Assembly (NCBI RefSeq): GCF_006738645.1
Contig: NZ_AP019700.1
Span: 942,001-1,006,000 of the forward strand
DNA length: 64,000 bases
Origin: Stella humosa
GTDB taxonomy: Bacteria > Pseudomonadota > Alphaproteobacteria > ATCC43930 > Allostellaceae
Direction of reading: 5' to 3'
Of this stretch, positions 1 to 64,000 are shown piece after piece. Below the pieces are notes generated by a model. The model saw only the letters and a program-made list of their open reading frames with translations. It was not told the DNA's origin and did not search any database. The translations under genes were made by a program, and so were the position numbers. The stretch's first letter is position 1, and each line of letters starts with the position of its first letter.

Positions 1-279
1 GCCGAGATCGAGCGGGCGGCGGCGGCCGCCGACTATCCCGCGATCCGCATCCGCGCCCACCGGCTGAAGGGCATCTTCTACCAGATCGGTGCCTGCAATG
101 CCGGCCGGCTGGCCGGCATGATCGAGGAGGCCGAGGGCGGCGAGGCCCTGGTGCTGGCGCGCAGCCTGATGGCATACGGCCCGCCCGCCATCGAGGAGGC
201 GCTGCGCCATGGCGAGTCGCTGATGGTCAGCCTGAAGTTCCGCACCGAGGACGCCGAGGCCGGCCGCTCGCGGGCCTAG
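1..279 (+). CDS. HPt (histidine phosphotransfer) domain protein, C-terminal part
   Basis: Open from the left edge in frame 1 and ending at TAG, giving 92 residues. It carries the HPt signature: a phospho-accepting His followed by Leu-Lys-Gly (AHRLKG), then QIGA and a helix ending in EEAEGG. Such domains relay phosphoryl groups between a hybrid histidine kinase receiver and a response regulator. The start lies outside the window, so it cannot be told whether this is a free HPt protein or the end of a hybrid kinase. It converges on the TAXI receptor gene, with only 24 bases between the two stop codons. Confidence 0.75.
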   Translation, partial: AEIERAAAAADYPAIRIRAHRLKGIFYQIGACNAGRLAGMIEEAEGGEALVLARSLMAYGPPAIEEALRHGESLMVSLKFRTEDAEAGRSRA

Positions 280-303
280 ATCCCGGCCGGCCGTGGTCGC
301 CCA

Positions 304-1293
304 TTACCGTAGCAGGCCCACCTCCCGCAGATAGCGCGCCGTCCCCGGATGCAGGAATTCCGGCCGCTCGGCCGCGGCGATGGTGTTGGCCGCCGTCGTC
401 TCGCGCGCCTGCTCCAGCCGGCGGCCGAGTTCGGCTTCGGCCCGATGGATCGTGCGGATCAGCCGATAGGCGACATCGTCGCCGAGGTCGGACCGGGCCA
501 TCACCACGTTCCAGACCCCGACCGTGGCCAGCGGCCTGTCGATGCCGGGATAGGCGTCGGCGGGCACCGTCATCGCCGCCAGGTAGGGATGGCGCTGGCG
601 GATGCGGGCGATCTCGTCCGCATCCAGGCCGATGAAGCGGGCGCCGCCGGGGGCGGCCGCCATGCGCGCGAAGCCGGGCCAGCCGACGCCGCCGCCCCAG
701 AGCGCGGCCGCCCGCCCGTCCAGCACCATCGGCGGCCCGTCGCCGGCCTTCTCCAGCAGGATCGGGCGGAAGTCGCGGTCGGGGTCGAGGTCCAGCCCTT
801 CCAGCACGTGGCGGGCGAGCGTGACCAAGCCGGAGCTGGCCGCGCCCAGCACGATCGCCTGGCCCTTCAGGTCGCCGACCCGGCGATAGGGGCTGTCGGC
901 GCGCACCACGAACATGCCGGGGCCGGAATACATGGCCGCCACGATCCGCAGGCGGGTGGCCGGCCGGCCGACCCCGGCCAGGGCGGCATAGGCGCTGGTG
1001 CCCTGGATCAGGCCGAGGTCGAGGCGCCCTTCCTCCAGCAGCGGCAGGTTGGCGCCGCTGCCGGGCGTGGCCTGCAAGGTCAGCGTCAGCGCCGGGTCGG
1101 TGGCCGTCAGCGCTGCGGCCAGGGCCGCGCCATAGACCGCGAAGCCGCCGCCCTCGGTGGCCGTCCCCAGCACCAGGGTCTGTGCCTGTGCCAGTGCTGC
1201 GGCCGGGGCCGCGGCGGCGGCGGCGGTCGCGACCGCGGAGGCCAGCAGCCGGCGGCGCGAAAGGGAGGTCGGGTCGGGATTGGGCGGGACCAT
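304..1293 (-). CDS. TAXI-family TRAP transporter solute-binding receptor
   Basis: Predicted periplasmic substrate receptor of about 329 residues. The start chosen (MVPPNPDPTSLSRRRLL) has a GGAGAG ribosome site just upstream and yields a Tat-like signal (SRRRLLAS) with an alanine-rich core ending at AALAQA. The mature part opens LVLGTATEGGGFAVYGAALA, typical of the TAXI group, and later has the paired VRADSPYRRVGDLKGQ and LEKAGDGPPMVLDGRAAALW segments. TAXI receptors normally feed a fused TRAP permease (DctQM type). None is encoded nearby, so the partner must lie elsewhere or the gene is an orphan. The substrate is unknown. An upstream in-frame ATG at 1374 has no ribosome site and would bury the signal. 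Confidence 0.8.
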   Translation of the reverse strand: MVPPNPDPTSLSRRRLLASAVATAAAAAAPAAALAQAQTLVLGTATEGGGFAVYGAALAAALTATDPALTLTLQATPGSGANLPLLEEGRLDLGLIQGTSAYAALAGVGRPATRLRIVAAMYSGPGMFVVRADSPYRRVGDLKGQAIVLGAASSGLVTLARHVLEGLDLDPDRDFRPILLEKAGDGPPMVLDGRAAALWGGGVGWPGFARMAAAPGGARFIGLDADEIARIRQRHPYLAAMTVPADAYPGIDRPLATVGVWNVVMARSDLGDDVAYRLIRTIHRAEAELGRRLEQARETTAANTIAAAERPEFLHPGTARYLREVGLLR

Positions 1294-1379
1294 GCGGGCT
1301 CTCCATCTGCTTTGCGTCGGGCGCTTGGCGTAGGAGACTACGGCGCGACCGCCCCTTGGCAATGCCGGAGCCACCGTCG

Positions 1380-1850
1380 ATGGCCGATTCCGTCTCTTCC
1401 CACTTCGTGCCGCCCGACCCGGACTATGTCGCCCGCGTGCGCGCCAGCTTCGCCCGCCAGGGCTTCATGGGCTTCATCGGCGCCAGCATGGACGCGGTCG
1501 AGCCCGGCTTCTGCCGCATCTCGCTGCCCTACCGCCCCGAGCTGTCGCAGCAGCACGGCTTCTTCCATGGCGGGGTGATCGGCACGCTGGCCGACAATTG
1601 CGGCGGCTACTCGGCCTTCACCATGGCCGAGGCCCACGCCAGCATCCTGACGGTGGAATACAAGCTGAACATCGTCGCGCCTGGCCGCGGCGAGCGGCTG
1701 GAAGGCGAGGGGCGGGTGATTCGCCCCGGCCGCCGGCTGGTGGTGTGCGAGAGCCGGATCTTCGCGGTCGACGGCGGCCGGCGCCAGCTCTGCGCCGTGG
1801 CGCTCGGCACCCTGATGCTGATGGCGGGGCGGTCGGACGCCCCGGCCTGA
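1380..1850 (+). CDS. PaaI-type acyl-CoA thioesterase (hotdog fold)
   Basis: Single hotdog-domain protein of 156 residues. The QHGFFHGGVIGTLADNCGG stretch is the PaaI/YbgC-like active-site helix region (HGG then the acidic/asparagine helix), followed by the beta strands ILTVEYKLNIVAPG. It probably hydrolyses small acyl- or aryl-CoA thioesters, tetramer being usual for the family. The start at 1380 (MADSVSS) follows GGAG by nine bases; an ATG at 1362 is possible but less well placed. It is divergent from the TAXI gene and about 110 bases before the acyl-CoA dehydrogenase run, which suits a role in freeing CoA from dead-end acyl-CoAs in that pathway. Confidence 0.8.
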   Translation: MADSVSSHFVPPDPDYVARVRASFARQGFMGFIGASMDAVEPGFCRISLPYRPELSQQHGFFHGGVIGTLADNCGGYSAFTMAEAHASILTVEYKLNIVAPGRGERLEGEGRVIRPGRRLVVCESRIFAVDGGRRQLCAVALGTLMLMAGRSDAPA

Positions 1851-1960
1851 GTGGGAGCGCCGCCCGACTGGACCCGCCCGACTGGACCCGCCCAGCGCGC
1901 GCGCTATAGTCCGGCTCGCGAACCGGCCCCCCTCGTGAACCGGACCCCGGGAGTAGCCTT

Positions 1961-3133
1961 ATGCTGCGCAACGACTACCCGTCGCTGGACTTCCACCTGG
2001 GCGACACGGCCGACATGCTGCGCGACAGCGTGCGCAGCTTCGCCGCCGCCGAGGTGGCGCCGCGCGCGGCCGAGATCGACCGGTCGAACGAGTTCCCCAT
2101 GGACCTGTGGCGCAAGATGGGCGACCTCGGCGTGCTCGGCGTCACGGCCGGCGAGGAATATGGCGGCGCCGGCCTGGGCTACCTCGAGCATTGCGTCGCA
2201 ATGGAGGAGATCAGCCGCGCCTCGGCCTCGGTCGGCCTCAGCTATGGCGCGCACTCCAACCTCTGCGTCAACCAGATCAACCGCAACGGTACCGACGCCC
2301 AGAAGCGGGCCTACCTGCCCAAGCTGATTTCGGGCGAGCATGTGGGCGCGCTGGCGATGAGCGAGCCGGGGGCGGGCTCGGACGTCGTCGGCATGCGCAC
2401 CCGGGCCGAGAAGCGTGGCGACCGCTATGTGCTGAACGGCGGCAAGATGTGGATCACCAACGGCCCCGACGCCGACGTGCTGGTGGTCTATGCCAAGACC
2501 GACCCCGACGCGGGCGCCAAGGGCATGACCGCCTTCCTGGTCGAGAAGGGGATGAAGGGCTTCTCCACCGCCCAGAAGCTCGACAAGCTCGGCATGCGCG
2601 GCTCCAACACCTGCGAGCTGGTGTTCGAGGATTGCGAGGTGCCGGCCGAGAACGTGCTGGGCGAGGTCGGGCGCGGCGTCAACGTGCTGATGAGCGGGCT
2701 CGACTACGAGCGCGCCGTGCTGGCGGCCGGCCCCATCGGCATCATGCAGGCCTGCATGGATGTGGTGGTGCCCTATGTCCATGAGCGCCGGCAGTTCGGC
2801 CAGGCGATCGGCGAGTTCCAGTTGATCCAGGGCAAGCTGGCCGACATGTACACGACGATGAATGCCAGCAAGGCCTATGTGTATGCGGTCGCGCGGGCCT
2901 GCGATCGCGGCCAGACCACGCGCAAGGATGCCGCCGGGGCCATCCTCTATGCCGCCGAGAAGGCGACCTGGATGGCGCTGGAGGCGATCCAGTGCCTGGG
3001 CGGCAACGGATATACCAACGACTACCCGACCGGCCGGCTGCTGCGCGATGCCAAGCTCTACGAGATCGGCGCCGGCACCAGCGAGATCCGGCGCTGGCTG
3101 ATCGGCCGCGAGCTGTTCCAGGAATCGCGCTAG
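1961..3133 (+). CDS. ivd: Isovaleryl-CoA dehydrogenase
   Basis: FAD flavoprotein of 390 residues, the usual length, oxidising isovaleryl-CoA to 3-methylcrotonyl-CoA in leucine breakdown, with electrons passed to ETF. It has the acyl-CoA dehydrogenase motifs [13 protein letters not shown] and [12 protein letters not shown]. The catalytic base is in the position specific to isovaleryl-CoA dehydrogenases: Glu250 in [14 protein letters not shown]. The C-terminal site used by other acyl-CoA dehydrogenases reads [10 protein letters not shown], with Gly in place of Glu, as expected. GGGAG lies seven bases before the ATG. The next gene starts 19 bases downstream. No methylcrotonyl-CoA carboxylase genes are in view. 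Confidence 0.92.
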
Positions 3134-3152
3134 GGCGTTGGAGGGAGCCGGC

Positions 3153-4289
3153 ATGCATTTGACCGAAGAGCAGGGCATGGTGCGCGACATGGCGCGCGCC
3201 TTTGCCGCCGAACATCTGGCGCCCCACGCCGACGCCCGCGACCGCGCCGGGGAGTTTCCCAAGAGCGTCCTGAACGAGATGGGCGAACTCGGCCTCATGG
3301 GCATGACCGTGCCCGAGGAATGGGGCGGTGCCGGCATCGACAACGTCTCGGCCGCACTCGCGATCGAGGAGATCGCCGTCGGCCACGGTTCCTGCTCGAC
3401 CATCGTCTCGGTGCACAACTCCGTCGGCTGCCAGCCGATCCTGCGCTTCGGCTCCGACGACCAGAAGGAGCGGTTCCTGAAGCCGCTCGCCCGCGGCCAG
3501 ATGCTGGGCGCCTTCTGCCTGACCGAGCCCGGTGCCGGGTCCGACGCCTCGGCGCTGACCACCCGGGCCCGGCGCGACGGCAACCACTGGGTGCTGAACG
3601 GCACCAAGCAGTTCATCACCTCGGGCCGCTCGGCCGACCTCGCCATCGTCTTCGCCGTCACCGACCCGGCCGCCGGCAAGCGCGGCATCTCGGCCTTCCT
3701 GGTGCCGACCGACAATCCCGGCTGGAACGTGGTCCGGGTCGAGGAGAAGCTGGGCCTGCGCGCATCCGACACCTGCCAGATCCTGCTGGAGGACCTGCGG
3801 CTGACGCCCGACATGATGCTGGGCGAGGAAGGGCGGGGCTACGGCATCGCGCTGGCCAACCTGGAGGGCGGCCGCATCGGCATCGCCGCCCAGGCGGTCG
3901 GCATGGCGCGGGCCGCCTACGAGGCCGCACTCGCCTATGCCAAGGAGCGCAAGTCCTTCGGCAAGCCGATCATCGAGCATCAGGCGGTCGCCTTTCGCCT
4001 GGCCGACATGGCGACGCAGATCCATGCCGCCCGCCTGATGACGCTGGATGCGGCCGGCCGGAAGGACCGTGGAGAGCCCTGCCTGACCGAGGCGGCGATG
4101 GCCAAGCTCTTCGCCTCCGAGATGGCCGAGCGGGTGGCGTCGGACGCCATCCAGATCCATGGCGGCTACGGCTATCTGGCCGACTTCCCGGTCGAGCGCA
4201 TCTATCGCGACGTGCGCATCTGCCAGATCTACGAAGGCACCAGCGACATCCAGCGCCTGGTGATCTCGCGCGCGATCGCCGCCGACTGA
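3153..4289 (+). CDS. Short-chain (butyryl-type) acyl-CoA dehydrogenase
   Basis: FAD-dependent acyl-CoA dehydrogenase of 378 residues. Motifs are [25 protein letters not shown] and the C-terminal [10 protein letters not shown], where Glu361 is the catalytic base of the short- and medium-chain group; this separates it from the isovaleryl enzyme just upstream. GGAGGGA sits six bases before the chosen ATG, whereas the in-frame TTG at 3138 has no site. The short gap to both neighbours indicates one transcript. Chain-length preference cannot be read from sequence; isobutyryl- or 2-methylbutyryl-CoA are equally possible, which would place the pair in branched-chain amino-acid catabolism. Confidence 0.88.
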
Positions 4290-4303
4290 ACCGGAGCATA
4301 CCG

Positions 4304-4906
4304 ATGGCCCAGCCGATCGACTTCTATTTCGATTTCTCCTCGCCCTATGGCTACGCGGCCTCGGCCCGCATCGACGCGATCGCCGCGCGGCACGGGCGCG
4401 ACGTGCGCTGGCGCCCGATCCTGCTGGGGGCGGTTTTCAAGCTGACCGGGAGCCAGCCGCTGACCGGCATCCCCATGAAGGGGGACTATTCCAAGCGCGA
4501 CTTCTCGCGCACCGCCCGGCTGATGGGGCTGCCCTTCACCCTGCCGCCCACCTTTCCCTTCGCATCGGTCGCGCAGGCCCGCGCCTTCTACTGGATCGAA
4601 GCGCAGGACGCGTCCAAGGCGCGGATGTTCGCGCGCGGCGTCTATCACCTCGCCTTCGGCGAGGGTCGCGATGTCGCCGGCCCGGAAGACCTGGCCCGCA
4701 TCGCCGCCCCGCTGGGCTACGCGCCGGCGGACCTTGCCCAGGGCATGGGCGAGCCGGCGGTGAAGGAGCGGCTGAAGACCGAGGTCGACAGCGCGATCGC
4801 CCGCGGCGTCTTCGGCTCGCCCTTCATCTTCGTCGATGACGAGCCATTCTGGGGCTCGGACCGCCTGGATCAGGTCGACCGCTGGCTGGAAACGGGGGGC
4901 TGGTAG
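4304..4906 (+). CDS. 2-hydroxychromene-2-carboxylate isomerase-like protein (DsbA fold, kappa-GST type)
   Basis: Protein of 200 residues opening with FYFDFSSPYGYAAS, the hallmark of the kappa-class GST/HCCA isomerase family, in which the Ser-Pro replaces the CXXC of DsbA and binds glutathione. The conserved C-terminal loop GVFGSPFIFVDDEPFWGSDRL, with the cis-Pro and the GSDRL end, is present. HCCA isomerase proper acts in naphthalene degradation. Here, behind two acyl-CoA dehydrogenases and with no ring-cleavage genes, a general glutathione-dependent isomerase role is more likely. GGAG is seven bases from the ATG. It ends head-on against the GST gene, one base apart. Confidence 0.85.
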   Translation: MAQPIDFYFDFSSPYGYAASARIDAIAARHGRDVRWRPILLGAVFKLTGSQPLTGIPMKGDYSKRDFSRTARLMGLPFTLPPTFPFASVAQARAFYWIEAQDASKARMFARGVYHLAFGEGRDVAGPEDLARIAAPLGYAPADLAQGMGEPAVKERLKTEVDSAIARGVFGSPFIFVDDEPFWGSDRLDQVDRWLETGGW

Positions 4907-4907
4907 C

Positions 4908-5525
4908 TCAGCGCGTGCCGTCGGCCGCCAGCGTCCTGGCCCAGGACGGGCGGTCGATGGTGCGGGCGGCATAGTCGGCGATGGCGCCTTCCTTCGGCAG
5001 GAGGCCCATCTGCATGGCCCAGCCGATGAACGAGCCGACCATGATGTCGGCGGCGCTGAAGCGGTCGCCCAGCAGGTAGGGGCCGGACTTGGCGGCCTTC
5101 TCCAGCACGCCGATCATGGTGTCCCACTCGCCCCAGGCGAGCGCGCCGGGCGGGGCCTCGATCGGCGCCTTCACCAGGGCCAGCGCGAACTGCGGCTCCA
5201 TGACGCCGATGGCATAGAACATCCAGCGCAGGTAGTCGGCGCGGTCGGGCTCGTCGACCCTGGGCGCCAGCCGGCCGGGGGCGTAGCGGTCGGCCAGATA
5301 GACCATGATGGCGCCGCGCTCGGTCACCAGCAGGTCGCCGTCGGCCACGGCCGGCACCTTGCCGGACGGGTTGATCTTCAGGTAGGCGGCACCTCGTTGC
5401 TCGTTGCGGTTCACGTCCAGCTTCTGGATGCGATAGGGGCGGCCCAGCTCCTCCAGCATCCACAGCACCGTGATCGAGCGGCTCTGGGGCATGTGGTAGA
5501 GGACGAGTTCCGTTTCTGCCGGCAT
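4908..5525 (-). CDS. Glutathione S-transferase family protein
   Basis: Cytosolic GST of 205 residues. The thioredoxin-like N-terminal domain has LYHMPQSRSITVLWMLEELG (catalytic Ser region) and the glutathione-contact NPSGKVPAVADGDLLVTERGAI split by the cis-Pro. The alpha-helical C-terminal domain ends with the usual GDRFSAADIMVGSFI cap motif. AGGAG precedes the ATG by six bases. It lies 65 bases downstream of the third ABC ATPase on the same strand and may be read through from that transcript. The substrate is unknown. Confidence 0.85.
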   Translation of the reverse strand: MPAETELVLYHMPQSRSITVLWMLEELGRPYRIQKLDVNRNEQRGAAYLKINPSGKVPAVADGDLLVTERGAIMVYLADRYAPGRLAPRVDEPDRADYLRWMFYAIGVMEPQFALALVKAPIEAPPGALAWGEWDTMIGVLEKAAKSGPYLLGDRFSAADIMVGSFIGWAMQMGLLPKEGAIADYAARTIDRPSWARTLAADGTR

Positions 5526-5590
5526 GGCGTCTCCTTGACGGATATGCACTGGGGAGAACCGGCTGGCCACGCTGGCAGTTCCCCCGAGCG

Positions 5591-6223
5591 CTACGCCGCG
5601 GCCGGCGCCCGGTCCGCCAGCGCGCCCAGGTAGCGCCGCACGCCGGGGTCGGCGATCGCCGCTGGAAGGTCGTCGAACGCCGCCACGCCGCCGCCCGCCA
5701 CGAAGAGGAACCGGTCGCAGATCTCGGCCAGGATATCGAGCTGGAAGGCGGCCGTCGGGTGCAGGCAGACGAAGACCAGCCGGTCGTCGCCCTTCAGCCG
5801 GCGGAAGAAGTCCAGCATGAAGCCGATATAGCCGTCCTGGGTATTGAACTGCGGCTCGTCGAAGAGATGGACCAGCGGATAGGAACTGGCGGCCCGGTCC
5901 ATCAGGAAGGCGGGCCGCGTGCGGCGGAAGCGGCGCACCTGGTAGGACTGGTGGTAGTGGATGGCCAGCCGGTCGCGCTCGCGGTAGCGGACGCGATGGA
6001 TGTCCTGGCCGGCGATCCGCACCTGGCCGGCGCTGGGCGCGTTGGAGCCGGCGATCATCTCGAACAAAGTGGTCTTGCCGGCACCGTTCGGCCCCAGCAC
6101 GCCCACGATCTGGCGCCCGGCGAAGCTGCGGTCGACCGCCAGCCGGAATGCCGCCTCCCGCGCCAGCAGGCCGCGGCGATAGACCTTGGACAGCCCGTCC
6201 AGGACCAGAAGCGGCTCGGTCAT
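5591..6223 (-). CDS. Divergent ABC-type ATPase linked to the Liv transporter
   Basis: 210 residues with a clear Walker A (GVLGPNGAGKTTL), a Walker B-like VHLFDEPQF and an H-loop-like VCLHPTA, but no LSGGQ signature: the stretch between the two Walker motifs is short and reads HYHQSYQVRRFRRTRPAFL. A normal ABC transporter subunit needs the signature to complete the partner's ATP site, so this protein may regulate, or pair with, LivF or LivG rather than drive transport alone. Its ATG overlaps the livF stop (ATGA), so the two are probably co-translated as the last members of the transporter operon. The function is not established. Confidence 0.7.
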   Translation of the reverse strand: MTEPLLVLDGLSKVYRRGLLAREAAFRLAVDRSFAGRQIVGVLGPNGAGKTTLFEMIAGSNAPSAGQVRIAGQDIHRVRYRERDRLAIHYHQSYQVRRFRRTRPAFLMDRAASSYPLVHLFDEPQFNTQDGYIGFMLDFFRRLKGDDRLVFVCLHPTAAFQLDILAEICDRFLFVAGGGVAAFDDLPAAIADPGVRRYLGALADRAPAAA

Positions 6224-6921
6224 TGCAGCCCCCCGACCAGGCGCTGGCGCAGGGGCTGGTCGGCGGCCAGCGCGGCCGCGGTGCCCGACCAGGCGACCTG
6301 CCCGCGCGACAGCACCACCACCCGGTCGGCCACCGCCAGCGCCACCTCGGCATTCTGCTCGACGACGATGGAGGCGATGCCTTCGGCCCGCAGCCGGCCG
6401 ATCACCGCCATCACGTCGTCGACGATCTTGGGCGCCAGACCCTGGCTTGGCTCGTCGAAGAGGACGAGGCCGGGTGCGCCCAGGAGTGCGCGGGCGATCG
6501 CCACCATCTGCATCTCGCCGCCCGAAAGAGTCTCGGCCTCGCGCGCCATCAGGTATTTCAGGGGCGAGAAGATCTCGGTCACCTCGTCCATGGTCCAGGG
6601 CCGGAAGCCGGTCGCCTTGATCCCAAGCGACAGGTTGCGCGCCACGGTCAGGGTCGGGCACAGGCGCCGGTCGTCGGGGACCCAGCCGATGCCGGCCCGC
6701 GCGATCTCGTGCGTCGGCCGGCGGGTGATGGCGCGGTCGCGAAAGCGGATGTCGCCGCGGCGCGGCCGGGTCAGCCCCAGGACCGAACGCAGCAGCGTCG
6801 TCTTGCCGGCACCGTTGGCGCCCAGCAGCGCCAGCACCTCGCCGGCCCCGACCGAGAGCGACACGCCGAACAGCGCCTGGGTCTCGCCATAGAAGGTGTC
6901 GATCGCGTCCACCTGCAGCAT
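6220..6921 (-). CDS. livF: Branched-chain amino-acid type ABC transporter ATPase, LivF
   Basis: ATPase of 233 residues with Walker A LLGANGAGKTTLL, Q-loop region, signature TLSGGEMQMVAIARAL, Walker B GLVLFDEPSQGLAPKIV and H-loop VVEQNAE. The GLAP after Walker B and the short length match LivF rather than LivG. It overlaps LivG by one base (TGATG) and the divergent ATPase by four. It acts at the inner face of the cytoplasmic membrane with LivG to power uptake of branched-chain amino acids or related organic acids and amides. The exact substrate cannot be told. Confidence 0.9.
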   Translation of the reverse strand: MLQVDAIDTFYGETQALFGVSLSVGAGEVLALLGANGAGKTTLLRSVLGLTRPRRGDIRFRDRAITRRPTHEIARAGIGWVPDDRRLCPTLTVARNLSLGIKATGFRPWTMDEVTEIFSPLKYLMAREAETLSGGEMQMVAIARALLGAPGLVLFDEPSQGLAPKIVDDVMAVIGRLRAEGIASIVVEQNAEVALAVADRVVVLSRGQVAWSGTAAALAADQPLRQRLVGGLQ

Positions 6922-7664
6922 CAGGCGGCACTCCCCAGCTTGGAGGCCATCACCCACGGATTGGATTTCAGCGTCGCCGGGGTGCCGCGGGCGATCACCT
7001 GGCCCCAGTGGATGACCGATATCTCGTCGGCCAGGCCGAACAGGAAATCCATGTCGTGCTCGATGACGACGATGGTGAGCTGGCCCTTCAGCGAGCGGAT
7101 GAGCGCGGCCAGGCGGCGCCGTCCGTCCGAGCCCAGGCCGGCGGTGGGCTCGTCCAGGAACAGCAGCTTGGGCTCGGCCGCCAATGCTACCGCGATCTCC
7201 AGCGCGCGCCGGGCGCCGTAGGGCAGGGACTTGGCGGGCTGCTCGGCCTGGCCGGCCAGGCCCACCCGCTCCAGCACCGCCATGGCCGAGGCCACGACGG
7301 CGGGGTCGGCATAGGCGCGGCCGACCGGGTCGGCCACCCGGCGGCGGGTGGCGGGCAGGGCGACCGCCACGTTCTCGAAGACCGTGAACTCGTCGAACAG
7401 GTTCATCATCTGGAACGAGCGCGCGATGCCCAGCCGGGCGATGCGGTGGGGTGCCAGCCCGGTGATGTCCTGCCCGTCGAACAGCACCCGGCCGCGGTCC
7501 GGCCGGTAGCGGCCAGTCAGCACGTTGAAGCAGGTGGTCTTGCCGGCCCCGTTCGGCCCCATGATGCCCGACAGGCTGCCGGCCTCGAAGGCGAGCGATA
7601 TGTCTTCCAGCACCACGCGGTCGCCGAAGCGCAGGTGCAGGCCGCGGGCCTCGAACAGGGCCAT
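6921..7664 (-). CDS. livG: Branched-chain amino-acid type ABC transporter ATPase, LivG
   Basis: ATPase of 247 residues with Walker A IMGPNGAGKTTCF and the LivG-type signature SLPYGARRALEIAVAL, which replaces LSGGQ in this subfamily. Walker B is LLFLDEPTAGLG and the H-loop IEHDMDFLFGLAD. The start lies three bases after livM, and the stop overlaps the livF start. It forms the ATPase pair with LivF under the LivHM membrane subunits. Confidence 0.9.
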   Translation of the reverse strand: MALFEARGLHLRFGDRVVLEDISLAFEAGSLSGIMGPNGAGKTTCFNVLTGRYRPDRGRVLFDGQDITGLAPHRIARLGIARSFQMMNLFDEFTVFENVAVALPATRRRVADPVGRAYADPAVVASAMAVLERVGLAGQAEQPAKSLPYGARRALEIAVALAAEPKLLFLDEPTAGLGSDGRRRLAALIRSLKGQLTIVVIEHDMDFLFGLADEISVIHWGQVIARGTPATLKSNPWVMASKLGSAA

Positions 7665-7667
7665 GGC

Positions 7668-8696
7668 TCAGTCCTCCCCCGGCTGGAGGGCCGGCCGGGG
7701 CGGTGCCGTCGCCGGGCGGCGCAGGGCGCCGAACAGGCCGGCCAGGCCGTCGGGGCGGAACATGACGAGCGCCACGAACAACATGCCGAACCACAGCATC
7801 CAGCTCGTGGTGATGGCACCGATCAGGTCACGCGCCAGCAGGAAGACGATGGCGCCGACCACCGGCCCCCAGAACGAGACCAGTCCGCCGCCGATCAGCG
7901 TCATCATCACCACATAGCCCGAATAATGCAGGCTCATCACGTCCGGGAAGGCCGAGCGCTGGGCCATGGCGAAGAGCCCCCCGGCCAGGCCCGACAGGGC
8001 GGCCGACAGCACGATGATGGTGAACTTGGCCTTCCACACGTCGTAGCCGACGAAGCGCGCCCGCTCCTCGTTCTGCTTGATCGCCTTCACCACCCGGCCG
8101 AAGGGGGAGTGGACCAGGCGCCACAGGCCGAGCGAGACCAGCACGAAGACCGCCAGCACGCCGTAATAGAGGGCGACATTGTCCTCCAGGGCCAAGGCCG
8201 CGACGCCCAGCTCGACCGGCAGGCGGACGATGCGCAGAAGGCCGTCCTCGCCGCCGGTGATCGAATGCGCCTTGATCGCGATGAACCAGAACACCTGGCC
8301 GAAGGCGATGGTCATGAGCGCAAAATAGATGCCGCGCCGATGCGATATGAAGAGGCCGACCAGCGCGCCGGCCAGGCCGGCCGCCAGCAAGGCTGCGGCC
8401 AGGCAAACCCACAGGCTGGCGGCGATGTTGAACTGGGCCAGCCCGAAGGCATAGGCGCCGATGCCGAAGAAGGCGCCATGGCCGAAGGAGGGCAGGCCGG
8501 CATGGCCCAGCACCAGGTTGAAGGCCAGCGCATAGGTGGCCCAGATCAGCACTTCGACCGCCAGGTACTGGTAGAGGCCGACCCGCTCGATCCACAGCGG
8601 CAGGGTCGCCAGCACGGCCCAGGTCAGCAGCATGGTGGGCGTGAATGTCCGCACCTGGTTGGCCAGCAACGGGGCGGGGGCAGGGGCTCCGGTCAT
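7668..8696 (-). CDS. livM: Branched-chain amino-acid type ABC transporter permease, LivM
   Basis: Integral membrane permease of 342 residues with about eight to ten hydrophobic segments. The LivM signature NLVLGHAGLPSFGHGAFFGIGAYA lies in the first third of the protein (split here by the loop at LPS), and the cytoplasmic EAA-like loop is seen in SPFGRVVKAIKQNEERARFVGYDVWKAK. The charged, proline-rich C-terminus lies in the cytoplasm. Its ATG is one base after the livH stop, so the two permease subunits are co-translated. Confidence 0.9.
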   Translation of the reverse strand: MTGAPAPAPLLANQVRTFTPTMLLTWAVLATLPLWIERVGLYQYLAVEVLIWATYALAFNLVLGHAGLPSFGHGAFFGIGAYAFGLAQFNIAASLWVCLAAALLAAGLAGALVGLFISHRRGIYFALMTIAFGQVFWFIAIKAHSITGGEDGLLRIVRLPVELGVAALALEDNVALYYGVLAVFVLVSLGLWRLVHSPFGRVVKAIKQNEERARFVGYDVWKAKFTIIVLSAALSGLAGGLFAMAQRSAFPDVMSLHYSGYVVMMTLIGGGLVSFWGPVVGAIVFLLARDLIGAITTSWMLWFGMLFVALVMFRPDGLAGLFGALRRPATAPPRPALQPGED

Positions 8697-8697
8697 C

Positions 8698-9621
8698 TCA
8701 TGCCTCCAGCAGGCTTTTCTTGCCGAACAGCCCGCGGGCGCGGAAGGTCACGACCAGGATCAGCAGCAGGTACATCGACAAAAGCGACCATTCGGACGCG
8801 TAGGCGCCCGTCAGCCCGACCACCATGCCGACCAGCAGGCCGGCCAGCACCGCCCCCCAGAACGAGCCGACGCCGCCCAGGACGATGACGACGAAGGCCG
8901 GCACCACGGCATCGATGCCCATGTGCGGGCGGATGCCCCAGATCGGCGCCATGATGACGCCGGCCAGGGCCGCCAGCATGGTGCCCAGCACGAAGACCCC
9001 GGCCCGCAGCTTCTTGATGTCGATGCCCATGGCCTGGACGATCTCGCCGTCATGGGCGCCCGCCTTCACCATCGCCCCGAAGCGCGTGCGCTCGACCACG
9101 ACCCAGACCAGCGCGATGGCGGCCAGCGCGAAGGCCGCCGCCCAGAAGCGATAGCGCGACCAAATGAGGTCCAGCATGAAGAACCCGCCGGTGATGTCGC
9201 GCGGCACCGGCAGGGTGTAGTCGCGCGTACCCCACAGCGCGCGGATCGCATCCTCCAGCACCATGGCAATGCCGAAGGTGAGCAGCAGTCCATAGAGCGG
9301 GTCGCGGCCATAGGTGCGGCGCATCAGCCGCTCGATCACCAGCCCCAGCGGCGCCACCAGCACGGGCGCGGCCAGGAAGGCCACGGTGTAGCGCCAGCCC
9401 AGCGGGACTGCGGCCCAGGCCTGGTTGAGGTCGGCCGGGATCGGCAGCTTTGGCGTCGCGATCGCATAGGCGAAATAGGCCCCGGCCGCGAACAGCGAGC
9501 CATGCGCCAGGTTGATCTGTTCCATCAGGCCCAGGATCAGCATGAACCCCAGCGCGATCAGCGCGAACAGCAGCCCCAGCGTCAGGCCGTTGACCAGGTG
9601 CGGAAGAAGATTGACGAGCAT
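8698..9621 (-). CDS. livH: Branched-chain amino-acid type ABC transporter permease, LivH
   Basis: Membrane permease of 307 residues from the chosen start MLVNLLPHLVNGL, which has GGAG five bases upstream; an in-frame ATG at 9663 would add a proline-rich leader with no ribosome site. The family motif GLMEQINLAHGSLFAAGAY is present near residue 50, and the cytoplasmic loop ERTRFGAMVKAGAHDGEIVQAMGID contacts the ATPases. It forms the channel together with LivM. It follows the binding-protein gene by 78 bases on the same strand. Confidence 0.9.
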   Translation of the reverse strand: MLVNLLPHLVNGLTLGLLFALIALGFMLILGLMEQINLAHGSLFAAGAYFAYAIATPKLPIPADLNQAWAAVPLGWRYTVAFLAAPVLVAPLGLVIERLMRRTYGRDPLYGLLLTFGIAMVLEDAIRALWGTRDYTLPVPRDITGGFFMLDLIWSRYRFWAAAFALAAIALVWVVVERTRFGAMVKAGAHDGEIVQAMGIDIKKLRAGVFVLGTMLAALAGVIMAPIWGIRPHMGIDAVVPAFVVIVLGGVGSFWGAVLAGLLVGMVVGLTGAYASEWSLLSMYLLLILVVTFRARGLFGKKSLLEA

Positions 9622-9699
9622 CGGCTCCACCAGTGGCGGGGCGGGCGGGCCGGGACGCCGCAAGGGGTCCCGGCCCGGTTGGTCAAGCGTGCCTGGTGG

Positions 9700-10995
9700 C
9701 TACATCTCGTAGGTCGGGACCTTGTCCATTGCCACCAGCTTGCATTTGCCGGGTGCGGCGTCGTCCAGCGCGTTGACCGGCTGGGTCTGGCTCAGGATGT
9801 CGTAGAGGTCGGTCGGGTCGCTGGGCTTGGCATTGCGCCGGGCGAGATAGATCGTCTGCTGCACCTGGTGGGTGACCGGGTCGATATAGGCGTCGAAATG
9901 CTGCATCCGCTGGGCGGCCGGCATCTTGTGGCCTTCGAGTGCCTGGATCACCTTGGCGTTGTTGGTGGACCCCACCCGCTCGACCGCCAGCAGCAGTTCG
10001 CGCGTCGCCATGTAGCCGTTGTACGAGACGTTGCCCGGCACGGGGATGGGCGACTTGGGGAAGGCGGTCTGCCAGCGCTTCACGAAGTCGTCGACGCCGG
10101 GCAGCTTCAGCTTGTGGTACCAGGTGGTGCCGAAGACGCCGAACAGGCTCTCGGGCGCGCCCCAGATGTCGGGCCAATCCTGCTGGTTGTTGATCCAGGC
10201 GGTCTTGTCCTCCAGCCGGAGGTCGGTGATCTGCTGGCGCAGCGCCTTGATGTCGTCGCCGCCGATGGCGGTCGCCACCACGTCGGGCTTCAACTGCTGC
10301 ACCTTCAGCAGGTAGGCGGTGAAGTCGCGCGTGTTCTGCGGCACCAGCAGGTTGTCGATGATCTGGGCGCCGGCCGCCTCGGCCAGCGCCTTGGTCGAGG
10401 CCGAGGTGGTGTGGCCCCAGACATAGTCGTTGGTCAGCAGCAGCCAGCGCCGGCCGATCCGCTCGACCGCGTTCTTGACGGCGGCCTTGGAGAAGTTGGT
10501 GCCGTTGCCGTCCCACACGAACTTGATGCGGGCGCAGTTCTCGCCGGCCTCGCTGGGGGCGGACGAATTGGTGTTCATGTAGATCGTGCCGTACTTGGCC
10601 GCGACCTGGGTGATGGCGTTGGCCACGCCGGAATGGACGGCACCGATCAGGAAGGCGCACTGCTCCTGGGCGATGAAGCGCTCGGCGACGCGGGTCGCGG
10701 TGGCGGGGTTGGTCTCGGTGTCGGTGGTGATCCACTCGACCTTGCGGCCCAGCACGCCGCCCTTGGCGTTGAACTCGTCGATCGCCATGCGCATGCCCAG
10801 CAGGTCGTCCTGGCCGCTGGCGCCATACTGGCCACTGGCATCGCAGGTGAGGCCGAGCTTGATCGGCTTGGCCGCCCCCTGGGCCCAGACCCGGTTGTGC
10901 TTCCACGGGCCGAAGAAGGTGCCGCCGCCGGCCAGTGCGGCCGCCATCAGACTGCCCTGCATGACCCTGCGCCGCGAGATGCGGGTGCTGCTCAT
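9700..10995 (-). CDS. Liv-type ABC transporter substrate-binding protein
   Basis: Periplasmic binding protein of 431 residues, first gene of the transporter operon. It begins MSSTRISRRRVMQGSLMAAA, a twin-arginine signal, and the mature part opens PIKLGLTCDASGQYGASGQDDLLGMRMAIDEFNAKGG, the peripheral-binding-protein type I fold of the urea/amide/branched-chain amino-acid group (broken here for length by the Gln-Asp region). A strong AGGAGGAA lies four bases before the ATG. Compared with LivJ it is long and resembles the amide/urea or aromatic-acid binders, so leucine is not assured as ligand. Confidence 0.85.
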   Translation of the reverse strand: MSSTRISRRRVMQGSLMAAALAGGGTFFGPWKHNRVWAQGAAKPIKLGLTCDASGQYGASGQDDLLGMRMAIDEFNAKGGVLGRKVEWITTDTETNPATATRVAERFIAQEQCAFLIGAVHSGVANAITQVAAKYGTIYMNTNSSAPSEAGENCARIKFVWDGNGTNFSKAAVKNAVERIGRRWLLLTNDYVWGHTTSASTKALAEAAGAQIIDNLLVPQNTRDFTAYLLKVQQLKPDVVATAIGGDDIKALRQQITDLRLEDKTAWINNQQDWPDIWGAPESLFGVFGTTWYHKLKLPGVDDFVKRWQTAFPKSPIPVPGNVSYNGYMATRELLLAVERVGSTNNAKVIQALEGHKMPAAQRMQHFDAYIDPVTHQVQQTIYLARRNAKPSDPTDLYDILSQTQPVNALDDAAPGKCKLVAMDKVPTYEM

Positions 10996-11038
10996 CGTTT
11001 CCTCCTCCGGATGGTGGTTCTAGCCGCCTTTGAAAATA

Positions 11039-11074
11039 GAATGAACATTCCAAATCTTGTTGTAAAGTGGAATG
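11039..11074. promoter_or_regulatory. GGAAT/ATTCC half-sites between the transporter and rpiR: candidate RpiR operator
   Basis: The gap between the divergent binding-protein and RpiR genes holds three related half-sites: GAATG at 11039-11043, CATTCCA at 11046-11052 and TGGAATG at 11068-11074. The outer pair forms a 7-base inverted repeat with a 15-base spacer; the first two form a tight one (GAATG-AA-CATTC). RpiR-family repressors such as IolR are known to use GGAA and TTCC half-sites, so autoregulation and control of the transporter from here is a reasonable inference. No binding data are available. Confidence 0.45.
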
Positions 11075-11098
11075 CATGATCCATGGCGATGGCGGCCG

Positions 11099-11950
11099 AT
11101 GACGATTGGGACGAGGACGGCCGGGCAGGCGGTGGCGGGGGACTACGAGGCATTGCGCGCGGCCATAGCGCAGCGGCACGCGGCCCTGCCCGGGCGCCTG
11201 CAGCAGGTGGCCGAATTCGTCCTCGACCACCCGACCGACGTGGCCCTGGCGACGGTGGCGGAGGTGGCCGAGCGCACCGGCGTGCAGCCGTCCGCCATCG
11301 TGCGGTTCGCGCGCGCGCTCGGCTTCAACGGCTTCACCGAGATGCAGCAGGTCTTCCGCTCGCGCCTCGTGGCGGGGGTGGCGCCCAGCTACAAGGCGCG
11401 CCTGGCGCGGATGAAGCGCGACGAGAAGAGCATCCTAGGCCGCCGGCCGCTGGCCGTGCTGGGCCGCTTCGTCGCCGATGGCCATTCGGCGCTCGATTCG
11501 CTGGCCCAGTCGGTGACGGAACGCGACCTGGATGCGGCCGTGGCCCTGCTGGCGCCGGCGCGCGACATCTACCTGCTGGGCCTGGGTGGATCGTATCCGG
11601 TGGCCGCCCACCTGGCCTATGTCCTGCGCAAGCTGGGCCGCCGCGTCGTCCTGCTGGACGGCATCGGCGGCGGCATCGGCGAGCAGTCGCACGCCGCCAC
11701 GGCCGAGGACGCGCTGGTCGCCATCAGCTTCCGCAGCTACTACCCGGACACGGTGCGGCTGTTCCCGGAACTGGTCGCCCGCGGCGTGCCGGCCATCGCC
11801 ATCACCGACAGCCTGCTGAGCCCGATCGCGACGGGCGCCCGCCTCGTGTTCGAACTCCAGGACATGCCCGAGGCCGCGATGCGCACGCTGGCCGCACCGC
11901 TATGCCTGGTGCAGGCGCTGGCGATCGGGCTGGACCTGGCGGCGGATTGA
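11099..11950 (+). CDS. RpiR-family transcriptional regulator (HTH plus SIS domain)
   Basis: About 283 residues. The N-terminal HTH_6 domain includes LPGRLQQVAEFVLDHPTDVALATVAEVAERTG and the recognition helix VQPSAIVRFARALGFNGFTEMQ (given in parts), and the C-terminal SIS sugar-phosphate-binding domain shows IYLLGLGGSYPVAAHLAYVL and SFRSYYPDTVRL. Such proteins bind DNA as dimers and sense a phosphorylated or small-acid ligand. It is divergent from the Liv operon and probably controls it. The start is uncertain: ATG 11072 lies inside the inverted repeat, while ATG 11099 clears it; neither has a good ribosome site. Confidence 0.82.
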   Translation: MTIGTRTAGQAVAGDYEALRAAIAQRHAALPGRLQQVAEFVLDHPTDVALATVAEVAERTGVQPSAIVRFARALGFNGFTEMQQVFRSRLVAGVAPSYKARLARMKRDEKSILGRRPLAVLGRFVADGHSALDSLAQSVTERDLDAAVALLAPARDIYLLGLGGSYPVAAHLAYVLRKLGRRVVLLDGIGGGIGEQSHAATAEDALVAISFRSYYPDTVRLFPELVARGVPAIAITDSLLSPIATGARLVFELQDMPEAAMRTLAAPLCLVQALAIGLDLAAD

Positions 11951-11966
11951 GGGACCAGGCCGACGC

Positions 11967-13637
11967 CTAGAACAGCCCCACCACGTTGCCGTCGGCGTCG
12001 AGCCCGATGCTTTCCGAGGCCGGCACGCGGGGCAAGCCCGGCATCGTCATGATGTCGCCGCACAGCGCCACGACGAAGCCGGCGCCGGCCAGCAAGCGCA
12101 GCTCGCGCACCGGGATGGTGTGGCCGGACGGCGCGCCCTTGGCGTCGGGATCGGTCGAGAAGCTGTACTGCGTCTTGGCCATGCAGACCGGCAGGTTGCC
12201 GTGGCCGCTCTTCTCCAGCTCCTGGGCGCGGGCGACGACCTTGGCCTCGGGTGCGATGCCGGCCGCGCCATAGAGGGTGGTGGCGATGGTGCGGATCTTG
12301 TCCATCAGCGGCAGGGCGTCGGGATAGAGCGGGCGGAACTTGGCCTCGCCCGATTCGGCCAGCGTCACGACGGCGCGCGCCAGGTCCTCGGCGCCCGCCC
12401 CACCATTGGCCCAGTGGGAACAGTCGAAGGCCTCGACGCCCATCTTGCGGCAGCCGGCGATGATGGCGTCCCGCTCGGCCGGGGTGTCGGTGCCGAAGCG
12501 GTTGATGGCGACCACCGGCGGCACGCCGAAGCGGCGGACGTTCTCGATATGCCGGGCGAGGTTGGCGAAGCCGGCCTCGACCGCGCCCACATTCTCGCGG
12601 GCGAGGTCCGCCTTGGCGACGCCGCCATGCATCTTCAGCGCCCGCACGGTGGCGACGATGACGGCGGCCGACGGCGACAGGCCGGCCTTGCGGCACTTGA
12701 TGTCGAAGAACTTCTCGGCCCCCAGGTCGGCGCCGAAGCCGGCCTCGGTCACGACATAGTCGGCCAGGCCCAGCGCCGTCGTCGTCGCCAGGACCGAGTT
12801 GCAGCCATGGGCGATGTTGGCGAACGGGCCGCCATGGACGAAGGCCGGGTTGTTCTCGATCGTCTGCACCAGGTTGGGCGCCAGCGCGTCCTTCAGCAGC
12901 ACGGTCATGGCGCCGTCGGCCTTCAGGTCGCCGGCCGTGATCGGCGCGCGGTCGCGGGTGGCGGCGACGACGATGCGGGCCAGGCGCTCGCGCAGGTCGT
13001 CCAGGTTGCGGGCCAGGCAGAAGATCGCCATCACCTCGGATGCCACGGTGATGTCGAACCCGTCCTCGCGCGGGTGCCCGTTGGCGACCCCGCCCAGCCC
13101 GACGATGATCTGCCGCAAGGCCCGGTCGTTCATGTCGAGCGCGCGCCGCCAGGTCACCCGCCGGCCGTCGATGCCGAGCCCATTGCCCCAATAGACATGG
13201 TTGTCGATGAGGGCGGCCAGCAGGTTGTGGGCGGCACCGATGGCGTGGAAGTCGCCGGTGAAGTGCAGGTTGATATCCTCCATCGGCACCACCTGCGCAT
13301 GGCCGCCGCCGGCCGCTCCGCCCTTCATGCCGAAGGAGGGACCGAGGCTGGGCTCGCGCAGGCAGATGGCGGCCTTCTTGCCGATGCGGTTCAGCGCGTC
13401 GCCCAGGCCGACCGTGGTGGTGGTCTTGCCCTCGCCGGCCGGCGTCGGGTTGATCGCCGTCACCAGGATCAGCTTGCCCTGGGGCTTCTTCGCCTGCTCG
13501 CCGGCCCAGGCGAGGTCGATCTTGGCCTTGTGCGGGCCATAGCGGAACAGGGCTTCCGCCGGCACGCCCAGGCGGGCGCCGATCTCCTCGATCGGCTTCA
13601 GGGTGGCGGCGCGAGCGATCTCGATGTCGGTCTTCAT
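11967..13637 (-). CDS. fhs: Formate-tetrahydrofolate ligase
   Basis: Protein of 556 residues, full length for the family, joining formate to tetrahydrofolate with ATP to give 10-formyl-THF in the cytoplasm. The P-loop [13 protein letters not shown] is at about residues 65-77, and [19 protein letters not shown], the family signature, follows near residue 95. The conserved [13 protein letters not shown] and FGTDTPAE stretches are also present. The start overlaps the stop of the dehydratase gene by ATGA, so the two are co-translated. It converges on the rpiR gene with a 16-base gap. Confidence 0.95.
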
Positions 13638-14617
13638 GGGGTGGCCTCGGCAAGGGTCGGGGCGGCGAGGATCGGGGCATAGACGGCACGGTCGACATTG
13701 CCGCCGGAAAGGATGAGGGCGACCCGCTTGCCCGCCATGCGCTGGCGCTCCTGCAGCAGGGCCGCGAGTGGGGCGGCACCCGCCCCCTCGGCGACGTTGT
13801 GGGTGTCGGTGAAGTAGTGGCGCATGGCGGCCGCGATCTCGCCGTCGTCGACGGTGACGACGCGGTCGGCGCCCTTGGCGATGATGGCGACGGCCTCGTC
13901 GACCGGCACCCGGCAGGCCATGCCGTCGGCCATCGTGTCGGCGCTGTTGGTGGACACGGCCCGGCCGGCCTTGAAGGAGAGCGCATAGGCGGGCGCCCCG
14001 GCGGCGACCACGCCCACCACCTTCGTGGCCAGCCCCAACGCGTCGCGCGCGGCGATCGTGCCGCAGATGCCCGAGCCCAGGCCGATCGGCACATAGACCG
14101 TGTCGATGTCGGCCACGGCCGCGAACAGCTCCAGGGCGTAGGTACCGACGCCCGCCACGAGGTCGTCCTGGAACGAGCGCACCATGTGCAGGCCGCGCCC
14201 GGTGGCGCTGGCGACCGCATGTTCATAGGCCGCCTGGAAGTCGTGGCCATGCTCGACCAGCTCGGCGCCGAGCGCCCGCATGGCCGCGTTCTTCTCCACG
14301 CTGTTGCCGTGCGGCACGACGACCGTGGCCTTCAGCCCGACGGCGGCCGCGGCCAGCGCGATGCTCTGCCCGTGGTTGCCGCGCGTGGCGGTGATGACGC
14401 CGACGAGGCCCGGGTTGTCGCGCTTGAGGTTGGCCATGTGGACGATGCCGCCGCGCACCTTGAAGGCGCCGACCGGCGTGTGGTTCTCGTGCTTCACCCA
14501 CACTTCGGCGCCCGCCCGGGCCGACAGCAATGGCCAGTGCACCTGCGGCGTTGCGGGGAAGACCGCGTGCACCGTCTCTGCGGCCTGCCGCAGGGCGGCC
14601 AGATCGGGAAGGGGCAT
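13634..14617 (-). CDS. Threonine/serine dehydratase (PLP-dependent)
   Basis: Fold-type II PLP enzyme of 327 residues with no C-terminal ACT domain, so the catabolic rather than the feedback-controlled biosynthetic form. The PLP lysine is Lys53 in [12 protein letters not shown]; the phosphate-binding glycine loop is [10 protein letters not shown]; the asparagine loop ATRGNHGQS is present. It probably deaminates threonine, serine or a hydroxylated analogue such as threo-3-hydroxyaspartate. Joined to formate-THF ligase by ATGA, it may supply or balance one-carbon units through serine, but that is inference. Confidence 0.85.
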
Positions 14618-14655
14618 GGCGCCGGGCCTCGCTCGTGCCGCCCTCGCAGGCGGGT

Positions 14656-14691
14656 GGTGGGGAGGCGGACCCTAGCGGGCGCCTCCCCACC
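14656..14691. terminator. Perfect 12-bp hairpin downstream of the alpha-hydroxy-acid oxidase gene
   Basis: GGTGGGGAGGCG (14656-14667) and CGCCTCCCCACC (14680-14691) form a 12-base-pair stem with a 12-base loop, placed between the end of the oxidase gene (14709) and the start of the dehydratase gene (14617). There is no T run on either side, so it is a terminator-like or attenuator hairpin rather than a textbook intrinsic terminator. Confidence 0.45.
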
Positions 14692-14708
14692 CCGGCAAGG
14701 GGCGGCTG

Positions 14709-15791
14709 CTAGTAGCCTTCGCCGATCAGCGGGAAGGCGCTCAGCGCATGGGCCGGCGCCACCGGATGGGCGCGCGACAGGTGGCTGCGCGACAGCTCGC
14801 CCAGGTTGCGCGCACCCAGCAGGGCGAGTGCGATGGTGATTTCCTCGTGCAGCAGTTCCAGCACGCGCACCAGCCCTTCCTCGCCGGCGGCTGCCATGCC
14901 CAGGCCCGTCATGCGGCCGCAGCCGACGCAGTCGGCCCCCAGCGCGATCGCCTTGACGATGTCCGTGCCGCGATAGAACCCGCCATCGACGATGACGGTG
15001 GCGCGGCCCGCGACGGCCTCCACCACTTCCTCCAGCACCTCCATCGAGCCGCGGCCCTGGTCGAGCTGGCGGCCGCCATGGTTGGAGACGTAGATGCCGT
15101 TGACGCCGAGCGCCACGGCCGCCGCGGCATCCTCGCCGGTGCCGATGCCCTTCAGGATCAAGGGGATGGAATGCTTGTCCTTGAAGCGCTTCACGTTGTC
15201 CCAGTTGTAGGCGGCCTGCCAGTCCATGCCGGTCGCGGCCTGGCGCCACGGCTTCACGAAGCGGTTGGCGAGGTCGCGCTCGCGCCTGGAATAGTGGGCG
15301 GTGTCGACCGTGACGGCGAAGGCGAAGTAGCCCTGGTCGATGGCGCGCTTCACATAGTCGTCCTCGAAGGCGTTGTCGCCGCGGACATAGAGCTGGAAGA
15401 TGCGCGGCGCGTCCGGCCCGGCGGCGGCGACCGCCTCCAGCCCCGGGTTGCAGACCGAGCTCAGCATCAGGGGCGCGTTGGCGCGGCCTGCTGCCTTGGC
15501 TGCCGTCGCCCCGCCGCCCGCCTCGAAGGACTCGAGCGAGCCGATCGGCGCCATCATCACCGGCATCGCGATCTTGCGCCCGAACAGGGTCGTGCTGGTG
15601 TCGATCGCCGTCACGTCGCGCAGCACGCGCGGGCGGAAGGCCCAGTTGTCGATCGCCTGGCGGTTGCGGCGGAACGTCGTCTCCGTCTCGGTCGCGCCCA
15701 TCAGATAATCCCAGCGGCCCTTGTCCAGGCGCTCGCGCGCGGCCTTGACGATCTCGTGCAGGGTCAGGAATTCCTCGGCTGCGTCAGCCAT
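14709..15791 (-). CDS. FMN-dependent alpha-hydroxy-acid oxidase/dehydrogenase
   Basis: TIM-barrel flavoprotein of 360 residues of the glycolate oxidase / L-lactate dehydrogenase family. It has the N-terminal FRRNRQAIDNWAFRPRVL, the FMN-contact MMAPIGSLESF, and the active-site loop GIYVSNHGGRQLDQGRGSM with the proton-abstracting His; the second FMN phosphate site is VDGGFYRGTDIVKAIALGA. No membrane anchor is seen, so it is soluble. Substrates may be lactate, glycolate or a longer 2-hydroxy acid. The start at 15791 gives the standard N-terminus (MADAAEEFLTLHEIVKAA). Confidence 0.87.
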   Translation of the reverse strand: MADAAEEFLTLHEIVKAARERLDKGRWDYLMGATETETTFRRNRQAIDNWAFRPRVLRDVTAIDTSTTLFGRKIAMPVMMAPIGSLESFEAGGGATAAKAAGRANAPLMLSSVCNPGLEAVAAAGPDAPRIFQLYVRGDNAFEDDYVKRAIDQGYFAFAVTVDTAHYSRRERDLANRFVKPWRQAATGMDWQAAYNWDNVKRFKDKHSIPLILKGIGTGEDAAAAVALGVNGIYVSNHGGRQLDQGRGSMEVLEEVVEAVAGRATVIVDGGFYRGTDIVKAIALGADCVGCGRMTGLGMAAAGEEGLVRVLELLHEEITIALALLGARNLGELSRSHLSRAHPVAPAHALSAFPLIGEGY

Positions 15792-15919
15792 GGCGGGGTC
15801 TCCGGGTCTGTCGGTGGGGATCGTGGGGAATGCCGGGGTCGAGCCTAGCACCGCCGGGGGCGCTGGCGAACGGAACAATGCATCATCCGCGCGGATGCGG
15901 CACTGGAGGCCCGCCTGCC

Positions 15920-16708
15920 CTACAATTTCTCGGCTGCCACGAACAGCACCAGCGGCGCAAAGGCCCGCTGCAGCCGCAGCCCTCCCATGGCGGCGGCCAT
16001 GGCCTCGGTCGGCCGCGGCTCGGCGATGGCGCGGATGCGGAATCCGGCGCCCGCCACGGCGTTGACGTAGTTTTCCAGCCGAAGCTGGAAGCGCGGCACC
16101 TCCATGTGCTGCGGCCTGCTGCCGTCGCGGTTGGGCGTCGACAGGTGCTCGGCATGGGGACGCTCGTCCCAGTAGTCGGTGACGAGGACGCCGCGGACCT
16201 CGCCCTTGCCGTTCCGGGCCCAGCCGGCGCCGTGCCGCCAGAAGGCCGGGTGCAGGACGCTGAAATGCAGCGTGCCGCCGGGCCGCAGGATGCGATGGGC
16301 GGCGCGCATGGCGGCGGGCAGGTCCGGCCCGTCCATCAGCGCCATCATCGAGACGGCATGGTCGAAGGCGCCGTCGGCGAATTGGGAAAGGTCGGTGAAG
16401 GAATCGAGGCGGTAGTCGATGCCGAGCGGCTCGGCCGCCTCGCGCGCGCGGGCGGCCTCGATCATGCGTCGCGCCAGGTCGATGCCGGTCATGCGTGCGC
16501 CCATGCGCGCCAGGAGGCGGGTCGTCCGCCCCTCGCCGCAGCCGAGGTCGATGACGGGGCCACGGCCGAGCGGCGCCAGGAACTGCACGAAGGCCGGCTC
16601 GATGAACAGGCTGCGCATCCGGTCCTGGTCGCCGCCGGCATAGGCGATCCATGCGGCCGACTGGTCGTTCCAGGCGGCGGCGACGTCGGCCTCGGACAGC
16701 GTGTTCAT
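15920..16708 (-). CDS. Class I SAM-dependent methyltransferase
   Basis: Protein of 262 residues with the SAM-binding motif I VIDLGCGEGRTTRLLA, motif II with acidic residue at GIDLARRMIEAARA and motif IV around FDHAVSMMALMDGPD, typical of Rossmann-like UbiE/Methyltransf_11 enzymes. The C-terminal half (HPAFWRHGAGWARNG) is family-specific; the acceptor substrate is unknown. A GAGGGG site precedes the ATG. It is the last chromosomal protein gene before the interrupted tRNA. Confidence 0.82.
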   Translation of the reverse strand: MNTLSEADVAAAWNDQSAAWIAYAGGDQDRMRSLFIEPAFVQFLAPLGRGPVIDLGCGEGRTTRLLARMGARMTGIDLARRMIEAARAREAAEPLGIDYRLDSFTDLSQFADGAFDHAVSMMALMDGPDLPAAMRAAHRILRPGGTLHFSVLHPAFWRHGAGWARNGKGEVRGVLVTDYWDERPHAEHLSTPNRDGSRPQHMEVPRFQLRLENYVNAVAGAGFRIRAIAEPRPTEAMAAAMGGLRLQRAFAPLVLFVAAEKL

Positions 16709-16813
16709 GCGGGCACCCCTCGACGAATGCCATTATCGCCCGGCCGGGCGGATTGCGAGGGCAATCTTGACAGGACCCCGGAAACCCCCGAAAACCCGGC
16801 CTTCGCTGGCGTC

Positions 16814-16860
16814 CGGGGCGTAGCTCAGCCTGGTAGAGTGCTTGCTTTGGGAGCAAGATG
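16814..16860 (+). tRNA. tRNA-Pro(TGG), 5' part only, interrupted by prophage integration
   Basis: The 47 bases match the 5' part of a bacterial proline tRNA: acceptor strand CGGGGCG, D arm AGCTCAGCCTGGTAGAG, and anticodon arm CTTGC-TTTGGGA-GCAAG with anticodon TGG at 16848-16850. After AAGATG the expected variable loop end, T arm (GGTTCGA core) and 3' acceptor strand are missing and AT-rich sequence begins. This copy cannot make a functional tRNA; a complete gene is presumably re-formed at the far prophage end or supplied by a second locus. Confidence 0.85.
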
Positions 16861-16862
16861 CC
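16841..16862. other. Candidate left attachment site (attL) in the tRNA-Pro anticodon arm
   Basis: Sequence agrees with tRNA-Pro up to about 16860 and then departs abruptly. The core recombination sequence should therefore lie in or next to the anticodon arm, a known sub-site for tyrosine recombinases. The integrase gene is 1.3 kb inward. The matching attR is not in the window, so the core cannot be delimited by comparing the two copies. Confidence 0.6.
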
Positions 16863-16889
16863 CAGCAACAAAAAAACAATTAAATTCAA

Positions 16890-16926
16890 GGTGTTAGCGA
16901 CGCCACCGGCATCGCTAACACCTTTT
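16890..16926. terminator. Bidirectional intrinsic terminator at the prophage edge
   Basis: GGTGTTAGCGA (16890-16900) and TCGCTAACACC (16912-16922) make a perfect 11-bp stem with an 11-base loop, followed by TTTT on the plus strand. On the minus strand the stem is followed by an AT-rich stretch ending in seven Ts. It would stop transcription of the lectin gene (ending 16949) and also read-through from the host tRNA side. Confidence 0.75.
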
Positions 16927-16948
16927 GTGTGTCAGTCGTTGAGTAGAG

Positions 16949-18022
16949 CTATTCCAAGGTGGCCAGCCAGTCGACCGTCTGCTTACCTCCCCACCGACTG
17001 CCGTTGACGCGGTACAATCCAAACGTAAATCCTGTAGAACTCAGTTCGTATATCTGAATAGAGAAGACGTCATCTTTATTTCCCTGAATTGAAGTAAATA
17101 CTTGTGGCGTAGAGGGAAAAGGTCTTGGGAAATTGATTCGCTCTCGGTAGATATTGTCCGCGGAGCCGAACGTTGTTGTGCCACGCTGCACCAGTTTGGT
17201 CAGTCGTTCTTCTCGGATTAGTCGTGTCGAGAGGGAAGAAATTTGGAGATTAAGATTCTTAATTTGACCCGCAATTTTTTGCGCGTCTCGGACGGGCAAT
17301 TTTTCACTTTGTGGCCAGCGAATATTATATGGGGTCACGGTTGTGTTTATTGAAACGTCTGCGCCCTCAAACAATATTTCGCCTGGCTTTATTGGGGCTC
17401 TAGCGCATCTAATCGTAAATGCCCGATCAAAATTAATTTTCCCGAGTGGCTTGTTGTCTGCAATATTCCGATCTCCCAAATCTGATCCAGTGCACTTGAC
17501 GTGAGCATCGGTGGAAACGCTAGTTATCGTAGTATTGAATGCAGGGTCCTTTTCTAGTTGAACAACTAGATTGGTTTCGCTCATGGATTGGCGCACAATG
17601 CGGAGTCCTTTGCTCTCAATCTCCATGCATTGATTCAGAGATTGCAATTTATCGTTACTGACTATGGATGATTGAGTAATGCTGACGTCCATTGTGGCCA
17701 GATATTTTGACGTTATATTGCAGAACGATTCAACCCTTTCCTGATTGGTAGAGCCAGTCATAGTTAAGGATGGAATTTTGGCCGCAGCGAGAGCGGCCGT
17801 CGCGATACTATTTGCTGTGCCGATGCCAATATTTACTGCCTGTTGGCTAACGGATGCGTCTTGTTTGCACAGATAGCCGTAGGCCGATGAGATTGATTGG
17901 GAGCTGTCCATTGACCGGAACTCATCTCGTACTGCGGCCAAATGAACGTCCCTGCAGACGCTTGCTAACGAATTTGACGACACGCACAGCATGACGCCAA
18001 GAAGCGCTACGACATATCGCAC
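16949..18022 (-). CDS. Secreted protein with C-terminal H-type lectin domain (prophage cargo)
   Basis: About 357 residues, visibly AT-richer than every neighbour. A GTG start at 18022, five bases after GGAGG, gives a clean signal peptide (MRYVVALLGVMLCVSSNSLAS, cleavage near Ser-Val; shown without further context); ATG 18037 and ATG 18076 are alternatives. Several cysteines follow, then a predicted coiled coil (QIKNLNLQISSLSTRLIREE) and a C-terminal segment with INFPRPFPSTPQVFTSI and GFTFGLYRVNGSRW, ending VDWLA, the pattern of H-type lectins that bind sugars such as GalNAc. It sits alone at the attL edge, with its own promoter and terminator, as a lysogenic-conversion gene would. Its target is unknown. 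Confidence 0.72.
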   Translation of the reverse strand: MRYVVALLGVMLCVSSNSLASVCRDVHLAAVRDEFRSMDSSQSISSAYGYLCKQDASVSQQAVNIGIGTANSIATAALAAAKIPSLTMTGSTNQERVESFCNITSKYLATMDVSITQSSIVSNDKLQSLNQCMEIESKGLRIVRQSMSETNLVVQLEKDPAFNTTITSVSTDAHVKCTGSDLGDRNIADNKPLGKINFDRAFTIRCARAPIKPGEILFEGADVSINTTVTPYNIRWPQSEKLPVRDAQKIAGQIKNLNLQISSLSTRLIREERLTKLVQRGTTTFGSADNIYRERINFPRPFPSTPQVFTSIQGNKDDVFSIQIYELSSTGFTFGLYRVNGSRWGGKQTVDWLATLE

Positions 18023-18048
18023 GAGATCCTCCACCATTGCGGAAGCCA

Positions 18049-18076
18049 ATGATGATGTCGATGCGGCCTGTGTCAA
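18049..18076 (-). promoter_or_regulatory. Predicted sigma-70 promoter of the lectin cargo gene
   Basis: On the minus strand a consensus -35 TTGACA (18071-18076) is followed after 16 bases by CATCAT (18049-18054), four of six matches to TATAAT. Initiation near 18042 would leave a leader of about 20 bases carrying GGAGG before the GTG start. This supports independent expression of the gene in the lysogen. Confidence 0.45.
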
Positions 18077-18126
18077 CGCCGAATAGTCGCGGCAACGGCC
18101 GGTACGTCAGACGTAGTGGAGCAGAT

Positions 18127-19239
18127 CTATCGCTTTCTCACTGCGGCTCGACGCTTGAGCCCATCCGAGATCCCCTCGACGGCGTTTAACGCGCTGCGCA
18201 CGTCCTCGACCTGGGCGCGGAGATAGCGGGTCGTCGTCTTGATGTCCGCGTGGCCGAGCAGGCGCTGCACGACCTTCAGGTTGCCGGATGCCTTCAGGGT
18301 CCGGGTGGCGGTGGTGTGGCGCAGGTCGTGGAAGCGGAAGTCGTGGATCTTCGCCGCCGTCAGCGCGTCCGCCCAGACCTTGCGCCAGCCGTTCTTCGAG
18401 AAGGGCCGCCGCTCGCCCTTCGGGGTGCGGCGGCCGGCGTAGCGGTCCCAGCGGCCGCGGGCCGTCGCGTAGGTAAAGACATGGGTCGGGTGGCGCTTCC
18501 GCTCGGCCGAGAGGATGGCAAGTGCGGTGCGCACTAGCGGCACGATGTGGACCTTGCCGCCGGGCTTCCGGCTCTTGGTCCGCAACCGCAGGACCTGCTC
18601 TTCCCAGTCGACCTTGTCCCAGGTCAGGCCGATGACGTTGCCGAGGCGCTGGCCGGTCAGCAGGGCGAAGCGGACCATTGGCCGGTAGTCGGGCCGCAGG
18701 GCGGCCAGCAGGCGCTTTTCCTCGGCCGCCGACAGGGTGCGCTCGGTCTCGTCGGGCTCCTCCAGCAGCAGCTGGCCCCAGTCCGGCATCGCCACCTTGA
18801 CCTTCGACACGGTCTCGGCGCGGCGCAGCACCCGGCGGAGTAGCTCGGTCTCGCGGTTGACGGAAGCCGGCGCCACCTGACCACGTCGGCGGGCAATGTA
18901 GGCGGAGATGTCGCGGGTCTCGAGGCGATCGAGACGGGTGGTCCGGTCGAGGCCGCGCAGGATGTACTGGGTGAGGTAGCGGGTGGTCTCGGCCGAGGCC
19001 TGGCGGTGCGCCACCTCCAGCCAGTAGACGCCGAAGGCCTCGTCCAGCGTCATTGTCCGCTGGCGCTCGACCTTCTCGCCGGCGAGCGCCTTGGCGCGGA
19101 TGGTGGCGGCTAGCCGTTCGGCTTCGGCTTCGTCGTCCGTGCCAAGGCTGTCGCGAAATCGACGACCGTCGATCGTGAAGTTGCAGTACCAGTGCGGCGA
19201 GCCCGGCCTCTGCTTGATGATCCGTGCTCGTCTGGCCAT
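18127..19239 (-). CDS. int: Phage tyrosine integrase
   Basis: 370 residues with an N-terminal arm-binding region (HWYCNFTIDGRRFRDSLGT), a SAM-like core-binding domain, and the catalytic domain carrying Arg198 (LLTGQRLGN), His304-Leu-Arg307 (FHDLRHTTA), His330 (LLGHAD) and the nucleophile Tyr339 (TTTRYLRA). All required residues are present, so it should be active. It is read towards the att site. Its first 130 bases overlap the end of the excisionase-like gene in another frame. It catalyses integration into, and with an excisionase excision from, tRNA-Pro. Confidence 0.95.
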   Translation of the reverse strand: MARRARIIKQRPGSPHWYCNFTIDGRRFRDSLGTDDEAEAERLAATIRAKALAGEKVERQRTMTLDEAFGVYWLEVAHRQASAETTRYLTQYILRGLDRTTRLDRLETRDISAYIARRRGQVAPASVNRETELLRRVLRRAETVSKVKVAMPDWGQLLLEEPDETERTLSAAEEKRLLAALRPDYRPMVRFALLTGQRLGNVIGLTWDKVDWEEQVLRLRTKSRKPGGKVHIVPLVRTALAILSAERKRHPTHVFTYATARGRWDRYAGRRTPKGERRPFSKNGWRKVWADALTAAKIHDFRFHDLRHTTATRTLKASGNLKVVQRLLGHADIKTTTRYLRAQVEDVRSALNAVEGISDGLKRRAAVRKR

Positions 19240-19442
19240 AGCCGCCTCTCATCCCGGTAGTGCCCGCGCACGTCGCCCCACCGGTACTTTGGGCGCTTGT
19301 TCGGCACGACGTAGGGGATTTTTCCCGCCTTGATGGCGGCACGCAAGTGCCGTTCGGCGACGCCGATCGCGGCGGCCGCCTCCGCCAGCGACAGCAGCGC
19401 GTCGTCGTGCAGCTCGTCCGGGTGGCGGCGGGCGGTTGTCAT
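19110..19442 (-). CDS. Excisionase-like / helix-turn-helix DNA-binding protein
   Basis: 110 residues. The first 60 hold a MerR/Xis-type winged helix: LLSLAEAAAAIGVAERHLRAAIKAGKIPYVVPNKRPKYRW, in which the DALLSLAEAA start and the KIPYV wing are typical of excisionases (quoted in parts). The remaining tail is rich in Arg, Ser and Thr and runs 130 bases into the integrase gene in another frame. Its ATG overlaps the ASCH stop (ATGA). Position beside int and the fold suggest it directs excision. Confidence 0.65.
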   Translation of the reverse strand: MTTARRHPDELHDDALLSLAEAAAAIGVAERHLRAAIKAGKIPYVVPNKRPKYRWGDVRGHYRDERRLWPDEHGSSSRGRARRTGTATSRSTVVDFATALARTTKPKPNG

Positions 19443-19819
19443 GCGGCGGCCGATGCCGCCTCGGGCGGCGCGTCGAAGATGCCGAGCTGGCCGCGGCAGG
19501 GGCGGAAGGGCAGGGCCGCGACATCTGTCAGGACGAAGCCCCAGGGGCCGAAGAACCAGGGGTCGTCCGCGCGCTGGTTGACGCAGGCGATCAGGCGGGC
19601 CTGGCCGACGATGCCACCGCGGGCGATCGTCTTCGGCCCGGGCAGCGCGATGCCGGGGAAGGTCTCCGCCACCCACTCGTACCCGTCCTGGTCGACCCGT
19701 AGGCCGGCGTGGATCAGCAGCGGGCCGCGGTAGCCGGTGTACCAGCTGCGGTTCTCGACGCGCTTGTGGCCGTGGCTGATCAGCCACGCCCAGGGTTGCT
19801 GGATGGAAAGGGCCTTCAT
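19439..19819 (-). CDS. ASCH-domain protein
   Basis: 126 residues from MKALSIQQPWAWLISHG, the standard opening of phage ASCH (PUA-like) proteins, with KRVENRSWYTGYRGPLLIHAG following, where the conserved Glu-Asn and the Arg-Gly-Pro-Leu-Leu-Ile-His motif lie. ASCH domains bind RNA or modified nucleosides, and some are amidohydrolases on N4-acetylcytidine. Phage copies beside int are common and mostly uncharacterised. An upstream in-frame ATG lies at 19831. It is joined to the excisionase-like gene by ATGA. Confidence 0.8.
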   Translation of the reverse strand: MKALSIQQPWAWLISHGHKRVENRSWYTGYRGPLLIHAGLRVDQDGYEWVAETFPGIALPGPKTIARGGIVGQARLIACVNQRADDPWFFGPWGFVLTDVAALPFRPCRGQLGIFDAPPEAASAAA

Positions 19820-19935
19820 GCGTTCACCCATGGAGAGGCGGGACGCGGCATCGAAAACGTCCGTTCCCGCGTTGGCATTTGGACCGAGGTGTCGGCACGA
19901 GCGCGCTGGCCGACTGTCCAACTTGAGAGGTGACG

Positions 19936-20226
19936 ATGCTGGAGTTTCCCCCTGATCTGGCCCCTGCTCCCAGCGAGGACCCGCCCGGCGTGACTTTCAG
20001 GGCGACTGACGACGGGCGGTCGATTACCTGCCTCATCTCTGAGGACGCACTGCAACAGGTGTTCGGCGCCATGGGGGACCTGCTCGCCACTTACCGCGAG
20101 AATGAAGCGCGGATCCAAGCGGCTGCGGCCGACAAGATCGACGCCGGCCGGTGGATGAACACGGACCGTATCAATCTTGATTCTGGTGACTTCAACGACG
20201 ACGGGCCGATCGTACTGCCGGTCTGA
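19936..20226 (+). CDS. Small DUF1488-like protein
   Basis: 96 residues, acidic, with the core GVTFRATDDGRSITCLISEDALQQ that resembles DUF1488 proteins (a phenylalanine, an acidic-glycine turn, a cysteine strand, then Ser-x-x-Ala-Leu). GAGAGG is five bases before the ATG. It runs opposite to both flanking operons, being divergent from the int group and convergent with the leftward early operon. The function is unknown, and the family match is by eye. Confidence 0.55.
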   Translation: MLEFPPDLAPAPSEDPPGVTFRATDDGRSITCLISEDALQQVFGAMGDLLATYRENEARIQAAAADKIDAGRWMNTDRINLDSGDFNDDGPIVLPV

Positions 20227-20273
20227 GTAGCTCGGCCTTCGGCCGACCCACTCCGACCTGAGCAAGGCGTCGG

Positions 20274-20744
20274 TCACGATGCCTCCTTTTCGGCCGCCGC
20301 CGGCCAAGTTGTCGATGACGAGCTCGTGGGGGTGGGGCATCGCGACGGCCGCAGCGCTGGATTGGCAGCTAGGGCTGCCCGCAGGGGTGCCATCGCCTCG
20401 CCGTAGCCCCACAGGTCGCCGTCGCAGATGTAGGCTGGCCAGGGCCCGAAGTAGCGCGGATTAATCTGCACGCCCTCGCGGATGTAGCCCGCCAGGGCCT
20501 CGACGACGGCGCGGAGGGTGCCGCCCTCGGAAAAGTTATGCCAGCCTTCCCGCTGCGTGACGTGGACGTTCCGCCCTGTCTCGCGGTCGACCAGGATCAG
20601 GCGACCGCCGGTATCGAAGTCGAACCGGCTGACGCGCTGGTGCTCTTCGCTCCAGAAGAACCGGCGACCGACCTTGGCGATCTCTTCGATCACGGCGTTG
20701 GCATGGGCCGCGCGCTCGGTCCTGGTGTAGTCGGCGGCCATCAT
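20274..20744 (-). CDS. Phage hypothetical protein, last gene of the leftward early operon
   Basis: 156 residues. The central part (FFWSEEHQRVSRFDFDTGGRLILVDRETGRNVHV, quoted in two pieces by the Phe-Asp turn) looks like a compact beta-rich domain, followed by REGWHNFSEGGTLRAVVEALAGYI, a pattern seen in phage proteins of unknown function. The C-terminus is low-complexity Ser/Thr. It starts inside the previous stop (ATGA). Confidence 0.6.
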   Translation of the reverse strand: MMAADYTRTERAAHANAVIEEIAKVGRRFFWSEEHQRVSRFDFDTGGRLILVDRETGRNVHVTQREGWHNFSEGGTLRAVVEALAGYIREGVQINPRYFGPWPAYICDGDLWGYGEAMAPLRAALAANPALRPSRCPTPTSSSSTTWPAAAEKEAS

Positions 20745-21022
20745 CGCCCCACCCCCGCCGCCCGGCGGCAGTCGCGCGCGTTGAAATCGACGATCTCCGG
20801 GTGCTCGAACCACCAGCGGACGATGCGGCCCAGCGTCTCCGGGTCGCGCGGCACGTCGTCGACGAGGTGCGTCAGCAGGCGGCTGCCGACGCGCAGCGTC
20901 GCCTGGTGGCCGCCGTCGTCGCGCACCTCGACGACGAGGTCGACGGGGATGGTGGTCGTGACTGGCACGAAGGGTGGGGACGGCCTGGCGGCCGCCCCCT
21001 TTCCTGCTGGAGCGGCGGCCAT
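20741..21022 (-). CDS. Small phage hypothetical protein
   Basis: 93 residues with a Pro/Ala-rich start, a strand-rich middle (TTTIPVDLVVEVRDDGGHQ) and RIVRWWFEHPEIVDF. Nothing identifies the function. It starts on the stop of the DUF2303 gene and ends overlapping the next start, so it belongs to the coupled early operon. Confidence 0.55.
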   Translation of the reverse strand: MAAAPAGKGAAARPSPPFVPVTTTIPVDLVVEVRDDGGHQATLRVGSRLLTHLVDDVPRDPETLGRIVRWWFEHPEIVDFNARDCRRAAGVGR

Positions 21023-21954
21023 CAGGCTGCCTTCTCCGGCAGGCCCTTGTAGAGCGGCAGGCCGGTCTGCGACTGGGCGCGGCCGCAGGCCTCGGTGACG
21101 GCATCGGCCAGCACGACGTCGGCGCGGTAGAGCTGGTAGAGCCAGGAGATCGAGCCGCCGACGACGCGGTAGCGCAGGCGCACGCCCACCCGGTAGAGGG
21201 CGCCGCCGCGGAACACCGGCACCCCGATCAAGAAGAGGTTCGGCACCTTCAGCGGCGCGCCCGCGTCGTCGCGGTGGTCGCTCTCGTAGGCGATCTGCGC
21301 TTCGCCAGTCGACAGGTTCACCGCCGACTTGACCCGTGCGTTCTCCACCACCTTCAGCCCGCGCGACAGCTCCAGCAGGCGCTGGGCCGAGGCGAAGGTG
21401 CCGCCGAGCAGCCGGCCCAGCTGCGTCACCCGGTCGGCGTCGGCGCTCTCGTCCGTGAAGACCGGCGGCGGCGGCACGTCGCCGATCCGGTCCTCCAGGA
21501 ACTCGGCGAACTCCGCCTGGTTCATCTTCTCCTCGTCCTTCTCGGCCCAGGCCTTCCACTCGTCGGACAGGGGGAAGGGATAGACGGCGCCGTGCCGCCC
21601 GAATCGCGCCGCGCCCTCCGGCCCGGCCTGGTGGTAGTCGAAGACCGCCGTCAGGCCAGGCGCCTCGGGCGTGGTGTCGGCGAACAGCGCCGAGCCGTCG
21701 TCGCGAAAGCGCAGGGTCAATGCGATAAAGCTGTCGAGGTCCTGCAGCGTCGCCTGGCCCGCCCGCCGCTCGGGCGCGCCGCGCCACTCGTCGACGAACG
21801 GCTTGGTGCTTTTCAGCTCCAGGCCTCTGGGCACGACCACGACCTGTGCCGTCTCGGTGCTGCCGTTCTGCAGGCCCAGCGGGTAGGCGTGGACGTGATC
21901 CTTGGCAAAGGCGAGTGCGGCCTGCACGTCGCCGGCATGGTTGGGTTCGGCCAT
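21022..21954 (-). CDS. DUF2303 (YfdQ-like) phage protein
   Basis: 310 residues with features of the DUF2303/YfdQ family: an early VVVVPRGLELKSTKPFVDEW stretch, the ALTLRFRDDGSALFAD block with TAVFDYH, then SDEWKAWAEKDEEKMNQAEFAEFLED and a strand-rich end. The family occurs in early regions of many temperate phages, usually near recombination or regulatory genes; its role is not known. Its start is 33 bases after the preceding gene, the largest gap in this operon. Confidence 0.8.
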   Translation of the reverse strand: MAEPNHAGDVQAALAFAKDHVHAYPLGLQNGSTETAQVVVVPRGLELKSTKPFVDEWRGAPERRAGQATLQDLDSFIALTLRFRDDGSALFADTTPEAPGLTAVFDYHQAGPEGAARFGRHGAVYPFPLSDEWKAWAEKDEEKMNQAEFAEFLEDRIGDVPPPPVFTDESADADRVTQLGRLLGGTFASAQRLLELSRGLKVVENARVKSAVNLSTGEAQIAYESDHRDDAGAPLKVPNLFLIGVPVFRGGALYRVGVRLRYRVVGGSISWLYQLYRADVVLADAVTEACGRAQSQTGLPLYKGLPEKAA

Positions 21955-21987
21955 CCTGGTGGTCTTCTCCTGGGGTTGGGCGGGTGG

Positions 21988-22338
21988 TCAGACGGACCGG
22001 ACTTCCCGCCGGTCGTCGATGCTGCGCAGCGGCAGCTCCTGTTGCCGCGGGTTGCGGCGCGACAGGTGGTTTTCGGGCGTCGTCCAGAAGACGGACTTGG
22101 CCCGCTCGGACTTCGGCAGCTTGATCTTGTATTCGGCCCGCACTTCCAGCAGGCCGTTGTCCAGCTTGAAGCCGATGGTCAGCGCCAGCGTGGCCGACGG
22201 CTTGCCCCCGCGGTCGCGGACGTGGTTCTCGAGCGCAGCTACGATCTCGACCAGCTGGTCGGACAGGTCCTGGTGGAGTTCGCCATCCTCGGCGGTGCCG
22301 ATGAACTGCGCGAAGGTGTGGATGTGGTCTTGGCTCAT
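21988..22338 (-). CDS. Phage hypothetical protein upstream of DUF2303
   Basis: 116 residues, with GGAGG four bases before the ATG. It has QLVEIVAALENHVRDRGGKPSA, then TLALTIGFKLDNGLLEVRAEYKIKLPKSERAKSVFW (given in two parts by the Asp-Asn turn), suggesting a small alpha/beta protein. Comparable genes usually accompany DUF2303 genes in temperate phages, so the two may act together. Its start overlaps the stop of the preceding gene (ATGA). Confidence 0.6.
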   Translation of the reverse strand: MSQDHIHTFAQFIGTAEDGELHQDLSDQLVEIVAALENHVRDRGGKPSATLALTIGFKLDNGLLEVRAEYKIKLPKSERAKSVFWTTPENHLSRRNPRQQELPLRSIDDRREVRSV

Positions 22339-22787
22339 GCTGCCTCCGGGGGCGTGGGGTCGGTGCCGTGCCAGGGGCCGGCGCAGGGGTGGAGGTCGAC
22401 GCGGAGCGCGGCGACGGTCGCCGGCGCCAGGCCGTCGGCATCGAAGGCGACTTGCAGCGCCATCCAGCATCCGCCCGTCACCGTGCCGTACTGGCCGGTC
22501 GGCAGGTGCTGCACGCGGTCGCCGCGGGCCAGCGGGGCCAGGCGCTCCACTTGGTCGCGGCGCACCGTCAGGTCGCTGCCATCGTCGCTGAGGGTGACGA
22601 CCAGCCCGCCGCCGGCCAGGCGCCGGGCGATGGTGGCGGCGACGGGCCGCATGCCCGGCCGGCGCAGCCGCACGCGGTCGCCGATGCCGATCGAGGCGTC
22701 GGCTGCGGCCGGCGGCAGGCCGCGGGCCGCGCGCGCGACCGCGAGCGACACGACGGGGCCGAGGGTGAGGAGGCCGGCGGTCACCAC
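22335..22787 (-). CDS. Phage hypothetical protein, SH3-like repeats
   Basis: 150 residues from a GTG start that overlaps the previous stop; GTG at 22784 is equally possible. A short hydrophobic N-terminus is followed by two similar beta segments, IGDRVRLRRPGMRPVAAT and RGDRVQHLPTGQYGTVTGG, each resembling a KOW/SH3-like barrel that binds nucleic acid or protein. No family is recognised with confidence. Confidence 0.5.
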   Translation of the reverse strand: MVTAGLLTLGPVVSLAVARAARGLPPAAADASIGIGDRVRLRRPGMRPVAATIARRLAGGGLVVTLSDDGSDLTVRRDQVERLAPLARGDRVQHLPTGQYGTVTGGCWMALQVAFDADGLAPATVAALRVDLHPCAGPWHGTDPTPPEAA

Positions 22788-23065
22788 GGGATCTCGCTGT
22801 CTTCCCCGGCCTCGCGGAGGGTGGCAGAGACCAGCGACTGGATTGCCAGCGCGAGGCCGCCGGCCGACTGACCTGCGCCGGTCACCGCCGTCCGCAGTTC
22901 CCGCCGCAGGCGGCGGTTCTCTTCGAGCATCCGACCGAGGCGGACTTCGAGGTCGTGCACACGGCTGTGCAGGGCCGCGTTGTCGCGCTTCAGCCGGGTG
23001 TCGGCGGTCGTGGGCTCGGCGCCCTCGGCGTCGGCGGGTGGCGGGGCGGGCCGTCGCTTGCTCAT
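22781..23065 (-). CDS. Small coiled-coil phage protein
   Basis: 94 residues: a basic, proline-rich start (MSKRRPAPPPAD), then a predicted coiled coil (LKRDNAALHSRVHDLEVRLG continuing through MLEENRRLRREL), then an Ala-rich helix. Such proteins may be dimeric regulators or scaffolds. It is linked by ATGA overlap to the gene before and by GTGGTGA overlap to the gene after. Confidence 0.55.
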   Translation of the reverse strand: MSKRRPAPPPADAEGAEPTTADTRLKRDNAALHSRVHDLEVRLGRMLEENRRLRRELRTAVTGAGQSAGGLALAIQSLVSATLREAGEDSEIPW

Positions 23066-23313
23066 GACATCACCATCTGGGTCAGGTGGAGGAGGAGGGC
23101 GCGGCCGACCGTCACCCCGGCGGCCCAGGCCGCCGTCAGGGCCAGCACCAGGCGCAGGCGCCAGGCGTGGCGGGCGAGCGTGGCTGCCGCCCGGGTGGCC
23201 AGCCGCCGGGCGATCGCGCGCCAGTCGGGCCGGTCGAGCGGCCGGGTCCGGTCGGCGCGGGGGCCGGGTGCGGGTGGCCAGCCGGCGAGGCTGGCGGGGT
23301 CGAGGGCAACCAT
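23062..23313 (-). CDS. Small single-pass membrane protein, phage early region
   Basis: 83 residues: a proline/arginine-rich N-terminal half of positive charge and one hydrophobic segment (LVLALTAAWAAGVTVGRALLL) near the C-terminus, predicting a tail-anchored inner-membrane protein. Position in an early operon suggests a host-takeover or exclusion role, but that is a guess. Its start overlaps the previous stop by one base. Confidence 0.5.
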   Translation of the reverse strand: MVALDPASLAGWPPAPGPRADRTRPLDRPDWRAIARRLATRAAATLARHAWRLRLVLALTAAWAAGVTVGRALLLHLTQMVMS

Positions 23314-23729
23314 CAGGCGGCGTCCATCATCCGCCGGGCCGGCACGCGGATGCGCGGGCGGGACCGGGCGGCGATCTCGATCGGCGCCGCCGCATCCAGC
23401 AGGCGGGCGGCCATCGCGCAGGCGGCCTCGCGGCAGCGGTCGAGCTGCTCGCGCGTCCAGCCCAGGCCGATCAGGTAGGCGTCGGTCACGCAGTCGTCGT
23501 GATCGGCATACAGGGCGGCGATGTCGCGGGCGAGCGTGCCGACCTCGTCCTCGCCGCCCCGCAGCGGCGGCGGTGCCGGCGCCGGGCTGGCGGCCGCGGC
23601 ACCACCGTGCCGGCGGTGCCAGTCGGCCTCGGCCAGCAGGGCGGCCTCGTAGTCCGCCTGGGGGATGTGGCCGTCGCGGGAGAGGTGCAGCTCCTCCAGC
23701 GGCGACAGGGTGAGGGGGGCGATCTGCAT
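23313..23729 (-). CDS. First gene of the leftward early operon, phage hypothetical
   Basis: 138 residues from MQIAPLTLSPLEELHLS; GGAG lies nine bases upstream, and a GTG five codons earlier has no site. It has an Ala/Pro-rich linker in the middle and a C-terminal helical part (VTDAYLIGLGWTREQLDRC). No family is recognised. It opens the string of eight overlapping leftward genes, about 370 bases from the predicted left promoter. Confidence 0.55.
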   Translation of the reverse strand: MQIAPLTLSPLEELHLSRDGHIPQADYEAALLAEADWHRRHGGAAAASPAPAPPPLRGGEDEVGTLARDIAALYADHDDCVTDAYLIGLGWTREQLDRCREAACAMAARLLDAAAPIEIAARSRPRIRVPARRMMDAA

Positions 23730-23816
23730 TATTCCGCACTCCACGCTGGACAGTTAAACCCGGATAGGTTGAATTGCGGGCGCGCACGACGGGTGCGGGC
23801 CGCAGGGGAGGGACCG

Positions 23817-24062
23817 ATGGGCAAGCTGATGCTGGTGGTGGGCGGGATCGCGCTGGTGGCCCTGATGGCCGGCGCGCGCGAGCCGCAGGACGTGCGCCCC
23901 GCCCTGGCACCGCAGTTCGCGGCGATGGATGCGCGGGCCGAATGCGTCGGCCGCGGCGTCGCCTACTACCGGGCGATCGGCTCGTACCCCCGGCTCAGCG
24001 GTGGCGCCGATGCCGCGTCGACCGCCTACGATCTGTGCCAGCGGTCGCCGCTGGCGTTCTGA
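23817..24062 (+). CDS. Small exported or membrane-anchored phage protein
   Basis: 81 residues with GGGAGGGA before the ATG. MGKLMLVVGGIALVALMAGA is a signal anchor or signal peptide, followed by a short domain with two cysteines (ECVGRG and YDLCQRS). It is read rightward across the stretch that the predicted left promoter must cross as leader, so either it is antisense to that leader or the leftward transcript starts elsewhere. The function is unknown. Confidence 0.5.
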   Translation: MGKLMLVVGGIALVALMAGAREPQDVRPALAPQFAAMDARAECVGRGVAYYRAIGSYPRLSGGADAASTAYDLCQRSPLAF

Positions 24063-24095
24063 ATTCTCGGACAAGGCGCTCGCTCCGCAGGCCGT

Positions 24096-24147
24096 GTGCG
24101 GAACGATGTACTAAACTTCCGCACAAACAGCAACGGAATTTCCGCAC
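24096..24147 (-). promoter_or_regulatory. Left operator/promoter region (OL/PL) of the prophage
   Basis: Contains two 17-bp sites whose minus-strand forms are GTGCGGAAATTCCGTTG (24131-24147) and GTGCGGAAGTTTAGTAC (24108-24124), centres 23 bp apart, plus a plus-strand half-site GTGCGGAA at 24096. The first 34 bases of this block are repeated, inverted, at 25776-25809 with one mismatch. A weak promoter, TTGCTG (24128-24133) then 17 bases then TACATC (24105-24110), points left toward the early operon. The repressor should shut it in the lysogen. Confidence 0.65.
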
Positions 24148-24211
24148 ACCCCGCCCGTTGCGCGTGCTGGCCGCGAAATGGCAAGGTTTCTCGCCATTTC
24201 GTGGGGTCGGG

Positions 24212-24529
24212 ATGCGGGCGTTCGGGGTGATCTTCGCGGTGGGGTGCCTCGCCTTCGGCCTCTTCGTCGCCACGCAATGGACGTTCGTGTCGATCCAGCC
24301 GATCGGCGCGCTGCCCGAGGGGGCGACGTTGGTGGTCTGGCGGCGGGGAAAGATGCAGTTGTTCGACGGGCCGGACGCGCTGTGCCAGCGCAAGATGGGC
24401 GGCGTCAGCCTGCTGTGCCGCGGCATGGCCCTGGCGGCCTTCGTGGGGCCTGACAAGCCGATCGCCCGGCTGCCCTACATCGATTTCGTCTACAGCCTGT
24501 CGACGGGCGGCGCTCGGTTCGAGCGGTAG
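24212..24529 (+). CDS. Small membrane-anchored protein in the immunity region
   Basis: 105 residues beginning MRAFGVIFAVGCLAFGLFVATQW, a single membrane segment or uncleaved signal, followed by a beta-rich domain with IGALPEGATLVVWRRGKMQLFDGPDALCQRKMGG and LLCRGMALA (quoted in parts; several cysteines). It lies between the left operator and the repressor, the place of rexAB in lambda, but is read rightward. The ribosome site is weak. Six bases separate it from the next gene, so they form a pair. Confidence 0.55.
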   Translation: MRAFGVIFAVGCLAFGLFVATQWTFVSIQPIGALPEGATLVVWRRGKMQLFDGPDALCQRKMGGVSLLCRGMALAAFVGPDKPIARLPYIDFVYSLSTGGARFER

Positions 24530-24534
24530 CGGCG

Positions 24535-24993
24535 ATGGAACTGCTGCTCATCTGGCTGGTCATGGGCGCGATCGTCGCCATGATCGCCTCGTCCAAGGGG
24601 CGCAGTGCCGGCGCCTGGTTTTTCTACGGCGTCCTCGTCTGGCCGATCGCGCTGGTTCACATCCTGCTCACGCCGCGTCCGACGGCGGTGGCCGACGAGC
24701 GGGTGATGGCGACCGGCGATCATCGCCGCTGCCCGTACTGCGCCGAATTGGTGCGCAAGGAAGCGATCGTCTGCCGCCATTGCGGGCGCGACATCGGCCC
24801 GAACGAGGGCGCGGCGCCCGCCCGGGTCGATGATCCGCCGCTCCCGCTTCAGGTCGGCTCGCGCGTCTCCAGCCAGCGGTTCGGTGCCGGCACGGTGCGA
24901 GAGATTGCGCCACTCGGCATCACCGTCGAATTCGACAAGGCGGGCCCCCAGATGCTGCCGCGCGGCGCCCTGCGGCTGATCGTCGAGGGCTAG
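24535..24993 (+). CDS. Membrane protein with C-terminal zinc ribbon, immunity region
   Basis: 152 residues. Two N-terminal hydrophobic segments (LLLIWLVMGAIVAMIAS and WFFYGVLVWPIALVHILL) are separated by a short basic-glycine turn as in small inner-membrane hairpin proteins. A treble-clef or zinc-ribbon motif CPYCAELVRKEAIVCRHCG follows, then a KOW/SH3-like end (GSRVSSQRFGAGTVREI). The design resembles host SHOCT/zinc-ribbon membrane proteins. In this position it could be an exclusion protein, by analogy with lambda Rex and not by sequence likeness. It converges on the repressor gene, 19 bases apart. Confidence 0.65.
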   Translation: MELLLIWLVMGAIVAMIASSKGRSAGAWFFYGVLVWPIALVHILLTPRPTAVADERVMATGDHRRCPYCAELVRKEAIVCRHCGRDIGPNEGAAPARVDDPPLPLQVGSRVSSQRFGAGTVREIAPLGITVEFDKAGPQMLPRGALRLIVEG

Positions 24994-25012
24994 CGCCCCC
25001 GGCCGACCGGGG

Positions 25013-25741
25013 TCACTTCCACTTCCACAGGCCGATCACGCGACCCTGCAGATGGGCCTCGCCGATGGCGCGCTCGTAGCTGTCGTAGCGCGTGTTGTCG
25101 GAGCTGATGCGCACCGTCGGCGGCTCGCTGAAGGCGATGTGCTGCACCCGCTTGAGCGCCAGGCCCAGGCCGTCGAACACCACGAACACCCCGGGTGGCG
25201 TCGGCACCGTGTCGCTGGTGTCGACCAGTACCTTGGTGCCGGGCGGAAACTCCGGCTCCATCGAATCGCCGAAGACGCTGATGATGCGAAGCGCGCCCAT
25301 GGGCGCGGTCGTCTGCGCCTGCAGCATCGGCGCCGGCAGCTGCCACAGGCGCGAGCCGGGATCGTCGATCATCGCCTCGCTCAACTGCACACCGCCCGCG
25401 CCGGCGCGGATATCGAGTTCGGGAACCCCGGCTAACCCCTCGGGCACCTCGGGCTGCGGACGCCGCCGCTTGCGTGCCCGCTCCTCCGCGCCATCCGGCG
25501 TGACCAGGCCGGACAGCGCCATGACCTCGTCGTTGGTGATCGGCGGCTCGCCGAGGCCCGCGAGGAGCTCGGCCATCGGCTTGGTCAGTTCGGCCGGCAG
25601 GTAGGGCCGCTTGTAGTCGTTTTCGTAGAACGCGTACCCGCTGGGGCTCTTGCCGAGCTCGCGGGCGACATCGCGGACGGTGAGGCCGGCCCGCTCGCGC
25701 AGGGCTTTCAGGGCCAGTGCGGACTCGGATTGTTTTGCCAT
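25013..25741 (-). CDS. CI-like repressor (XRE HTH plus LexA-like S24 peptidase)
   Basis: 242 residues. The HTH lies near residues 10-45 (LKALRERAGLTVRDVARELG), followed by a linker and an autoprotease domain with Ser160 (SVFGDSMEP) and Lys197 (ALKRVQ) as catalytic dyad. Ala-Gly dipeptides in IRAGAGGVQL near residue 114 are the likely self-cleavage site. RecA-stimulated cleavage, hence SOS induction, is expected. The start at 25741 lies seven bases after the -10 of a predicted promoter and has no ribosome site, suggesting a leaderless message as for lambda cI made from PRM. Confidence 0.9.
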   Translation of the reverse strand: MAKQSESALALKALRERAGLTVRDVARELGKSPSGYAFYENDYKRPYLPAELTKPMAELLAGLGEPPITNDEVMALSGLVTPDGAEERARKRRRPQPEVPEGLAGVPELDIRAGAGGVQLSEAMIDDPGSRLWQLPAPMLQAQTTAPMGALRIISVFGDSMEPEFPPGTKVLVDTSDTVPTPPGVFVVFDGLGLALKRVQHIAFSEPPTVRISSDNTRYDSYERAIGEAHLQGRVIGLWKWK

Positions 25742-25748
25742 GCGGCGG

Positions 25749-25818
25749 ATTGTGCGGAATTCCCGCACGCTGTCAGTGCGGAAATTCCGTTGCTGGTTGT
25801 GCGGAAGTTCGGTACAAG
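25749..25818. promoter_or_regulatory. Right operator region (OR) with divergent repressor and cro promoters
   Basis: Three 17-bp operators: GTGCGGAATTCCCGCAC (25752-25768, a palindrome), GTGCGGAAATTCCGTTG (25776-25792) and GTGCGGAAGTTCGGTAC (25799-25815), starting 24 and 23 bp apart as in lambda. The repressor promoter reads leftward: CTGACA (complement of 25771-25776), 16 bases, CACAAT (25749-25754). The cro promoter reads rightward: TTGCTG (25790-25795), 17 bases, TACAAG (25813-25818). Each promoter is overlapped by operators, so occupancy order would set the lysis/lysogeny switch. Confidence 0.75.
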
Positions 25819-25823
25819 GGCAC

Positions 25824-26048
25824 ATGGCTGCCGTTCAAACCATCATCGACCGCTTCGGCGGGGTCCGCAAAATGGCCCGGGCGCTCGACCTCGGGGCCAG
25901 CACGATCCAGGGCTGGAAGCAGACCGGCTTCGTGCCGTCGCCGCGCATTCCCCAGATCATCGCGGCCGGCCGCGCCCAGGGCATCGACCTCGCCCCGGCC
26001 GACTTCTTCGACCCGGAGGCGGCGGCCCCAACCTCGGAGGCCGCGTGA
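25824..26048 (+). CDS. Cro-like helix-turn-helix protein
   Basis: 74 residues: TIIDRFGGVRKMARALDL, then GASTIQGWKQTGFVPSPRIPQIIAAG, the HTH of the YdaS/Cro-type phage antirepressors, and an acidic tail. It is divergent from the repressor across the three operators, the place of cro. The ATG lies five bases after the predicted -10, so the message is probably leaderless; AAGGG four bases before the ATG would serve as a weak ribosome site if transcription starts further up. It likely competes with the repressor for the same operators. Confidence 0.75.
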   Translation: MAAVQTIIDRFGGVRKMARALDLGASTIQGWKQTGFVPSPRIPQIIAAGRAQGIDLAPADFFDPEAAAPTSEAA

Positions 26049-26254
26049 TGTCGTCGTCCGATCATGGCGGCATTCTGCCGCCGCACCGCTCGCCTGTCCG
26101 TTGCGAACCGCAGGCAAATTTCGCGGCGGAGATCGCCGCCCGGCGGCAGGCGCTGCTGGCCGAGACCGGCCGCATCATCCACGAGGGCCGGACCCCGCGC
26201 CCCGTCGACCCGCTGGTCGAGCGGCTGCGCGCGATCGGCCGGGGGCAGGGATGA
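26048..26254 (+). CDS. Small phage early protein after cro
   Basis: 68 residues, starting in a TGATG overlap with cro and ending in ATGA with the next gene. The C-terminal half is basic and helical (LLAETGRIIHEGRTPRP, LVERLRAIGRG). In lambda the equivalent place holds cII, but no HTH can be made out here. The function is unknown. Confidence 0.55.
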   Translation: MSSSDHGGILPPHRSPVRCEPQANFAAEIAARRQALLAETGRIIHEGRTPRPVDPLVERLRAIGRGQG

Positions 26255-26694
26255 CCAAGCTCCGCCCCGCGGGCTCGCTGAAGCAGGCCGTGATGCAGCT
26301 CATCGGCGGGCTGGGCGCGGATGCGCCGGGCGTCGCCGGCAAGTCGCTGCGCCGGCTGCACGAGTGGTCGGACCCGGACGTGGCCGACCACCCGCCGGTC
26401 GATGTCTGCCTGGCGCTCGACCGGGCGATGCGGGCGCAGGGCCTCGGCACGCCGATGCTGGATGCCTACCGGCTGCTGGTTGGCATGCCGCCGGGCGGCG
26501 GCCTGATGGAGGCGATGGACGCGCTGCTGGTGCAGCTGCTGATCGAGACCGGCGAGCTGGCGGCCGAGCATCGCGCGGCCGAGGCGGACGGCGTCGTCTG
26601 CCGCGTCGACCGCGCCCGCATCCTCGACCAGCTGGCCGACGTGCGGGCCAAGCTCGACCGCATCGCGCTGGCCTTGGCGGAGCCGGGCCAGTGA
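26251..26694 (+). CDS. Phage early protein, possible regulator
   Basis: 147 residues, mostly helical. The N-terminal part SLKQAVMQLIGGLGADAPGVAGKSLRRLHEWSD (given as one motif up to the Asp) has the layout of a CII-like or phage regulatory helix-turn-helix, in which a glycine-rich turn precedes SLRRLHEW, followed by DVCLALDRAMRAQG. The C-terminal helices may dimerise. The start and stop are coupled to neighbours by ATGA and GTGA. Assignment as a regulator is tentative. Confidence 0.55.
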   Translation: MTKLRPAGSLKQAVMQLIGGLGADAPGVAGKSLRRLHEWSDPDVADHPPVDVCLALDRAMRAQGLGTPMLDAYRLLVGMPPGGGLMEAMDALLVQLLIETGELAAEHRAAEADGVVCRVDRARILDQLADVRAKLDRIALALAEPGQ

Positions 26695-27134
26695 CCAACC
26701 ATTCCCAAACGCCGTCGGCCGAGCCGCTGCGCGCAGCCCCCCGTGCGCGGCGGCTTCCTCCCGGCCACGGCGCGCGCGCCGGAGGGGCATCGCCCCTAGT
26801 CCGAGCAAGCCGCTCCGGCGCGCATCTCTACCTGACGACGATCCGAGACACCGCTGCGCAGATCGCGGCGGCACGAGGTGGAGTGACTGGTGCGCACCCC
26901 GTCGACCACGAAAACGGGAAACGGTGCGCAGGCTACGGCTGCCTGCCGGCTGCGATGCCGGCGCGAAAGAGGCCGGGGGCGGTGCGAGCCCGCCCAGAGG
27001 ATCGCTGGCAGGCCGATGCGATCCCCAGCCGGTGGAAGGCCGGCCGCCCACGCTCGGGCGTTTCCTCCCCAGCCTCGCGGCCGGCGCCGGGTAGCGCCGG
27101 CACCGGCCGCGCCTTTTCTGGAGGTGGCCGGTGA
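26691..27134 (+). CDS. Hypothetical early-operon ORF of unusual composition
   Basis: 147 residues, very rich in Arg, Ala, Gly and Pro, with no hydrophobic core and unlike known folds; a middle segment (LTTIRDTAAQIAAARGG) is the only part that looks helical. On composition alone it would be dismissed, but its GTG start overlaps the previous stop (GTGA) and its stop overlaps the next GTG start in the same way, exactly as for its neighbours. That favours a real, perhaps disordered, protein. There is no other candidate gene in this 436-base stretch. Confidence 0.45.
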   Translation: MTNHSQTPSAEPLRAAPRARRLPPGHGARAGGASPLVRASRSGAHLYLTTIRDTAAQIAAARGGVTGAHPVDHENGKRCAGYGCLPAAMPARKRPGAVRARPEDRWQADAIPSRWKAGRPRSGVSSPASRPAPGSAGTGRAFSGGGR

Positions 27135-27685
27135 TCTGGATTCCGACCAGCAGCGGCCGGCGCTTCTGCCTGTCCGAGCCGTGTGCGGCCGACATCGAGC
27201 CGGAGGACATCGCCCACGCCCTGGCGATGATCTGCCGCTGGGGCGGGCATGTTCGGGACTTCTATTCCGTGGCCGAGCATTCGGTGCTGGTGGCGACCGC
27301 GGTCGAAAACCGGTGGCCGAAGCGGCTGGATCTGCATCTGTGGGCGCTGCTGCACGACGCGGCGGAAGCCTACGTCGGCGATGTCACGGCGCCGCTGGGC
27401 CGGCTGCTGCCCGATCATGCCGCCGTGGAGCGGGCCGTGTTCGCGGCGGTCGCCGAACGCTTCTGCCTGCCGCCGGTGCTGCCGGCGGAAGTGCGGGTCG
27501 TGGATGCGGCCATCCTGATCGACGAGGCGCAGGCGCTGCTGCCGGCGCATGACGCCGACGCGCTGCTGCCGGTCGGGCTGCCGATCGGGTGCGAGATCGA
27601 GTGCTGGTCACCGAAGTGCGCCCGGACGACTTGGCTTGCCTTCTTTGAGCGCCTCCACACCGGCTACTCGGAGGCCGGCCGATGA
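27131..27685 (+). CDS. HD-domain phosphohydrolase (YfdR/YfbR-like)
   Basis: 184 residues with GGAGGT before the GTG start. HD-superfamily metal ligands are visible: His in HVRDFYSVAEHSVLVA, the His-Asp pair in LWALLHDAAEAYVGDVTAPLG, and a later Asp in VVDAAILIDEAQALL. Phage members next to replication genes act on nucleotides, as 5'-nucleotidases or dNTP hydrolases, to adjust precursor pools. It is coupled to the next gene by ATGA. Confidence 0.82.
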   Translation: MIWIPTSSGRRFCLSEPCAADIEPEDIAHALAMICRWGGHVRDFYSVAEHSVLVATAVENRWPKRLDLHLWALLHDAAEAYVGDVTAPLGRLLPDHAAVERAVFAAVAERFCLPPVLPAEVRVVDAAILIDEAQALLPAHDADALLPVGLPIGCEIECWSPKCARTTWLAFFERLHTGYSEAGR

Positions 27686-27849
27686 ACTGCACCGACCGCT
27701 ACCTGGCCGACGCCGCCCGCGCGGCCGCGGCCCGCCGGCGCGACCGCCGGTTCGCCGCGATGGAGCGGGCCGGGCGGCGGGGTGCCGCGTGGCTCGCAGC
27801 GGTGGCCGTGCTGCTGGCCGGCCTGCGCCTGCTGGGGCTCGCCCGATGA
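27682..27849 (+). CDS. Small single-pass membrane protein
   Basis: 55 residues: a strongly basic, alanine-rich cytoplasmic helix (ARAAAARRRDRRFAAMER) followed by one hydrophobic segment (AAWLAAVAVLLAGLRLLGL) at the C-terminus. ATGA overlaps at both ends place it firmly in the early operon. The function is unknown. Confidence 0.55.
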   Translation: MNCTDRYLADAARAAAARRRDRRFAAMERAGRRGAAWLAAVAVLLAGLRLLGLAR

Positions 27850-28223
27850 GGCGCCAGGCGACGATGGCCGAGCTGGCCGCCTACTGGGCGGGGCGTCAGG
27901 CGCGCGGGCAGGGGTTGCCGGTGCTGCACTGTCCGGCGGCCGCCCATCGACAGATGGCCTGCTGGATCGAGGGCTGGTTGGCAGCCCACCACGTTTCCGC
28001 CGAGGCCGGGGAAATCAACGACTTGCGGTTGTTCCCCGTGCAACGCGACGGGGCGATCTGGCAGCCGGCCGAGTTCCTTTTCCTGGAGCCGGCGCGCCGC
28101 GACGGGCTGTCGTCAGCCGGCATCGGCCGCCTGCTCGGCCGCGGCGAGCGCTCGATCCGGGTGCAGGCCTGCCGGCTGAAACTGCCGGGCCACGACGATC
28201 GCCGGCGGAAGCACGCGGCATGA
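27846..28223 (+). CDS. Phage protein with C-terminal HTH-like motif
   Basis: 125 residues. The first part (MAELAAYWAGRQARGQGLPVL) is helical. The end, LSSAGIGRLLGRGERSIRVQACRLKLPG, has the layout of a GcrA/Myb-like helix-turn-helix, in which the short Gly turn separates the two helices (quoted up to the final Gly). It may bind DNA. Its start and stop are coupled to both neighbours. Confidence 0.55.
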   Translation: MRRQATMAELAAYWAGRQARGQGLPVLHCPAAAHRQMACWIEGWLAAHHVSAEAGEINDLRLFPVQRDGAIWQPAEFLFLEPARRDGLSSAGIGRLLGRGERSIRVQACRLKLPGHDDRRRKHAA

Positions 28224-28792
28224 CGGACGTCCTGTCCGGCAGCCAGAAGTGGGTGCGGGGCATCATCCCGGATGCCGTGAACCGCCCGCGCGACGACTTC
28301 TACCCGACGCCGCCATCGGCCACCGAGGCCTTGCTGGCGGTCGAGGACTTCTCGGGCCTGGTGTGGGAGCCGGCCTGCGGCGACGGGGCGATCACGCGCG
28401 TGCTGCAGGCGCGGGGGCTGGAGGTTGTCTCCAGCGACCTGATCGACCGCGGCTTCGGCCAGGTGGGTGTGGACTTCCTGCTCGACTACCGCACGCGGGC
28501 CGACTGCATCGTCACCAACCCGCCTTTCAAGCTGGCCGAACCCTTCATCCGCCACGCGCTGGGCCGCGTGCCCGGCAAGGTCGCGATGTTCCTGCGGTTG
28601 GCCTTCCTCGAAGGCATCGCCCGGCGCCGGCTGTTCCAGGGCACGCCGATCGCGCGCGTCTGGGTCTTCTCGTCTCGCGTGGCGCTCGCCCGGAACGGGG
28701 AGGCGATGGCCAACGGCGGAATGATCGCCTTTGCCTGGTTCGTCTGGGACCCGGCGCATGCCGGCCCGCCCGTCCTGGGCTGGCTGCCGTAG
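28220..28792 (+). CDS. Phage DNA N6-adenine methyltransferase-like protein
   Basis: 190 residues. SAM-binding motif I is WEPACGDGAITRVLQARG and the catalytic motif IV is CIVTNPPFKLAEPF, the NPPF form used by amino-methylating DNA enzymes. An FYPTPPSATEALL block precedes motif I, as in phage Dam-like proteins. No target-recognition domain and no restriction partner are seen, so it is an orphan methylase that could protect phage DNA from host enzymes or mark it for packaging. The target sequence is not predictable. Confidence 0.82.
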   Translation: MTDVLSGSQKWVRGIIPDAVNRPRDDFYPTPPSATEALLAVEDFSGLVWEPACGDGAITRVLQARGLEVVSSDLIDRGFGQVGVDFLLDYRTRADCIVTNPPFKLAEPFIRHALGRVPGKVAMFLRLAFLEGIARRRLFQGTPIARVWVFSSRVALARNGEAMANGGMIAFAWFVWDPAHAGPPVLGWLP

Positions 28793-28815
28793 GTCCATCA
28801 AGGGGGGGCATCGCG

Positions 28816-29217
28816 ATGCGAGTGGAACCGAGAGAGCGGCCGATTGTGGCCGAGCCCGATGTGCTGGAGCGGGACCCGGCGGTGCAGGCGCTCGTCGTGC
28901 GGCTCTACCGCGACGAGGGGATGTCCGTCACCTCGGTGGCGGAGCGGGCAGGGCTGATGCGCGGCAAGGCGACCCGGGTCGCCAACGACCGGGTGCGGCG
29001 CATACTGGTGGCGGCGGGCGTGCCGCTGCGCGCGGTCGAGGTGCCGCGCTACGACGCGGCGGTGGCCGACGCGGTGCCGCGCCAGCTGGCGCCATGGCCG
29101 GCCGAGGCGCGATTCGACCAGGAGGTCGCGGACCGCGAGGCCGGCGTCTACGGGCGCGTGGCGCCGGCCGCGACGCATGTCGATCGCGCGTCGTCGGCGG
29201 CGTGGGCGGCACTGTGA
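28816..29217 (+). CDS. Phage HTH protein of the early operon
   Basis: 133 residues. DPAVQALVVRLYRDEGMSVTSVAERAGL followed by ATRVANDRVRRILVAAGVPLR reads as a resolvase-like or homeodomain-like helix-turn-helix, with the turn at the Met-Ser (quoted in two parts). It may set operon expression or mark an origin. It starts 23 bases after the methylase and ends in a GTGA overlap with the primase. Confidence 0.55.
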   Translation: MRVEPRERPIVAEPDVLERDPAVQALVVRLYRDEGMSVTSVAERAGLMRGKATRVANDRVRRILVAAGVPLRAVEVPRYDAAVADAVPRQLAPWPAEARFDQEVADREAGVYGRVAPAATHVDRASSAAWAAL

Positions 29218-30290
29218 CCGGCCTGGTGGACCTGGCCGCGCTGAAGGCGGCCGTGCCCCTCGACGGTCTGATCGGGCAGCGGGTGGCGCTCAAGCTGCGC
29301 CGCGCCGGGGAGTGGGTGGGCAAGTGCCCGTTCCACCAGGACAAGACGCCGTCCTTCAAGGTCGACGGCAAGGGCTTCTACAAGTGCTTCGGGTGCGACG
29401 CCAAGGGCGACCACCTGTCGTGGCTCCAGGCGATCGACGGGCTGGACTTCGCGGCCGCCGTGCGGGTGCTGGAGGAGATGGCGGGCGGGGCGGCACCCCG
29501 GATCGGTGCCTCTCGCCTGCCGCCGCCGCTGGCAGAACAGGCGGCCGAGCGGGTCGACGACGAGGCCAAGCGCCGGGCGATGGCGCTCGCCATCTGGCAC
29601 CAGGCGGTGCCGGCGGCGGGCACCCCCGTCGTCGCCTACCTGGCGGCGCGCGGGATCACCCTGCCGCCGCCGGACACGCTGCGCTTCCATCCCGGGCTGT
29701 GGAGTGCCGACGCCGGTTGCAGCTTGCCGGCGATGGTGGCGGCGATGGCGGGGCCGGACCGGCGGATCAACGCCGTCCACCGCACGTTCCTGCGGCCCGA
29801 TGGCAGCGGCAAGGCCGAGGTCGCCCGGCCCAAGATGATGCTGGGGCTGGCGGGCGGCTCGTCCATCCGCCTGGCGCCGATCGACCGGGAGACCGGCCTG
29901 CTGGGCGTGGCCGAGGGGATCGAGACGGCCCTCAGCGTGATGCAGCGGCCGGCCCTCGCGGGCCTGCCGGCGGGCATCCCGGTGTGGGCGGCGGGATCGC
30001 TGGGTGCCATCGCCGGCGCCGGCCTGCCGGGCGACCAGGGGCCGGCGCACCCGACCAAGCCCGGCGTCCGCCTGCCCTCGCACACGCCCGACCTCGGCCG
30101 GCCGGGCATCGTCCTGCCGCCCGAGGTGCGCCACGTCGTCATCCTCGCCGACGGCGACGGCGACCGGCCGTCCCAGGCCGCCCTGATCGAGCGGGCGATC
30201 CGCCGCTGGCAGCGCGGCGGGCGGCGGGTGACGGCGGTGTGGCCGGATGCCGGCGGGGACTTCAACGACATGCTGGGGAGGGATCCGTGA
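29214..30290 (+). CDS. Phage primase: CHC2 zinc finger plus Toprim domain
   Basis: 358 residues. An N-terminal DnaG-type zinc finger is shown by CPFHQDKTPSFKVDGKGFYKCFGC (Cys38, His41, Cys about 60 and 63; quoted as one motif across the hairpin). A Toprim fold follows with LGVAEGIETALSVMQ (catalytic Glu) and HVVILADGDGDRPSQ (Asp pair). It makes RNA primers, or regulates priming, for phage replication beside the D5-type helicase. The GTG start is inside the previous stop. Confidence 0.85.
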   Translation: MTGLVDLAALKAAVPLDGLIGQRVALKLRRAGEWVGKCPFHQDKTPSFKVDGKGFYKCFGCDAKGDHLSWLQAIDGLDFAAAVRVLEEMAGGAAPRIGASRLPPPLAEQAAERVDDEAKRRAMALAIWHQAVPAAGTPVVAYLAARGITLPPPDTLRFHPGLWSADAGCSLPAMVAAMAGPDRRINAVHRTFLRPDGSGKAEVARPKMMLGLAGGSSIRLAPIDRETGLLGVAEGIETALSVMQRPALAGLPAGIPVWAAGSLGAIAGAGLPGDQGPAHPTKPGVRLPSHTPDLGRPGIVLPPEVRHVVILADGDGDRPSQAALIERAIRRWQRGGRRVTAVWPDAGGDFNDMLGRDP

Positions 30291-30781
30291 ACCTGCGCAT
30301 CCTGAAGAAACTGTCGAGGCGCGCGGCCCCGCTGCTGCCCCATCTCACCGATCACCGGCAGCAGTTCCGGGCCGAGCGCGGGGAGAACTACACCGGCCTG
30401 CTGATCACGGCGCGCAAACACTTCGAGCGCACGCGATCCGTGCACGCTGAGGTCTGGCGCCAGAGAGAGTTCAAGACGCCGGCGCGGGATGGCAACGGCT
30501 GGATTTTTCACGCGCCACCCGACCACCCCCGAAAGGGGACGATCATGGTGGGCGCCATGAGCGGCGGAGAAGAGTCCGAGTGGTCGGAGGAAACGGCTTG
30601 GGAAGCGCTCCGTGAGATCGTGTTCTGGCACTACTGCGAATGGGATCCGGGCACCGATAATCTCGTTCCTCTACGCTGCCTGCGAAGCCCCTCAGACATC
30701 TTCCGCGCGGCTGACGAGATGCTCGTGGCTGGCGAAGTCAGCCGACTAGAATGGCTGGCGTCCCGCTCGCCGGCCACCTGA
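30287..30781 (+). CDS. Hypothetical protein between primase and helicase
   Basis: 164 residues with GGAGGG before its GTG start, which overlaps the primase stop. It is somewhat less GC-rich than its neighbours. It has a basic N-terminus and an acidic, tryptophan-rich C-terminal half (SEWSEETAWEALREIVFWHYCEW). No family is recognised. The lower GC suggests later acquisition within the module. Confidence 0.5.
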   Translation: MNLRILKKLSRRAAPLLPHLTDHRQQFRAERGENYTGLLITARKHFERTRSVHAEVWRQREFKTPARDGNGWIFHAPPDHPRKGTIMVGAMSGGEESEWSEETAWEALREIVFWHYCEWDPGTDNLVPLRCLRSPSDIFRAADEMLVAGEVSRLEWLASRSPAT

Positions 30782-30784
30782 CCC

Positions 30785-32293
30785 ATGTCCAGCGCTGGTC
30801 TGATGCCCGACGCCCGGCCGGCCGTCGGGACGCCCCCACCAACCCCGGCCGATGACCCGGCGCTGGATTGGCTGCTGGGCGGCCTGCCGCGCAACGACAT
30901 GGGAAATGCCGAGAGGGCCATCGGCCGATTCGGGCGGGACCTGATCTTCTGCCCCGAGATGGGGTGGCTCGCCTGGATCGGCACGCACTGGTCGCTGGAG
31001 CGCGGGACGCAACTGGCGAACCTGATCGTGCAGCGCACGGCCGAGCTCATCAATGCCGAGCTGGCAGCCCGGCAGGACCCGACGCGCTACCCGGCGGACG
31101 ATACCGTGTGGCCGGCGAAAGAGCAGGGTGCGCATCTCGCCTGGGCGGTGGCGACGGGGGACGTGCGACGGCTCAACGGCATGCTGCGGGTGATGGAGCA
31201 TCGGCTGACGATCGCGCCCAGGGCGCTCGATGCCGACGCCTGGATCCTGCCCGTCGCCAACGGCACGCTCGAGCTGCGGTCGACCGCGGCTTCGGCCGAT
31301 GGCGGCATCGCCTTTCGCGAGCACCGGCGCGACGACCTGACGACGCGGTCCGCCCCCGTCGCCTACGACCGGGAGGCGACCTGCCCCAAGACGATGGCGT
31401 GGCTGCAGCACATGCAGCCCGACCCGGAGATCCGCCTCTTCATGCAGCGGGCGGCGGGCTACGCCTTGACCGGCACCACGGGCGAGCAGTGCGCCTTCCT
31501 CTTCCTGGGCGAGGGGGCCAACGGCAAGTCGACCTTCGTCAACCTCATCCGCGGGGTGCTGGGCGACTATGCCGGCACGCTGCCGGTCGAGACGCTGCTG
31601 GAAGATGAACGCGGCCGCAGCGGCAGCCAAGCGGCGCCCGAGCTGTCGCGCCTGACCGGCGTGCGCGTGGTGTTCGCGGCCGAGCCCGAGAAGAAACGGC
31701 GGCTGTCGACGTCGGCCATCAAGAGCATGGCCTCGGGCGAGCCGATGCTCGTGCGCGAGCTGAACAAGCCGTTCTTCGAGCTCGACGTGCAATTCAAGGT
31801 GATCATGTCCTTCAACCGGCGGCCGCAGGTGCCGACCGAGGACGAGGGCATGTGGCGGCGCCTGCGCCTGGTGCCCTGGCCCGTCATCATCCCCAAGGAC
31901 GATCGCATCCCGGACCTCCATCTCCGCCTGCTGCGGGAGGAGGCGCCGGGCATCCTCAACTGGATGCTGGATGGGCTGCGGGTCTGGAAGGAGACGGGCC
32001 TGGCGGCACCCGAGGCAGTGCTGGCGGCCACCGACAGCTATCGCCAGGACCAGGACCCGATCGGCGAGTTCCTGGGCGATGTCACCATGGCGATGCCGTC
32101 CGCCTCGGTGACCGCGGCCGACCTCTACCGCGCCTATCAGCGCTGGTGCACCCGCAACGCCCAAGAGCCGCTGCACATGCGCACCTTCGGCCGCACGCTG
32201 GGCGATCGCGGCATCGTGCGGGGCAAGAGCTCCATCATCATCTACCGCGGCATCACGCTGCGGGCGGAATGGCAGCCGCCCTATGACGACTGA
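30785..32293 (+). CDS. Phage/plasmid primase-helicase, D5/P4 family (SF3 helicase)
   Basis: 502 residues. An N-terminal D5_N-like region (WLAWIGTHWSLERG) precedes the SF3 AAA+ helicase core: Walker A GEGANGKSTF at residues 242-251, Walker B region VRVVFAAEPE, sensor 1 FKVIMSFNRRP with the Asn, and an arginine-finger stretch MWRRLRLVPWP. A C-terminal winged-helix DNA-binding part (ADLYRAYQRWC) follows. It unwinds the phage origin. It lies four bases after the previous gene and ends the early rightward operon. Confidence 0.92.
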   Translation: MSSAGLMPDARPAVGTPPPTPADDPALDWLLGGLPRNDMGNAERAIGRFGRDLIFCPEMGWLAWIGTHWSLERGTQLANLIVQRTAELINAELAARQDPTRYPADDTVWPAKEQGAHLAWAVATGDVRRLNGMLRVMEHRLTIAPRALDADAWILPVANGTLELRSTAASADGGIAFREHRRDDLTTRSAPVAYDREATCPKTMAWLQHMQPDPEIRLFMQRAAGYALTGTTGEQCAFLFLGEGANGKSTFVNLIRGVLGDYAGTLPVETLLEDERGRSGSQAAPELSRLTGVRVVFAAEPEKKRRLSTSAIKSMASGEPMLVRELNKPFFELDVQFKVIMSFNRRPQVPTEDEGMWRRLRLVPWPVIIPKDDRIPDLHLRLLREEAPGILNWMLDGLRVWKETGLAAPEAVLAATDSYRQDQDPIGEFLGDVTMAMPSASVTAADLYRAYQRWCTRNAQEPLHMRTFGRTLGDRGIVRGKSSIIIYRGITLRAEWQPPYDD

Positions 32294-32340
32294 TCGCCGG
32301 GGCCGGGCCCTCCCCCGCGCCCCCTCCGGGCCGTAGGCCG

Positions 32341-32498
32341 CTCCCGTTTCCTCCCGTTCCTCCCGCGCCACTCCCCAACCAAGTCATTGATATTGCGACG
32401 AGGCGGGAGGAACGGGAGCAAGGGCGGAACCTCCCTACACATGAGGGGGGAGGGCGCGCGTAGCCCCTTCATCTGTCTTTCTTACTCCCGTTCCTCCC
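32341..32498. repeat. Repeated CTCCCGTTCCTCCC element downstream of the helicase gene
   Basis: In the 221-base gap after the helicase gene the element CTCCCGTTCCTCCC occurs at 32351-32364 and 32485-32498, as its complement GGGAGGAACGGGAG at 32405-32418, and once with an extra T overlapping the first copy (32341-32355). The second and third copies can pair as a long-loop hairpin. A short AT-rich stretch lies between (about 32380-32395). Repeats beside primase/helicase genes are typical of phage replication origins; a regulatory hairpin ahead of the next gene is the alternative. Confidence 0.6.
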
Positions 32499-32514
32499 AA
32501 AAAGGAGAAAAGCA

Positions 32515-33114
32515 GTGCAAGTTGAAAGGGTTAGGGCACGGGAGGAAGCGAAAGCGGTTCGTCCCGTTGGTCCCGTTGGTCCCGCGGCCGGTGTCCGGCG
32601 GGTGGGCGACGTCGAGGCGGTGCTGGCCTGGGCCTACCAGGAACAGCGGGTGACGTGGGTCGAGGCGCGGGCAGGCGGCGTCGGCGGCGGCGGCGACCCG
32701 TACTCGGCCTGCCGGGTCGATGGCGGCGGGCGGGCGTCCTGCCAACTGCACCCGGACGCCGAGGCGATCCACGATGCCGTGCTGCGGCTGCCGGACTGGC
32801 GGATGCGACTGGTAATCGCCCATTCCAAGGCCGGCACCCGGCCGCAGGTCTATGCCGGCAACCGCCCGCGGTGCGAGCCGGTGATCGTCGGCCAGTTCCG
32901 CGACGGGCGGCCGAGGATTGAGATCGAGTACGACAAGCGGCGCCATCCCATCTGGTGCGCCGTGCGCTACCGCGGCTTCGACGAGGACTATGCCGGCGAC
33001 CGCCGCGACTACCGCGAATGGCGCCTCGGCCTGATGGAGTTGCTGCCGGCGCTGGCCCGGCTCGCCACCTGGCGCGTCACCGGGCCAGCGGCGCCGGAAC
33101 GCCCGTGGGGCTAA
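32515..33114 (+). CDS. Phage hypothetical protein downstream of the origin-like repeats
   Basis: 199 residues from GTG, preceded by AAAGGAG at a spacing of about eight. The start encodes repeated VGPVGP from a CCCGTTGGT DNA repeat. The core (VLRLPDWRMRLVIAHSKAGTRPQVY, given as one stretch to the Tyr) and RPRIEIEYDKRRHPIWCAVRYRG suggest an alpha/beta domain. Comparable genes lie between helicase and terminase in related prophages; the role is unknown. Confidence 0.6.
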   Translation: MQVERVRAREEAKAVRPVGPVGPAAGVRRVGDVEAVLAWAYQEQRVTWVEARAGGVGGGGDPYSACRVDGGGRASCQLHPDAEAIHDAVLRLPDWRMRLVIAHSKAGTRPQVYAGNRPRCEPVIVGQFRDGRPRIEIEYDKRRHPIWCAVRYRGFDEDYAGDRRDYREWRLGLMELLPALARLATWRVTGPAAPERPWG

Positions 33115-33365
33115 GTCACGAATGCGCTTGACTTTGCGAAGTCAAGCCGCGAAGGTGGGTAAGATTTCGCGCTACCTGCGGCCGGGGACCACCATCCCCG
33201 GCCGCACGCGCGTCCGGCCCACCCATCGCCGGCCCCGGCCGACCGATGCCGCCACCCCCCATCCGGGTCCTTTCCGCGCCCCGCGCAACACGGGTGCCGG
33301 AGCCGCGGGTTTGCGCCAGTGTCGGGCTGAATAGTTGGGTTAAGCCGGGGTTAGGAGGTTAAGCG
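33115..33365. other. Non-coding gap before terminase with two hairpins and GGTTAA repeats
   Basis: GCTTGACTT-TGCG-AAGTCAAGC (33126-33147) is a 9-bp stem with a four-base loop. GCGGCCGGGGA and TCCCCGGCCGC (33178-33188, 33195-33205) make an 11-bp stem with a six-base loop. Next to the small-terminase start, GGTTAA or GGTTAG occurs at 33338, 33349, 33357 and 33371. A cos or pac region with terminase-binding repeats is expected at this place in lambdoid phages. No open gene is seen. Confidence 0.5.
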
Positions 33366-33980
33366 ATGCAGGTTAACCCCGCCGCGGCAGCGATGCCCCA
33401 GCCGGGGCCGCCGCGCATCGTCTCCAAGGCCGAGTACGCCCGCCACCGCGGCTGCTCGGCGCCCTACATCTCGAAGCTGATCCGCGACGAGAAGCTGACC
33501 CGTCCCGCACTCCTGCCCGACGGCCGCATCGACCGCGTGGTCGCCGACGCGCAGCTCCAGGCCCGGCGCGAGCGGGCGACCGACGAAGACCCGCTGCTCC
33601 AGCCGCCGCCCGCCGCCGTCCCGGCCGAGGATGCCGAGGCCGAGGGCGACGAAAGCCTTGTCGCCCTGCGCAAGGAAGTGGCCCGCGAACAGCGCCGCAA
33701 GCTCAAGCGCGAGAACGACGAGGCCGAGGGCCGCCTGGTCGACGCCGCCGCCGTCCGCCACCGCGAGGAAACCGCCGCCCGCATGACCCGGGACGCGCTC
33801 CGCCGCCTGCCGGCAAAGGTTTCCGGCCGCTTGGCGGTCGAGACGAACGAGACCGAGATCCGCGCCATCCTGCTGGTGGCGATCGACGAGCTGCTGGCGG
33901 ACGCCGCCGACGCCCACGCCCACGAGGCCGCGGCGAACGACGAGGACGACGGGGGAGGGGACGATGCTGGCATCCGCTAA
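33366..33980 (+). CDS. Terminase small subunit (Nu1-like)
   Basis: 204 residues with TAGGAGGTTAAGCG before the ATG. The N-terminal winged HTH (IVSKAEYARHRGCSAPYISKLI) is the DNA-binding part. A charged coiled coil (LRKEVAREQRRKLKRENDEAEG) and a C-terminal helical part for contact with the large subunit follow. It overlaps the large subunit by 17 bases. It recognises the packaging site on phage DNA. Confidence 0.82.
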   Translation: MQVNPAAAAMPQPGPPRIVSKAEYARHRGCSAPYISKLIRDEKLTRPALLPDGRIDRVVADAQLQARRERATDEDPLLQPPPAAVPAEDAEAEGDESLVALRKEVAREQRRKLKRENDEAEGRLVDAAAVRHREETAARMTRDALRRLPAKVSGRLAVETNETEIRAILLVAIDELLADAADAHAHEAAANDEDDGGGDDAGIR

Positions 33981-35946
33981 GTCCACCGTCCACGTCGCCT
34001 GGTCGCGCGGCCTGCGCCCGGACCCGATCGTCACCGTCGCCGAATGGGCCGAGCAGCACCGCCGCATTCCGGAGGAGACCTCGCCCATCCCCGGCCGCTG
34101 GCGCAACGCGACGACGCCCTACCTGGTCGAGCCGATGCGCCTGGCCTCGCCCAGCCACCCGGCCCGCCGCGTCACCCTGATCAAGTCCGCCCAGATCGGC
34201 GGTAGCGAGCTCATCACCAACTTCCTCGGCACCGTCATCGACACCGCCCCCGGCCCGACGCTGGTGGTGCATCCCACGGTCGAGGCCGGCAAGGACTGGA
34301 CGGCCGAGAAGTTCGACGCCGCCATCCAGGCGACCCGCCGCCTGCGCGATCGCGTCGCCGACGGCAACAGCCGCGACAGCCGCGGCTCGACCATGAAGCG
34401 CAAGCGCTTCCCCGGCGGCTTCATCATCGTGACCGGGGCGAACAGCACACGGGCGCTCCGCCAGCGCTCCATCCGCTACGTCGTGAAGGACGATTGGTCG
34501 GACTGGCCGCAGGATGTCGACGGCCAGGGCGACCCGGACAAGATGGCCGACGCCCGCCAGATCGCCTACGAGGACACCGGCACGGCCAAGTCCGTGCAGG
34601 TCTCGACGCCCACCGTGAAGGGCGCCTGCCGCGTCACCAAGGCGTGGGAGGCCTCCGACCAGCGTCGCTACCTGGTGCCCTGCCCGCACTGCGGCTGGCG
34701 CCAGCACCTGCGCTTCCGCCCCGACACCGAGGGCCGCGGCGGCCTGCGCTTCGACCCCACGCCCCCCTTCCAGGCCCGCTACGCCTGCGAGGATTGCGGC
34801 TCGCTCATCGACCACCACGAGAAGCGCCAGATGCTGGCGAAGGGCGCCTGGCTCGCCACCAGCCCCGGCCCCGGCCGCCAGCCCGGCTTCGCCCTGAACG
34901 CCCTCTATTCGCCCTTCGTGTCGTGGGACAAGGTCGCCGAGGAGTTCGTGGCCGCCCGCGACGATCCCCACCTGCTGAAGACGTTCGTCAACTTGTGGCT
35001 GGGCGAAGCCTGGGAAGAAAAGGGCGACGCGCCGGAGTGGGAGGGGCTGAAGAAGCGGGCCGAGGACTACCCGATCGGCATCCTGCCGGTGGGCGCCGCC
35101 CTCGTCACCATCGGCATCGACGTGCAGAAGCGCGGCCTTTACTTCGAGGTGGTGGCCTGGGGGCCGGGCAAGACGAGCTGGTCGATCGACTTCGGCTACA
35201 TCGAGGGCGACACCGACGAGGACCCCTCGACGGGCGCCGTCTGGGCAGCACTGGACGAGGTCTACCAGCGCACCTGGCCGACCGCCGGCGGCAACCGCAT
35301 CGGCTGCGACATGCTGGCGATCGATGCCGGCTACGCCACCCAGCAGGTCTATTCCTGGGCCCGCGCCCGGCCGCGGGTCATGGCGGTGAAGGGCACCGAC
35401 GGCTGGGACCGCGCCGTGCTCGGCCAAGCGACGCCGCAGATGGTGAACTACCGCGGCAAGAAGATCGCCAAGGGCGTCCTGCTGTGGCCCGTCTACACCT
35501 GGAACCTGAAGTCCGAATTCTACGCCCAGCTCCGCAAGCCCGGCCCGGCACCGGGTGCCGAGGAATGGCCGGCCGGCTACTGCCACTATTCGACCCTGCA
35601 CCCGGACGGCTTCTTCCAGCAGCAGACCGCCGAAAGCCTGATCGAGCGCGAGGTGAAGGGCCGCCTGAAGCAGGAATGGAAGGTCTCAGGCGACAACCAC
35701 TATCTCGACGCCCGCATCTACGCCATGGCCGCCTTCCACCGCGCGGCCCGCCGCCTCGGCGTCCTCTACAACGACCTGGCGGTGTGGGCCGCCCTGATCG
35801 AAATGCGCGGCAGCGTCCGCCCGCCCCAGGCCGAACTGCCGCTCGACGGTGCCGCCCCGGCCGGCGCCCCGCCGCGCGTCTCGGCCCCCGTCCCGGCGCG
35901 GCCGAGCCCGCGCCGCATCATCCAGTCCAGCTACGTCGGAGGGTAG
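33964..35946 (+). CDS. Terminase large subunit (GpA family)
   Basis: 660 residues, lambda GpA type. The N-terminal ATPase has the variant Walker A TLIKSAQIGGSELI and the downstream RYVVKDDWSDWPQDV acidic motif. A zinc-finger-like pair CPHCGWRQH and CEDCGSLID lies near residues 240-285. The nuclease domain follows with GIDVQKRGLYFEVV and LAIDAGYATQQVY. A proline/alanine-rich C-terminus would bind the portal. It packages DNA from concatemers and makes the ends, so the virion DNA probably has cohesive ends. Confidence 0.93.
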   Translation: MLASAKSTVHVAWSRGLRPDPIVTVAEWAEQHRRIPEETSPIPGRWRNATTPYLVEPMRLASPSHPARRVTLIKSAQIGGSELITNFLGTVIDTAPGPTLVVHPTVEAGKDWTAEKFDAAIQATRRLRDRVADGNSRDSRGSTMKRKRFPGGFIIVTGANSTRALRQRSIRYVVKDDWSDWPQDVDGQGDPDKMADARQIAYEDTGTAKSVQVSTPTVKGACRVTKAWEASDQRRYLVPCPHCGWRQHLRFRPDTEGRGGLRFDPTPPFQARYACEDCGSLIDHHEKRQMLAKGAWLATSPGPGRQPGFALNALYSPFVSWDKVAEEFVAARDDPHLLKTFVNLWLGEAWEEKGDAPEWEGLKKRAEDYPIGILPVGAALVTIGIDVQKRGLYFEVVAWGPGKTSWSIDFGYIEGDTDEDPSTGAVWAALDEVYQRTWPTAGGNRIGCDMLAIDAGYATQQVYSWARARPRVMAVKGTDGWDRAVLGQATPQMVNYRGKKIAKGVLLWPVYTWNLKSEFYAQLRKPGPAPGAEEWPAGYCHYSTLHPDGFFQQQTAESLIEREVKGRLKQEWKVSGDNHYLDARIYAMAAFHRAARRLGVLYNDLAVWAALIEMRGSVRPPQAELPLDGAAPAGAPPRVSAPVPARPSPRRIIQSSYVGG

Positions 35947-35951
35947 GGGCC

Positions 35952-36161
35952 ATGGCCTGGACGCAAGCCCAGCTCGACGAGCTGAAAGCCGCCTACGCCT
36001 CCGGCGTCATGCGCATCCGCCATGAGGATCGCTGGGTCGAGTACCGCTCGGGTGCGGAGATGGAGCGGGCGATCGCGCGAATCGAGGCAGAGTTGGCGGG
36101 TGCGTCCGGCACCCTGCGGGTCCGCCAATATCGGCTCTATCAGGACGGGAAGGGACTATAA
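35952..36161 (+). CDS. Head-tail joining protein, gpW family
   Basis: 69 residues, the size of lambda gpW, with LDELKAAYASGVMRIRHEDRWVEYRSGAEMERAI (motif quoted to the Ile), the gpW helix-beta-hairpin-helix pattern. It stabilises packaged heads and lets the tail connector attach. It lies five bases after the large terminase. Its last six bases overlap, tail to tail, the end of the EVE-DUF3883 gene on the other strand. Confidence 0.85.
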   Translation: MAWTQAQLDELKAAYASGVMRIRHEDRWVEYRSGAEMERAIARIEAELAGASGTLRVRQYRLYQDGKGL

Positions 36162-37457
36162 TCCGAATGCATCTGCGTCCGGCGGACCCGGCTGGTGTTC
36201 TGGTCCGGGTATGCAGGTCGGGTCGGCGCGGTAGAGTATCGGGCTTAGGTTCAGCGCGGACTCGAGTGGTCCGCTAAGTTGATACATTCTTGGCGCCTTG
36301 CCGAAGTTGAAGAGGCGGAACAGCCTGTAGGTACCTTCGAGTTCGGCCGCAGTACGAAGCTCGTGGGCTGTCAGGTAAAACGGCGTGTTAATATTCTGTA
36401 GCGTCGTCTTCACCTCGATCCTGAGCGGTTGGCCCTCGTTGCTGAACGAAGATATGTCGTAGCCTGCGCCATCGCCGTCCAGCTCTGACACCCAGCGAAC
36501 GCGTGCGGCAAGGTCTGGTCGTCCGGCTGCCCGCAGGCGCTGTTGCTCGACTTCGAGGATGTATTTTTCACCGGCACGACCCAAAGTCCGGTTCATAGCC
36601 TCGCGCTGGGCGAGCGTCCCTGGTGCAGCAGTTCTGGTGTTTCCGCGAGTGGGGCTACGGGGCGGCAGTTGGGGCGGCGGCACGATCAGTTCGTCGAACG
36701 ACAGCAACTTGGGCTGTGGTACCTCGTCCACGGCGCCAATCGGAGACAATCCGGCGAGCGCCTCCAGGAGCAGGACGGTCAACGACTGCTGGTAGTGCGC
36801 TGATGGTAGATACCCGCGTATCCACGGCAGACCCCGTTCCGAAAGTATTGCTGAGATGTTCTGGTGTTTGCGCTCTATCGCGCCTTCCGGTCGGGCAATC
36901 GTACCAGCGAGTGCAAGGCGATATTCGGTCTTGGAGTAGCTCTCGCCGGCGAGCTCTTTACGCAGCATCTGAAGGTAGCTGTCGATCGCGGCATTCATTT
37001 CGGCTGGCGTCCAATCACCGCTACCGCCAAGGTCGGTAGTCTGTGTCGTGGCCAGCAATGCGTCCAATGCTTCTGCCTGGTCGTCGCTTAGGGTAAAGCC
37101 GCTCGCCTGCGCAGCGATTTGCTCCGGTCGGAGAACGTCGCCGATCTGTTCGCGCGTCAACAGGGTGGTCTGGCAGGGATCGACGAAGCGACTGAAGCGG
37201 ACGTTCACCATCATCGGCCCCGTTCCGGCCGGGAGGGTTGGATCGCGGTAGGGTTCCCCAACCACGGTGCCGACACCGAAAATTCCGTTGTTTCCGCCTT
37301 GCCGCAGCAAAAATGCCCGCTGGCCGTCAAATGCTTGGCGGAACGCTTGGATACGCCACGGCTCAACGAGTTCGCCGGATTTGAAGTCGCGGACCATGCG
37401 CCTGACATCGTCGTAAGGCCAGCCGCGTTGGGTCCAGGTGAGCAGGAGGGCGGTCAT
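36156..37457 (-). CDS. EVE-DUF3883 protein, candidate modification-dependent restriction nuclease
   Basis: 433 residues in three parts. Residues 1-125 look like an EVE/PUA-type domain (TALLLTWTQRGWPYDDVRRM, AFLLRQGGNNGIFGVGTVVG), which reads modified bases. Residues 148-225 (DWTPAEMNAAIDSYLQML, ERKHQNISAILSERGLPWI) are a module also seen in HNH-type restriction proteins. Residues 290-433 are DUF3883, with a PD-(D/E)XK-like core: Asp334 in GAGYDIS, then Glu348-x-Lys350 in LRIEVKTT. GGAG lies six bases before the ATG. It is opposite in strand to the head genes around it and less GC-rich, so it was added as cargo. Action against competing phages with modified DNA is inferred. Confidence 0.75.
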   Translation of the reverse strand: MTALLLTWTQRGWPYDDVRRMVRDFKSGELVEPWRIQAFRQAFDGQRAFLLRQGGNNGIFGVGTVVGEPYRDPTLPAGTGPMMVNVRFSRFVDPCQTTLLTREQIGDVLRPEQIAAQASGFTLSDDQAEALDALLATTQTTDLGGSGDWTPAEMNAAIDSYLQMLRKELAGESYSKTEYRLALAGTIARPEGAIERKHQNISAILSERGLPWIRGYLPSAHYQQSLTVLLLEALAGLSPIGAVDEVPQPKLLSFDELIVPPPQLPPRSPTRGNTRTAAPGTLAQREAMNRTLGRAGEKYILEVEQQRLRAAGRPDLAARVRWVSELDGDGAGYDISSFSNEGQPLRIEVKTTLQNINTPFYLTAHELRTAAELEGTYRLFRLFNFGKAPRMYQLSGPLESALNLSPILYRADPTCIPGPEHQPGPPDADAFGL

Positions 37458-37544
37458 GGAAACTCCGAAAGCCAGCGATCGCCGAAACGGCACCGCGTTG
37501 CCGGCATGGCCACCAATTGAACTGGAAGCAGGGGGGCGAACGCA

Positions 37545-39077
37545 ATGGTAGCAGTTACCGATGCAGCGAAACCCCGCATCCGCGTCGCCGCGGGCGATCT
37601 GTCGGGCGCCTCGGCGCGCCTCGTCGTCCGCAACCAGGCCTACGAGGGCGCCCAGTCGTCGCGCCGTCTGCGCTCCTGGACGGCGACCTCGGCCCACGTC
37701 AACGCCCTGCTGGCCAACGCCGGTCCGACCCTGCGCAACCGCCTGCGCCAGATGGTGCGGTCCAACCCCTACCTGCGCCGCGGCCGCGCCTCCTACCGCT
37801 CGAATCTGATCGGCACCGGCATCATGCCGTCGCCCGGCCTGGCCGACGACCCGAAGCGCCGCGCCCGCCTGCGCCGCGCCTGGTCGCGCTGGATCAGGAA
37901 GGCCGACCATGACGGCCGGATGGATTTCTACGGCATCCAGCGCCTGGTGGTGGGCGCGATCTTCACCGCCGGAGAGTGCTTCGTCCGCCTGGTCTACCTG
38001 TCGGCGGCCGAGGCGCGCCGGTCGGGCATGGAGATCCCGATGCGCCTCCAGGTGCTGCGGGCCGAGATGGTGCCGCTCGACAAGACCGAGGCCCTGGCCA
38101 ACGGCAACTGCATCCGCTGCGGCATCGAGTTCGACCCGGCCGGCCGTCGCGTCGCCTACTGGGTCTACCGGCGTGACCCGACCGACGCCACGCTGCCGGC
38201 CGGCTTCGAGCTGTTCTCGCGTGTCCCGGCCGAGGAGATGATCCACGTCTTCGACGCCGAGGAGCCGGGCCAGATCCGGGGCGAGCCGCCGCCCGTCGCC
38301 GCCATGGTGAAGGCGTTCGTGCTGGACCGCTACGACGATGCCGAGCTCGACCGCAAGGCGACCACGGCGCTCTTCGCCGGCTTCATCACCGAGGCCGACA
38401 CCGGCGACGGCGCCCTGCCGAACGAGGGTGCCGACGAGAACGGCGTGGCCATCGCCGGCATGCAGCCCGGCACCCTGCAGAAGCTGCTGCCGGGCGAGGA
38501 CATCAAGTTCGCCGAGCCGTCCGAGGTCGGCGGCAGCTACGAGGCCTTCCAGTACCGCACCCTGCTGGCGATCGCCGCCGGCCTGGGCCTGCCCTACGCC
38601 GCCGTCACCGGTGACGTCACCAAGGTCAACTATTCGTCCCAGCGCGCCGCCCTGGTCGAGTTCCGGCGGGAGGCCGAGCAGCTCCAGTTCGCGGTCTACG
38701 TCTTCCTGCTGTGTCAGCCGGTGTGGGACGCCTGGCTCGCCCAGGGTGTGCTGTCCGGCGCGCTCGAGTTCACCCAGCGGCAGCTCGCCGACCGCGAGCC
38801 CTGGGAGGTCGAATGGATCCCGCGCAAGTGGGACTGGGTCGACCCGCTGAAGGACCGCCAGGCCGAGAAGCTCGCCGTCGACAACCTCTTCAAGCCCCGC
38901 TCCTTCGTCATCGCCGACGAGGGCTACGACCCGGAAGAGGTCGACCAGCGCATCGCCGAGGACCAGGAGCGCGCCGATCGCCTCGGCCTGCGCGCGGTGC
39001 AGTTGCCCGGTGCCGCCGCCGGTTCGCCGGTCAAGGGCGAGGACGACGACGAAAAGGGTGCGCGGGAGGCGGCCTAG
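37545..39077 (+). CDS. Phage portal protein, lambda gpB family
   Basis: 510 residues, usual for the family: ARLVVRNQAYEGAQSSRRLRSW at the start, NPYLRRGRASYRSNLIGTGI, and the core AGLGLPYAAVTGDVTKVNYSSQRAALVEFRRE (quoted as the family signature in two pieces at the Val-Asn). It forms the dodecameric channel at the head vertex for DNA entry and exit. The acidic C-terminus ends in an ATGA-like overlap, on opposite strands, with the YdjM-like gene. Confidence 0.92.
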   Translation: MVAVTDAAKPRIRVAAGDLSGASARLVVRNQAYEGAQSSRRLRSWTATSAHVNALLANAGPTLRNRLRQMVRSNPYLRRGRASYRSNLIGTGIMPSPGLADDPKRRARLRRAWSRWIRKADHDGRMDFYGIQRLVVGAIFTAGECFVRLVYLSAAEARRSGMEIPMRLQVLRAEMVPLDKTEALANGNCIRCGIEFDPAGRRVAYWVYRRDPTDATLPAGFELFSRVPAEEMIHVFDAEEPGQIRGEPPPVAAMVKAFVLDRYDDAELDRKATTALFAGFITEADTGDGALPNEGADENGVAIAGMQPGTLQKLLPGEDIKFAEPSEVGGSYEAFQYRTLLAIAAGLGLPYAAVTGDVTKVNYSSQRAALVEFRREAEQLQFAVYVFLLCQPVWDAWLAQGVLSGALEFTQRQLADREPWEVEWIPRKWDWVDPLKDRQAEKLAVDNLFKPRSFVIADEGYDPEEVDQRIAEDQERADRLGLRAVQLPGAAAGSPVKGEDDDEKGAREAA

Positions 39078-39640
39078 CGGGCTTCCCGGTCACGCGCTTC
39101 CGCCGTTGCCGATCGACGCTGGCGGGCCATCCACCACTCGAAGGCAAAGGCGAGCACGAAGACGACAAGGAAGGCCAGGAACGCCATCCCTTTGCGCTCG
39201 TGCAGCGTGGCGTAGGCCGCCGCCAGGCCGAAGGATAGGAGCCCGAAGATCCCGGTCGCGTGCCGCAGCTTCAACCCCTGCATGGCGTGCAGCGAACAGA
39301 CCATTGCGACCCCGGAGTTGGCCGCGATCCACATCGGCGACAGCGGGCCGAGCGAAGCCTTGATCGGCCAGGGCAGCCACACCGTGCCGAAGCCCTTGGC
39401 TGGCGACAGGATGTCGGCCGCCAGGTGGATCGAGACGCCGACCAGGAACCCGGCCGCCCCCGCCCGCACCGCCTCGTTGCGCGCCAGGAGGAAGGGCAGG
39501 GGGATCAGCACGCTGTGCGTGACGATCGAGCGATGGTGCAGCCAGGACAGGAACAGGTGGTCGATGTCCGGGAAGCCCAGCCCGAGCGTCGCGAACAGGA
39601 TCATCACGACGATTTCGCGCCAGGTCCTGTCGTCGTCCAT
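39074..39640 (-). CDS. YdjM/DUF457-like membrane-bound metal-dependent hydrolase (cargo)
   Basis: 188 residues with about four hydrophobic segments. The metal-binding pattern of the family is present: FPDIDHLFLSWLHHRSIVTHS, with Asp-x-Asp-His, His-Arg and Thr-His-Ser, then GVSIHLAADILSP. The family includes the LexA-regulated inner-membrane protein YdjM. It is opposite in strand to the head genes, lies exactly between portal and protease, and overlaps the portal stop by four bases. It would act in the inner membrane of the lysogen; lipid or undecaprenyl substrates are a guess. Confidence 0.8.
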   Translation of the reverse strand: MDDDRTWREIVVMILFATLGLGFPDIDHLFLSWLHHRSIVTHSVLIPLPFLLARNEAVRAGAAGFLVGVSIHLAADILSPAKGFGTVWLPWPIKASLGPLSPMWIAANSGVAMVCSLHAMQGLKLRHATGIFGLLSFGLAAAYATLHERKGMAFLAFLVVFVLAFAFEWWMARQRRSATAEARDREAR

Positions 39641-39743
39641 TTCCGCCCCCGCCCGGCTCCATGCCGGCCCGTCCATGTAGGTCCGGGGCGCGACCTTATC
39701 GGGGAAATCCCGAGCCCGAAATAGCCCGTTGAGGGATGCCGAC

Positions 39744-40805
39744 ATGCCCGACGCCCACCGGACCGACCTGCCCATGCAGGTGCGGGCGGCCACGCTCGCC
39801 CTCACCACCGCCAATGCCGAGGCGCGTACGATCGAGCTGGTCTGGTCGACCGGCGCCCGCGTCCGCCGCTTCGACTATTGGCGCGAGCGCTACTTCGACG
39901 AGGAACTGGTGCTGGAGACGGGCGCGGTCGACCTGGCCCGCCTGAACGGCGGCGCCAACCTGCTCGACTGTCACGGCCGCTGGCAGCTTTCCAGCATCCT
40001 GGGCGTCGTCGAGCGCGCCTGGCTGGCGACCGGCGCCGACGGCAAGCCCGAGGGCCGCGCCGTCGTCCGCTTCTCCGACCGCGCCGAGGTGGCGGCGATC
40101 TGGCGGGACGTCCAGGCCGGCATCATCCGCAACGTGTCGGTCGGCTACATGGTCCGGGCGTTCGAGATGGTCGAGCGCCAGGGCGAGGTGCCGCTCTACC
40201 GCGCCATCGACTGGGAGCCGGGCGAGATCAGCCTGGTGCCCGTCGGCGCCGACCCGGGGGCAGGGACCCGGTCGGCCGGCGAGGGCGGGTCCGACCTTCA
40301 GCGTGACCCGGGCCCGCAACGCTACCCCTGCCGATTCATCGACCCGATCACCCGCAACGAGGAAACCGACATGACCAAGCCGACCCCGGCGGGCGATCCC
40401 GCCGGCAAGCCCGACCCTGCGGCCCAGCCGCGCAGCGAAGCCCAGAACGCGCCGGTTGTCGACACCCGTGCCGCACCCCCGGCCACTCCGCCGGCGCCGC
40501 CAGCCCCCACCAACGTCGTCGACCTCGACGGCGCCCGCGCCCAGGGCCGGGCCGATGCGCTGGCCTACGTCTCGGAGGTCAACGAGCTCTGCGCGCTCGC
40601 CGGCTCGGAGCGCTCGGCCGAGTTCATCGCCGCCGGCACCCCGGTGGCGGCCGTCCGCAAGGCGTTGCTGGAGGCGCGCGCCGCCGACAGTGCCGCCCGC
40701 GGCATCGTCGGCGCCCATGCCGGCACCACCACCGCCCCCGCTGGTCGCGGCTGGGGCGACGCGCTGGCGCGGGCCGGCGTCGCCCGTCCCAACCCCAAGA
40801 GCTGA
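39744..40805 (+). CDS. Prohead protease (U35/HK97-like) with C-terminal scaffold part
   Basis: 353 residues. Residues 15-185 form the serine protease, with His77 in NLLDCHGRW and Ser132 in IRNVSVGYMV, and WEPGEISLVPVGADPGAG closing the domain. Residues 210-353 are a Pro/Ala-rich linker and a helical scaffold (VVDLDGARAQGRADALAYV). It matures the prohead and removes scaffold. GAGGGA precedes ATG 39744. An in-frame ATG at 40371 has its own ribosome site and probably makes scaffold alone. A decoration gene follows 14 bases later. Confidence 0.85.
   Translation: MPDAHRTDLPMQVRAATLALTTANAEARTIELVWSTGARVRRFDYWRERYFDEELVLETGAVDLARLNGGANLLDCHGRWQLSSILGVVERAWLATGADGKPEGRAVVRFSDRAEVAAIWRDVQAGIIRNVSVGYMVRAFEMVERQGEVPLYRAIDWEPGEISLVPVGADPGAGTRSAGEGGSDLQRDPGPQRYPCRFIDPITRNEETDMTKPTPAGDPAGKPDPAAQPRSEAQNAPVVDTRAAPPATPPAPPAPTNVVDLDGARAQGRADALAYVSEVNELCALAGSERSAEFIAAGTPVAAVRKALLEARAADSAARGIVGAHAGTTTAPAGRGWGDALARAGVARPNPKS
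40371..40805 (+). CDS. Nested scaffold protein from an internal start (lambda Nu3-like)
   Basis: 144 residues in the same frame as the protease. The ATG at 40371 (MTKPTPAGDPAGKP) follows GAGGAAA at a spacing of five, and it coincides with the end of the protease domain and the start of the linker. Lambda makes its Nu3 scaffold in just this way from the C gene. Separate production in excess of the protease is therefore predicted. Not proven without protein evidence. Confidence 0.55.
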   Translation: MTKPTPAGDPAGKPDPAAQPRSEAQNAPVVDTRAAPPATPPAPPAPTNVVDLDGARAQGRADALAYVSEVNELCALAGSERSAEFIAAGTPVAAVRKALLEARAADSAARGIVGAHAGTTTAPAGRGWGDALARAGVARPNPKS

Positions 40806-40819
40806 AGGAGGGCCGATCC

Positions 40820-41194
40820 ATGGCAGTCCTCACCGAAACCCGCCACGCCGGCGGCTTCATGGTCTCCGAGGCGAACGGCTTCCGCTCGCGCGAGACCGTC
40901 ACCGTGCTGTCCGGCCAGGTGCTCCAGGCCGGCACCGTGCTGGGCCGGATCACGGCCAGCGGCAAGTACGTCGCCTGGGAGGCCTCGACCTCCGCCGAGG
41001 CCGATGGCTCCACCACCGTGCGCGCCATCCTCTACGGCCCGGTGGATGCGACCGCCGGCGACACCAAGGGCGTCATCGTCATCCGCGACGCGGAGGTGAA
41101 CGGCGGCGAGCTGGTCTACCCCGCCGGCACCCAGCCGCAGGAAAAGGCAGTCGCCATCGCGGCGCTGCTCGCCCTCGGCATCATCGTGCGCTGA
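40820..41194 (+). CDS. Head decoration protein, lambda gpD family
   Basis: 124 residues: AGGFMVSEANGFRSRETVTVL, SGQVLQAGTVLGRITAS and a beta-rich middle, with NGGELVYPAG near the end, match gpD-type trimeric decoration proteins that cap the expanded capsid. GGAGGG is at good spacing from the ATG. It lies between scaffold and capsid as in lambda and would be one of the most abundant virion proteins. Confidence 0.88.
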   Translation: MAVLTETRHAGGFMVSEANGFRSRETVTVLSGQVLQAGTVLGRITASGKYVAWEASTSAEADGSTTVRAILYGPVDATAGDTKGVIVIRDAEVNGGELVYPAGTQPQEKAVAIAALLALGIIVR

Positions 41195-41207
41195 GGAGGC
41201 GCGTCCC

Positions 41208-42221
41208 ATGGCAACCTTGAACGTCTTCCAGGACGACGCCTTCTCGGCGATCGAGCTCACCGACGGCCTCGAGCGGGTCGACTACCAGCCCCAGCTGCTG
41301 GGCCAGCTCGGCATCTTCCAGCCCCGGCCGATCCGCACGGCCACGGCGATGGTGGAGCAGCGCGACGGCGTGCTGGCGCTGATCCAGACCAGCCCCCGCG
41401 GCGCCCCGCCCGCCCAGCGCACCACGGAGTTGCGCGAGGCCCGCGCCTTCCCGACCTGGCGCATCGCCAAGGCCGACCGGATCATGGCTGACGAGCTCCA
41501 GTCGATCCGCGCCTTCGGCTCCGAGACCGAGCTGATGGGCGTGCAGGCCGAGGTGGCGCGCCGCAGCGCCCGCCTGCGCGGCGATGTCGAACTGACCTTC
41601 GAGAACATGCGCCTGGGGGCCGTCCAGGGCATCGTCATCGACGCCGATGGCAGCACCAAGGCCAACTGGTTCACCGAGTTCGGGATCGCCCAGCCGGCCG
41701 AGATCGACTTCGCGCTGAACGTCGCCACCACCGACGTTCGGGCAAAGTGCCACGCCGTGGTGCGGGCGATGGAGCGGGCATCGAAGGGGGCGATGACGAC
41801 GAGCAGTAGCGTCCACGCCCTGGCGGCCGACGATTTCTACGACGCGCTGATCGGCCACGCCCTGGTGCGGGATACCTACCTCAACTGGTCGGCGGCCCAG
41901 GATGCCCGCCAGAACCTCGCCTTCCGCTCGTTCACCTTCGGCGGCATCGTCTGGCACAACTACCGTGGCACCGACGACAACTCGACGGTCGCCATCCCGG
42001 CCGGCAAGGCCAAGTTCTTCCCGGTCGGTGCGCCCGGCGTCTTCCAGCACATCCGCTCGCCGATGGAGAGCACGGAGTTCGTGAATACCCCCGGCCGGGA
42101 GGTCTACTACCGGACCGTCCCCGACCGCGACCGCGACATGTGGGTCGATGTCGAGGCCTACGCCTACCCGCTCTTCATCTGTACCCGGCCCGGGCTGCTG
42201 ATGCGGGCGAAGAAGCAGTGA
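41208..42221 (+). CDS. Major capsid protein, lambda gpE family
   Basis: 337 residues. The start NVFQDDAFSAIELTDGLERV and the later FRSFTFGGIVWHNYRG and GREVYYRTVPDRDRDMWVDVEAYAYPLFICTRP (quoted in two parts at Asp-Met) are the family hallmarks. It folds as an HK97-type subunit and makes the capsid shell. Its stop overlaps the GTG start of the first gene of the glycosylation-like cassette (GTGA), tying that cassette to capsid translation. Confidence 0.93.
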   Translation: MATLNVFQDDAFSAIELTDGLERVDYQPQLLGQLGIFQPRPIRTATAMVEQRDGVLALIQTSPRGAPPAQRTTELREARAFPTWRIAKADRIMADELQSIRAFGSETELMGVQAEVARRSARLRGDVELTFENMRLGAVQGIVIDADGSTKANWFTEFGIAQPAEIDFALNVATTDVRAKCHAVVRAMERASKGAMTTSSSVHALAADDFYDALIGHALVRDTYLNWSAAQDARQNLAFRSFTFGGIVWHNYRGTDDNSTVAIPAGKAKFFPVGAPGVFQHIRSPMESTEFVNTPGREVYYRTVPDRDRDMWVDVEAYAYPLFICTRPGLLMRAKKQ

Positions 42222-42871
42222 CGACGCGCCAGGCGCCCGTGCCGGCAGACGCACCCGACCGGGTGCCCTGCTGCTGGCCGGGCGCCAGCGTCTACATCCT
42301 GGGCGGCGGCCCCTCGCTCGACCTGGTGCCGCTTGGCGGGCTGGTGCTGGCCCGCGTCATCGCCGTGAACGACAGTGCCTGGGCGGCCCCCTGGGCGCCC
42401 GTCCTGCACTACGGCGATGATCGCTGGGCACGCTGGCACGGCGCCGCTCTGGCCCGCCACGCCGCCTGGATGCAGTCGACCGTCGCCCGCGACCCGGCCG
42501 TCGCCCCGCCGCACGCCTGGCGCCTGCGCTATGCCGGCCGCGAGGGGTTGAGCCGCGACCCCGAGGCGCTCAATGGGCGCTGCTCGGGCCACCAGGCGAT
42601 CAACCTGGCCGTCCTGCTGGGTGCCGCCCGCATCGTCCTGCTGGGCTTCGACCATCGCGTGGTGGCCGGTCCTGATGGAGGGTGCCGCACCCATCACCGT
42701 TGGACCCGGCCGCGCCCGATCGAGACCCCGCCCGAAGCCTGGGACCCGTGGATCGTCGAAGCGCGCTCGATCCGCGCCGACCTGCCGCCTGGCGTCGAGA
42801 TACTCAACGCCACCCCGGGCTCCGCGCTCGATGCCTTCCCGATCGTCGATCTGGAATCGGTGCTGCCATGA
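42218..42871 (+). CDS. Maf/DUF115-like protein, first gene of capsid-linked cassette
   Basis: 217 residues. SVYILGGGPSLDLVPLGGLV is the glycine/proline-serine motif of the DUF115 (MptE-like, Maf) fold, and SGHQAINLAVLLGAARIVLLGFDH is its second nucleotide-binding strand pair (motif quoted to the His). In Maf proteins this fold transfers nonulosonic sugars to flagellin. Here it is translationally coupled to the major capsid gene in front (GTGA) and to the next gene behind (ATGA). Sugar transfer to a virion protein is an inference from family and place. Confidence 0.65.
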   Translation: MTTRQAPVPADAPDRVPCCWPGASVYILGGGPSLDLVPLGGLVLARVIAVNDSAWAAPWAPVLHYGDDRWARWHGAALARHAAWMQSTVARDPAVAPPHAWRLRYAGREGLSRDPEALNGRCSGHQAINLAVLLGAARIVLLGFDHRVVAGPDGGCRTHHRWTRPRPIETPPEAWDPWIVEARSIRADLPPGVEILNATPGSALDAFPIVDLESVLP

Positions 42872-43656
42872 CGCCGCGCGCCTTCCTCCTCATCCGCCAC
42901 CGCTCGGCGGCCCGTTTCGCCGCCTTCCACGCCGGCCTGTCCGCCGCCGGCTTCGCCGTCTACGAGGATTGGCACGGCGAACGGCCCCAGCCCGGCGACG
43001 TGCTGGTCATCTGGAACCGTGTCGGCGGCTGGGCCGAGGCCGCCGACACGTTCGAGGCGGCCGGCGCCACGGTACTGGTGGCCGAGAACGGCCATGTCCC
43101 GATCCGTGGTGCTGCCGCCGTGTCGCTGGCGATCGGCGGCCACAACGGCGCCGGCAGCTTCCCGGTCGGCGGGCCGGAGCGCTGGGCCGGCTTCGGCGTG
43201 ACCCTCGCCCCCTGGTCGAGCGGCGGCCGCCACATCCTGGTCTGCGGCCAGCGGGGCATCGGCAGCGGTGCCCACGCCGTGCCCCCCGGCTGGCTCGACG
43301 ATGCCTGCGCCCGCCTGCGCGCCCTGACCGACCGTGCGGTGCGCCGCCGCCCGCACCCGCGCTCGGCCGAGGGTGCGGCGATGCCGCCGCTCGCCCACGA
43401 CCTGCGCGACTGCTGGTGCGTCGTCACCTGGTCGAGCAATGCCGCGACCGAGGCCCTGCTGGCCGGCCTCCCCGCTATCGTCTGCGGCCCGGCCCACATT
43501 CTGGCGGCCGTCTGCAACCGCCACCTGGAGGATGCGGTGGAGCCCGTGCGCCGCCTGCGGGAGCCCGCCTTCGAACGGCTCGCCTGGTCGCAGTGGACGC
43601 TCGACGAGATCGCGTCCGGCGAGCCCTTCGCCCGCCTGGCCGGAGGCTGCCCGTGA
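42868..43656 (+). CDS. Glycosyltransferase-like protein, copy A of a paralogous pair
   Basis: 262 residues. It shares with the next gene the ordered blocks LAPWSSGGRHILVCGQ, DLRDCWCVVTWSSNAATEALLAGLPAIV and QWTLDEIASGEPFARL (each quoted alone). The Trp-Ser-Ser-Asn-Ala-Ala-Thr-Glu-Ala block resembles the donor-binding part of GT-B glycosyltransferases and of capsular polysaccharide transfer proteins. The N-terminal half (GDVLVIWNRVGGWAEAADTFEAAG) is Rossmann-like. It is coupled at both ends. The acceptor and donor are unknown. Confidence 0.6.
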   Translation: MTPRAFLLIRHRSAARFAAFHAGLSAAGFAVYEDWHGERPQPGDVLVIWNRVGGWAEAADTFEAAGATVLVAENGHVPIRGAAAVSLAIGGHNGAGSFPVGGPERWAGFGVTLAPWSSGGRHILVCGQRGIGSGAHAVPPGWLDDACARLRALTDRAVRRRPHPRSAEGAAMPPLAHDLRDCWCVVTWSSNAATEALLAGLPAIVCGPAHILAAVCNRHLEDAVEPVRRLREPAFERLAWSQWTLDEIASGEPFARLAGGCP

Positions 43657-44435
43657 CCGCGCTCGTCGCCTACCCGCACGAGTGGCGCCGCCGCTCGGTC
43701 GCCGTCGCCGACTGCCTGGCGATCGGCGCCGGCGGCCGCCTGGCCGGCGAGGCGGAGATGTTGTCGGGCGTGCTGGCCGCCGGCCCCGTTGTGCTGCACG
43801 GCTGCTCGCCGGTCACCGCCCCGCTGTTGGCTGCGGCCCGCCGCGCCGCCGATCGGCCCTGGTGGTATGCCGACAAGGGCTATTTCGGCCGCCGGTCGAT
43901 GGTCCGCGTCACCCGCGGTCGCCTGCAGCATGACGGATTTTCCGGCGGCGCCCGCGCCGACCGCCTGCGCGACCTCGGCGTCGATATCGCGCCCTGGCGC
44001 CATGGCGGCCGCCACGTCCTGGTCTGCCTCCAGTCCGAGCAGTGGATGCGTGATGCCGAGGAGCTCAGTCGCCGTGACTGGCTGGCCTGGGTGCTGGCAC
44101 TGCTGGCGCTGGCGACAGACCGCGAGATTCGCGTCCGCACGAAGCGCCCGCCCGATGGCATCGAGCATCGCCCGTTGGCGGCCGACCTGGCCGACTGCTG
44201 GGCCGTCGTCACCCACACCAGCAACTGCGCCGTCGAGGCGCTGGTGGCGGGCGTGCCCGTCTTCATCACCGGCAACAGCGCGGCCTCGCCGATGGCGGCC
44301 GGCCCGATCTCGGCGATCGAGACGCCCTGTCGCCCGGATGGGCGCGAGGAGTGGGCCGCCCGGCTTGCCGCCAACCAGTGGACCTTGGACGAGCTCGCCG
44401 CCGGCGACTGGTGGCGCCAGGTGGGGGAGGGCTGA
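43653..44435 (+). CDS. Glycosyltransferase-like protein, copy B of a paralogous pair
   Basis: 260 residues with the same block order as copy A: IAPWRHGGRHVLVCLQS, DLADCWAVVTHTSNCAVEALVAGVPVFI and QWTLDELAAGDWWRQV. Thr-His-Thr-Ser-Asn-x-x-Val-Glu-Ala is close to the GT-B donor site of capsule-type transferases. The N-terminal half differs from copy A (WWYADKGYFGRRSMVRVTRG), suggesting a different acceptor. The pair probably arose by duplication. GTG start inside the previous stop. Confidence 0.6.
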   Translation: MTALVAYPHEWRRRSVAVADCLAIGAGGRLAGEAEMLSGVLAAGPVVLHGCSPVTAPLLAAARRAADRPWWYADKGYFGRRSMVRVTRGRLQHDGFSGGARADRLRDLGVDIAPWRHGGRHVLVCLQSEQWMRDAEELSRRDWLAWVLALLALATDREIRVRTKRPPDGIEHRPLAADLADCWAVVTHTSNCAVEALVAGVPVFITGNSAASPMAAGPISAIETPCRPDGREEWAARLAANQWTLDELAAGDWWRQVGEG

Positions 44436-44436
44436 A

Positions 44437-45240
44437 ATGGGCTGGGGCGACGAGATCATGGTGACGGGCGAGGCCCGCCGCCTCCAGGCAACCGACCCGC
44501 GGCCGGTCCGCGTGCTCGATCGCCGCGGCGATGCCCGCTGGCACCCGCTGTGGGAGGGCAACGACCGCTTCGCGGAGATGGGCGTGGCCGACGCGCAGGT
44601 GATCGTCAACGGCCCTGGCGCGCGGCCCTACGTCGACTACACCCGCACCATGCCGGACCGCTGGGCCTACACCGGCTGGCAGGCGACGCCCGGCGAGCTG
44701 CCGGCGATTCCTTGTGCCGGGATCAGGGTCGGCGCCTTGCCCTTCGTCGTGATCGAGCCTGCGATCAAGTCGTCGGCCTCGCCCAACAAGCAGTGGGGCG
44801 CCGGCCGCTGGCAGGCGCTGGTCGATATCCTCCGCCGCCGGCATCCCGACCTGATCTTCGTGCATCTCGGCCCGGTGCCGGTGCCGGGCTTCGACGGCCT
44901 CGTCCATGTCCCGACCGAGGATGTCTTCGCCGCCTGCGCGGTGCTGGCGGCGGCCCGGGCCGCCATCCTGCCAGAGGGCGGGCTGCACCACGCCGCGGCC
45001 GCCCTGGGCGTGCCGGCCGTCGTCCTCTTCGGCGGCATGACCAGCCCGCGCAACACCGGCTACGGCGCACTGCCGGGCAGCGCCTGCCACATCAACCTCG
45101 CCGTCGACGATGCCGAGGCGCTGGGCTGGCGCGTGCCCCACCCGGCCTGTGCGGCGGCCTGGGACCGCATCACCCCGGCGCTGGTCGCCGACACCTTCGC
45201 GGAACTGCTGTTCAGCCCCCGCGACCGCGTGGCCGCCTGA
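44437..45240 (+). CDS. Glycosyltransferase family 9-like protein
   Basis: 267 residues. The opening MGWGDEIMVTGEARRLQ resembles the GT9 N-terminal glycine loop. KQWGAGRWQALVDILRRRHPDLIFVHLG and ILPEGGLHHAAAALGVPAVVLFGG are the C-terminal Rossmann half of ADP-heptose:LPS transferases (quoted separately), with the pattern Glu-Gly-Gly-Leu-His-His. It follows copy B by one base and precedes the connector genes by two. It probably transfers a sugar; whether to a virion protein or to host surface glycan is open. Confidence 0.65.
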   Translation: MGWGDEIMVTGEARRLQATDPRPVRVLDRRGDARWHPLWEGNDRFAEMGVADAQVIVNGPGARPYVDYTRTMPDRWAYTGWQATPGELPAIPCAGIRVGALPFVVIEPAIKSSASPNKQWGAGRWQALVDILRRRHPDLIFVHLGPVPVPGFDGLVHVPTEDVFAACAVLAAARAAILPEGGLHHAAAALGVPAVVLFGGMTSPRNTGYGALPGSACHINLAVDDAEALGWRVPHPACAAAWDRITPALVADTFAELLFSPRDRVAA

Positions 45241-45242
45241 CG

Positions 45243-45578
45243 ATGGCCGCCATCACCGGCCCCTTCGCGGCGATGGACCGGGTGCTGTTCGCCAGCCCGG
45301 TCCTGTCGCTCGCCGCCACCTATACCGCGCCCGCCGCCGCCCCCGTCGCCGTGCGTGTCATCCGCTGCCGCGGCGATGCGCTGGCCCGCCTGGGCGAGGT
45401 CGGTATCAACCGCCCGGCCGACCTGTTCGACCTGCGCGCGGCCGACGTGCCGGTGCCGATCCGCGGTGCGGCCCTGGCCGTCACCGAGGGCGGGGTGACT
45501 GCCCAGTACCAGGTGCGTGCCGTCACCCCCGACACCAGCCGCCTCGTCTGGCGCCTGGACTGCGCCCGGCAGGCCTGA
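45243..45578 (+). CDS. Head-tail connector/adaptor protein (gpFII-like by position)
   Basis: 111 residues, beta-rich: FASPVLSLAATYTAPAAAPVAV, VRVIRCRGDALARLGEVG and VTAQYQVRAVTPDTSRLVWRLDC. Size, composition and place between head genes and the gpU-like protein fit a small head-tail connector. No clear sequence motif supports a specific family. Confidence 0.6.
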   Translation: MAAITGPFAAMDRVLFASPVLSLAATYTAPAAAPVAVRVIRCRGDALARLGEVGINRPADLFDLRAADVPVPIRGAALAVTEGGVTAQYQVRAVTPDTSRLVWRLDCARQA

Positions 45579-45579
45579 A

Positions 45580-46029
45580 ATGCCGACCCCCGTCGTCGAG
45601 CAGGTCCTGGCGGCCGTCGAAGCCCGCCTGGCGGCCATCACCGGGTTCCCCGGCCTGCTGGTCGAGCGCAACCGCGACGCCGAGGTCGACCGCTTCCCGA
45701 CCCTGCTGCTGATCGACGGCGACCAGGACCGCATCGGCGACGAGACGATGGGCTATCGGCGCGTGATGCTGGAATTCATGGTCGAGGGGTACGTCTCGGC
45801 CAACCTGCAATCCGGCCTCGGCCCCGCCCGCAACGCCCTCTATGCCGCCGTGGTGGCGGCCCTGATGGCCGACCCCACCCTGGGCGGCCTGGCAGTCGAC
45901 CTGCACGAGGGCCGCACCAGCCGGGCGCTGGGCACCGGCGACGGCCAGACCCCGGCGGCCGCCTTCGCGACCATCTACGAACTCGAGTTCTGGACCCGCG
46001 AAGCCGACCCCTACAGTCTTGGCCCCTGA
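45580..46029 (+). CDS. Tail terminator/minor tail protein, gpU-like
   Basis: 149 residues. It starts with a helical segment (VEQVLAAVEARLAAITG), then LLVERNRDAEVDRFPTLLLIDGDQD, and a strand-rich end (AFATIYELEFWTREADPYS), matching gpU/tail-terminator proteins that cap the tail tube. Its last 19 bases overlap, tail to tail, the UDG-like cargo gene. One base separates it from the connector gene. Confidence 0.7.
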   Translation: MPTPVVEQVLAAVEARLAAITGFPGLLVERNRDAEVDRFPTLLLIDGDQDRIGDETMGYRRVMLEFMVEGYVSANLQSGLGPARNALYAAVVAALMADPTLGGLAVDLHEGRTSRALGTGDGQTPAAAFATIYELEFWTREADPYSLGP

Positions 46030-46703
46030 CCGGTGCCGGCCAAGGCTTCGTTCACCCGCCGGAGCAGCCTTGGGAAGGCATGCGCGTAGAAATGACCATT
46101 CAGCTTGCTCGGATGGTAGAGGCCAATTCCGCTCATCGGCCCAAGCAAAGGGTGATGCAACCGATACTCGCGGTAGTAGACCGCGGGACTGGTTCCGTTA
46201 GGTCCCATCACGGTGGTCGCATCATCCGCAACTGCCGTGCCGCCGAGTGCGGTCATGAAGGGCTGTACCCCGTTGGCCCCGCCGAACAGCAATAGCTTCG
46301 GCCGCGCAAATGCCAAGCACTCCAGGACGAACGGGCGCGCCTCGTCTACGTGCCGCCGGCGCTCACGGGCCCCCAGCCTTCCGGGTGAGCGGCGGAAATG
46401 CTGATTGAAGACCTGCACCGGCCGGACGATCTCGTGGCTGTCGCCCCCTAGCAACCGCATTAGGAGCGTCGAGGCGTTGAGGGTCGTGGGCCCACTGAAG
46501 CGTCCTTCGACGTATTCGTGGCTGCCGGCATAGACGTCGACGATCTTGAAGTCGTCAGGGCTACCACCCGGGTTTTCATTGATCATCGCCAGCGGGAAGG
46601 GCGCCAACGGCCCGTAGAACAGGCTGTAATACCTGCGTTCCTTCAGGCCGGACGCGGCTTGGTACCGGCGCTCGATGTCGCGCATCCGTTCGTAGTCCGC
46701 CAC
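46011..46703 (-). CDS. Uracil-DNA-glycosylase-like protein (late-region cargo)
   Basis: About 230 residues. Two UDG-superfamily landmarks are in order: an early PLAMINENPGGSPDDF (motif 1, Asn-Pro-Gly) and a late GIGLYHPSKLNGHFYAH (motif 2, His-Pro-Ser). Between them lie KLLLFGGANGVQPF and a basic linker. It may excise uracil or another odd base, or only bind it. It lies on the strand opposite to the tail genes and has lower GC. The start is uncertain: GTG 46703 has GAGG at five bases; ATG 46685 is also possible. Family assignment is by motif only. Confidence 0.55.
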   Translation of the reverse strand: MADYERMRDIERRYQAASGLKERRYYSLFYGPLAPFPLAMINENPGGSPDDFKIVDVYAGSHEYVEGRFSGPTTLNASTLLMRLLGGDSHEIVRPVQVFNQHFRRSPGRLGARERRRHVDEARPFVLECLAFARPKLLLFGGANGVQPFMTALGGTAVADDATTVMGPNGTSPAVYYREYRLHHPLLGPMSGIGLYHPSKLNGHFYAHAFPRLLRRVNEALAGTGQGPRL

Positions 46704-46767
46704 CGCGACCTCGCTCTGCCGAACATTTTCCAATCCATTCTTCAAGCACAACCAGGAGGTGATTGCG

Positions 46768-47967
46768 ATGGCAAACAAGGTCATCCGCTCGCGGCGCGGC
46801 ATGCTGCTGTTCAAGGTCGAAGACACGCTGACGGGGGGCGAGGGCGTCGATGCCCTGCCGATCGCGGCCGACGATGCGATCCTCGTCGAGGCCCCGCAGA
46901 TCACCTTCGACCAGTCGCTGGTCACCACCACCGAGATGACGGGCTCGCTCGACCCGGAGGCGCCGATCGTCGGCGGGCTGAAGGTGCCGCTCGCCTTCGA
47001 CGTCTACCTGAAGGGGTCCGGCACGCCCGAGCTGCCGCCCAACTGGGCGTCGGTGATGGAATGTTGCGGCTGGCAGCGGGTCGAGACGGGGGTGGCGGTG
47101 CCCGCCGCCCCGCAGCTGGCCGCCGCTGGCTCGGCCACGACGCTGACGCTGGGGGCCGGCGCCTCGGCCACGGCCCAGGCCTATCGCGGCATGCCGATCG
47201 ACCTCTACCGAGACAGCGCCAACCCGCTGATCGACTTCATCACGAACTACACCGCGGGCAAGGTCGCCAGCCTGGCCGAGAGCTACAGCCCGGTGCTGGG
47301 CGGCACGGTCGAGTATCAGATCCCGAAGAACGTGCTGTGGAAGCCGACCAGCGACGACGCGCTGATCAAGTCGGGCACCGCCTACCTCTACATGGACGGC
47401 GTCCTCTACAAGGTGCTGGGCTGCCGCGGCACCCTGTCCTTGACGATGCAGGCGGGCCAGCCCGGCAAGTTCCGTTTCGAGCTGACCGGCATGTATGGCG
47501 GCAAGAGCGACGCCGCCGTGCCCTCCACGCCGGCCTTCGACGCCACCCGGTCGCCGATCTGGCGCGACCCCAGCAACGACGGCAGCGGCCATTTCTCGAT
47601 CGGCCGGGCGGAGGCCGCCCTGCGCCAGCTGGTCCTGACCAACGGCAACACCCAGACCAACCCGGACAACCCGAACGCGGCCGAGGGCTTCGACCCCTCG
47701 ATCATCACCGGCCGGCGGATGACCGGCACGATGGACCCGCTCGCCACCCTGGTCGCCACCCGCAACGCCATGGACGATTTCCGCACGGGCCAGGACCGCA
47801 TCGTCCACGCCCGCATCGGCACGGTTCCCGGCAACCGCTTCGGCATCACCATCCCGGCCGCCTTCTACGAAAGCTACGGCCACGGCGACCGGGAGGGCCT
47901 CCAGTCCGAGGAACTCGGCTTCTTCGCCTCCGGCCGCGATGCCGGGGCGTTCATCTGTCAGTATTAG
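46768..47967 (+). CDS. Phage tail tube (major tail) protein
   Basis: 399 residues with a strong AGGAGG nine bases before ATG 46768. It has the tail-tube pattern: an N-terminal ANKVIRSRRGMLLFKVEDT, the LVTTTEMTGSLDPEAPIVGGLKVPLAFDVYLKG strand set (quoted as one segment split at Pro-Glu) and a second tube domain with CRGTLSLTMQAGQPGKFRFELTGMY. It polymerises around the tape measure to form the tail tube. A strong hairpin terminator follows at 48014. Confidence 0.8.
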   Translation: MANKVIRSRRGMLLFKVEDTLTGGEGVDALPIAADDAILVEAPQITFDQSLVTTTEMTGSLDPEAPIVGGLKVPLAFDVYLKGSGTPELPPNWASVMECCGWQRVETGVAVPAAPQLAAAGSATTLTLGAGASATAQAYRGMPIDLYRDSANPLIDFITNYTAGKVASLAESYSPVLGGTVEYQIPKNVLWKPTSDDALIKSGTAYLYMDGVLYKVLGCRGTLSLTMQAGQPGKFRFELTGMYGGKSDAAVPSTPAFDATRSPIWRDPSNDGSGHFSIGRAEAALRQLVLTNGNTQTNPDNPNAAEGFDPSIITGRRMTGTMDPLATLVATRNAMDDFRTGQDRIVHARIGTVPGNRFGITIPAAFYESYGHGDREGLQSEELGFFASGRDAGAFICQY

Positions 47968-48013
47968 CGGTACATGCCATCCTGCCGCGAGAGGTGCCGG
48001 TCTCACGCTCAAT

Positions 48014-48043
48014 GTCCCCCCAAACGGCAAGGCTTGGGGGGAC
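48014..48043. terminator. Hairpin between the tail tube gene and the 72-residue cargo gene
   Basis: GTCCCCCCAA (48014-48023) and TTGGGGGGAC (48034-48043) form a perfect 10-bp stem with a 10-base loop in the gap between two convergent genes. There is no T run, so stopping would rely on the stem alone or Rho. It would insulate the cargo gene from the late transcript and may also cut expression of downstream tail genes relative to the tube. Confidence 0.5.
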
Positions 48044-48064
48044 TAGGGCCGCTTCTGAAGACGC

Positions 48065-48283
48065 TTACTTGCGAGGGGTGCGTGGGATCTTGACTACTTG
48101 CTCACCGGCATTGCGAGCGGCGTCTGCATGATAGCTAGTGTCGGTCTCCCGAGGGATACCAAGCTCCCGCTCGGCATACGTCTTTACCGGTTCATATCGA
48201 TTCTCGCCATGACGGACAAATGTCGTGAGGTTCTTGTTTCGAAGTCTCTGAGCTTCTTCAGGGCTTTTGTAATTGTTGCTCAT
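48065..48283 (-). CDS. 72-residue hypothetical protein (late-region cargo)
   Basis: 72 residues, basic and hydrophilic (MSNNYKSPEEAQRLRNKNL, ERELGIPRETDTSYH), with AGGAG eight bases before the ATG. The DNA is clearly less GC-rich than the tail genes. An imperfect inverted repeat (TCAGATTTCCG with CCGGAATCTGA, 48328-48355) lies about 45 bases upstream and may be an operator. It is on the opposite strand from the tail genes, like the other late cargo. Function unknown. Confidence 0.6.
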   Translation of the reverse strand: MSNNYKSPEEAQRLRNKNLTTFVRHGENRYEPVKTYAERELGIPRETDTSYHADAARNAGEQVVKIPRTPRK

Positions 48284-48500
48284 TCTTCGGCTCCTATAGA
48301 ACACAGATGAGACGCAACATCGAGTGATCAGATTTCCGAGTTTACCGGAATCTGACACCCAATGGTTAGGCGAACGCACAAGCTGATGCAAGCAGTGCAA
48401 CTGTCTCGAAGGCGGCACTGCCCACAACGTCTTGGCGTAACTCTCTCACGGTGCGAACACACCCTGAGGGCCACCTCTCCTCACGAGGACATCCACCCCC

Positions 48501-49238
48501 ATGACGCTTCCGATCAACGCGACCAACGTCGCGCGCTTCGTGCCGTCCGCATTTTCGGCCGCTGCCCGCACGGCGGCGGTCGAGGCGGGCGAGGCCGACC
48601 TCCAGCGCTTCGACGCGCCGCCCACCTATCTCGTCAATGTCCCGACGCCGCTGACCCGGCCGGTCTACCAGCGCGCCATCGTGGCCTCGGGCGTCCACTG
48701 GCCGGACGACCGCGAGCTGATGGCAGCCCTGCGACGGGAGGTTGCGGTCGCCCTCGACGAGGACGACCCGGAACGCGCGCGCCTGCTGGACCTGATCGAC
48801 CACTATTCCGCCATCGGCGCCGAGGCGGCGGGGGCGGAGGTGACGGCGGAGGTGAACCGCATCGAGTTCGCGGTGCGCCAGTCGTCCCGCGCCTTCGCCG
48901 CCGTCGTCGCCCAGCGCAGCTACTTCCAGGAGATGGTGCCGCTGATCGGCGCCCAGGTCTTCCTGCGCGGCCGCGAGAACCCCGACCGCATCTTCCGCCG
49001 CCGCGAGGGGCTGGTAACCGACGAGGAACTGGCCACCATCCCGCCCGGCGAGCTGGCCGAGGTCTGCCACCACATCCAGGGGCTGATCTACCTGCGGCCG
49101 GCCCAGGAAAAAAACTCCGATGGGCCGTCGCCGTCGCGCGGCGGCCCGCCGACTTCGCCGGTGGCGCCCGCGCCCCCGACGGCTCCGGCTGGGACCTCTT
49201 CGGAGAGGTCGTCAACCGAAACCCCCGCCTCGACCTGA
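48501..49238 (+). CDS. Tail assembly chaperone, short (gpG-like) product
   Basis: 245 residues when read without frameshift. Residues 1-200 are the chaperone domain (YLVNVPTPLTRPVYQRAIVASG, EFAVRQSSRAFAAVVAQRSYFQE). After codon 204 the frame gives a Pro/Ser/Ala-rich tail of low complexity, the usual mark of a region coding mainly in another frame. It binds the tape measure during tail assembly. About 217 bases without a gene lie upstream; a regulatory role there is not visible. Confidence 0.8.
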   Translation: MTLPINATNVARFVPSAFSAAARTAAVEAGEADLQRFDAPPTYLVNVPTPLTRPVYQRAIVASGVHWPDDRELMAALRREVAVALDEDDPERARLLDLIDHYSAIGAEAAGAEVTAEVNRIEFAVRQSSRAFAAVVAQRSYFQEMVPLIGAQVFLRGRENPDRIFRRREGLVTDEELATIPPGELAEVCHHIQGLIYLRPAQEKNSDGPSPSRGGPPTSPVAPAPPTAPAGTSSERSSTETPAST

Positions 49239-49426
49239 CGGACGAAAGCCGGTCGATGCTGCGCTTCTGGGCCGCCTGGCGCGGTGGCGGGATGGGACCC
49301 GGCCACCTGCCGGCGGCGGGCGGATACGGCGATCAGGCGGCGATCATGATGGACGCCCTCCATCTGATGGACGCCGCCGACGCCCGGCTGGGCGCCGAGG
49401 AAAAACGCCGGAGGGACGGGCGATGA
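48501..49426 (+). CDS. Tail assembly chaperone, long (gpG-T-like) product by -1 frameshift
   Basis: About 308 residues. Ribosomes slipping back one base on A AAA AAC (49109-49115) leave the short frame and read LRWAVAVARRPADFAGG onward to the TGA at 49426. The added 105 residues hold a compact helical part, WDLFGEVVNRNPRLDLTDES, and DQAAIMMDALHLMDAADARLG, like T domains of other siphoviruses that contact the tube protein. In lambda a fixed G to G-T ratio is needed for tails. Confidence 0.78.
49109..49147 (+). other. Programmed -1 ribosomal frameshift site
   Basis: In the short frame the codons read GAA AAA AAC, so the slippery heptamer A AAA AAC spans 49109-49115. Six bases later GGGCCG (49122-49127) can pair with CGGCCC (49142-49147) around a 14-base loop, giving a stimulatory stem at the normal distance. 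The frames before and after match the two chaperone parts exactly. Confidence 0.8.
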
Positions 49427-49436
49427 AGGTGCCGCC

Positions 49437-50048
49437 GTGAAGGTAGGGGCCACCCTCGAGGGCGACCTGCGCGCCCACTACGGCGAGGCGATCGACGTCA
49501 TGTCGATCGCCGTGCAGGACGCCGTCAACTGGGCCTCGACCGGCCTGCGCGACGAGCTGCGCGCCCAGATCCGCCGCGCCTTCGGCCAGGGCCAGGGGTC
49601 GCTCGAAAAGGCTTGGCAGGTGAAGCTCTACCCCAGCCGGCGCGCCTCCATGGGGGCGTCCGGCTGGGTCTATTCCAAGGCGCGCCGCATCCACGCCGCC
49701 TTCGACAACCAGCGCACGATCAGCGCCTTCGGCGGCCGCTACCTCGTCCTGCCGCTCCAGGGTGCCATCCGCCGCGGCTGGGACAAGGAAGGCCGCGACA
49801 AGGGCGGTTTCGGCAAGCCGCGGAAGTGGTCGGCCTACGGCCGCATCGTCGGCCTGAAGGGCATCGTGCGCATCAAGCTGCAGCGCGGCCGCATCCTGAT
49901 CGGCCTGCGCGACAAGGCCGGCAAGGTCGAGCCGATCTTTCTCCTCGTGCGGTCGGTCCGCCTGCGCGGCGGGCTCGACCTGATCGGCCCCGGCATCCGC
50001 TGGCGCGACCAGCTGTTCCGCCGCCTCCAGTCGCAGATCCAGGGGTAG
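49437..50048 (+). CDS. DUF6441-like minor tail protein (gpZ position)
   Basis: 203 residues. It opens MKVGATLEGDLRAHYGEAID, with WASTGLRDELRAQIRRAFGQGQGSLEKAWQVKLYP (family-typical; quoted in parts at Gly-Gln), GWVYSKARRIHAAFDNQRTI, and a strand-rich C-terminus. It resembles DUF6441 proteins found just before the tape measure in alphaproteobacterial phages and gene transfer agents. A five-codon reading frame (ATG 49423 to TGA 49440) spans the junction with the chaperone stop and overlaps this GTG start. Confidence 0.75.
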   Translation: MKVGATLEGDLRAHYGEAIDVMSIAVQDAVNWASTGLRDELRAQIRRAFGQGQGSLEKAWQVKLYPSRRASMGASGWVYSKARRIHAAFDNQRTISAFGGRYLVLPLQGAIRRGWDKEGRDKGGFGKPRKWSAYGRIVGLKGIVRIKLQRGRILIGLRDKAGKVEPIFLLVRSVRLRGGLDLIGPGIRWRDQLFRRLQSQIQG

Positions 50049-50051
50049 GCC

Positions 50052-53000
50052 ATGGCCGACAAGATGCTGGCGATCCGCCTCTCGATCCGGGATGCGGAGA
50101 CGGTCCGTGCTGCCCTGAAATCGGTCGGCGCCGAGGGCCAGGCGGCCCTCCAGTCGATCGAGCGCAGCGCCGCCCCGACGTCCCGCGCGCTGGAGGGGCT
50201 GAAGGCCCGCGTCGACGACACCCACCGCGCGCAGCAGCAACTGGCCCGCGACGAGGGCACCCTGTCGGCGGCGATGAAGGCCGGCAACATCTCGGTCGAG
50301 GAACGCAACCGCCTCCTCGACCTGTCGCGCCAGAAGTACGGCGAGGCGACGACCGGCGCCCGCGCCATGTCGACCGAGACGACGGCGGCGGCCGGTGCCG
50401 CGCGCATCCTCGCCAGCTCGCTGGGGGCGCTCGGCGTCACGATCGGTGCCGCCTTCGTGCTGGACAAGGTCACCGCCTTCGGCCGGGCCGTGATCGAGGC
50501 GGGCGACACCGTCACCCGCCTGGATGGCCGCTTCCAGGCGCTGACCGGTTCGGCCGGGGCGGGGGCCGCCGCCGTCCGCCAGGTCTTCGACATCGCCCAG
50601 AAGACGGGTGCGGCCGTCGACGACACGGCCCAGTCCCTGACGCAGTTCTTCGTCGCCGGCCAGTCGGTCGGCGCCACCCAGGCACAGGCCGCCCGCCTGA
50701 TCGAGACCGTGCAGAAGCTGGGCGTCGTCGGCGGCGCCACCATGCAGTCGATGGTGGCCGGCACCCGCCAGCTGGCCCAGGGCCTGGCCGCCGACCGCTT
50801 CGCCGGCGACGAGTTCAAGAGCGTCATGGAGAACATGCCGCTCGCCGCCCGGGCGCTCGCCGACGCGCTGGGGGTGACGATCGCCCGCCTGCGCGAGATG
50901 TCGGAGGCGGGCGAGCTGACGGCCGAGCGCGTGTTCGGCGCGTTGGAGAAGAAGGCCGCCGACGCCGACCGCATGTTCGCCGCCATGCCGGCGACCGTGC
51001 AGCTGGCATCCGGCCAGGCGGCAGCCGCCTGGACCGAGTTCGCGGCCTCCATCGACAGCTCGCTCGGCCTCAGCCGGATGCTGGCCGAGAGCCTGCAGGG
51101 CGTCGCCCGCCTGCTGCGCGGCCTGACACCGGCCAGCAAGGAAGCAACCGTGGCCGGCCTGCGCGCGTCGCGCTCGGCCCTGGAAAAGCAGCTCGACACC
51201 GAGGGCATGCGTGCACTCCAGGCCGAGCTGGCCGAGATGCGCCGCAACCCCGAGGCCTACGGGGCCGAGATCGCGTCGCGCGAGAAGCTGCTGGCATCCC
51301 GCCAGAAGGAGCTGGCGGCGATCGAGGCCAAGATCCGGGCGCTCGACGGCGAGGTCGCGGCCGAGCAGGAAGCGACATCCGCCCGCGACCTGGCCGAGCG
51401 CACCGTGGCGGCGGCGACGAAAGCATCGCTGGCCAAGGCCAAGGCCGACAAGGAACAGCTCGCCGCCCAGCAGGCGCTCGACCGCGTGCTCTCCAACCTC
51501 AACCCGAAATACAAGGCGGCCAAGGATTTCTCCGACGCCGTAATGCGGCTGGATGAGGCGCTCCAGGACGGCGCCATCTCGGCGGCCGACCACGCGAAGT
51601 ATGTGGCACTGGCGGCCAAGGCCCAGGACGATGCCGGCAAGAAAGCCGACGGGCTGGGCCGGAAGCAGAAGGAGCTGAAGCTCACCTACGACAAGCTCCA
51701 CCCCTCGATCCGCGAGGCGACCGAGGCCGCGCTCGAGCACGAGCGGCGGATGGCGTCGGGGTCCAAGGAATATGCCGCCGTCATCAAGGCCGAGGAGGAG
51801 CTGGCCGACAAGCTGACCCAGGAAGCGGTGCCCGCCTGGGAGCGGACGCGCCAGAAGCTGGCCGAGTACCAGGGATTGCTGGAGCGCGGCCGGATCGGGC
51901 CCGAGGTCTACGCCTACCATGTCGACCGCCTGACCCGGTCGCTGGAAGACCAGGACCCGGCCTTCAAGGCGGCCCAGAAGGCGGCCGAGGACTACCAGAA
52001 GGAGCTGGACCGCGTCATCGGCCGCTCGACCGACCGCATCGTCGATTTCGGCGCCGACACGCTGTTCGACGTGCTGTCCGGCAAGGCCAGCGACTTCTGG
52101 GAAAACTTCAAGGATTTGGGGCTGCGCGCGCTGTCGCAGCTTGCGGCCGAGGCGGTGTTCCGGCCGCTGGTGCAGCCGCTGGTCGCCGACATCGTGCGCG
52201 GCGCGCCGGGCCTGTTCGGCATCTCCGGCATCCCCGGCTACCAGTCGACCGGCGGTGCCACCGGCGGCGGCATCTCCATCCCCGGCCTCGGCACGGTCGA
52301 CCTGGGCGGCATCGGCGCCTGGCTGAAGACGCCCTTCGCGAACTTCGGCGGCGGGTCGTCGGTGGGCAGCGCCTACTACGGTACCGAGGCCACCTTCGGG
52401 CCCGGCTCCGCCACGCCCTGGGGCGGCGGCGGGGCCGGTGGGGCGGCCGGCATGCAGGGTGGTTGGTCGATCGCGCCGGCCGACATCCTGGGCCCGATCG
52501 CGGCCGCCTTGCCGGGGCTGCTGTCGGGCAACTTCGCCCAGGCGGGCCTGGGGGCGGGTGGCGCCATCCTCGGCAATTTCCTGCTGCCCGGCCTGGGCGG
52601 CGTGCTGGGCGGCATCGCCGGCAACCTGCTGGGCGGGCTCTTCGGGAAGAAGCCCTCGAACAAGGGTGCGGCCTACAGCTTCTTCCTGGATGAGGATTTC
52701 TCGACCGAGTACCAGGGCACCAAGCACGCCGACAGCCGCGCCCTGGTCGAGGGCTTCGCCGACGACCTGCAGACCGCCCTGGTGCGCGCCGAGCAGCGCT
52801 ACGGCGTCGACCGTGCCACCGACGGCACGGTGATGGGCACCATCTACGGCCGGAAGGAGGGCGGCCGCTTCTTCTACGACGCGGGCGCCCGCGACGGCGA
52901 TTCGGTCGAGGACCGCAGCTACTTCGACTTCGACCCCAAGGACGAGGCGCAGGTGAAGGCCGCGGCGGAAGGCGTCGTCGTCCGCGCCATCCGCGACGGC

Positions 53001-55274
53001 TTCGTGGCTGCGGGCGAGGACCCGGCCGCCACCCAGTCGGCCCGCGACGTCGCGGTGGCCATGCAGGCGAGCGTGGCCCGCACCTTTGCCGAGCTCGACA
53101 CGGAACTGGCCTTCGCCCGCGGCTTCGACGCCTTCGCCCGGCTCGGCAGCGGGGCGATCGACAAGGTCACTTTCGCCACCGAGCAATTCACCGAGAAGGG
53201 CCGCGCCTCGGCCGAGGCGGTGGGGGCCAACGCCCGCGCCTATCTCGACCAGGCGCAGAAGCTGAGCCTCGGCGGCGAGCTCCTGGAAAACGGCATGAGC
53301 CGCGCCGACGCGGCCATGCGCGGCTATGTCGAGAGCTTGCTGTCGGGCGAGCCGGCGCTGGAGGGCATGGCCGCCGTCGAGGCCGAGCGCATCGGCTACG
53401 TCACCCGCCTCAGCGAGGTGCTGGTCGACCTCGGCTACTCGACCGAGCGGGCGGCCGAGATGGCCGGCGCTGCCGGGCAGAAATTCGTGGCCGATGCCCA
53501 GGCGGTGCTGGACCAGGTGGCCCAGGCGGCCCAGCAGGCGCTCGTCTCGGCCTCCATCGGCATCCAGACCGCCATCAACCAGGCGATCAACCCCGCCTAC
53601 CAGATGTCGGCCTACGACCTGTTCCGGCAGCAGGGCCTCGACCCGAGCTATTCCGGCTCCACCGGCGGCTACGGCCGCCTGTTCGGCCTGGTGTCGGGGG
53701 CGGCCACCGGCGACGCGGCGGCCCTGCAGCAGGTGGGCGAGCGGCTGACCGCCAACCTGGGTGCCGGCCACCTCTCGCAGTCCCAGGTCGGTGCCATCCT
53801 GGGCTACGCCACCAGCGCCTACGGCCGGGCGGCCCAGCCCGTGTCGGGCGGCTACCAGCCCGCCAACGACAATGGCGGCGGCGGGGCTTCCTCGGGCGGC
53901 GGCGGCACGGGCGGTGGTGGCGCCGACAATTCCGCCCGCGACGCGATCAATGCCCAGATCCAGGCGCAGCGCGAACTTGCCCAGTCCACCGCCGAGCTGA
54001 TCCGCGCCCAGGAGCGGCAGCGCGACAGCTACGCCCAGTTGGCCGAACGCACGGCCAAGTTTCGGCAGTCCCTGCTGCTGGCCGATGGCCTGTCGCCGCT
54101 GACGCCCTGGCAGCAGCTCCAGGAGGCTGAGCGGCAGTATGCCGCCACCGTCGCCCGGGCCCAGCAGGGCGACGAGGCGGCGATCGCCGACCTGGAGGGC
54201 GTCACCCGGACCTTCCTGGAGAAGTCGCGCAACTACTGGGCCAGTTCGTCGGGCGAGCTCACCCGGTCGAGCCGCTACCAGGAGGATTTCGCCCGCGTCC
54301 AGCGCGACACGCTGTCGGTCGAGCACAAGGCGCGCGACCTGCAGGCGGCCGCCGTCGCCCAGTTGACGACCCTGAATGCCAAGGCGGGGTCGATCGAGGC
54401 GGCCATCATTGCCCTGGGCGCCCAGCTGTCGGGGCTTTCCAGCGGCGGCGGGTCCGGCGGCGGGGCGGTGGTGGTGGGGAGGGGCGGCAGCGCGCCCGTC
54501 ACCCCGGCTGCCGGCTACTACCTCAACCAGGCCGGCGCCCTGACGCAGATTCGCTTCGGCCGAGAATCCCTCGGGCGCGGCGCCAACGAGGACGTGGCCA
54601 CGTTCATGGCCCGCAGCTTCCGCGGCTACACCGGCGCCCAGACCGAGGACGCGGCCTATGCCTGGATGCAGGAGCCGCACCCCTCGGGCCTGTCCGGCCT
54701 GTCGCGGCTGGAATACTTCGCCGCCGCCCGCCGCGCCGGCTTCGGCGGCGCCTTCGGCGGTGCGGACCACACCAACTGGCTGAACGCCGATGCAACCGGC
54801 GTCGAATGGCGCGACTTCATCGACCGCCTGCGCGAATACGCGACCGTCCCGGTCGGCTTCTGGGCCGGCTTCGGCGGCCCGGCCAACTACCGCCTAGGCG
54901 GGGTCTTCGGCGGCGGCAACGTCATCCCCTTCCCTGGCCGGCCGCCGACCGGCGCCGTGATCGGCCAGCCGACCCTGTTCGACATCGGCCGGATGGGCGA
55001 GGCGGGGGAGGAGGCGATCATGCCGCTCGCCCGCACCGGCGGCGGCGAGCTGGGCGTGCGCGCGGTGGGCGGCGACGATCGCGGCCTGGCCGCGGCCTTG
55101 GCCCGAATCGACCAGACCCTGGCCGACATCCTGCGTGAGCTGCGCGAGGACAAGATCCAGCGCGCCGAGGCCACCCGCCAGATCGTCCGCGCCGAGATGG
55201 CGACGCTGGAGGCGGTGCGGCGCAACCGGCCACCCCTGATCGATGCCGGCCCCGGCCGGAGGATGACCGTCTGA
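50052..55274 (+). CDS. Tail tape measure protein
   Basis: 1740 residues, implying a tail of a few hundred nanometres by the usual length rule. An N-terminal helical part with a hydrophobic stretch (ILASSLGALGVTIGAAFVL) holds the tape-measure core (FQALTGSAGAGAAAVRQVF, GDEFKSVMENMPLAARALADALG). Long coiled coils follow at about 370-620, then a second hydrophobic glycine-rich zone near 840 (GNFLLPGLGGVLGGIAGNLL). The conserved end IGRMGEAGEEAIMPLARTGGG is present. It sets tail length and helps DNA cross the membrane. Its stop overlaps the hub start. Confidence 0.95.
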   Translation: MADKMLAIRLSIRDAETVRAALKSVGAEGQAALQSIERSAAPTSRALEGLKARVDDTHRAQQQLARDEGTLSAAMKAGNISVEERNRLLDLSRQKYGEATTGARAMSTETTAAAGAARILASSLGALGVTIGAAFVLDKVTAFGRAVIEAGDTVTRLDGRFQALTGSAGAGAAAVRQVFDIAQKTGAAVDDTAQSLTQFFVAGQSVGATQAQAARLIETVQKLGVVGGATMQSMVAGTRQLAQGLAADRFAGDEFKSVMENMPLAARALADALGVTIARLREMSEAGELTAERVFGALEKKAADADRMFAAMPATVQLASGQAAAAWTEFAASIDSSLGLSRMLAESLQGVARLLRGLTPASKEATVAGLRASRSALEKQLDTEGMRALQAELAEMRRNPEAYGAEIASREKLLASRQKELAAIEAKIRALDGEVAAEQEATSARDLAERTVAAATKASLAKAKADKEQLAAQQALDRVLSNLNPKYKAAKDFSDAVMRLDEALQDGAISAADHAKYVALAAKAQDDAGKKADGLGRKQKELKLTYDKLHPSIREATEAALEHERRMASGSKEYAAVIKAEEELADKLTQEAVPAWERTRQKLAEYQGLLERGRIGPEVYAYHVDRLTRSLEDQDPAFKAAQKAAEDYQKELDRVIGRSTDRIVDFGADTLFDVLSGKASDFWENFKDLGLRALSQLAAEAVFRPLVQPLVADIVRGAPGLFGISGIPGYQSTGGATGGGISIPGLGTVDLGGIGAWLKTPFANFGGGSSVGSAYYGTEATFGPGSATPWGGGGAGGAAGMQGGWSIAPADILGPIAAALPGLLSGNFAQAGLGAGGAILGNFLLPGLGGVLGGIAGNLLGGLFGKKPSNKGAAYSFFLDEDFSTEYQGTKHADSRALVEGFADDLQTALVRAEQRYGVDRATDGTVMGTIYGRKEGGRFFYDAGARDGDSVEDRSYFDFDPKDEAQVKAAAEGVVVRAIRDGFVAAGEDPAATQSARDVAVAMQASVARTFAELDTELAFARGFDAFARLGSGAIDKVTFATEQFTEKGRASAEAVGANARAYLDQAQKLSLGGELLENGMSRADAAMRGYVESLLSGEPALEGMAAVEAERIGYVTRLSEVLVDLGYSTERAAEMAGAAGQKFVADAQAVLDQVAQAAQQALVSASIGIQTAINQAINPAYQMSAYDLFRQQGLDPSYSGSTGGYGRLFGLVSGAATGDAAALQQVGERLTANLGAGHLSQSQVGAILGYATSAYGRAAQPVSGGYQPANDNGGGGASSGGGGTGGGGADNSARDAINAQIQAQRELAQSTAELIRAQERQRDSYAQLAERTAKFRQSLLLADGLSPLTPWQQLQEAERQYAATVARAQQGDEAAIADLEGVTRTFLEKSRNYWASSSGELTRSSRYQEDFARVQRDTLSVEHKARDLQAAAVAQLTTLNAKAGSIEAAIIALGAQLSGLSSGGGSGGGAVVVGRGGSAPVTPAAGYYLNQAGALTQIRFGRESLGRGANEDVATFMARSFRGYTGAQTEDAAYAWMQEPHPSGLSGLSRLEYFAAARRAGFGGAFGGADHTNWLNADATGVEWRDFIDRLREYATVPVGFWAGFGGPANYRLGGVFGGGNVIPFPGRPPTGAVIGQPTLFDIGRMGEAGEEAIMPLARTGGGELGVRAVGGDDRGLAAALARIDQTLADILRELREDKIQRAEATRQIVRAEMATLEAVRRNRPPLIDAGPGRRMTV

Positions 55275-57850
55275 TGGCGACCGATCGCGTGTTTCTGGTG
55301 GAGATGGAAGGGTGGAACCCCACCACTTCGGCCGTCGAAACCCTCTATTGGACGGACGGCGGTGGCCTGCAGACCGAGGAGGGGGACGACCCGTCCGACG
55401 AGTTCTATGAGCCGTATCTCGTCGTGCCGCCCGGCCGGCTCTACAAGCGCAGCCTGTTCGCGGACGGCCGCACCGGCGGCGGCACGCAGGTCGAGATCGC
55501 CGACGGCATCGCCATCGCCAACACCGGCGGCCAGTGGGACCACCTGGCCGAGTGGGGCTGGGACGGCCGGCCGTTTCGCCTCTACAAGCTCGACGCCGGC
55601 CAGGCGCGGGGCGACGCCGTCCTGCTGCTGTCGGGCGTGGTCGAGCAACTGCTGCCGGTCTACGAGGCGAAGGCCGGCGAGGTCGACAGCCGCCTGGTGA
55701 TCCGCCTCAAGGATCCGCTGTCGCGCTTCGACCAGCCCCTGCAGCCGTACAAGTACCTGGGCACCAATGTCGGCCCGGACGGATTCGAGGGGACCGAAGA
55801 GGACCTGAAGGGCCAGCCTCGCCCGATCGGCTATGGCGTCTGCCGCGAGGTGCCTGCCCGGCCGGTCAACACGTCGCTGCTGGTCTACCAGGTGGCCGAT
55901 GGCGCGGTGGCTGAGATCTCCAGCGTCTACGACAAGGGCGTCATGCTGACGCTCGATACCGACTATGCCACGCCGGCCCTGCTGGCGGCGGCGACGCCGG
56001 CGCCGGGCGAGTATGCCACCTGCCTGGCCTATGGCCTGTTCATGCTGGGGGCGACGCCGGCCGGCGCGATCACGGCGGATATCTCGACGGTCGGCTCGCC
56101 CCTGCCGTCCGGCAACGCGGTCGAGCTGGATGGCGCCGGCGGCAACTACCACCGCGCCGGTGCCGTCTCCGGGGCGGCCGCGACCGATCGCGGCTTGGCG
56201 TCGCTGTGGTTTCGGGTCGACGACGGTGATGGGTTCGCGCGCACCCTGGTCTCGCTGCGCGATGCCAACTTCCAGCATGCGTTCGCCCTCTACCTCAACA
56301 GCGCCAACAAGCTGGTGGGCGAGTGGCTGAATGCCGCCGGCGGCAGCAACGGCAACGTCATCTCGACGGCCACCTATCCCGCCGGCGGCGGGTGGCACCA
56401 CCTGGTGCTGGCCTGGATCTTCGGGCCGGTCCCGTACATCGCGCTGCGGGTGGACGGCGGGAACCAGACCAATGCCGGCGTGGATGCCAATGGGCTGTTC
56501 GCGCCGCTCGGTACCGGCTGCCGCATCGGTGCCCAGGGGGCCGTATTGCCCAGTCAGCCGTTTCCGGGCGCGCTGGCCGAGGTGTGGATCGGCTGGGGGC
56601 AGTTTCTCGACATCACCGTCAGTGCCGGCGTCGAGCGGTTTCGCACGCTGTCCGGCTATCCGGCCGATCTCGGCCCGACCGGGGCGCGGCCGACCGGCAC
56701 GTCGGCCACCATCTATCTGCGCGGCGGCCCGGACGTCTTCGGCAGCAACCTCGGCACGGGCGGGGATTTCGTGCGGGAGGATACGGCAGCGCTGGCCACC
56801 AGCACGCCCTATGCGCCGCCGCCGGCCTCGCCCTCGCTGGTGACGGCGGCCGAGATCATCCGCGACATCGCCCGCGCGCGGGCCGGCGTGACCGAGGATG
56901 AGATCGACGGCCCCGCCTTCGACCAGGCGATGCTCGACGCGCCGGAGCCGATCGGCCTGTGGGTGGGCGAGGAGCGCACCGTGCGCGAGGTCCTCGACGA
57001 GGTCGCGAATTCGGCCGCGCTCGCCTACTGGTGGCGGTCGGACGGCAAGCTGACGCTGGCGAGATTCCGCGCGCCCACTGGCCCGCCGGTGGCGACCATC
57101 CAGATGTCGGACACCCTCAGCCTGGCCCGCCAGCCGGTAACCGACACGGGCAACGGCCTGCCGGCCTATTCCGTCGTCGTCGAGCATTCGCCGATCTACC
57201 AGGTGCAGGATGGCGGGGCCCTGGCCGACAGCGTCGACACGGCGCGCCGGGCCTATCTGGCGACCGAGTTTCGCCGGGCCGCCCCCACCGCCGACAACAG
57301 CGTGCGGGTGCGCCACCTGTTGGCGCCGGAGCTGACCTGGCAGACGCGGATCTCCGAACCATCGGCCGCCGATGCCTTCGCCGCCGACCGCCTGGCGGTC
57401 TACAGCCGGCGCCGCGCCCGGTGGCTCGACCGCGTGCCGCTGACCGACGCGATGGCGGCGATCGAGCCGTTCGACGTGGTCGAGCTGCGCGACGATCGGC
57501 CCAGCCCGCGCTTCGGCTTGGGCGGCGGCAAGCTCTTCCGGGTGCTGGGCATCGACCCGGCCTGGCGCGATCGCACCATCGAATTCGACCTGTGGGGCGG
57601 CGTGGCCGAGCTGCGCGGGGACGATCCCATCCAGGGCTGGGCCTTCCCGGTCGGCCGGGTCGGCGGCCTGCGCGGGGCGGGCTTCGTCGGCTGGAGCTTC
57701 GCCATCGGCCGGGTCGGCAACATCACGGGTTCGCCGATCGTCGGTTGGACCTTCCCGGCCGGCACCGTGCAGCCGGCCGACCTGCTGACCACCGAGGCCG
57801 GCGACCCGCTGGTGACCGAGGCCGGCGACAACCTGATCGTGGAGGAGTGA
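55274..57850 (+). CDS. Tail hub/central baseplate protein with inserted LamG-like domain
   Basis: 858 residues. The first 230 residues and the stretch from about 530 to 800 form a hub-like protein (ERTVREVLDEVANSAALAYW, ELRDDRPSPRFGLGGGK). Between them, at about residues 280-490, lies a concanavalin/LamG-type jelly roll (AVELDGAGGNYHRAG, GWHHLVLAWIFGP, ALAEVWIGWGQFLDITVSA), which could bind cell-surface sugar. The C-terminus has three GW-x-FP or GW-x-FA repeats, then two TEAGD repeats. It seals the tail tip and probably contacts the host. Confidence 0.75.
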   Translation: MATDRVFLVEMEGWNPTTSAVETLYWTDGGGLQTEEGDDPSDEFYEPYLVVPPGRLYKRSLFADGRTGGGTQVEIADGIAIANTGGQWDHLAEWGWDGRPFRLYKLDAGQARGDAVLLLSGVVEQLLPVYEAKAGEVDSRLVIRLKDPLSRFDQPLQPYKYLGTNVGPDGFEGTEEDLKGQPRPIGYGVCREVPARPVNTSLLVYQVADGAVAEISSVYDKGVMLTLDTDYATPALLAAATPAPGEYATCLAYGLFMLGATPAGAITADISTVGSPLPSGNAVELDGAGGNYHRAGAVSGAAATDRGLASLWFRVDDGDGFARTLVSLRDANFQHAFALYLNSANKLVGEWLNAAGGSNGNVISTATYPAGGGWHHLVLAWIFGPVPYIALRVDGGNQTNAGVDANGLFAPLGTGCRIGAQGAVLPSQPFPGALAEVWIGWGQFLDITVSAGVERFRTLSGYPADLGPTGARPTGTSATIYLRGGPDVFGSNLGTGGDFVREDTAALATSTPYAPPPASPSLVTAAEIIRDIARARAGVTEDEIDGPAFDQAMLDAPEPIGLWVGEERTVREVLDEVANSAALAYWWRSDGKLTLARFRAPTGPPVATIQMSDTLSLARQPVTDTGNGLPAYSVVVEHSPIYQVQDGGALADSVDTARRAYLATEFRRAAPTADNSVRVRHLLAPELTWQTRISEPSAADAFAADRLAVYSRRRARWLDRVPLTDAMAAIEPFDVVELRDDRPSPRFGLGGGKLFRVLGIDPAWRDRTIEFDLWGGVAELRGDDPIQGWAFPVGRVGGLRGAGFVGWSFAIGRVGNITGSPIVGWTFPAGTVQPADLLTTEAGDPLVTEAGDNLIVEE

Positions 57851-57853
57851 CCC

Positions 57854-58255
57854 ATGCGTGGATGGTGGCCGAAGGGCGCGGAAGCCGTGCTCAACAAGGA
57901 AATAGACTTCGACACGGACACGCTGAAGGTGGCCCTGCTGGCGGCGACCTATGCCTACAACGCGGCCCATGATTTCTACAACGACATCAGTTCGGCCGTC
58001 GTCGGGACGCCGCAGACGCTGACCAGCGTCACCAAGGCGGGCGGCGTGCTGGATGCGGCCGATTCGCTGTTCGCCGCCCTGGTCGGGGCGGAGGTGGGGG
58101 CGTTCGCGATCTACAAGGATACCGGCGTCGCCGGCACATCGACCCTGCTGATCTTCATCGACGACTATGCCGGCCTGCCCTTCACCCCGGACGGGTCCGA
58201 CCTGCCGATCGTCTGGCCATCGGCCGGCATCATGACGCCGGCGCTGGCGGCCTGA
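57854..58255 (+). CDS. Small phage tail-tip structural protein
   Basis: 133 residues from MRGWWPKGAEAVLNKEIDFD, with the pattern TDTLKVALLAATYAYNAAHDFYNDISS typical of small tail or capsid-fibre proteins that start with the KVALL strand (quoted to Ser-Ser). It is acidic overall, with a hydrophobic beta-rich end. It lies three bases after the hub gene and four before the fibre gene. The precise role is unknown. Confidence 0.65.
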   Translation: MRGWWPKGAEAVLNKEIDFDTDTLKVALLAATYAYNAAHDFYNDISSAVVGTPQTLTSVTKAGGVLDAADSLFAALVGAEVGAFAIYKDTGVAGTSTLLIFIDDYAGLPFTPDGSDLPIVWPSAGIMTPALAA

Positions 58256-58259
58256 TGCC

Positions 58260-59372
58260 ATGACCAACTACGCATTTTCCGACCTGCCGCCGAGCGCCGG
58301 CCTGGCGGACGCGGATCTGTTCGCCGTCACCGACGATCCGGCGGGCACGCCCGCCAGCCAGAAGGCGACGGCCGCCCAGGTGGCGGCCTACGTCCATGCC
58401 GAAACCTCGGACATGACCGAGGCGACGGTGGCCGGCGGCGGCGACTTCGTGCCCGCGAGGGTCAGCGGCAACACGCGCAAGCTGGCCATCCAGACCATCC
58501 TGCAGACCCTGCGCAGCCTGACGTCGCTCGGCAGCAACGTCGATCCGGCCGACCGGCTGCTGATCACCGACGAGAGCGCGGCGGGCGACCCCGCAAAGTA
58601 TGTCGACTACGAGAGCTTCATGGCCTCGATCAAAAACCTCCCGGAGGCGACGGTGCCGCCGTCCGACGGGAAGTTGCTGATCGTGGACAGCGGGGCGTCG
58701 GATGCCTTCTGGACGTCGCTGCCGAACCTGCTGGCTGGCATCGACAACACCAGCCTGTTTGCCGCCTTCGCGGCCACCATCGACGGCGCCGCCGACCGGA
58801 TGTTCTATTGGGACGACAGCGCCGGGGCGATCCGCGGGATCTCGCCCGACCAGCTGGGCCAGGTGCGCCAGACCATCTGGGTGCCGGCGCGGGCATGGAA
58901 GCCGCGCACGACCAACGGCCCGGCCGAAGGCAATACGGAGCTGTCCACCAACAAGCGGATGGTGGTCAGCCTCGATTTCGACGCCTCCGTGCAGGAATAT
59001 GCCGAGTTCTCGGCCTGGTTGCCCAAGAGCTGGGACCTGTCGAGCATGGCCTACCGGGCTGCCTGGACGACGGCGACCGGGTCGGGCGGCGTCACTTGGT
59101 CGGTCGCTTGCCGGGCGGACAGCGACGATGATGCCCTCGACCAGGCGATGGGTACGGCTGTGCTGGTGACCGACACGCGGATCGCGGACAACGACCTGCA
59201 CATCACGGCCGAGAGTGCTGCGCTCAACGCTGGCGGCACCCCGGCCGAACTGGACCTGGTGACGTTCGTCATCAGCCGCGCGGTGGGCGATGGCGGCGAC
59301 ACCAAGACGGGTGACGCCAAGTTCCTGGGCCTGCACCTCTACTTCAACACCCGGTTCCGGAGCGACGTGTGA
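58260..59372 (+). CDS. Tail fibre-like protein
   Basis: 370 residues. The N-terminal part (FSDLPPSAGLADADLFAVTDDPAGTPASQKATAAQVAAY, quoted across the Asp-Asp turn) is the repeated SDLP/ADADLFAV motif of fibre attachment regions. A middle linker leads to a beta-rich C-terminal domain (AWKPRTTNGPAEGNTELS, VVSLDFDASVQEYAEFSAWL) of the kind found at phage fibre tips. It is a candidate receptor-binding protein. Its stop overlaps the start of the glycine-rich tail gene. Confidence 0.7.
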   Translation: MTNYAFSDLPPSAGLADADLFAVTDDPAGTPASQKATAAQVAAYVHAETSDMTEATVAGGGDFVPARVSGNTRKLAIQTILQTLRSLTSLGSNVDPADRLLITDESAAGDPAKYVDYESFMASIKNLPEATVPPSDGKLLIVDSGASDAFWTSLPNLLAGIDNTSLFAAFAATIDGAADRMFYWDDSAGAIRGISPDQLGQVRQTIWVPARAWKPRTTNGPAEGNTELSTNKRMVVSLDFDASVQEYAEFSAWLPKSWDLSSMAYRAAWTTATGSGGVTWSVACRADSDDDALDQAMGTAVLVTDTRIADNDLHITAESAALNAGGTPAELDLVTFVISRAVGDGGDTKTGDAKFLGLHLYFNTRFRSDV

Positions 59373-60314
59373 GCGGCGTGATCGCCCGGCGGCGTGCACG
59401 CCGCCTGACCGCGGCCGAGCTGGCGGCGGTCATCCTGCCCGCGGCCCTGGCCGCACCGGCCATCATCGTGCCGCGGCGCCTGCTCTACTACCGCGGCCGC
59501 TGGAACGGTCCGGGGGATTTCGCGGGCCAGGTGCTGATCGAGGGGCGGGCCGACGCCCGCACATGGCTCGATATCCAGGCGCTGCTGGATGGCGGCTGGG
59601 ATGGCCAGCCGACGACGGCGATGTTCGGGCTGACGCATCTGGCCGGGTTTGGCGTCGGCGGCAGCATCACCGTCATCCCGGGGTCGCAGACCTACACGGC
59701 GTCAGGCTCGCAAGATATCCCCAACTTCAACCGCTACGAGGGCGCTGTCTGGGCTTCCGGCGGGGTGGCGGCGGCGCCATCACGGGGTCAGGGCGACCAA
59801 TGGCGGGGCGGGCAACCCGTCGTCCTTCGCCTCGACCACGCCGGTGGCGGCCAACGGCGGGGGCGCCGGCCAGGTCGCGATCAGCGGCAACGGCGGATCG
59901 TCCTCGGGCGGCACGGCATCGGGCGGCGACACCAACACGACCGGCGGCGGCGGGGCCGCGGGCACCACGTCGAGCGGTGCCGGCGGGACCGCCCCGTCCG
60001 GCACCGGAACCCTGCTCGGCACCCTGACGGGCGGCACCGGCGGGGTGGCGCGGGGAAGCAATGCCACCGGCGACGTGGGTGTCGCCCCTGGCGGCGGCGG
60101 CAGTGGCGGCAAGGATGGCACCAACGATGCCGGCGGCGGCGGGGCCGGTGGCTTCGCCCTCAAACTGTGGGCGACCCCGGGCGCGTCCGGGGCACCCTCG
60201 GCCGGGGCGACGATCACGATCACGGTCGGCATCGCCGGCACGGCCGGCGGCGGCAGCAGCGGCCGTGCGGGCGGCGCCGGCGGTCGCGGCGAAGTGCGCA
60301 CGCAGTGGGATTGA
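59369..60314 (+). pseudogene. Glycine-rich tail protein gene, broken by two one-base losses
   Basis: The first frame (GTG 59369) gives a normal tail protein up to RYEGAVWASGG near 59765, then turns to Arg/Gln-rich nonsense. From about 59790 a different frame reads NGGAGNPSSFASTTPVAANGGG to the TGA at 60314, the expected glycine-rich end. Adding one G to CGGGGT near 59761 and one G to CAGGGC near 59786 restores a single frame of about 315 residues through GGGGGGAITGSGATNGG. Either the gene is decayed or phase-variable, or the sequence has two homopolymer errors. Confidence 0.7.
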
Positions 60315-60324
60315 GGAGGGCAGG

Positions 60325-60921
60325 ATGGTCGAGCGGCTGGAATATGGGTGGGTGGCGCCGGACCCCGAGACGGGGCGGCTGATGATCGTGCGCACCGAGG
60401 GCGGCAAGAGCCGCCTGCGCGTGCGGCCGGAGACGGTGGCCCCGGCCGAGACGCAGGACTATCGCGCGCCCTGGCGCAGCGAGGATGGCACCCGCGAGGG
60501 CGAGATCATCGGCAAGCTCTACATCGCGGCCAAGGTGCTGGCGGCCGAGGTCAAGCTGGGGGCGGCCGGCCGGCCGGAAGCCCGCCCGATCGAGACGGGC
60601 GAGCCGCCCGTGCCAGGGCCGGGCCAGCGCCTGGTGGGGCCGCTCTACCGCATCGGCCCGGAGACGATCACGCGCTACTGGGAGGTCGAGGACCGGCCGC
60701 TCGACGAGCTGCGCGCCGAGCGGGTGGCCGAGATCAAGGCGGCGATGGTCGAGCGCATTAACGATCGCCTGCTGGAGACGGACGACGCCGGCGACATCCG
60801 CGCGGCCGGCCGGGCCGCCCTGGCGGCGATCGCCGACGCCAAGAATGTCCAGGCGGTGGCCCAGGTGGCGGTGGCCTGGCCGGGTGCGGCCGCGGCGCCG
60901 GACGCGGCGGGCGAGGGCTAG
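60325..60921 (+). CDS. Phage tail-associated hypothetical protein
   Basis: 198 residues with GAGGAGGG before the ATG. The first half is strand-rich (LEYGWVAPDPETGRLMIVRT). The second half is helical with RAERVAEIKAAMVERINDRLLETDDAG, which resembles the DUF4376-like helical end of fibre-assembly proteins (quoted to Gly). Position after fibre genes favours a fibre chaperone or fibre component. Confidence 0.6.
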   Translation: MVERLEYGWVAPDPETGRLMIVRTEGGKSRLRVRPETVAPAETQDYRAPWRSEDGTREGEIIGKLYIAAKVLAAEVKLGAAGRPEARPIETGEPPVPGPGQRLVGPLYRIGPETITRYWEVEDRPLDELRAERVAEIKAAMVERINDRLLETDDAGDIRAAGRAALAAIADAKNVQAVAQVAVAWPGAAAAPDAAGEG

Positions 60922-60924
60922 GCC

Positions 60925-61758
60925 GTGGCCAACTGCCTGCTGGGCTATCGCAACTGGGCGGCGCGCGGGGCGCTGTCCGGTGGGTCGTGGCGGGCCAGCC
61001 GGCCGCTCGCCAGGCTGCAGGACATCGTGCTGGCCAAGGTCGCGCGCTCGACCGATGCCACCACCGGCTCGACCATCGTCCTGGTCGACCTGGGCGTCGC
61101 CCGGCCCGTGCGCATCATGGGGGTGGTCGGCCACAATCTGGGCCTGGCGGCGACGCAGCGCTGGCGGGGGGCGACCAGCCAGGCCAACCTGACGGCGGCC
61201 CCCGGCTACGACAGCGGGGCCGAGGCGGTGTGGCGCGGCACCGACACGCCCGATCTCAACACCGACGAGGCGGGCGAGCCGATCCATCGGCCGGTCGCCC
61301 TGTCGGTCGCGGCCGCCGACCAGTCCTGGCGCTGGTGGCGCCTGGATATCGCCGATACCGGCAATGCCGCGGGCTATGTCGAGCTGGGCTATCTGATGCT
61401 GTGGGCGGCCTGGCAGCCGACGCGCAATTTCAGCTACGGCAAGAGCCTCGGGCTGGAGACGGGCACGATCCGCGAGGAATCGATCGGCCTGGTGGAAACG
61501 CACGATCGCCGCGCCAGCCGGCGGACCGAGAAATTCGCGATCGAGAACCTGCTGCCGGCGGACGCCAAGATCGCGCTCCGCATCGAGCGCGAGCGCGATC
61601 TCGACCGGCCGATGTTCTGGCTGCCCAACCCGGCCGCCCCGGAGGAATGGCTCGACCGGGCGTTCCTCGCGCGGATGACCGTGCTGGGGCCGCTCGACAA
61701 TCCGACGCTGCGGCGCGAGCGCAGCGTCTGGGATCTCCGCGAAGTGGCAGGGGGGTGA
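60925..61758 (+). CDS. Phage tail-tip structural protein, discoidin-like middle
   Basis: 277 residues from GTG. The middle part, VRIMGVVGHNLGLAATQRWRG with DQSWRWWRLDIADTGNAAGYVELGYLML (quoted separately), has the layout of a discoidin/galactose-binding-like jelly roll. RNFSYGKSLGLETGTIREESIG and the WDLREV end recur in related prophage tail proteins. It may bind carbohydrate. Three bases follow the preceding gene. Confidence 0.6.
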   Translation: MANCLLGYRNWAARGALSGGSWRASRPLARLQDIVLAKVARSTDATTGSTIVLVDLGVARPVRIMGVVGHNLGLAATQRWRGATSQANLTAAPGYDSGAEAVWRGTDTPDLNTDEAGEPIHRPVALSVAAADQSWRWWRLDIADTGNAAGYVELGYLMLWAAWQPTRNFSYGKSLGLETGTIREESIGLVETHDRRASRRTEKFAIENLLPADAKIALRIERERDLDRPMFWLPNPAAPEEWLDRAFLARMTVLGPLDNPTLRRERSVWDLREVAGG

Positions 61759-61760
61759 CG

Positions 61761-62222
61761 ATGGCGGTGACACTCGTGCCGGCGCCGCCGGCGCCGAAAT
61801 GGTGGCAGCCCCTGGTCGGACCGATGTTCGGCGCCCTGCTGTCCGGCGTCGTCACCGGCGGCGGCATGATCTGGGCGACGGCGACCGAGCGGGCCGAAAC
61901 CCGCTCCACTCTCAACCGCGTCGAGGAGACGATGCGCGGGCTGTCCGGTCGCGTCATCGCGCTCGAGATCTCGGACCGCGAGGGGCTGCTGATCCCCGGC
62001 CGGTTGGACGGCCACGCCGGCCGCCTTGGCACGCTCGAGCAGCAGCAGCGCGAGGCCCAGCAGCTCGACCGCTCGACCAACGGCCGCCTGACCGCGATGG
62101 AGACGTCGATCAAGGCGATCGAGGGCCGGCTGGGCGAGATGGTGATCGAGCTGCGCGGCATCCGCGATGGCCGCCGGGCCGGCGCGACGCCGGAGCGCGA
62201 GCCCTCGTTCCGCCAGAACTGA
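61761..62222 (+). CDS. Membrane-anchored coiled-coil phage protein, lysis region
   Basis: 153 residues: one N-terminal membrane segment (LVGPMFGALLSGVVTGGGMIW), then a long predicted coiled coil (LGTLEQQQREAQQLDRS, METSIKAIEGRLGEMVIEL). The layout fits phage membrane proteins near lysis genes. A GTG at 61755 overlaps the previous stop, but ATG 61761 is favoured. A 7-bp GC hairpin (62226-62242) follows before the holin-like gene. Confidence 0.6.
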   Translation: MAVTLVPAPPAPKWWQPLVGPMFGALLSGVVTGGGMIWATATERAETRSTLNRVEETMRGLSGRVIALEISDREGLLIPGRLDGHAGRLGTLEQQQREAQQLDRSTNGRLTAMETSIKAIEGRLGEMVIELRGIRDGRRAGATPEREPSFRQN

Positions 62223-62274
62223 CACCCCGCCGCCGCGGCGGGTGATCCGCGGCACACCCTGACGGAGACTGAAG

Positions 62275-62691
62275 ATGTCCAACCTGCTGAAGCGCGGGGC
62301 CGCCGCCCTGCGCGCGTCCTGGGCGCGTGCGGCCTTTGCCGCTGGTGTGATCGGGGCCCTGCTGCTCTTTGCCGGCGACCCGATCGTCGTGCGGGAGCTG
62401 GCCCTCAACCTCGTGCGGGCAGCGGCCGTGCTGCTCACCTTCGAGGGCTTCGTGCGCTACTCGACCCGCCGTACCAGCGAGTCGGTCGGGCCGATCGCGC
62501 TCGGCTGGTCGACCGCCTCGCCGGCGTCGTCGCCGCCCGGCCGGGAGGCGGACATGCCGCCGCGCCGCCGCCTGCGCTTCGCCGATCTCTTCGTCAAGAT
62601 CTGGCGCGACCCCAGTGCCCTGCCGCTCGCCATCTTCCTGGTCGGCAATCTGGCCGTCCGCGGCGGCCTCGTGATCGCGGTGTGGCAGTGA
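62275..62691 (+). CDS. Putative holin (small membrane protein)
   Basis: 138 residues with two N-terminal hydrophobic segments (AFAAGVIGALLLFAGDPIVV, LNLVRAAAVLLTFEGFV), a charged middle, and a third at the C-terminus (ALPLAIFLVGNLAVRGGLVIA). Directly upstream of a muralytic enzyme and overlapping it by GTGA, it is best read as the holin that sets lysis time. No holin family is recognised, so the call rests on place and topology. Confidence 0.55.
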   Translation: MSNLLKRGAAALRASWARAAFAAGVIGALLLFAGDPIVVRELALNLVRAAAVLLTFEGFVRYSTRRTSESVGPIALGWSTASPASSPPGREADMPPRRRLRFADLFVKIWRDPSALPLAIFLVGNLAVRGGLVIAVWQ

Positions 62692-63299
62692 TCCGGCCGC
62701 GCGGATGGTGCCTCGCCCTGGCACTGGCGGCGCTGTGGGCCGTTTCGGCACCGGCCTCGTCGGCGGCCCCAGGCGACCGTTTCCTGGCCTGCGACCGCTA
62801 CGACGGCGACGTGCGCGCCGCCGTCGATCGCTGGTGGGACGACTGGCCCGACTGGCGCGACTGGAAGAGCCAGCTCTTCCAGGAGTCGCGCTGCCGCCCG
62901 GGCGCCGTCAGCCCGGCCGGGGCCCTGGGCCTGGCGCAGTTCATGCCGGCGACGTGGGTCGATATCCTGCGGCGCCTGGGCGAGGACCCGCGGGCGGTGC
63001 CGCGCACGCAGGCGCGGATGTCGATCCGGGCCGGTGCCTATTACATGCGGGTCCTGCGCGACCAGTGGCGTGGCTGGTCGAAGTCGGCCGACGCGGCCGA
63101 GGTGCAGCGCCATGCCCAGGCCGGCTACAACGCCGGCTCCGGCCACATCCTCAACGCCTGGCGCCGCTGCGGCCGGCCGGCTGGCTGGGCGGTCACGCGC
63201 GACTGCCTGCCGTCCGTCACCGGCAAGCATGCGGCCGAGACCATCGCTTATGTCGACCTGATCGCGGAGTGGCGGGCCATGCTGGGGCGCCGGCGATGA
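62688..63299 (+). CDS. Endolysin: lytic transglycosylase (SLT fold) with signal peptide
   Basis: 203 residues. A signal or signal-anchor sequence (CLALALAALWAVSAPASSAA) precedes the SLT domain with catalytic Glu66 in QLFQESRCRPGAVSP, then GALGLAQFMPATW and AGYNAGSGHIL, all family hallmarks. It cuts the glycan strands of peptidoglycan. The signal suggests Sec export, so the holin may act as trigger or pinholin rather than a pore for the enzyme. GTG 62688 overlaps the holin stop; GTG 62682 is possible. Confidence 0.88.
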   Translation: MIRPRGWCLALALAALWAVSAPASSAAPGDRFLACDRYDGDVRAAVDRWWDDWPDWRDWKSQLFQESRCRPGAVSPAGALGLAQFMPATWVDILRRLGEDPRAVPRTQARMSIRAGAYYMRVLRDQWRGWSKSADAAEVQRHAQAGYNAGSGHILNAWRRCGRPAGWAVTRDCLPSVTGKHAAETIAYVDLIAEWRAMLGRRR

Positions 63300-63574
63300 T
63301 CGAGGGCACGCTGGCCACCCTCGTCGGCGGCGCCGTCGGCATCGCCATCGCCATCATCCTGCTGCTGGCGATGGCGGCGGCCGGCGAGCGCGGGTGGATC
63401 CCGGTCTATCCCTCGGCCGAGGCAGCGTCCGCGGCAGCCCGCCGCTCGCCCTGGGACCGGCCTTCGGGCAGGTGGTGGATCACAGGCGCGGCGACCTTGC
63501 CGCAGGCGACGATCAGGTCTTCCAGGGTGTCGCCGCCCAGCCCGTCTGCGGGCGGCGAGGGGATCGGTCCGTGA
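63296..63574 (+). CDS. Small membrane protein after the endolysin
   Basis: 92 residues. The ATG overlaps the endolysin stop (ATGA). One hydrophobic segment (LVGGAVGIAIAIILLLAMAAA) is followed by a short loop; the last 50 residues are low-complexity and overlap, antisense, a possible 70-residue gene on the minus strand. The first half looks like a lysis-cassette membrane protein; the second may be non-functional. Confidence 0.5.
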   Translation: MIEGTLATLVGGAVGIAIAIILLLAMAAAGERGWIPVYPSAEAASAAARRSPWDRPSGRWWITGAATLPQATIRSSRVSPPSPSAGGEGIGP

Positions 63575-63618
63575 GGTGGCGGACTGCCAGGGGGGCGGGT
63601 CAATCCGGCGGTCATCAT
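63406..63618 (-). CDS. Possible 70-residue antisense gene in the lysis region
   Basis: 70 residues with AAAGGAG eight bases before an ATG-ATG start. The middle, GGDTLEDLIVACGKVAAPVIHHLPEG, reads like a folded helix and is more protein-like than the overlapping plus-strand frame. No family is known. It is either a small regulator transcribed against the lysis genes or chance coding. Confidence 0.35.
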   Translation of the reverse strand: MMTAGLTRPPGSPPPHGPIPSPPADGLGGDTLEDLIVACGKVAAPVIHHLPEGRSQGERRAAADAASAEG

Positions 63619-63715
63619 CGGTGGCGCTCCTTTGCTCGGGAGACGGCATCGGGTCGCAACGAGGCCCAACCGTCCGCCGTGATTGCGGCGGGAATACGGC
63701 AGTGAAGGAGGCGGC

Positions 63716-64000
63716 ATGAGGTGGCTGTTGCGACTGTTCGCCGGCGGCTCGGCCGCCTGGTGGTGCGCCGGCGCGGCCGCGGTCGCCGCGATCGCGCTGG
63801 CCGGAATGGTGTGGATCGAGCAGGGGGCGACGGCCGGCCAGCGCCGTCGGGCCGAAGCGGCCGAGGGCCGTGCCGCCACCCTGTTGCAGCAGCTCGACCT
63901 CGTGACCGAGGTCAATGCCAGCAACCTGGCCGCCATGGCCGCCCAGCGCCAGGCGCACGCCCGCGACCTAGCCGACCTGTCGGCCGAGGCCGAGCGGGCG
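63716..64000 (+). CDS. Rz-like inner-membrane spanin, N-terminal part
   Basis: 95 residues seen, open at the right edge. AAGGAGG precedes the ATG. One membrane segment (WWCAGAAAVAAIALAGMVWI) is followed by a periplasmic alpha-helical coiled coil (RRAEAAEGRAATLLQQLDLV). This is the topology of inner-membrane spanins (Rz), which disrupt the outer membrane in the last step of lysis. An embedded Rz1-like lipoprotein frame cannot be judged without the rest. Confidence 0.6.
   Translation, partial: MRWLLRLFAGGSAAWWCAGAAAVAAIALAGMVWIEQGATAGQRRRAEAAEGRAATLLQQLDLVTEVNASNLAAMAAQRQAHARDLADLSAEAERA

Follow-up and report, generated by a model that had tools for sequence, protein, structure and literature searches.

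An EVE-like domain joined to a PDC-S36-type DUF3883 nuclease in a lambda-like prophage of Stella humosa: a putative modification-dependent endonuclease

Why does a lambda-like prophage of Stella (now Allostella) carry a 433-amino-acid protein gene inverted, head-on, between its gpW and portal genes, and what might that protein do? We addressed this question in a 64-kb window, meaning the whole stretch of DNA that was analysed. The first-pass annotation of this DNA had described an EVE-like domain, a middle module and a DUF3883 domain in one chain, and had read the protein as a possibly new, modification-dependent restriction factor. The features that bear on this reading are as follows, in window coordinates.

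16947..62696: prophage as delimited by the 45.75-kb IMG/VR contig UViG_2788499841_000001 (coordinates converted to the window)
33964..35946, plus strand: terminase large subunit (phrog_15, E 6.1e-213)
35952..36161, plus strand: gpW-like head-tail joining protein of 69 aa, so named in the first-pass annotation (similar open reading frames adjoin the portal gene in 11 relatives)
36156..36161: six-base overlap of two stop-codon ends, TAG of the 433-aa gene (minus strand) and TAA of gpW (plus strand)
36156..37457, minus strand: 433-aa protein, with EVE-like domain, homeodomain-like module and predicted PD-(D/E)XK nuclease (profile searches, models)
36219..36614, minus strand: DUF3883/NOV_C nuclease domain, residues about 282-413, with E297, D334, E348 and K350 (Pfam, conservation, fold)
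36768..37022, minus strand: middle module, residues 146-230, three-helix homeodomain-like fold, putatively DNA-binding (structure comparison)
37023..37457, minus strand: residues 1-145, EVE-like (PUA-type) putative modification reader (hhalign, shuffle control, model)
37545..39077, plus strand: portal protein (phrog_21, E 3.4e-97)

Stella humosa appears as Allostella humosa in the current NCBI listing.

The gene is set among phage head genes and differs from them in composition. Its placement is as first described: the frame lies on the minus strand between two plus-strand neighbours and shares six bases with the end of gpW. It starts with an ATG at 37457, and a GGAG ending 5 bases 5' of this ATG can be read in the sequence. 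PHROGs matches surrounding it comprise the small and large terminase, portal, head protease, decoration and major head proteins. The lower GC content that had been reported is also borne out (60.9% for the gene versus 70.6% for the window), and it is more pronounced at third codon positions, with a GC3 of 68.4% versus 94.6% for the terminase and 94.3% for the portal gene. Among 627 overlapping windows of the gene's own length, 15 have a lower GC content. The gene looks compositionally foreign within the prophage.

Insertion at this site seems to be uncommon. We fetched 32 viral-contig loci by their terminase or portal, two of which are the prophage itself. One of the two proteins, gpW or portal, was not detected in 19 of these loci, while in 11 the two adjoin on one strand. 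Their aligned segments lie at most 185 bases apart in nine of these 11, 386 bases apart in L240 and 1780 in L237; the distance in our prophage is 1386 bases. Since the spacing is short in most of the 11, an insert between gpW and portal is uncommon within this small set of 32 loci. The sole full-length match of the 433-aa protein in viral contigs is its own prophage, UViG_2788499841_000001. Of three other genomes of the genus, two lack a match to the portal protein and the third has one of 27% identity; thus, no close copy of the prophage was seen in these three genomes.

The greater part of the protein is an existing candidate defence family. Residues 147-413 match the PADLOC model PDC-S36 (PDLC05008) over positions 5-279 of 280 (E 4e-87, 290.5 bits). 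PDC names reportedly come from the PADLOC candidate paper of Payne et al. 2024. Within this core, Pfam NOV_C (DUF3883, PF13020) matches residues 296-393 (E 2.8e-19, 69.4 bits, gathering cut-off 22.1), and it is the only Pfam family above its cut-off; NCBIfam and PHROGs gave no match to the protein. Pfam found no HNH nuclease in it, the C-terminus being of the NOV_C/PD-(D/E)XK kind. E297, D334 and K350 are invariant across 36 aligned sequences, and E348 is kept in at least 90% of them (Asp in L047), in agreement with the D334 and E348-x-K350 core first proposed. DUF3883 is labelled “a novel REase domain” in a table of the HEPN paper, in the available part of PMC3710099, and an archaeal survey places it presumably among type II endonucleases (PMC10609329, from the part available).

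The predicted structure agrees with this assignment. AlphaFold2, run on the alignment of 36 sequences, gave a confident model for about residues 150-230 and 290-400. Inside residues 282-409, the nuclease-domain model aligns at Z 9.0 with the SPARDA nuclease 9qcc (rmsd 4.1 over 108), at Z 8.4 with Hjc (2wcw; rmsd 2.5 over 94) and at Z 7.4 with a domain of the BisI family (8q5o; rmsd 2.7 over 96). The C-terminal domain has the D...(E/D)xK motif and, as modelled, the fold of PD-(D/E)XK nucleases. Foldseek returned nothing at E<=0.001 for the full 433-aa model. Several other candidates were set aside: SCO1/SenC (E 0.044) and FAM186A (E 0.26), both sub-threshold in Pfam; CD6 (E 0.51), the only phmmer match of the whole protein to PDB sequences; and DASH SPC34 (3e-4) and a large toxin (0.12), matched by the core profile in the PDB and judged to be chance.

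The middle module is predicted to adopt a three-helix fold close to that of homeodomains. Its model superimposes on homeodomain 3lnq with Z 7.0 and rmsd 1.8 over 58, although a Z of about 7 for a small helical bundle may reflect merely a common helix arrangement. The earlier claim that this module also occurs beside HNH nucleases is borne out by four fetched loci (L296-L299), where it is followed by an HNH nuclease recognised by eye from CxxC and HH motifs.

The N-terminal domain is EVE-like in kind but weak by Pfam. Pfam EVE (PF01878) scores 12.7 bits on the whole protein and 15.3 on residues 1-145, missing the cut-off of 23; we therefore call the domain EVE-like, and the original identification is right in kind and falls short of the Pfam threshold. 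A comparison by hhalign with a profile of 22 EVE proteins gave a probability of 90.6 over residues 40-108, with an E of 1.3e-6 that is the value for one single comparison. The EVE-profile score of the N-terminus was 16.9 bits, versus 6.8 for the best shuffle (3348 scored of 5000). In the host genome, Pfam EVE at E<=0.5 has two matches, a canonical EVE gene and the 433-aa gene itself (E 0.085). A loose search of 385 genomes of the class with residues 1-145 led to 29 weak-match loci besides our own (L170-L198), nine of which contain proteins with the usual EVE sequence pattern; at least five of the weak matches (G016, G032, G068, G095 and G102) fall, on the same strand, on genes that Pfam EVE found independently. 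No such protein occurs in the remaining 20 loci, and their matches were judged to be chance.

A model of the N-terminus based on an EVE protein alignment (mean pLDDT 77.5, pTM 0.74) has EVE structures as its seven top matches, with Z from 9.7 to 11.1: 2ar1 (11.1), 2gbs (10.4), 1zce (10.3), 2g2x (10.2), 2eve (10.1), THYN1 with 5mC DNA (5j3e, 9.8) and 3eop (9.7). Because of how the model was built, this fold match is not independent evidence. The VcaM4I structure 6yex scores 8.7. Without EVE relatives in the alignment, residues 1-140 are modelled with low block pLDDT (32-61), and phmmer with residues 1-145 found no match among PDB sequences. At E<=0.001 the domain occurs in one of the 385 class genomes, its own, and at E 0.1 it has no match among phage or plasmid records; two plasmid matches at E 10 were judged to be chance. 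The sequence is unique in the class genomes, phages and plasmids searched, and its conservation therefore cannot be judged. Four lines that do not depend on the EVE-based model, namely the hhalign comparison, the shuffle control, the host-genome count and the weak-match search, support residues 1-140 as an EVE-like domain, and the model points the same way.

Relatives of the core are widespread, and a few carry other N-terminal domains. A scan of genome contigs with the single 433-aa sequence found no relative; an alignment-based scan found at least 541 stretches, and the genome-locus counts below rest on the best 80 of these. PDC-S36-type cores are present in 35 of the 385 class genomes and in 50 viral loci, our own included in both counts. 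Among plasmids, 1201 of 72,556 records match the protein at E 1e-5, with no match reaching 80% query coverage, and among the matches listed the alignment begins at residue 148 or 149. Six of 50,697 records in the phage collection match, in the nuclease part only. Genuine N-terminal additions were recognised by eye in three of the best 80 loci (L041, L044 and L061), while in the other 77 the protein begins near the core or follows an open frame that does not resemble a gene. Thus, an N-terminal reader is missing from most relatives, and the core can serve a different role.

Known type IV restriction enzymes contain two of these N-terminal partners, as judged by homology. The addition in L044 (residues 1-148) is a phosphorothioate-binding SBD, matching SBDHga1 (8h0l) at E 2e-48. 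A profile of six further additions (L031, L061, L291, L293, L294 and L295) matches residues 11-91 of ScoMcrA (5zmm) at E 7.7e-14, and a plasmid protein in L001 and L002 has, by eye, an addition of the same ScoMcrA-head-like kind. The 92-residue addition of L041 had no match in the PDB sequence search. Pfam found no domain in the additions of L001, L031, L041, L044 and L061, and PDB sequences identified two of the three kinds. All five fused and stand-alone forms tested match the PADLOC PDC-S36 profile. Since N-terminal additions vary and an HNH nuclease can follow the middle module, partners change on both sides of this common module. Because the core of these relatives follows other type IV parts, the N-terminus of the 433-aa protein looks like a swappable reader of DNA modification, and the protein itself looks like a modification-dependent endonuclease. 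This strengthens the reader-nuclease logic put forward at the outset.

The core tree places the protein loosely. It was built from 49 cores after removal of near-copies. A branch with support 97/98 separates all nine N-terminally extended rows, that of our protein included, and four stand-alone rows from the remaining 36, all of them stand-alone and one of them from Stella sp. ATCC 35155. The row of the 433-aa protein is a long branch (1.61). A clear grouping of its core with the extended relatives was considered and not upheld, as placement with the 36 stand-alone cores is not rejected by the AU test (p 0.374). Because the row is long and the alternative survives this test, the position is not firm.

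We favour, with somewhat better than even confidence, the view that the 433-aa protein is a single-chain restriction endonuclease of a type IV-like kind, which a temperate lambda-like phage carries as cargo and which would guard the lysogen against phages with modified DNA. A putative reader and a predicted nuclease stand in one chain with no adjoining methyltransferase gene, as in type IV systems. In DNA that enters the cell, the EVE-like domain would recognise a modified base, with 5-modified cytosine the likeliest candidate; the homeodomain-like module may help to hold the DNA, and the DUF3883 PD-(D/E)XK domain would cut it. Host and prophage DNA would be spared because the host does not make the mark, and the gene would in this way protect the lysogen, and thereby the prophage, from phages with modified DNA. 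We searched the host genome for two methyltransferase families. C5-cytosine methyltransferases (PF00145) had no match there, while the same search was positive in 10 of 14 control genomes; 5mC or 5hmC would therefore be non-self. Two matches to N6_N4 methyltransferases (PF01555) were found, both outside the window, and an adenine mark therefore need not be foreign. The absence of PF00145 is consistent with a 5mC/5hmC reader, without being proof of one, and is compatible with the self/non-self idea of the first-pass annotation, the interpretation of which is partly supported overall and the underlying observation confirmed.

Other readings differ in which part of the protein would set its target. 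The EVE-like domain might read something else, such as another base, a bulky hypermodified base or modified RNA, which we consider unlikely. YTH m6A readers (Z up to 9.6) and ASCH domains (up to 9.3) are likewise among the structures matched by its model, and other EVE domains might bind modified adenine, according to the available part of PMC7641849. However, all seven EVE structures outrank the first YTH domain, some of them by less than 1 in Z, and a plain m6A reader could risk self-attack in a host with two N6_N4 methyltransferase matches. It is slightly less probable, in our estimate, that the protein is a sequence-specific, restriction-like nuclease with its specificity in the homeodomain-like module and an auxiliary or vestigial EVE-like domain. 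Such an enzyme would fit the many relatives without a reader, and some neighbours point the same way: a C5-methyltransferase-like gene lies 93 bp after the core in L046, the core of L097 and of L119 abuts short methyltransferase-like open reading frames, and L085 and L097 have Vsr-like genes no more than about 0.5 kb away. All neighbour names used here (PIN, Phd, GuaA, DUF2924, Vsr, methyltransferase, recombinase) were read by eye from sequence. Such neighbours are few, however: within 8 kb, full C5-methyltransferase-like open reading frames occur in two and Vsr-like genes in four of the best 80 of at least 541 loci, a count that covers these two kinds of gene, and the neighbours of the 433-aa gene itself are phage structural genes.

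If the nuclease responded to takeover by a phage instead of to a mark on DNA, perhaps through abortive infection, it would recall PD-T4-1, which we take to be a system from an E. coli defence screen. The PADLOC models of PD-T4-1 (1.4e-12) and TmtA (5.4e-13) both match the nuclease domain. For PD-T4-1 no likeness was detected outside that domain, and with the resemblance confined to the DUF3883 region, an N-terminus of EVE type and modification readers on relatives, we regard a takeover sensor as improbable. Finally, the long branch, the lack of any promoter-like site found for the gene, and the finding of no second copy besides the same prophage in IMG/VR could indicate cargo that is decaying or idle and has no function at present. 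An open frame of 433 codons, the four retained nuclease residues and the GGAG before the ATG argue against this, and we think it very improbable.

A modification-dependent endonuclease of this kind would have known counterparts. T4gt is a T4 phage with hmC and without glucose. It was used with VcaM4I, an EVE-HNH enzyme that flips 5mC/5hmC into a hydrophobic pocket, its base-binding pocket being formed by P24, W82 and Y130 (available part of PMC7897488). VcaM4I that lacks its EVE domain and linker reportedly loses specificity. VcaM4I and the 433-aa protein both have an EVE-type reader before a nuclease in one chain; VcaM4I has an HNH nuclease, whereas the 433-aa protein has a PD-(D/E)XK domain plus an extra homeodomain-like module. 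EVE-PD(D/E)XK proteins are already a described class of putative type IV enzymes, with the same general architecture as our protein (section 9 of PMC7641849); the main text of that source, as far as available, has no occurrence of DUF3883 and no mention of a homeodomain-like middle module. The head-like domain or SBD on the core of the relatives recalls ScoMcrA, which is SBD-SRA-HNH (PMC7461809, available part), and SBD-type enzymes. HHPV4I is likewise modification-dependent, is carried by an integrating virus, archaeal HHPV4, and has a proposed part in virus exclusion; unlike the 433-aa protein, it is an SRA-wH-HNH enzyme specific for Gm6ATC (PMC10101028, in the part available). In one E. coli screen, PD-T4-10 is among the systems named, and 12 of 21 systems sat in intact prophages, according to the available text of PMC9519451.

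The claim of novelty therefore needs to be narrowed, since EVE-PD(D/E)XK fusions, PDC-S36 and, with HHPV4I, a virus-borne modification-dependent enzyme are already known. The 280-position PDC-S36 model spans the core only, and the 433-aa protein adds to it an EVE-like N-terminus of 145 residues. What appears to be new is an EVE-like domain followed by a homeodomain-like module and a DUF3883 nuclease, together with evidence for other readers on the same core. In the literature searched, outside which lie bioRxiv and most subscription journals, no description of EVE and DUF3883 in one protein was found, nor the name PDC-S36; the available parts of PMC10853773 and PMC12839542 do not name DUF3883. 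If the favoured reading is true, it offers a mechanism for a candidate defence family that is widespread (at least 541 stretches and 1201 plasmid records) and unexplained, an unusual pairing of reader and nuclease among modification-dependent enzymes, with potential tools for mapping DNA marks, and a bacterial prophage case carrying such an enzyme. More broadly, though with less than even confidence, we suggest that PDC-S36 could be a general cutting unit with plug-in readers, of which a lambda-like prophage took the EVE version into its packaging operon as a weapon that targets modified DNA of rival phages. The readers concerned are an SBD in Pseudomaricurvus and ScoMcrA-head-like domains in other proteobacteria, a planctomycete and resistance plasmids.

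Stand-alone cores are often found in what appear to be mobile-cargo surroundings. Among the best 80 of at least 541 loci, a PIN gene is present in 12, in 11 of them directly upstream of the core and itself preceded by a Phd-like gene; guaA lies at most 100 bp away in six, and a DUF2924-like gene occurs in 13, adjoining a serine-recombinase-like gene in L092. The idea that cores at viral-contig edges mark gene-transfer-agent clusters found no support, as the Rhodobacterales loci show integration-edge cargo, with the core between a tRNA-Ser gene and a serine-recombinase-like gene. In nine of 36 loci scanned, tRNA-Ser lies 350-400 bp upstream.

Stand-alone copies of the PDC-S36 core, which have no N-terminal addition, lie 350-400 bp from a tRNA-Ser in nine loci (L065, L074, L083, L090, L092, L096, L102, L113, and L116), with a DUF2924-like gene at the opposite side of the core in each. 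When the L092 locus was read, a convergent serine-recombinase-like gene was also found on the DUF2924 side. The tRNA-Ser/DUF2924-like site of the stand-alone core is a cargo site at an integration edge. Elsewhere, genes for a Phd-like antitoxin and a PIN toxin sit immediately upstream of the stand-alone core (L043, L045, L049, L050, L051, and L054, and in the same arrangement L060, L064, L068, L073, and L110); guaA adjoins the other side in L045, L064, and L110. Neighbors resembling C5-cytosine methyltransferases or Vsr occur at few loci only:

L046 8897-10018, C5-cytosine methyltransferase-like gene near the stand-alone core
L085 9299-9712, Vsr-like gene near the stand-alone core
L097 3457-3861, Vsr-like gene near the stand-alone core

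The core is also found joined to other N-termini, and it was matched in 1201 plasmid records.

L001 4704-5840, L002 4704-5840, and L310 2704-3840, 378-residue core relative on plasmids
L044 7524-8831, SBD and nuclease-core fusion, Pseudomaricurvus alcaniphilus

The 378-residue relative combines a ScoMcrA-head-like N-terminus (read in two records) with the PDC-S36 core, and the resistance gene aac(3)-IId lies 1.5 kb away in all three plasmid records examined (Escherichia, Acinetobacter). The L044 protein joins a phosphorothioate-binding SBD to the nuclease core that it has in common with the window protein, and offers a second reader version open to testing.

In another genome of the genus (G003; L007/L008), a core relative is interrupted by two TAG stops within the region of similarity. 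A second, distinct protein there has the middle module ahead of a different C-terminus.

Other genes of the window prophage include the following:

16949-18076, minus strand, ORF at the prophage edge, within a 46% GC stretch
19439-19921, minus strand, ORF with an ASCH domain match (26.4 bits vs. a Pfam cut-off of 21.2)
30785-32293, plus strand, D5_N/DUF5906 primase-helicase-like protein

The edge ORF has weak, sub-cut-off matches to an H-type lectin and a gp53-like tail fiber C-terminus. The ASCH ORF places another PUA-type domain within the same prophage as the EVE-like gene, although this ORF could be a chance frame of high-GC DNA.

Two further phage loci were examined:

L309 3089-4438, DUF3427-noted protein with a DUF3883-like end, Vibrio phage 10N.261.55.B9_PE003
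L237 4233-5787, minus strand, two ORFs of 296 and 223 residues, both inverted, flanked by gpW and portal

The Vibrio phage protein is flanked by repressor and integrase genes. The L237 phage contig carries its insert at the same gpW-portal site as the window gene, and its inverted ORFs appear transposase-like by eye.
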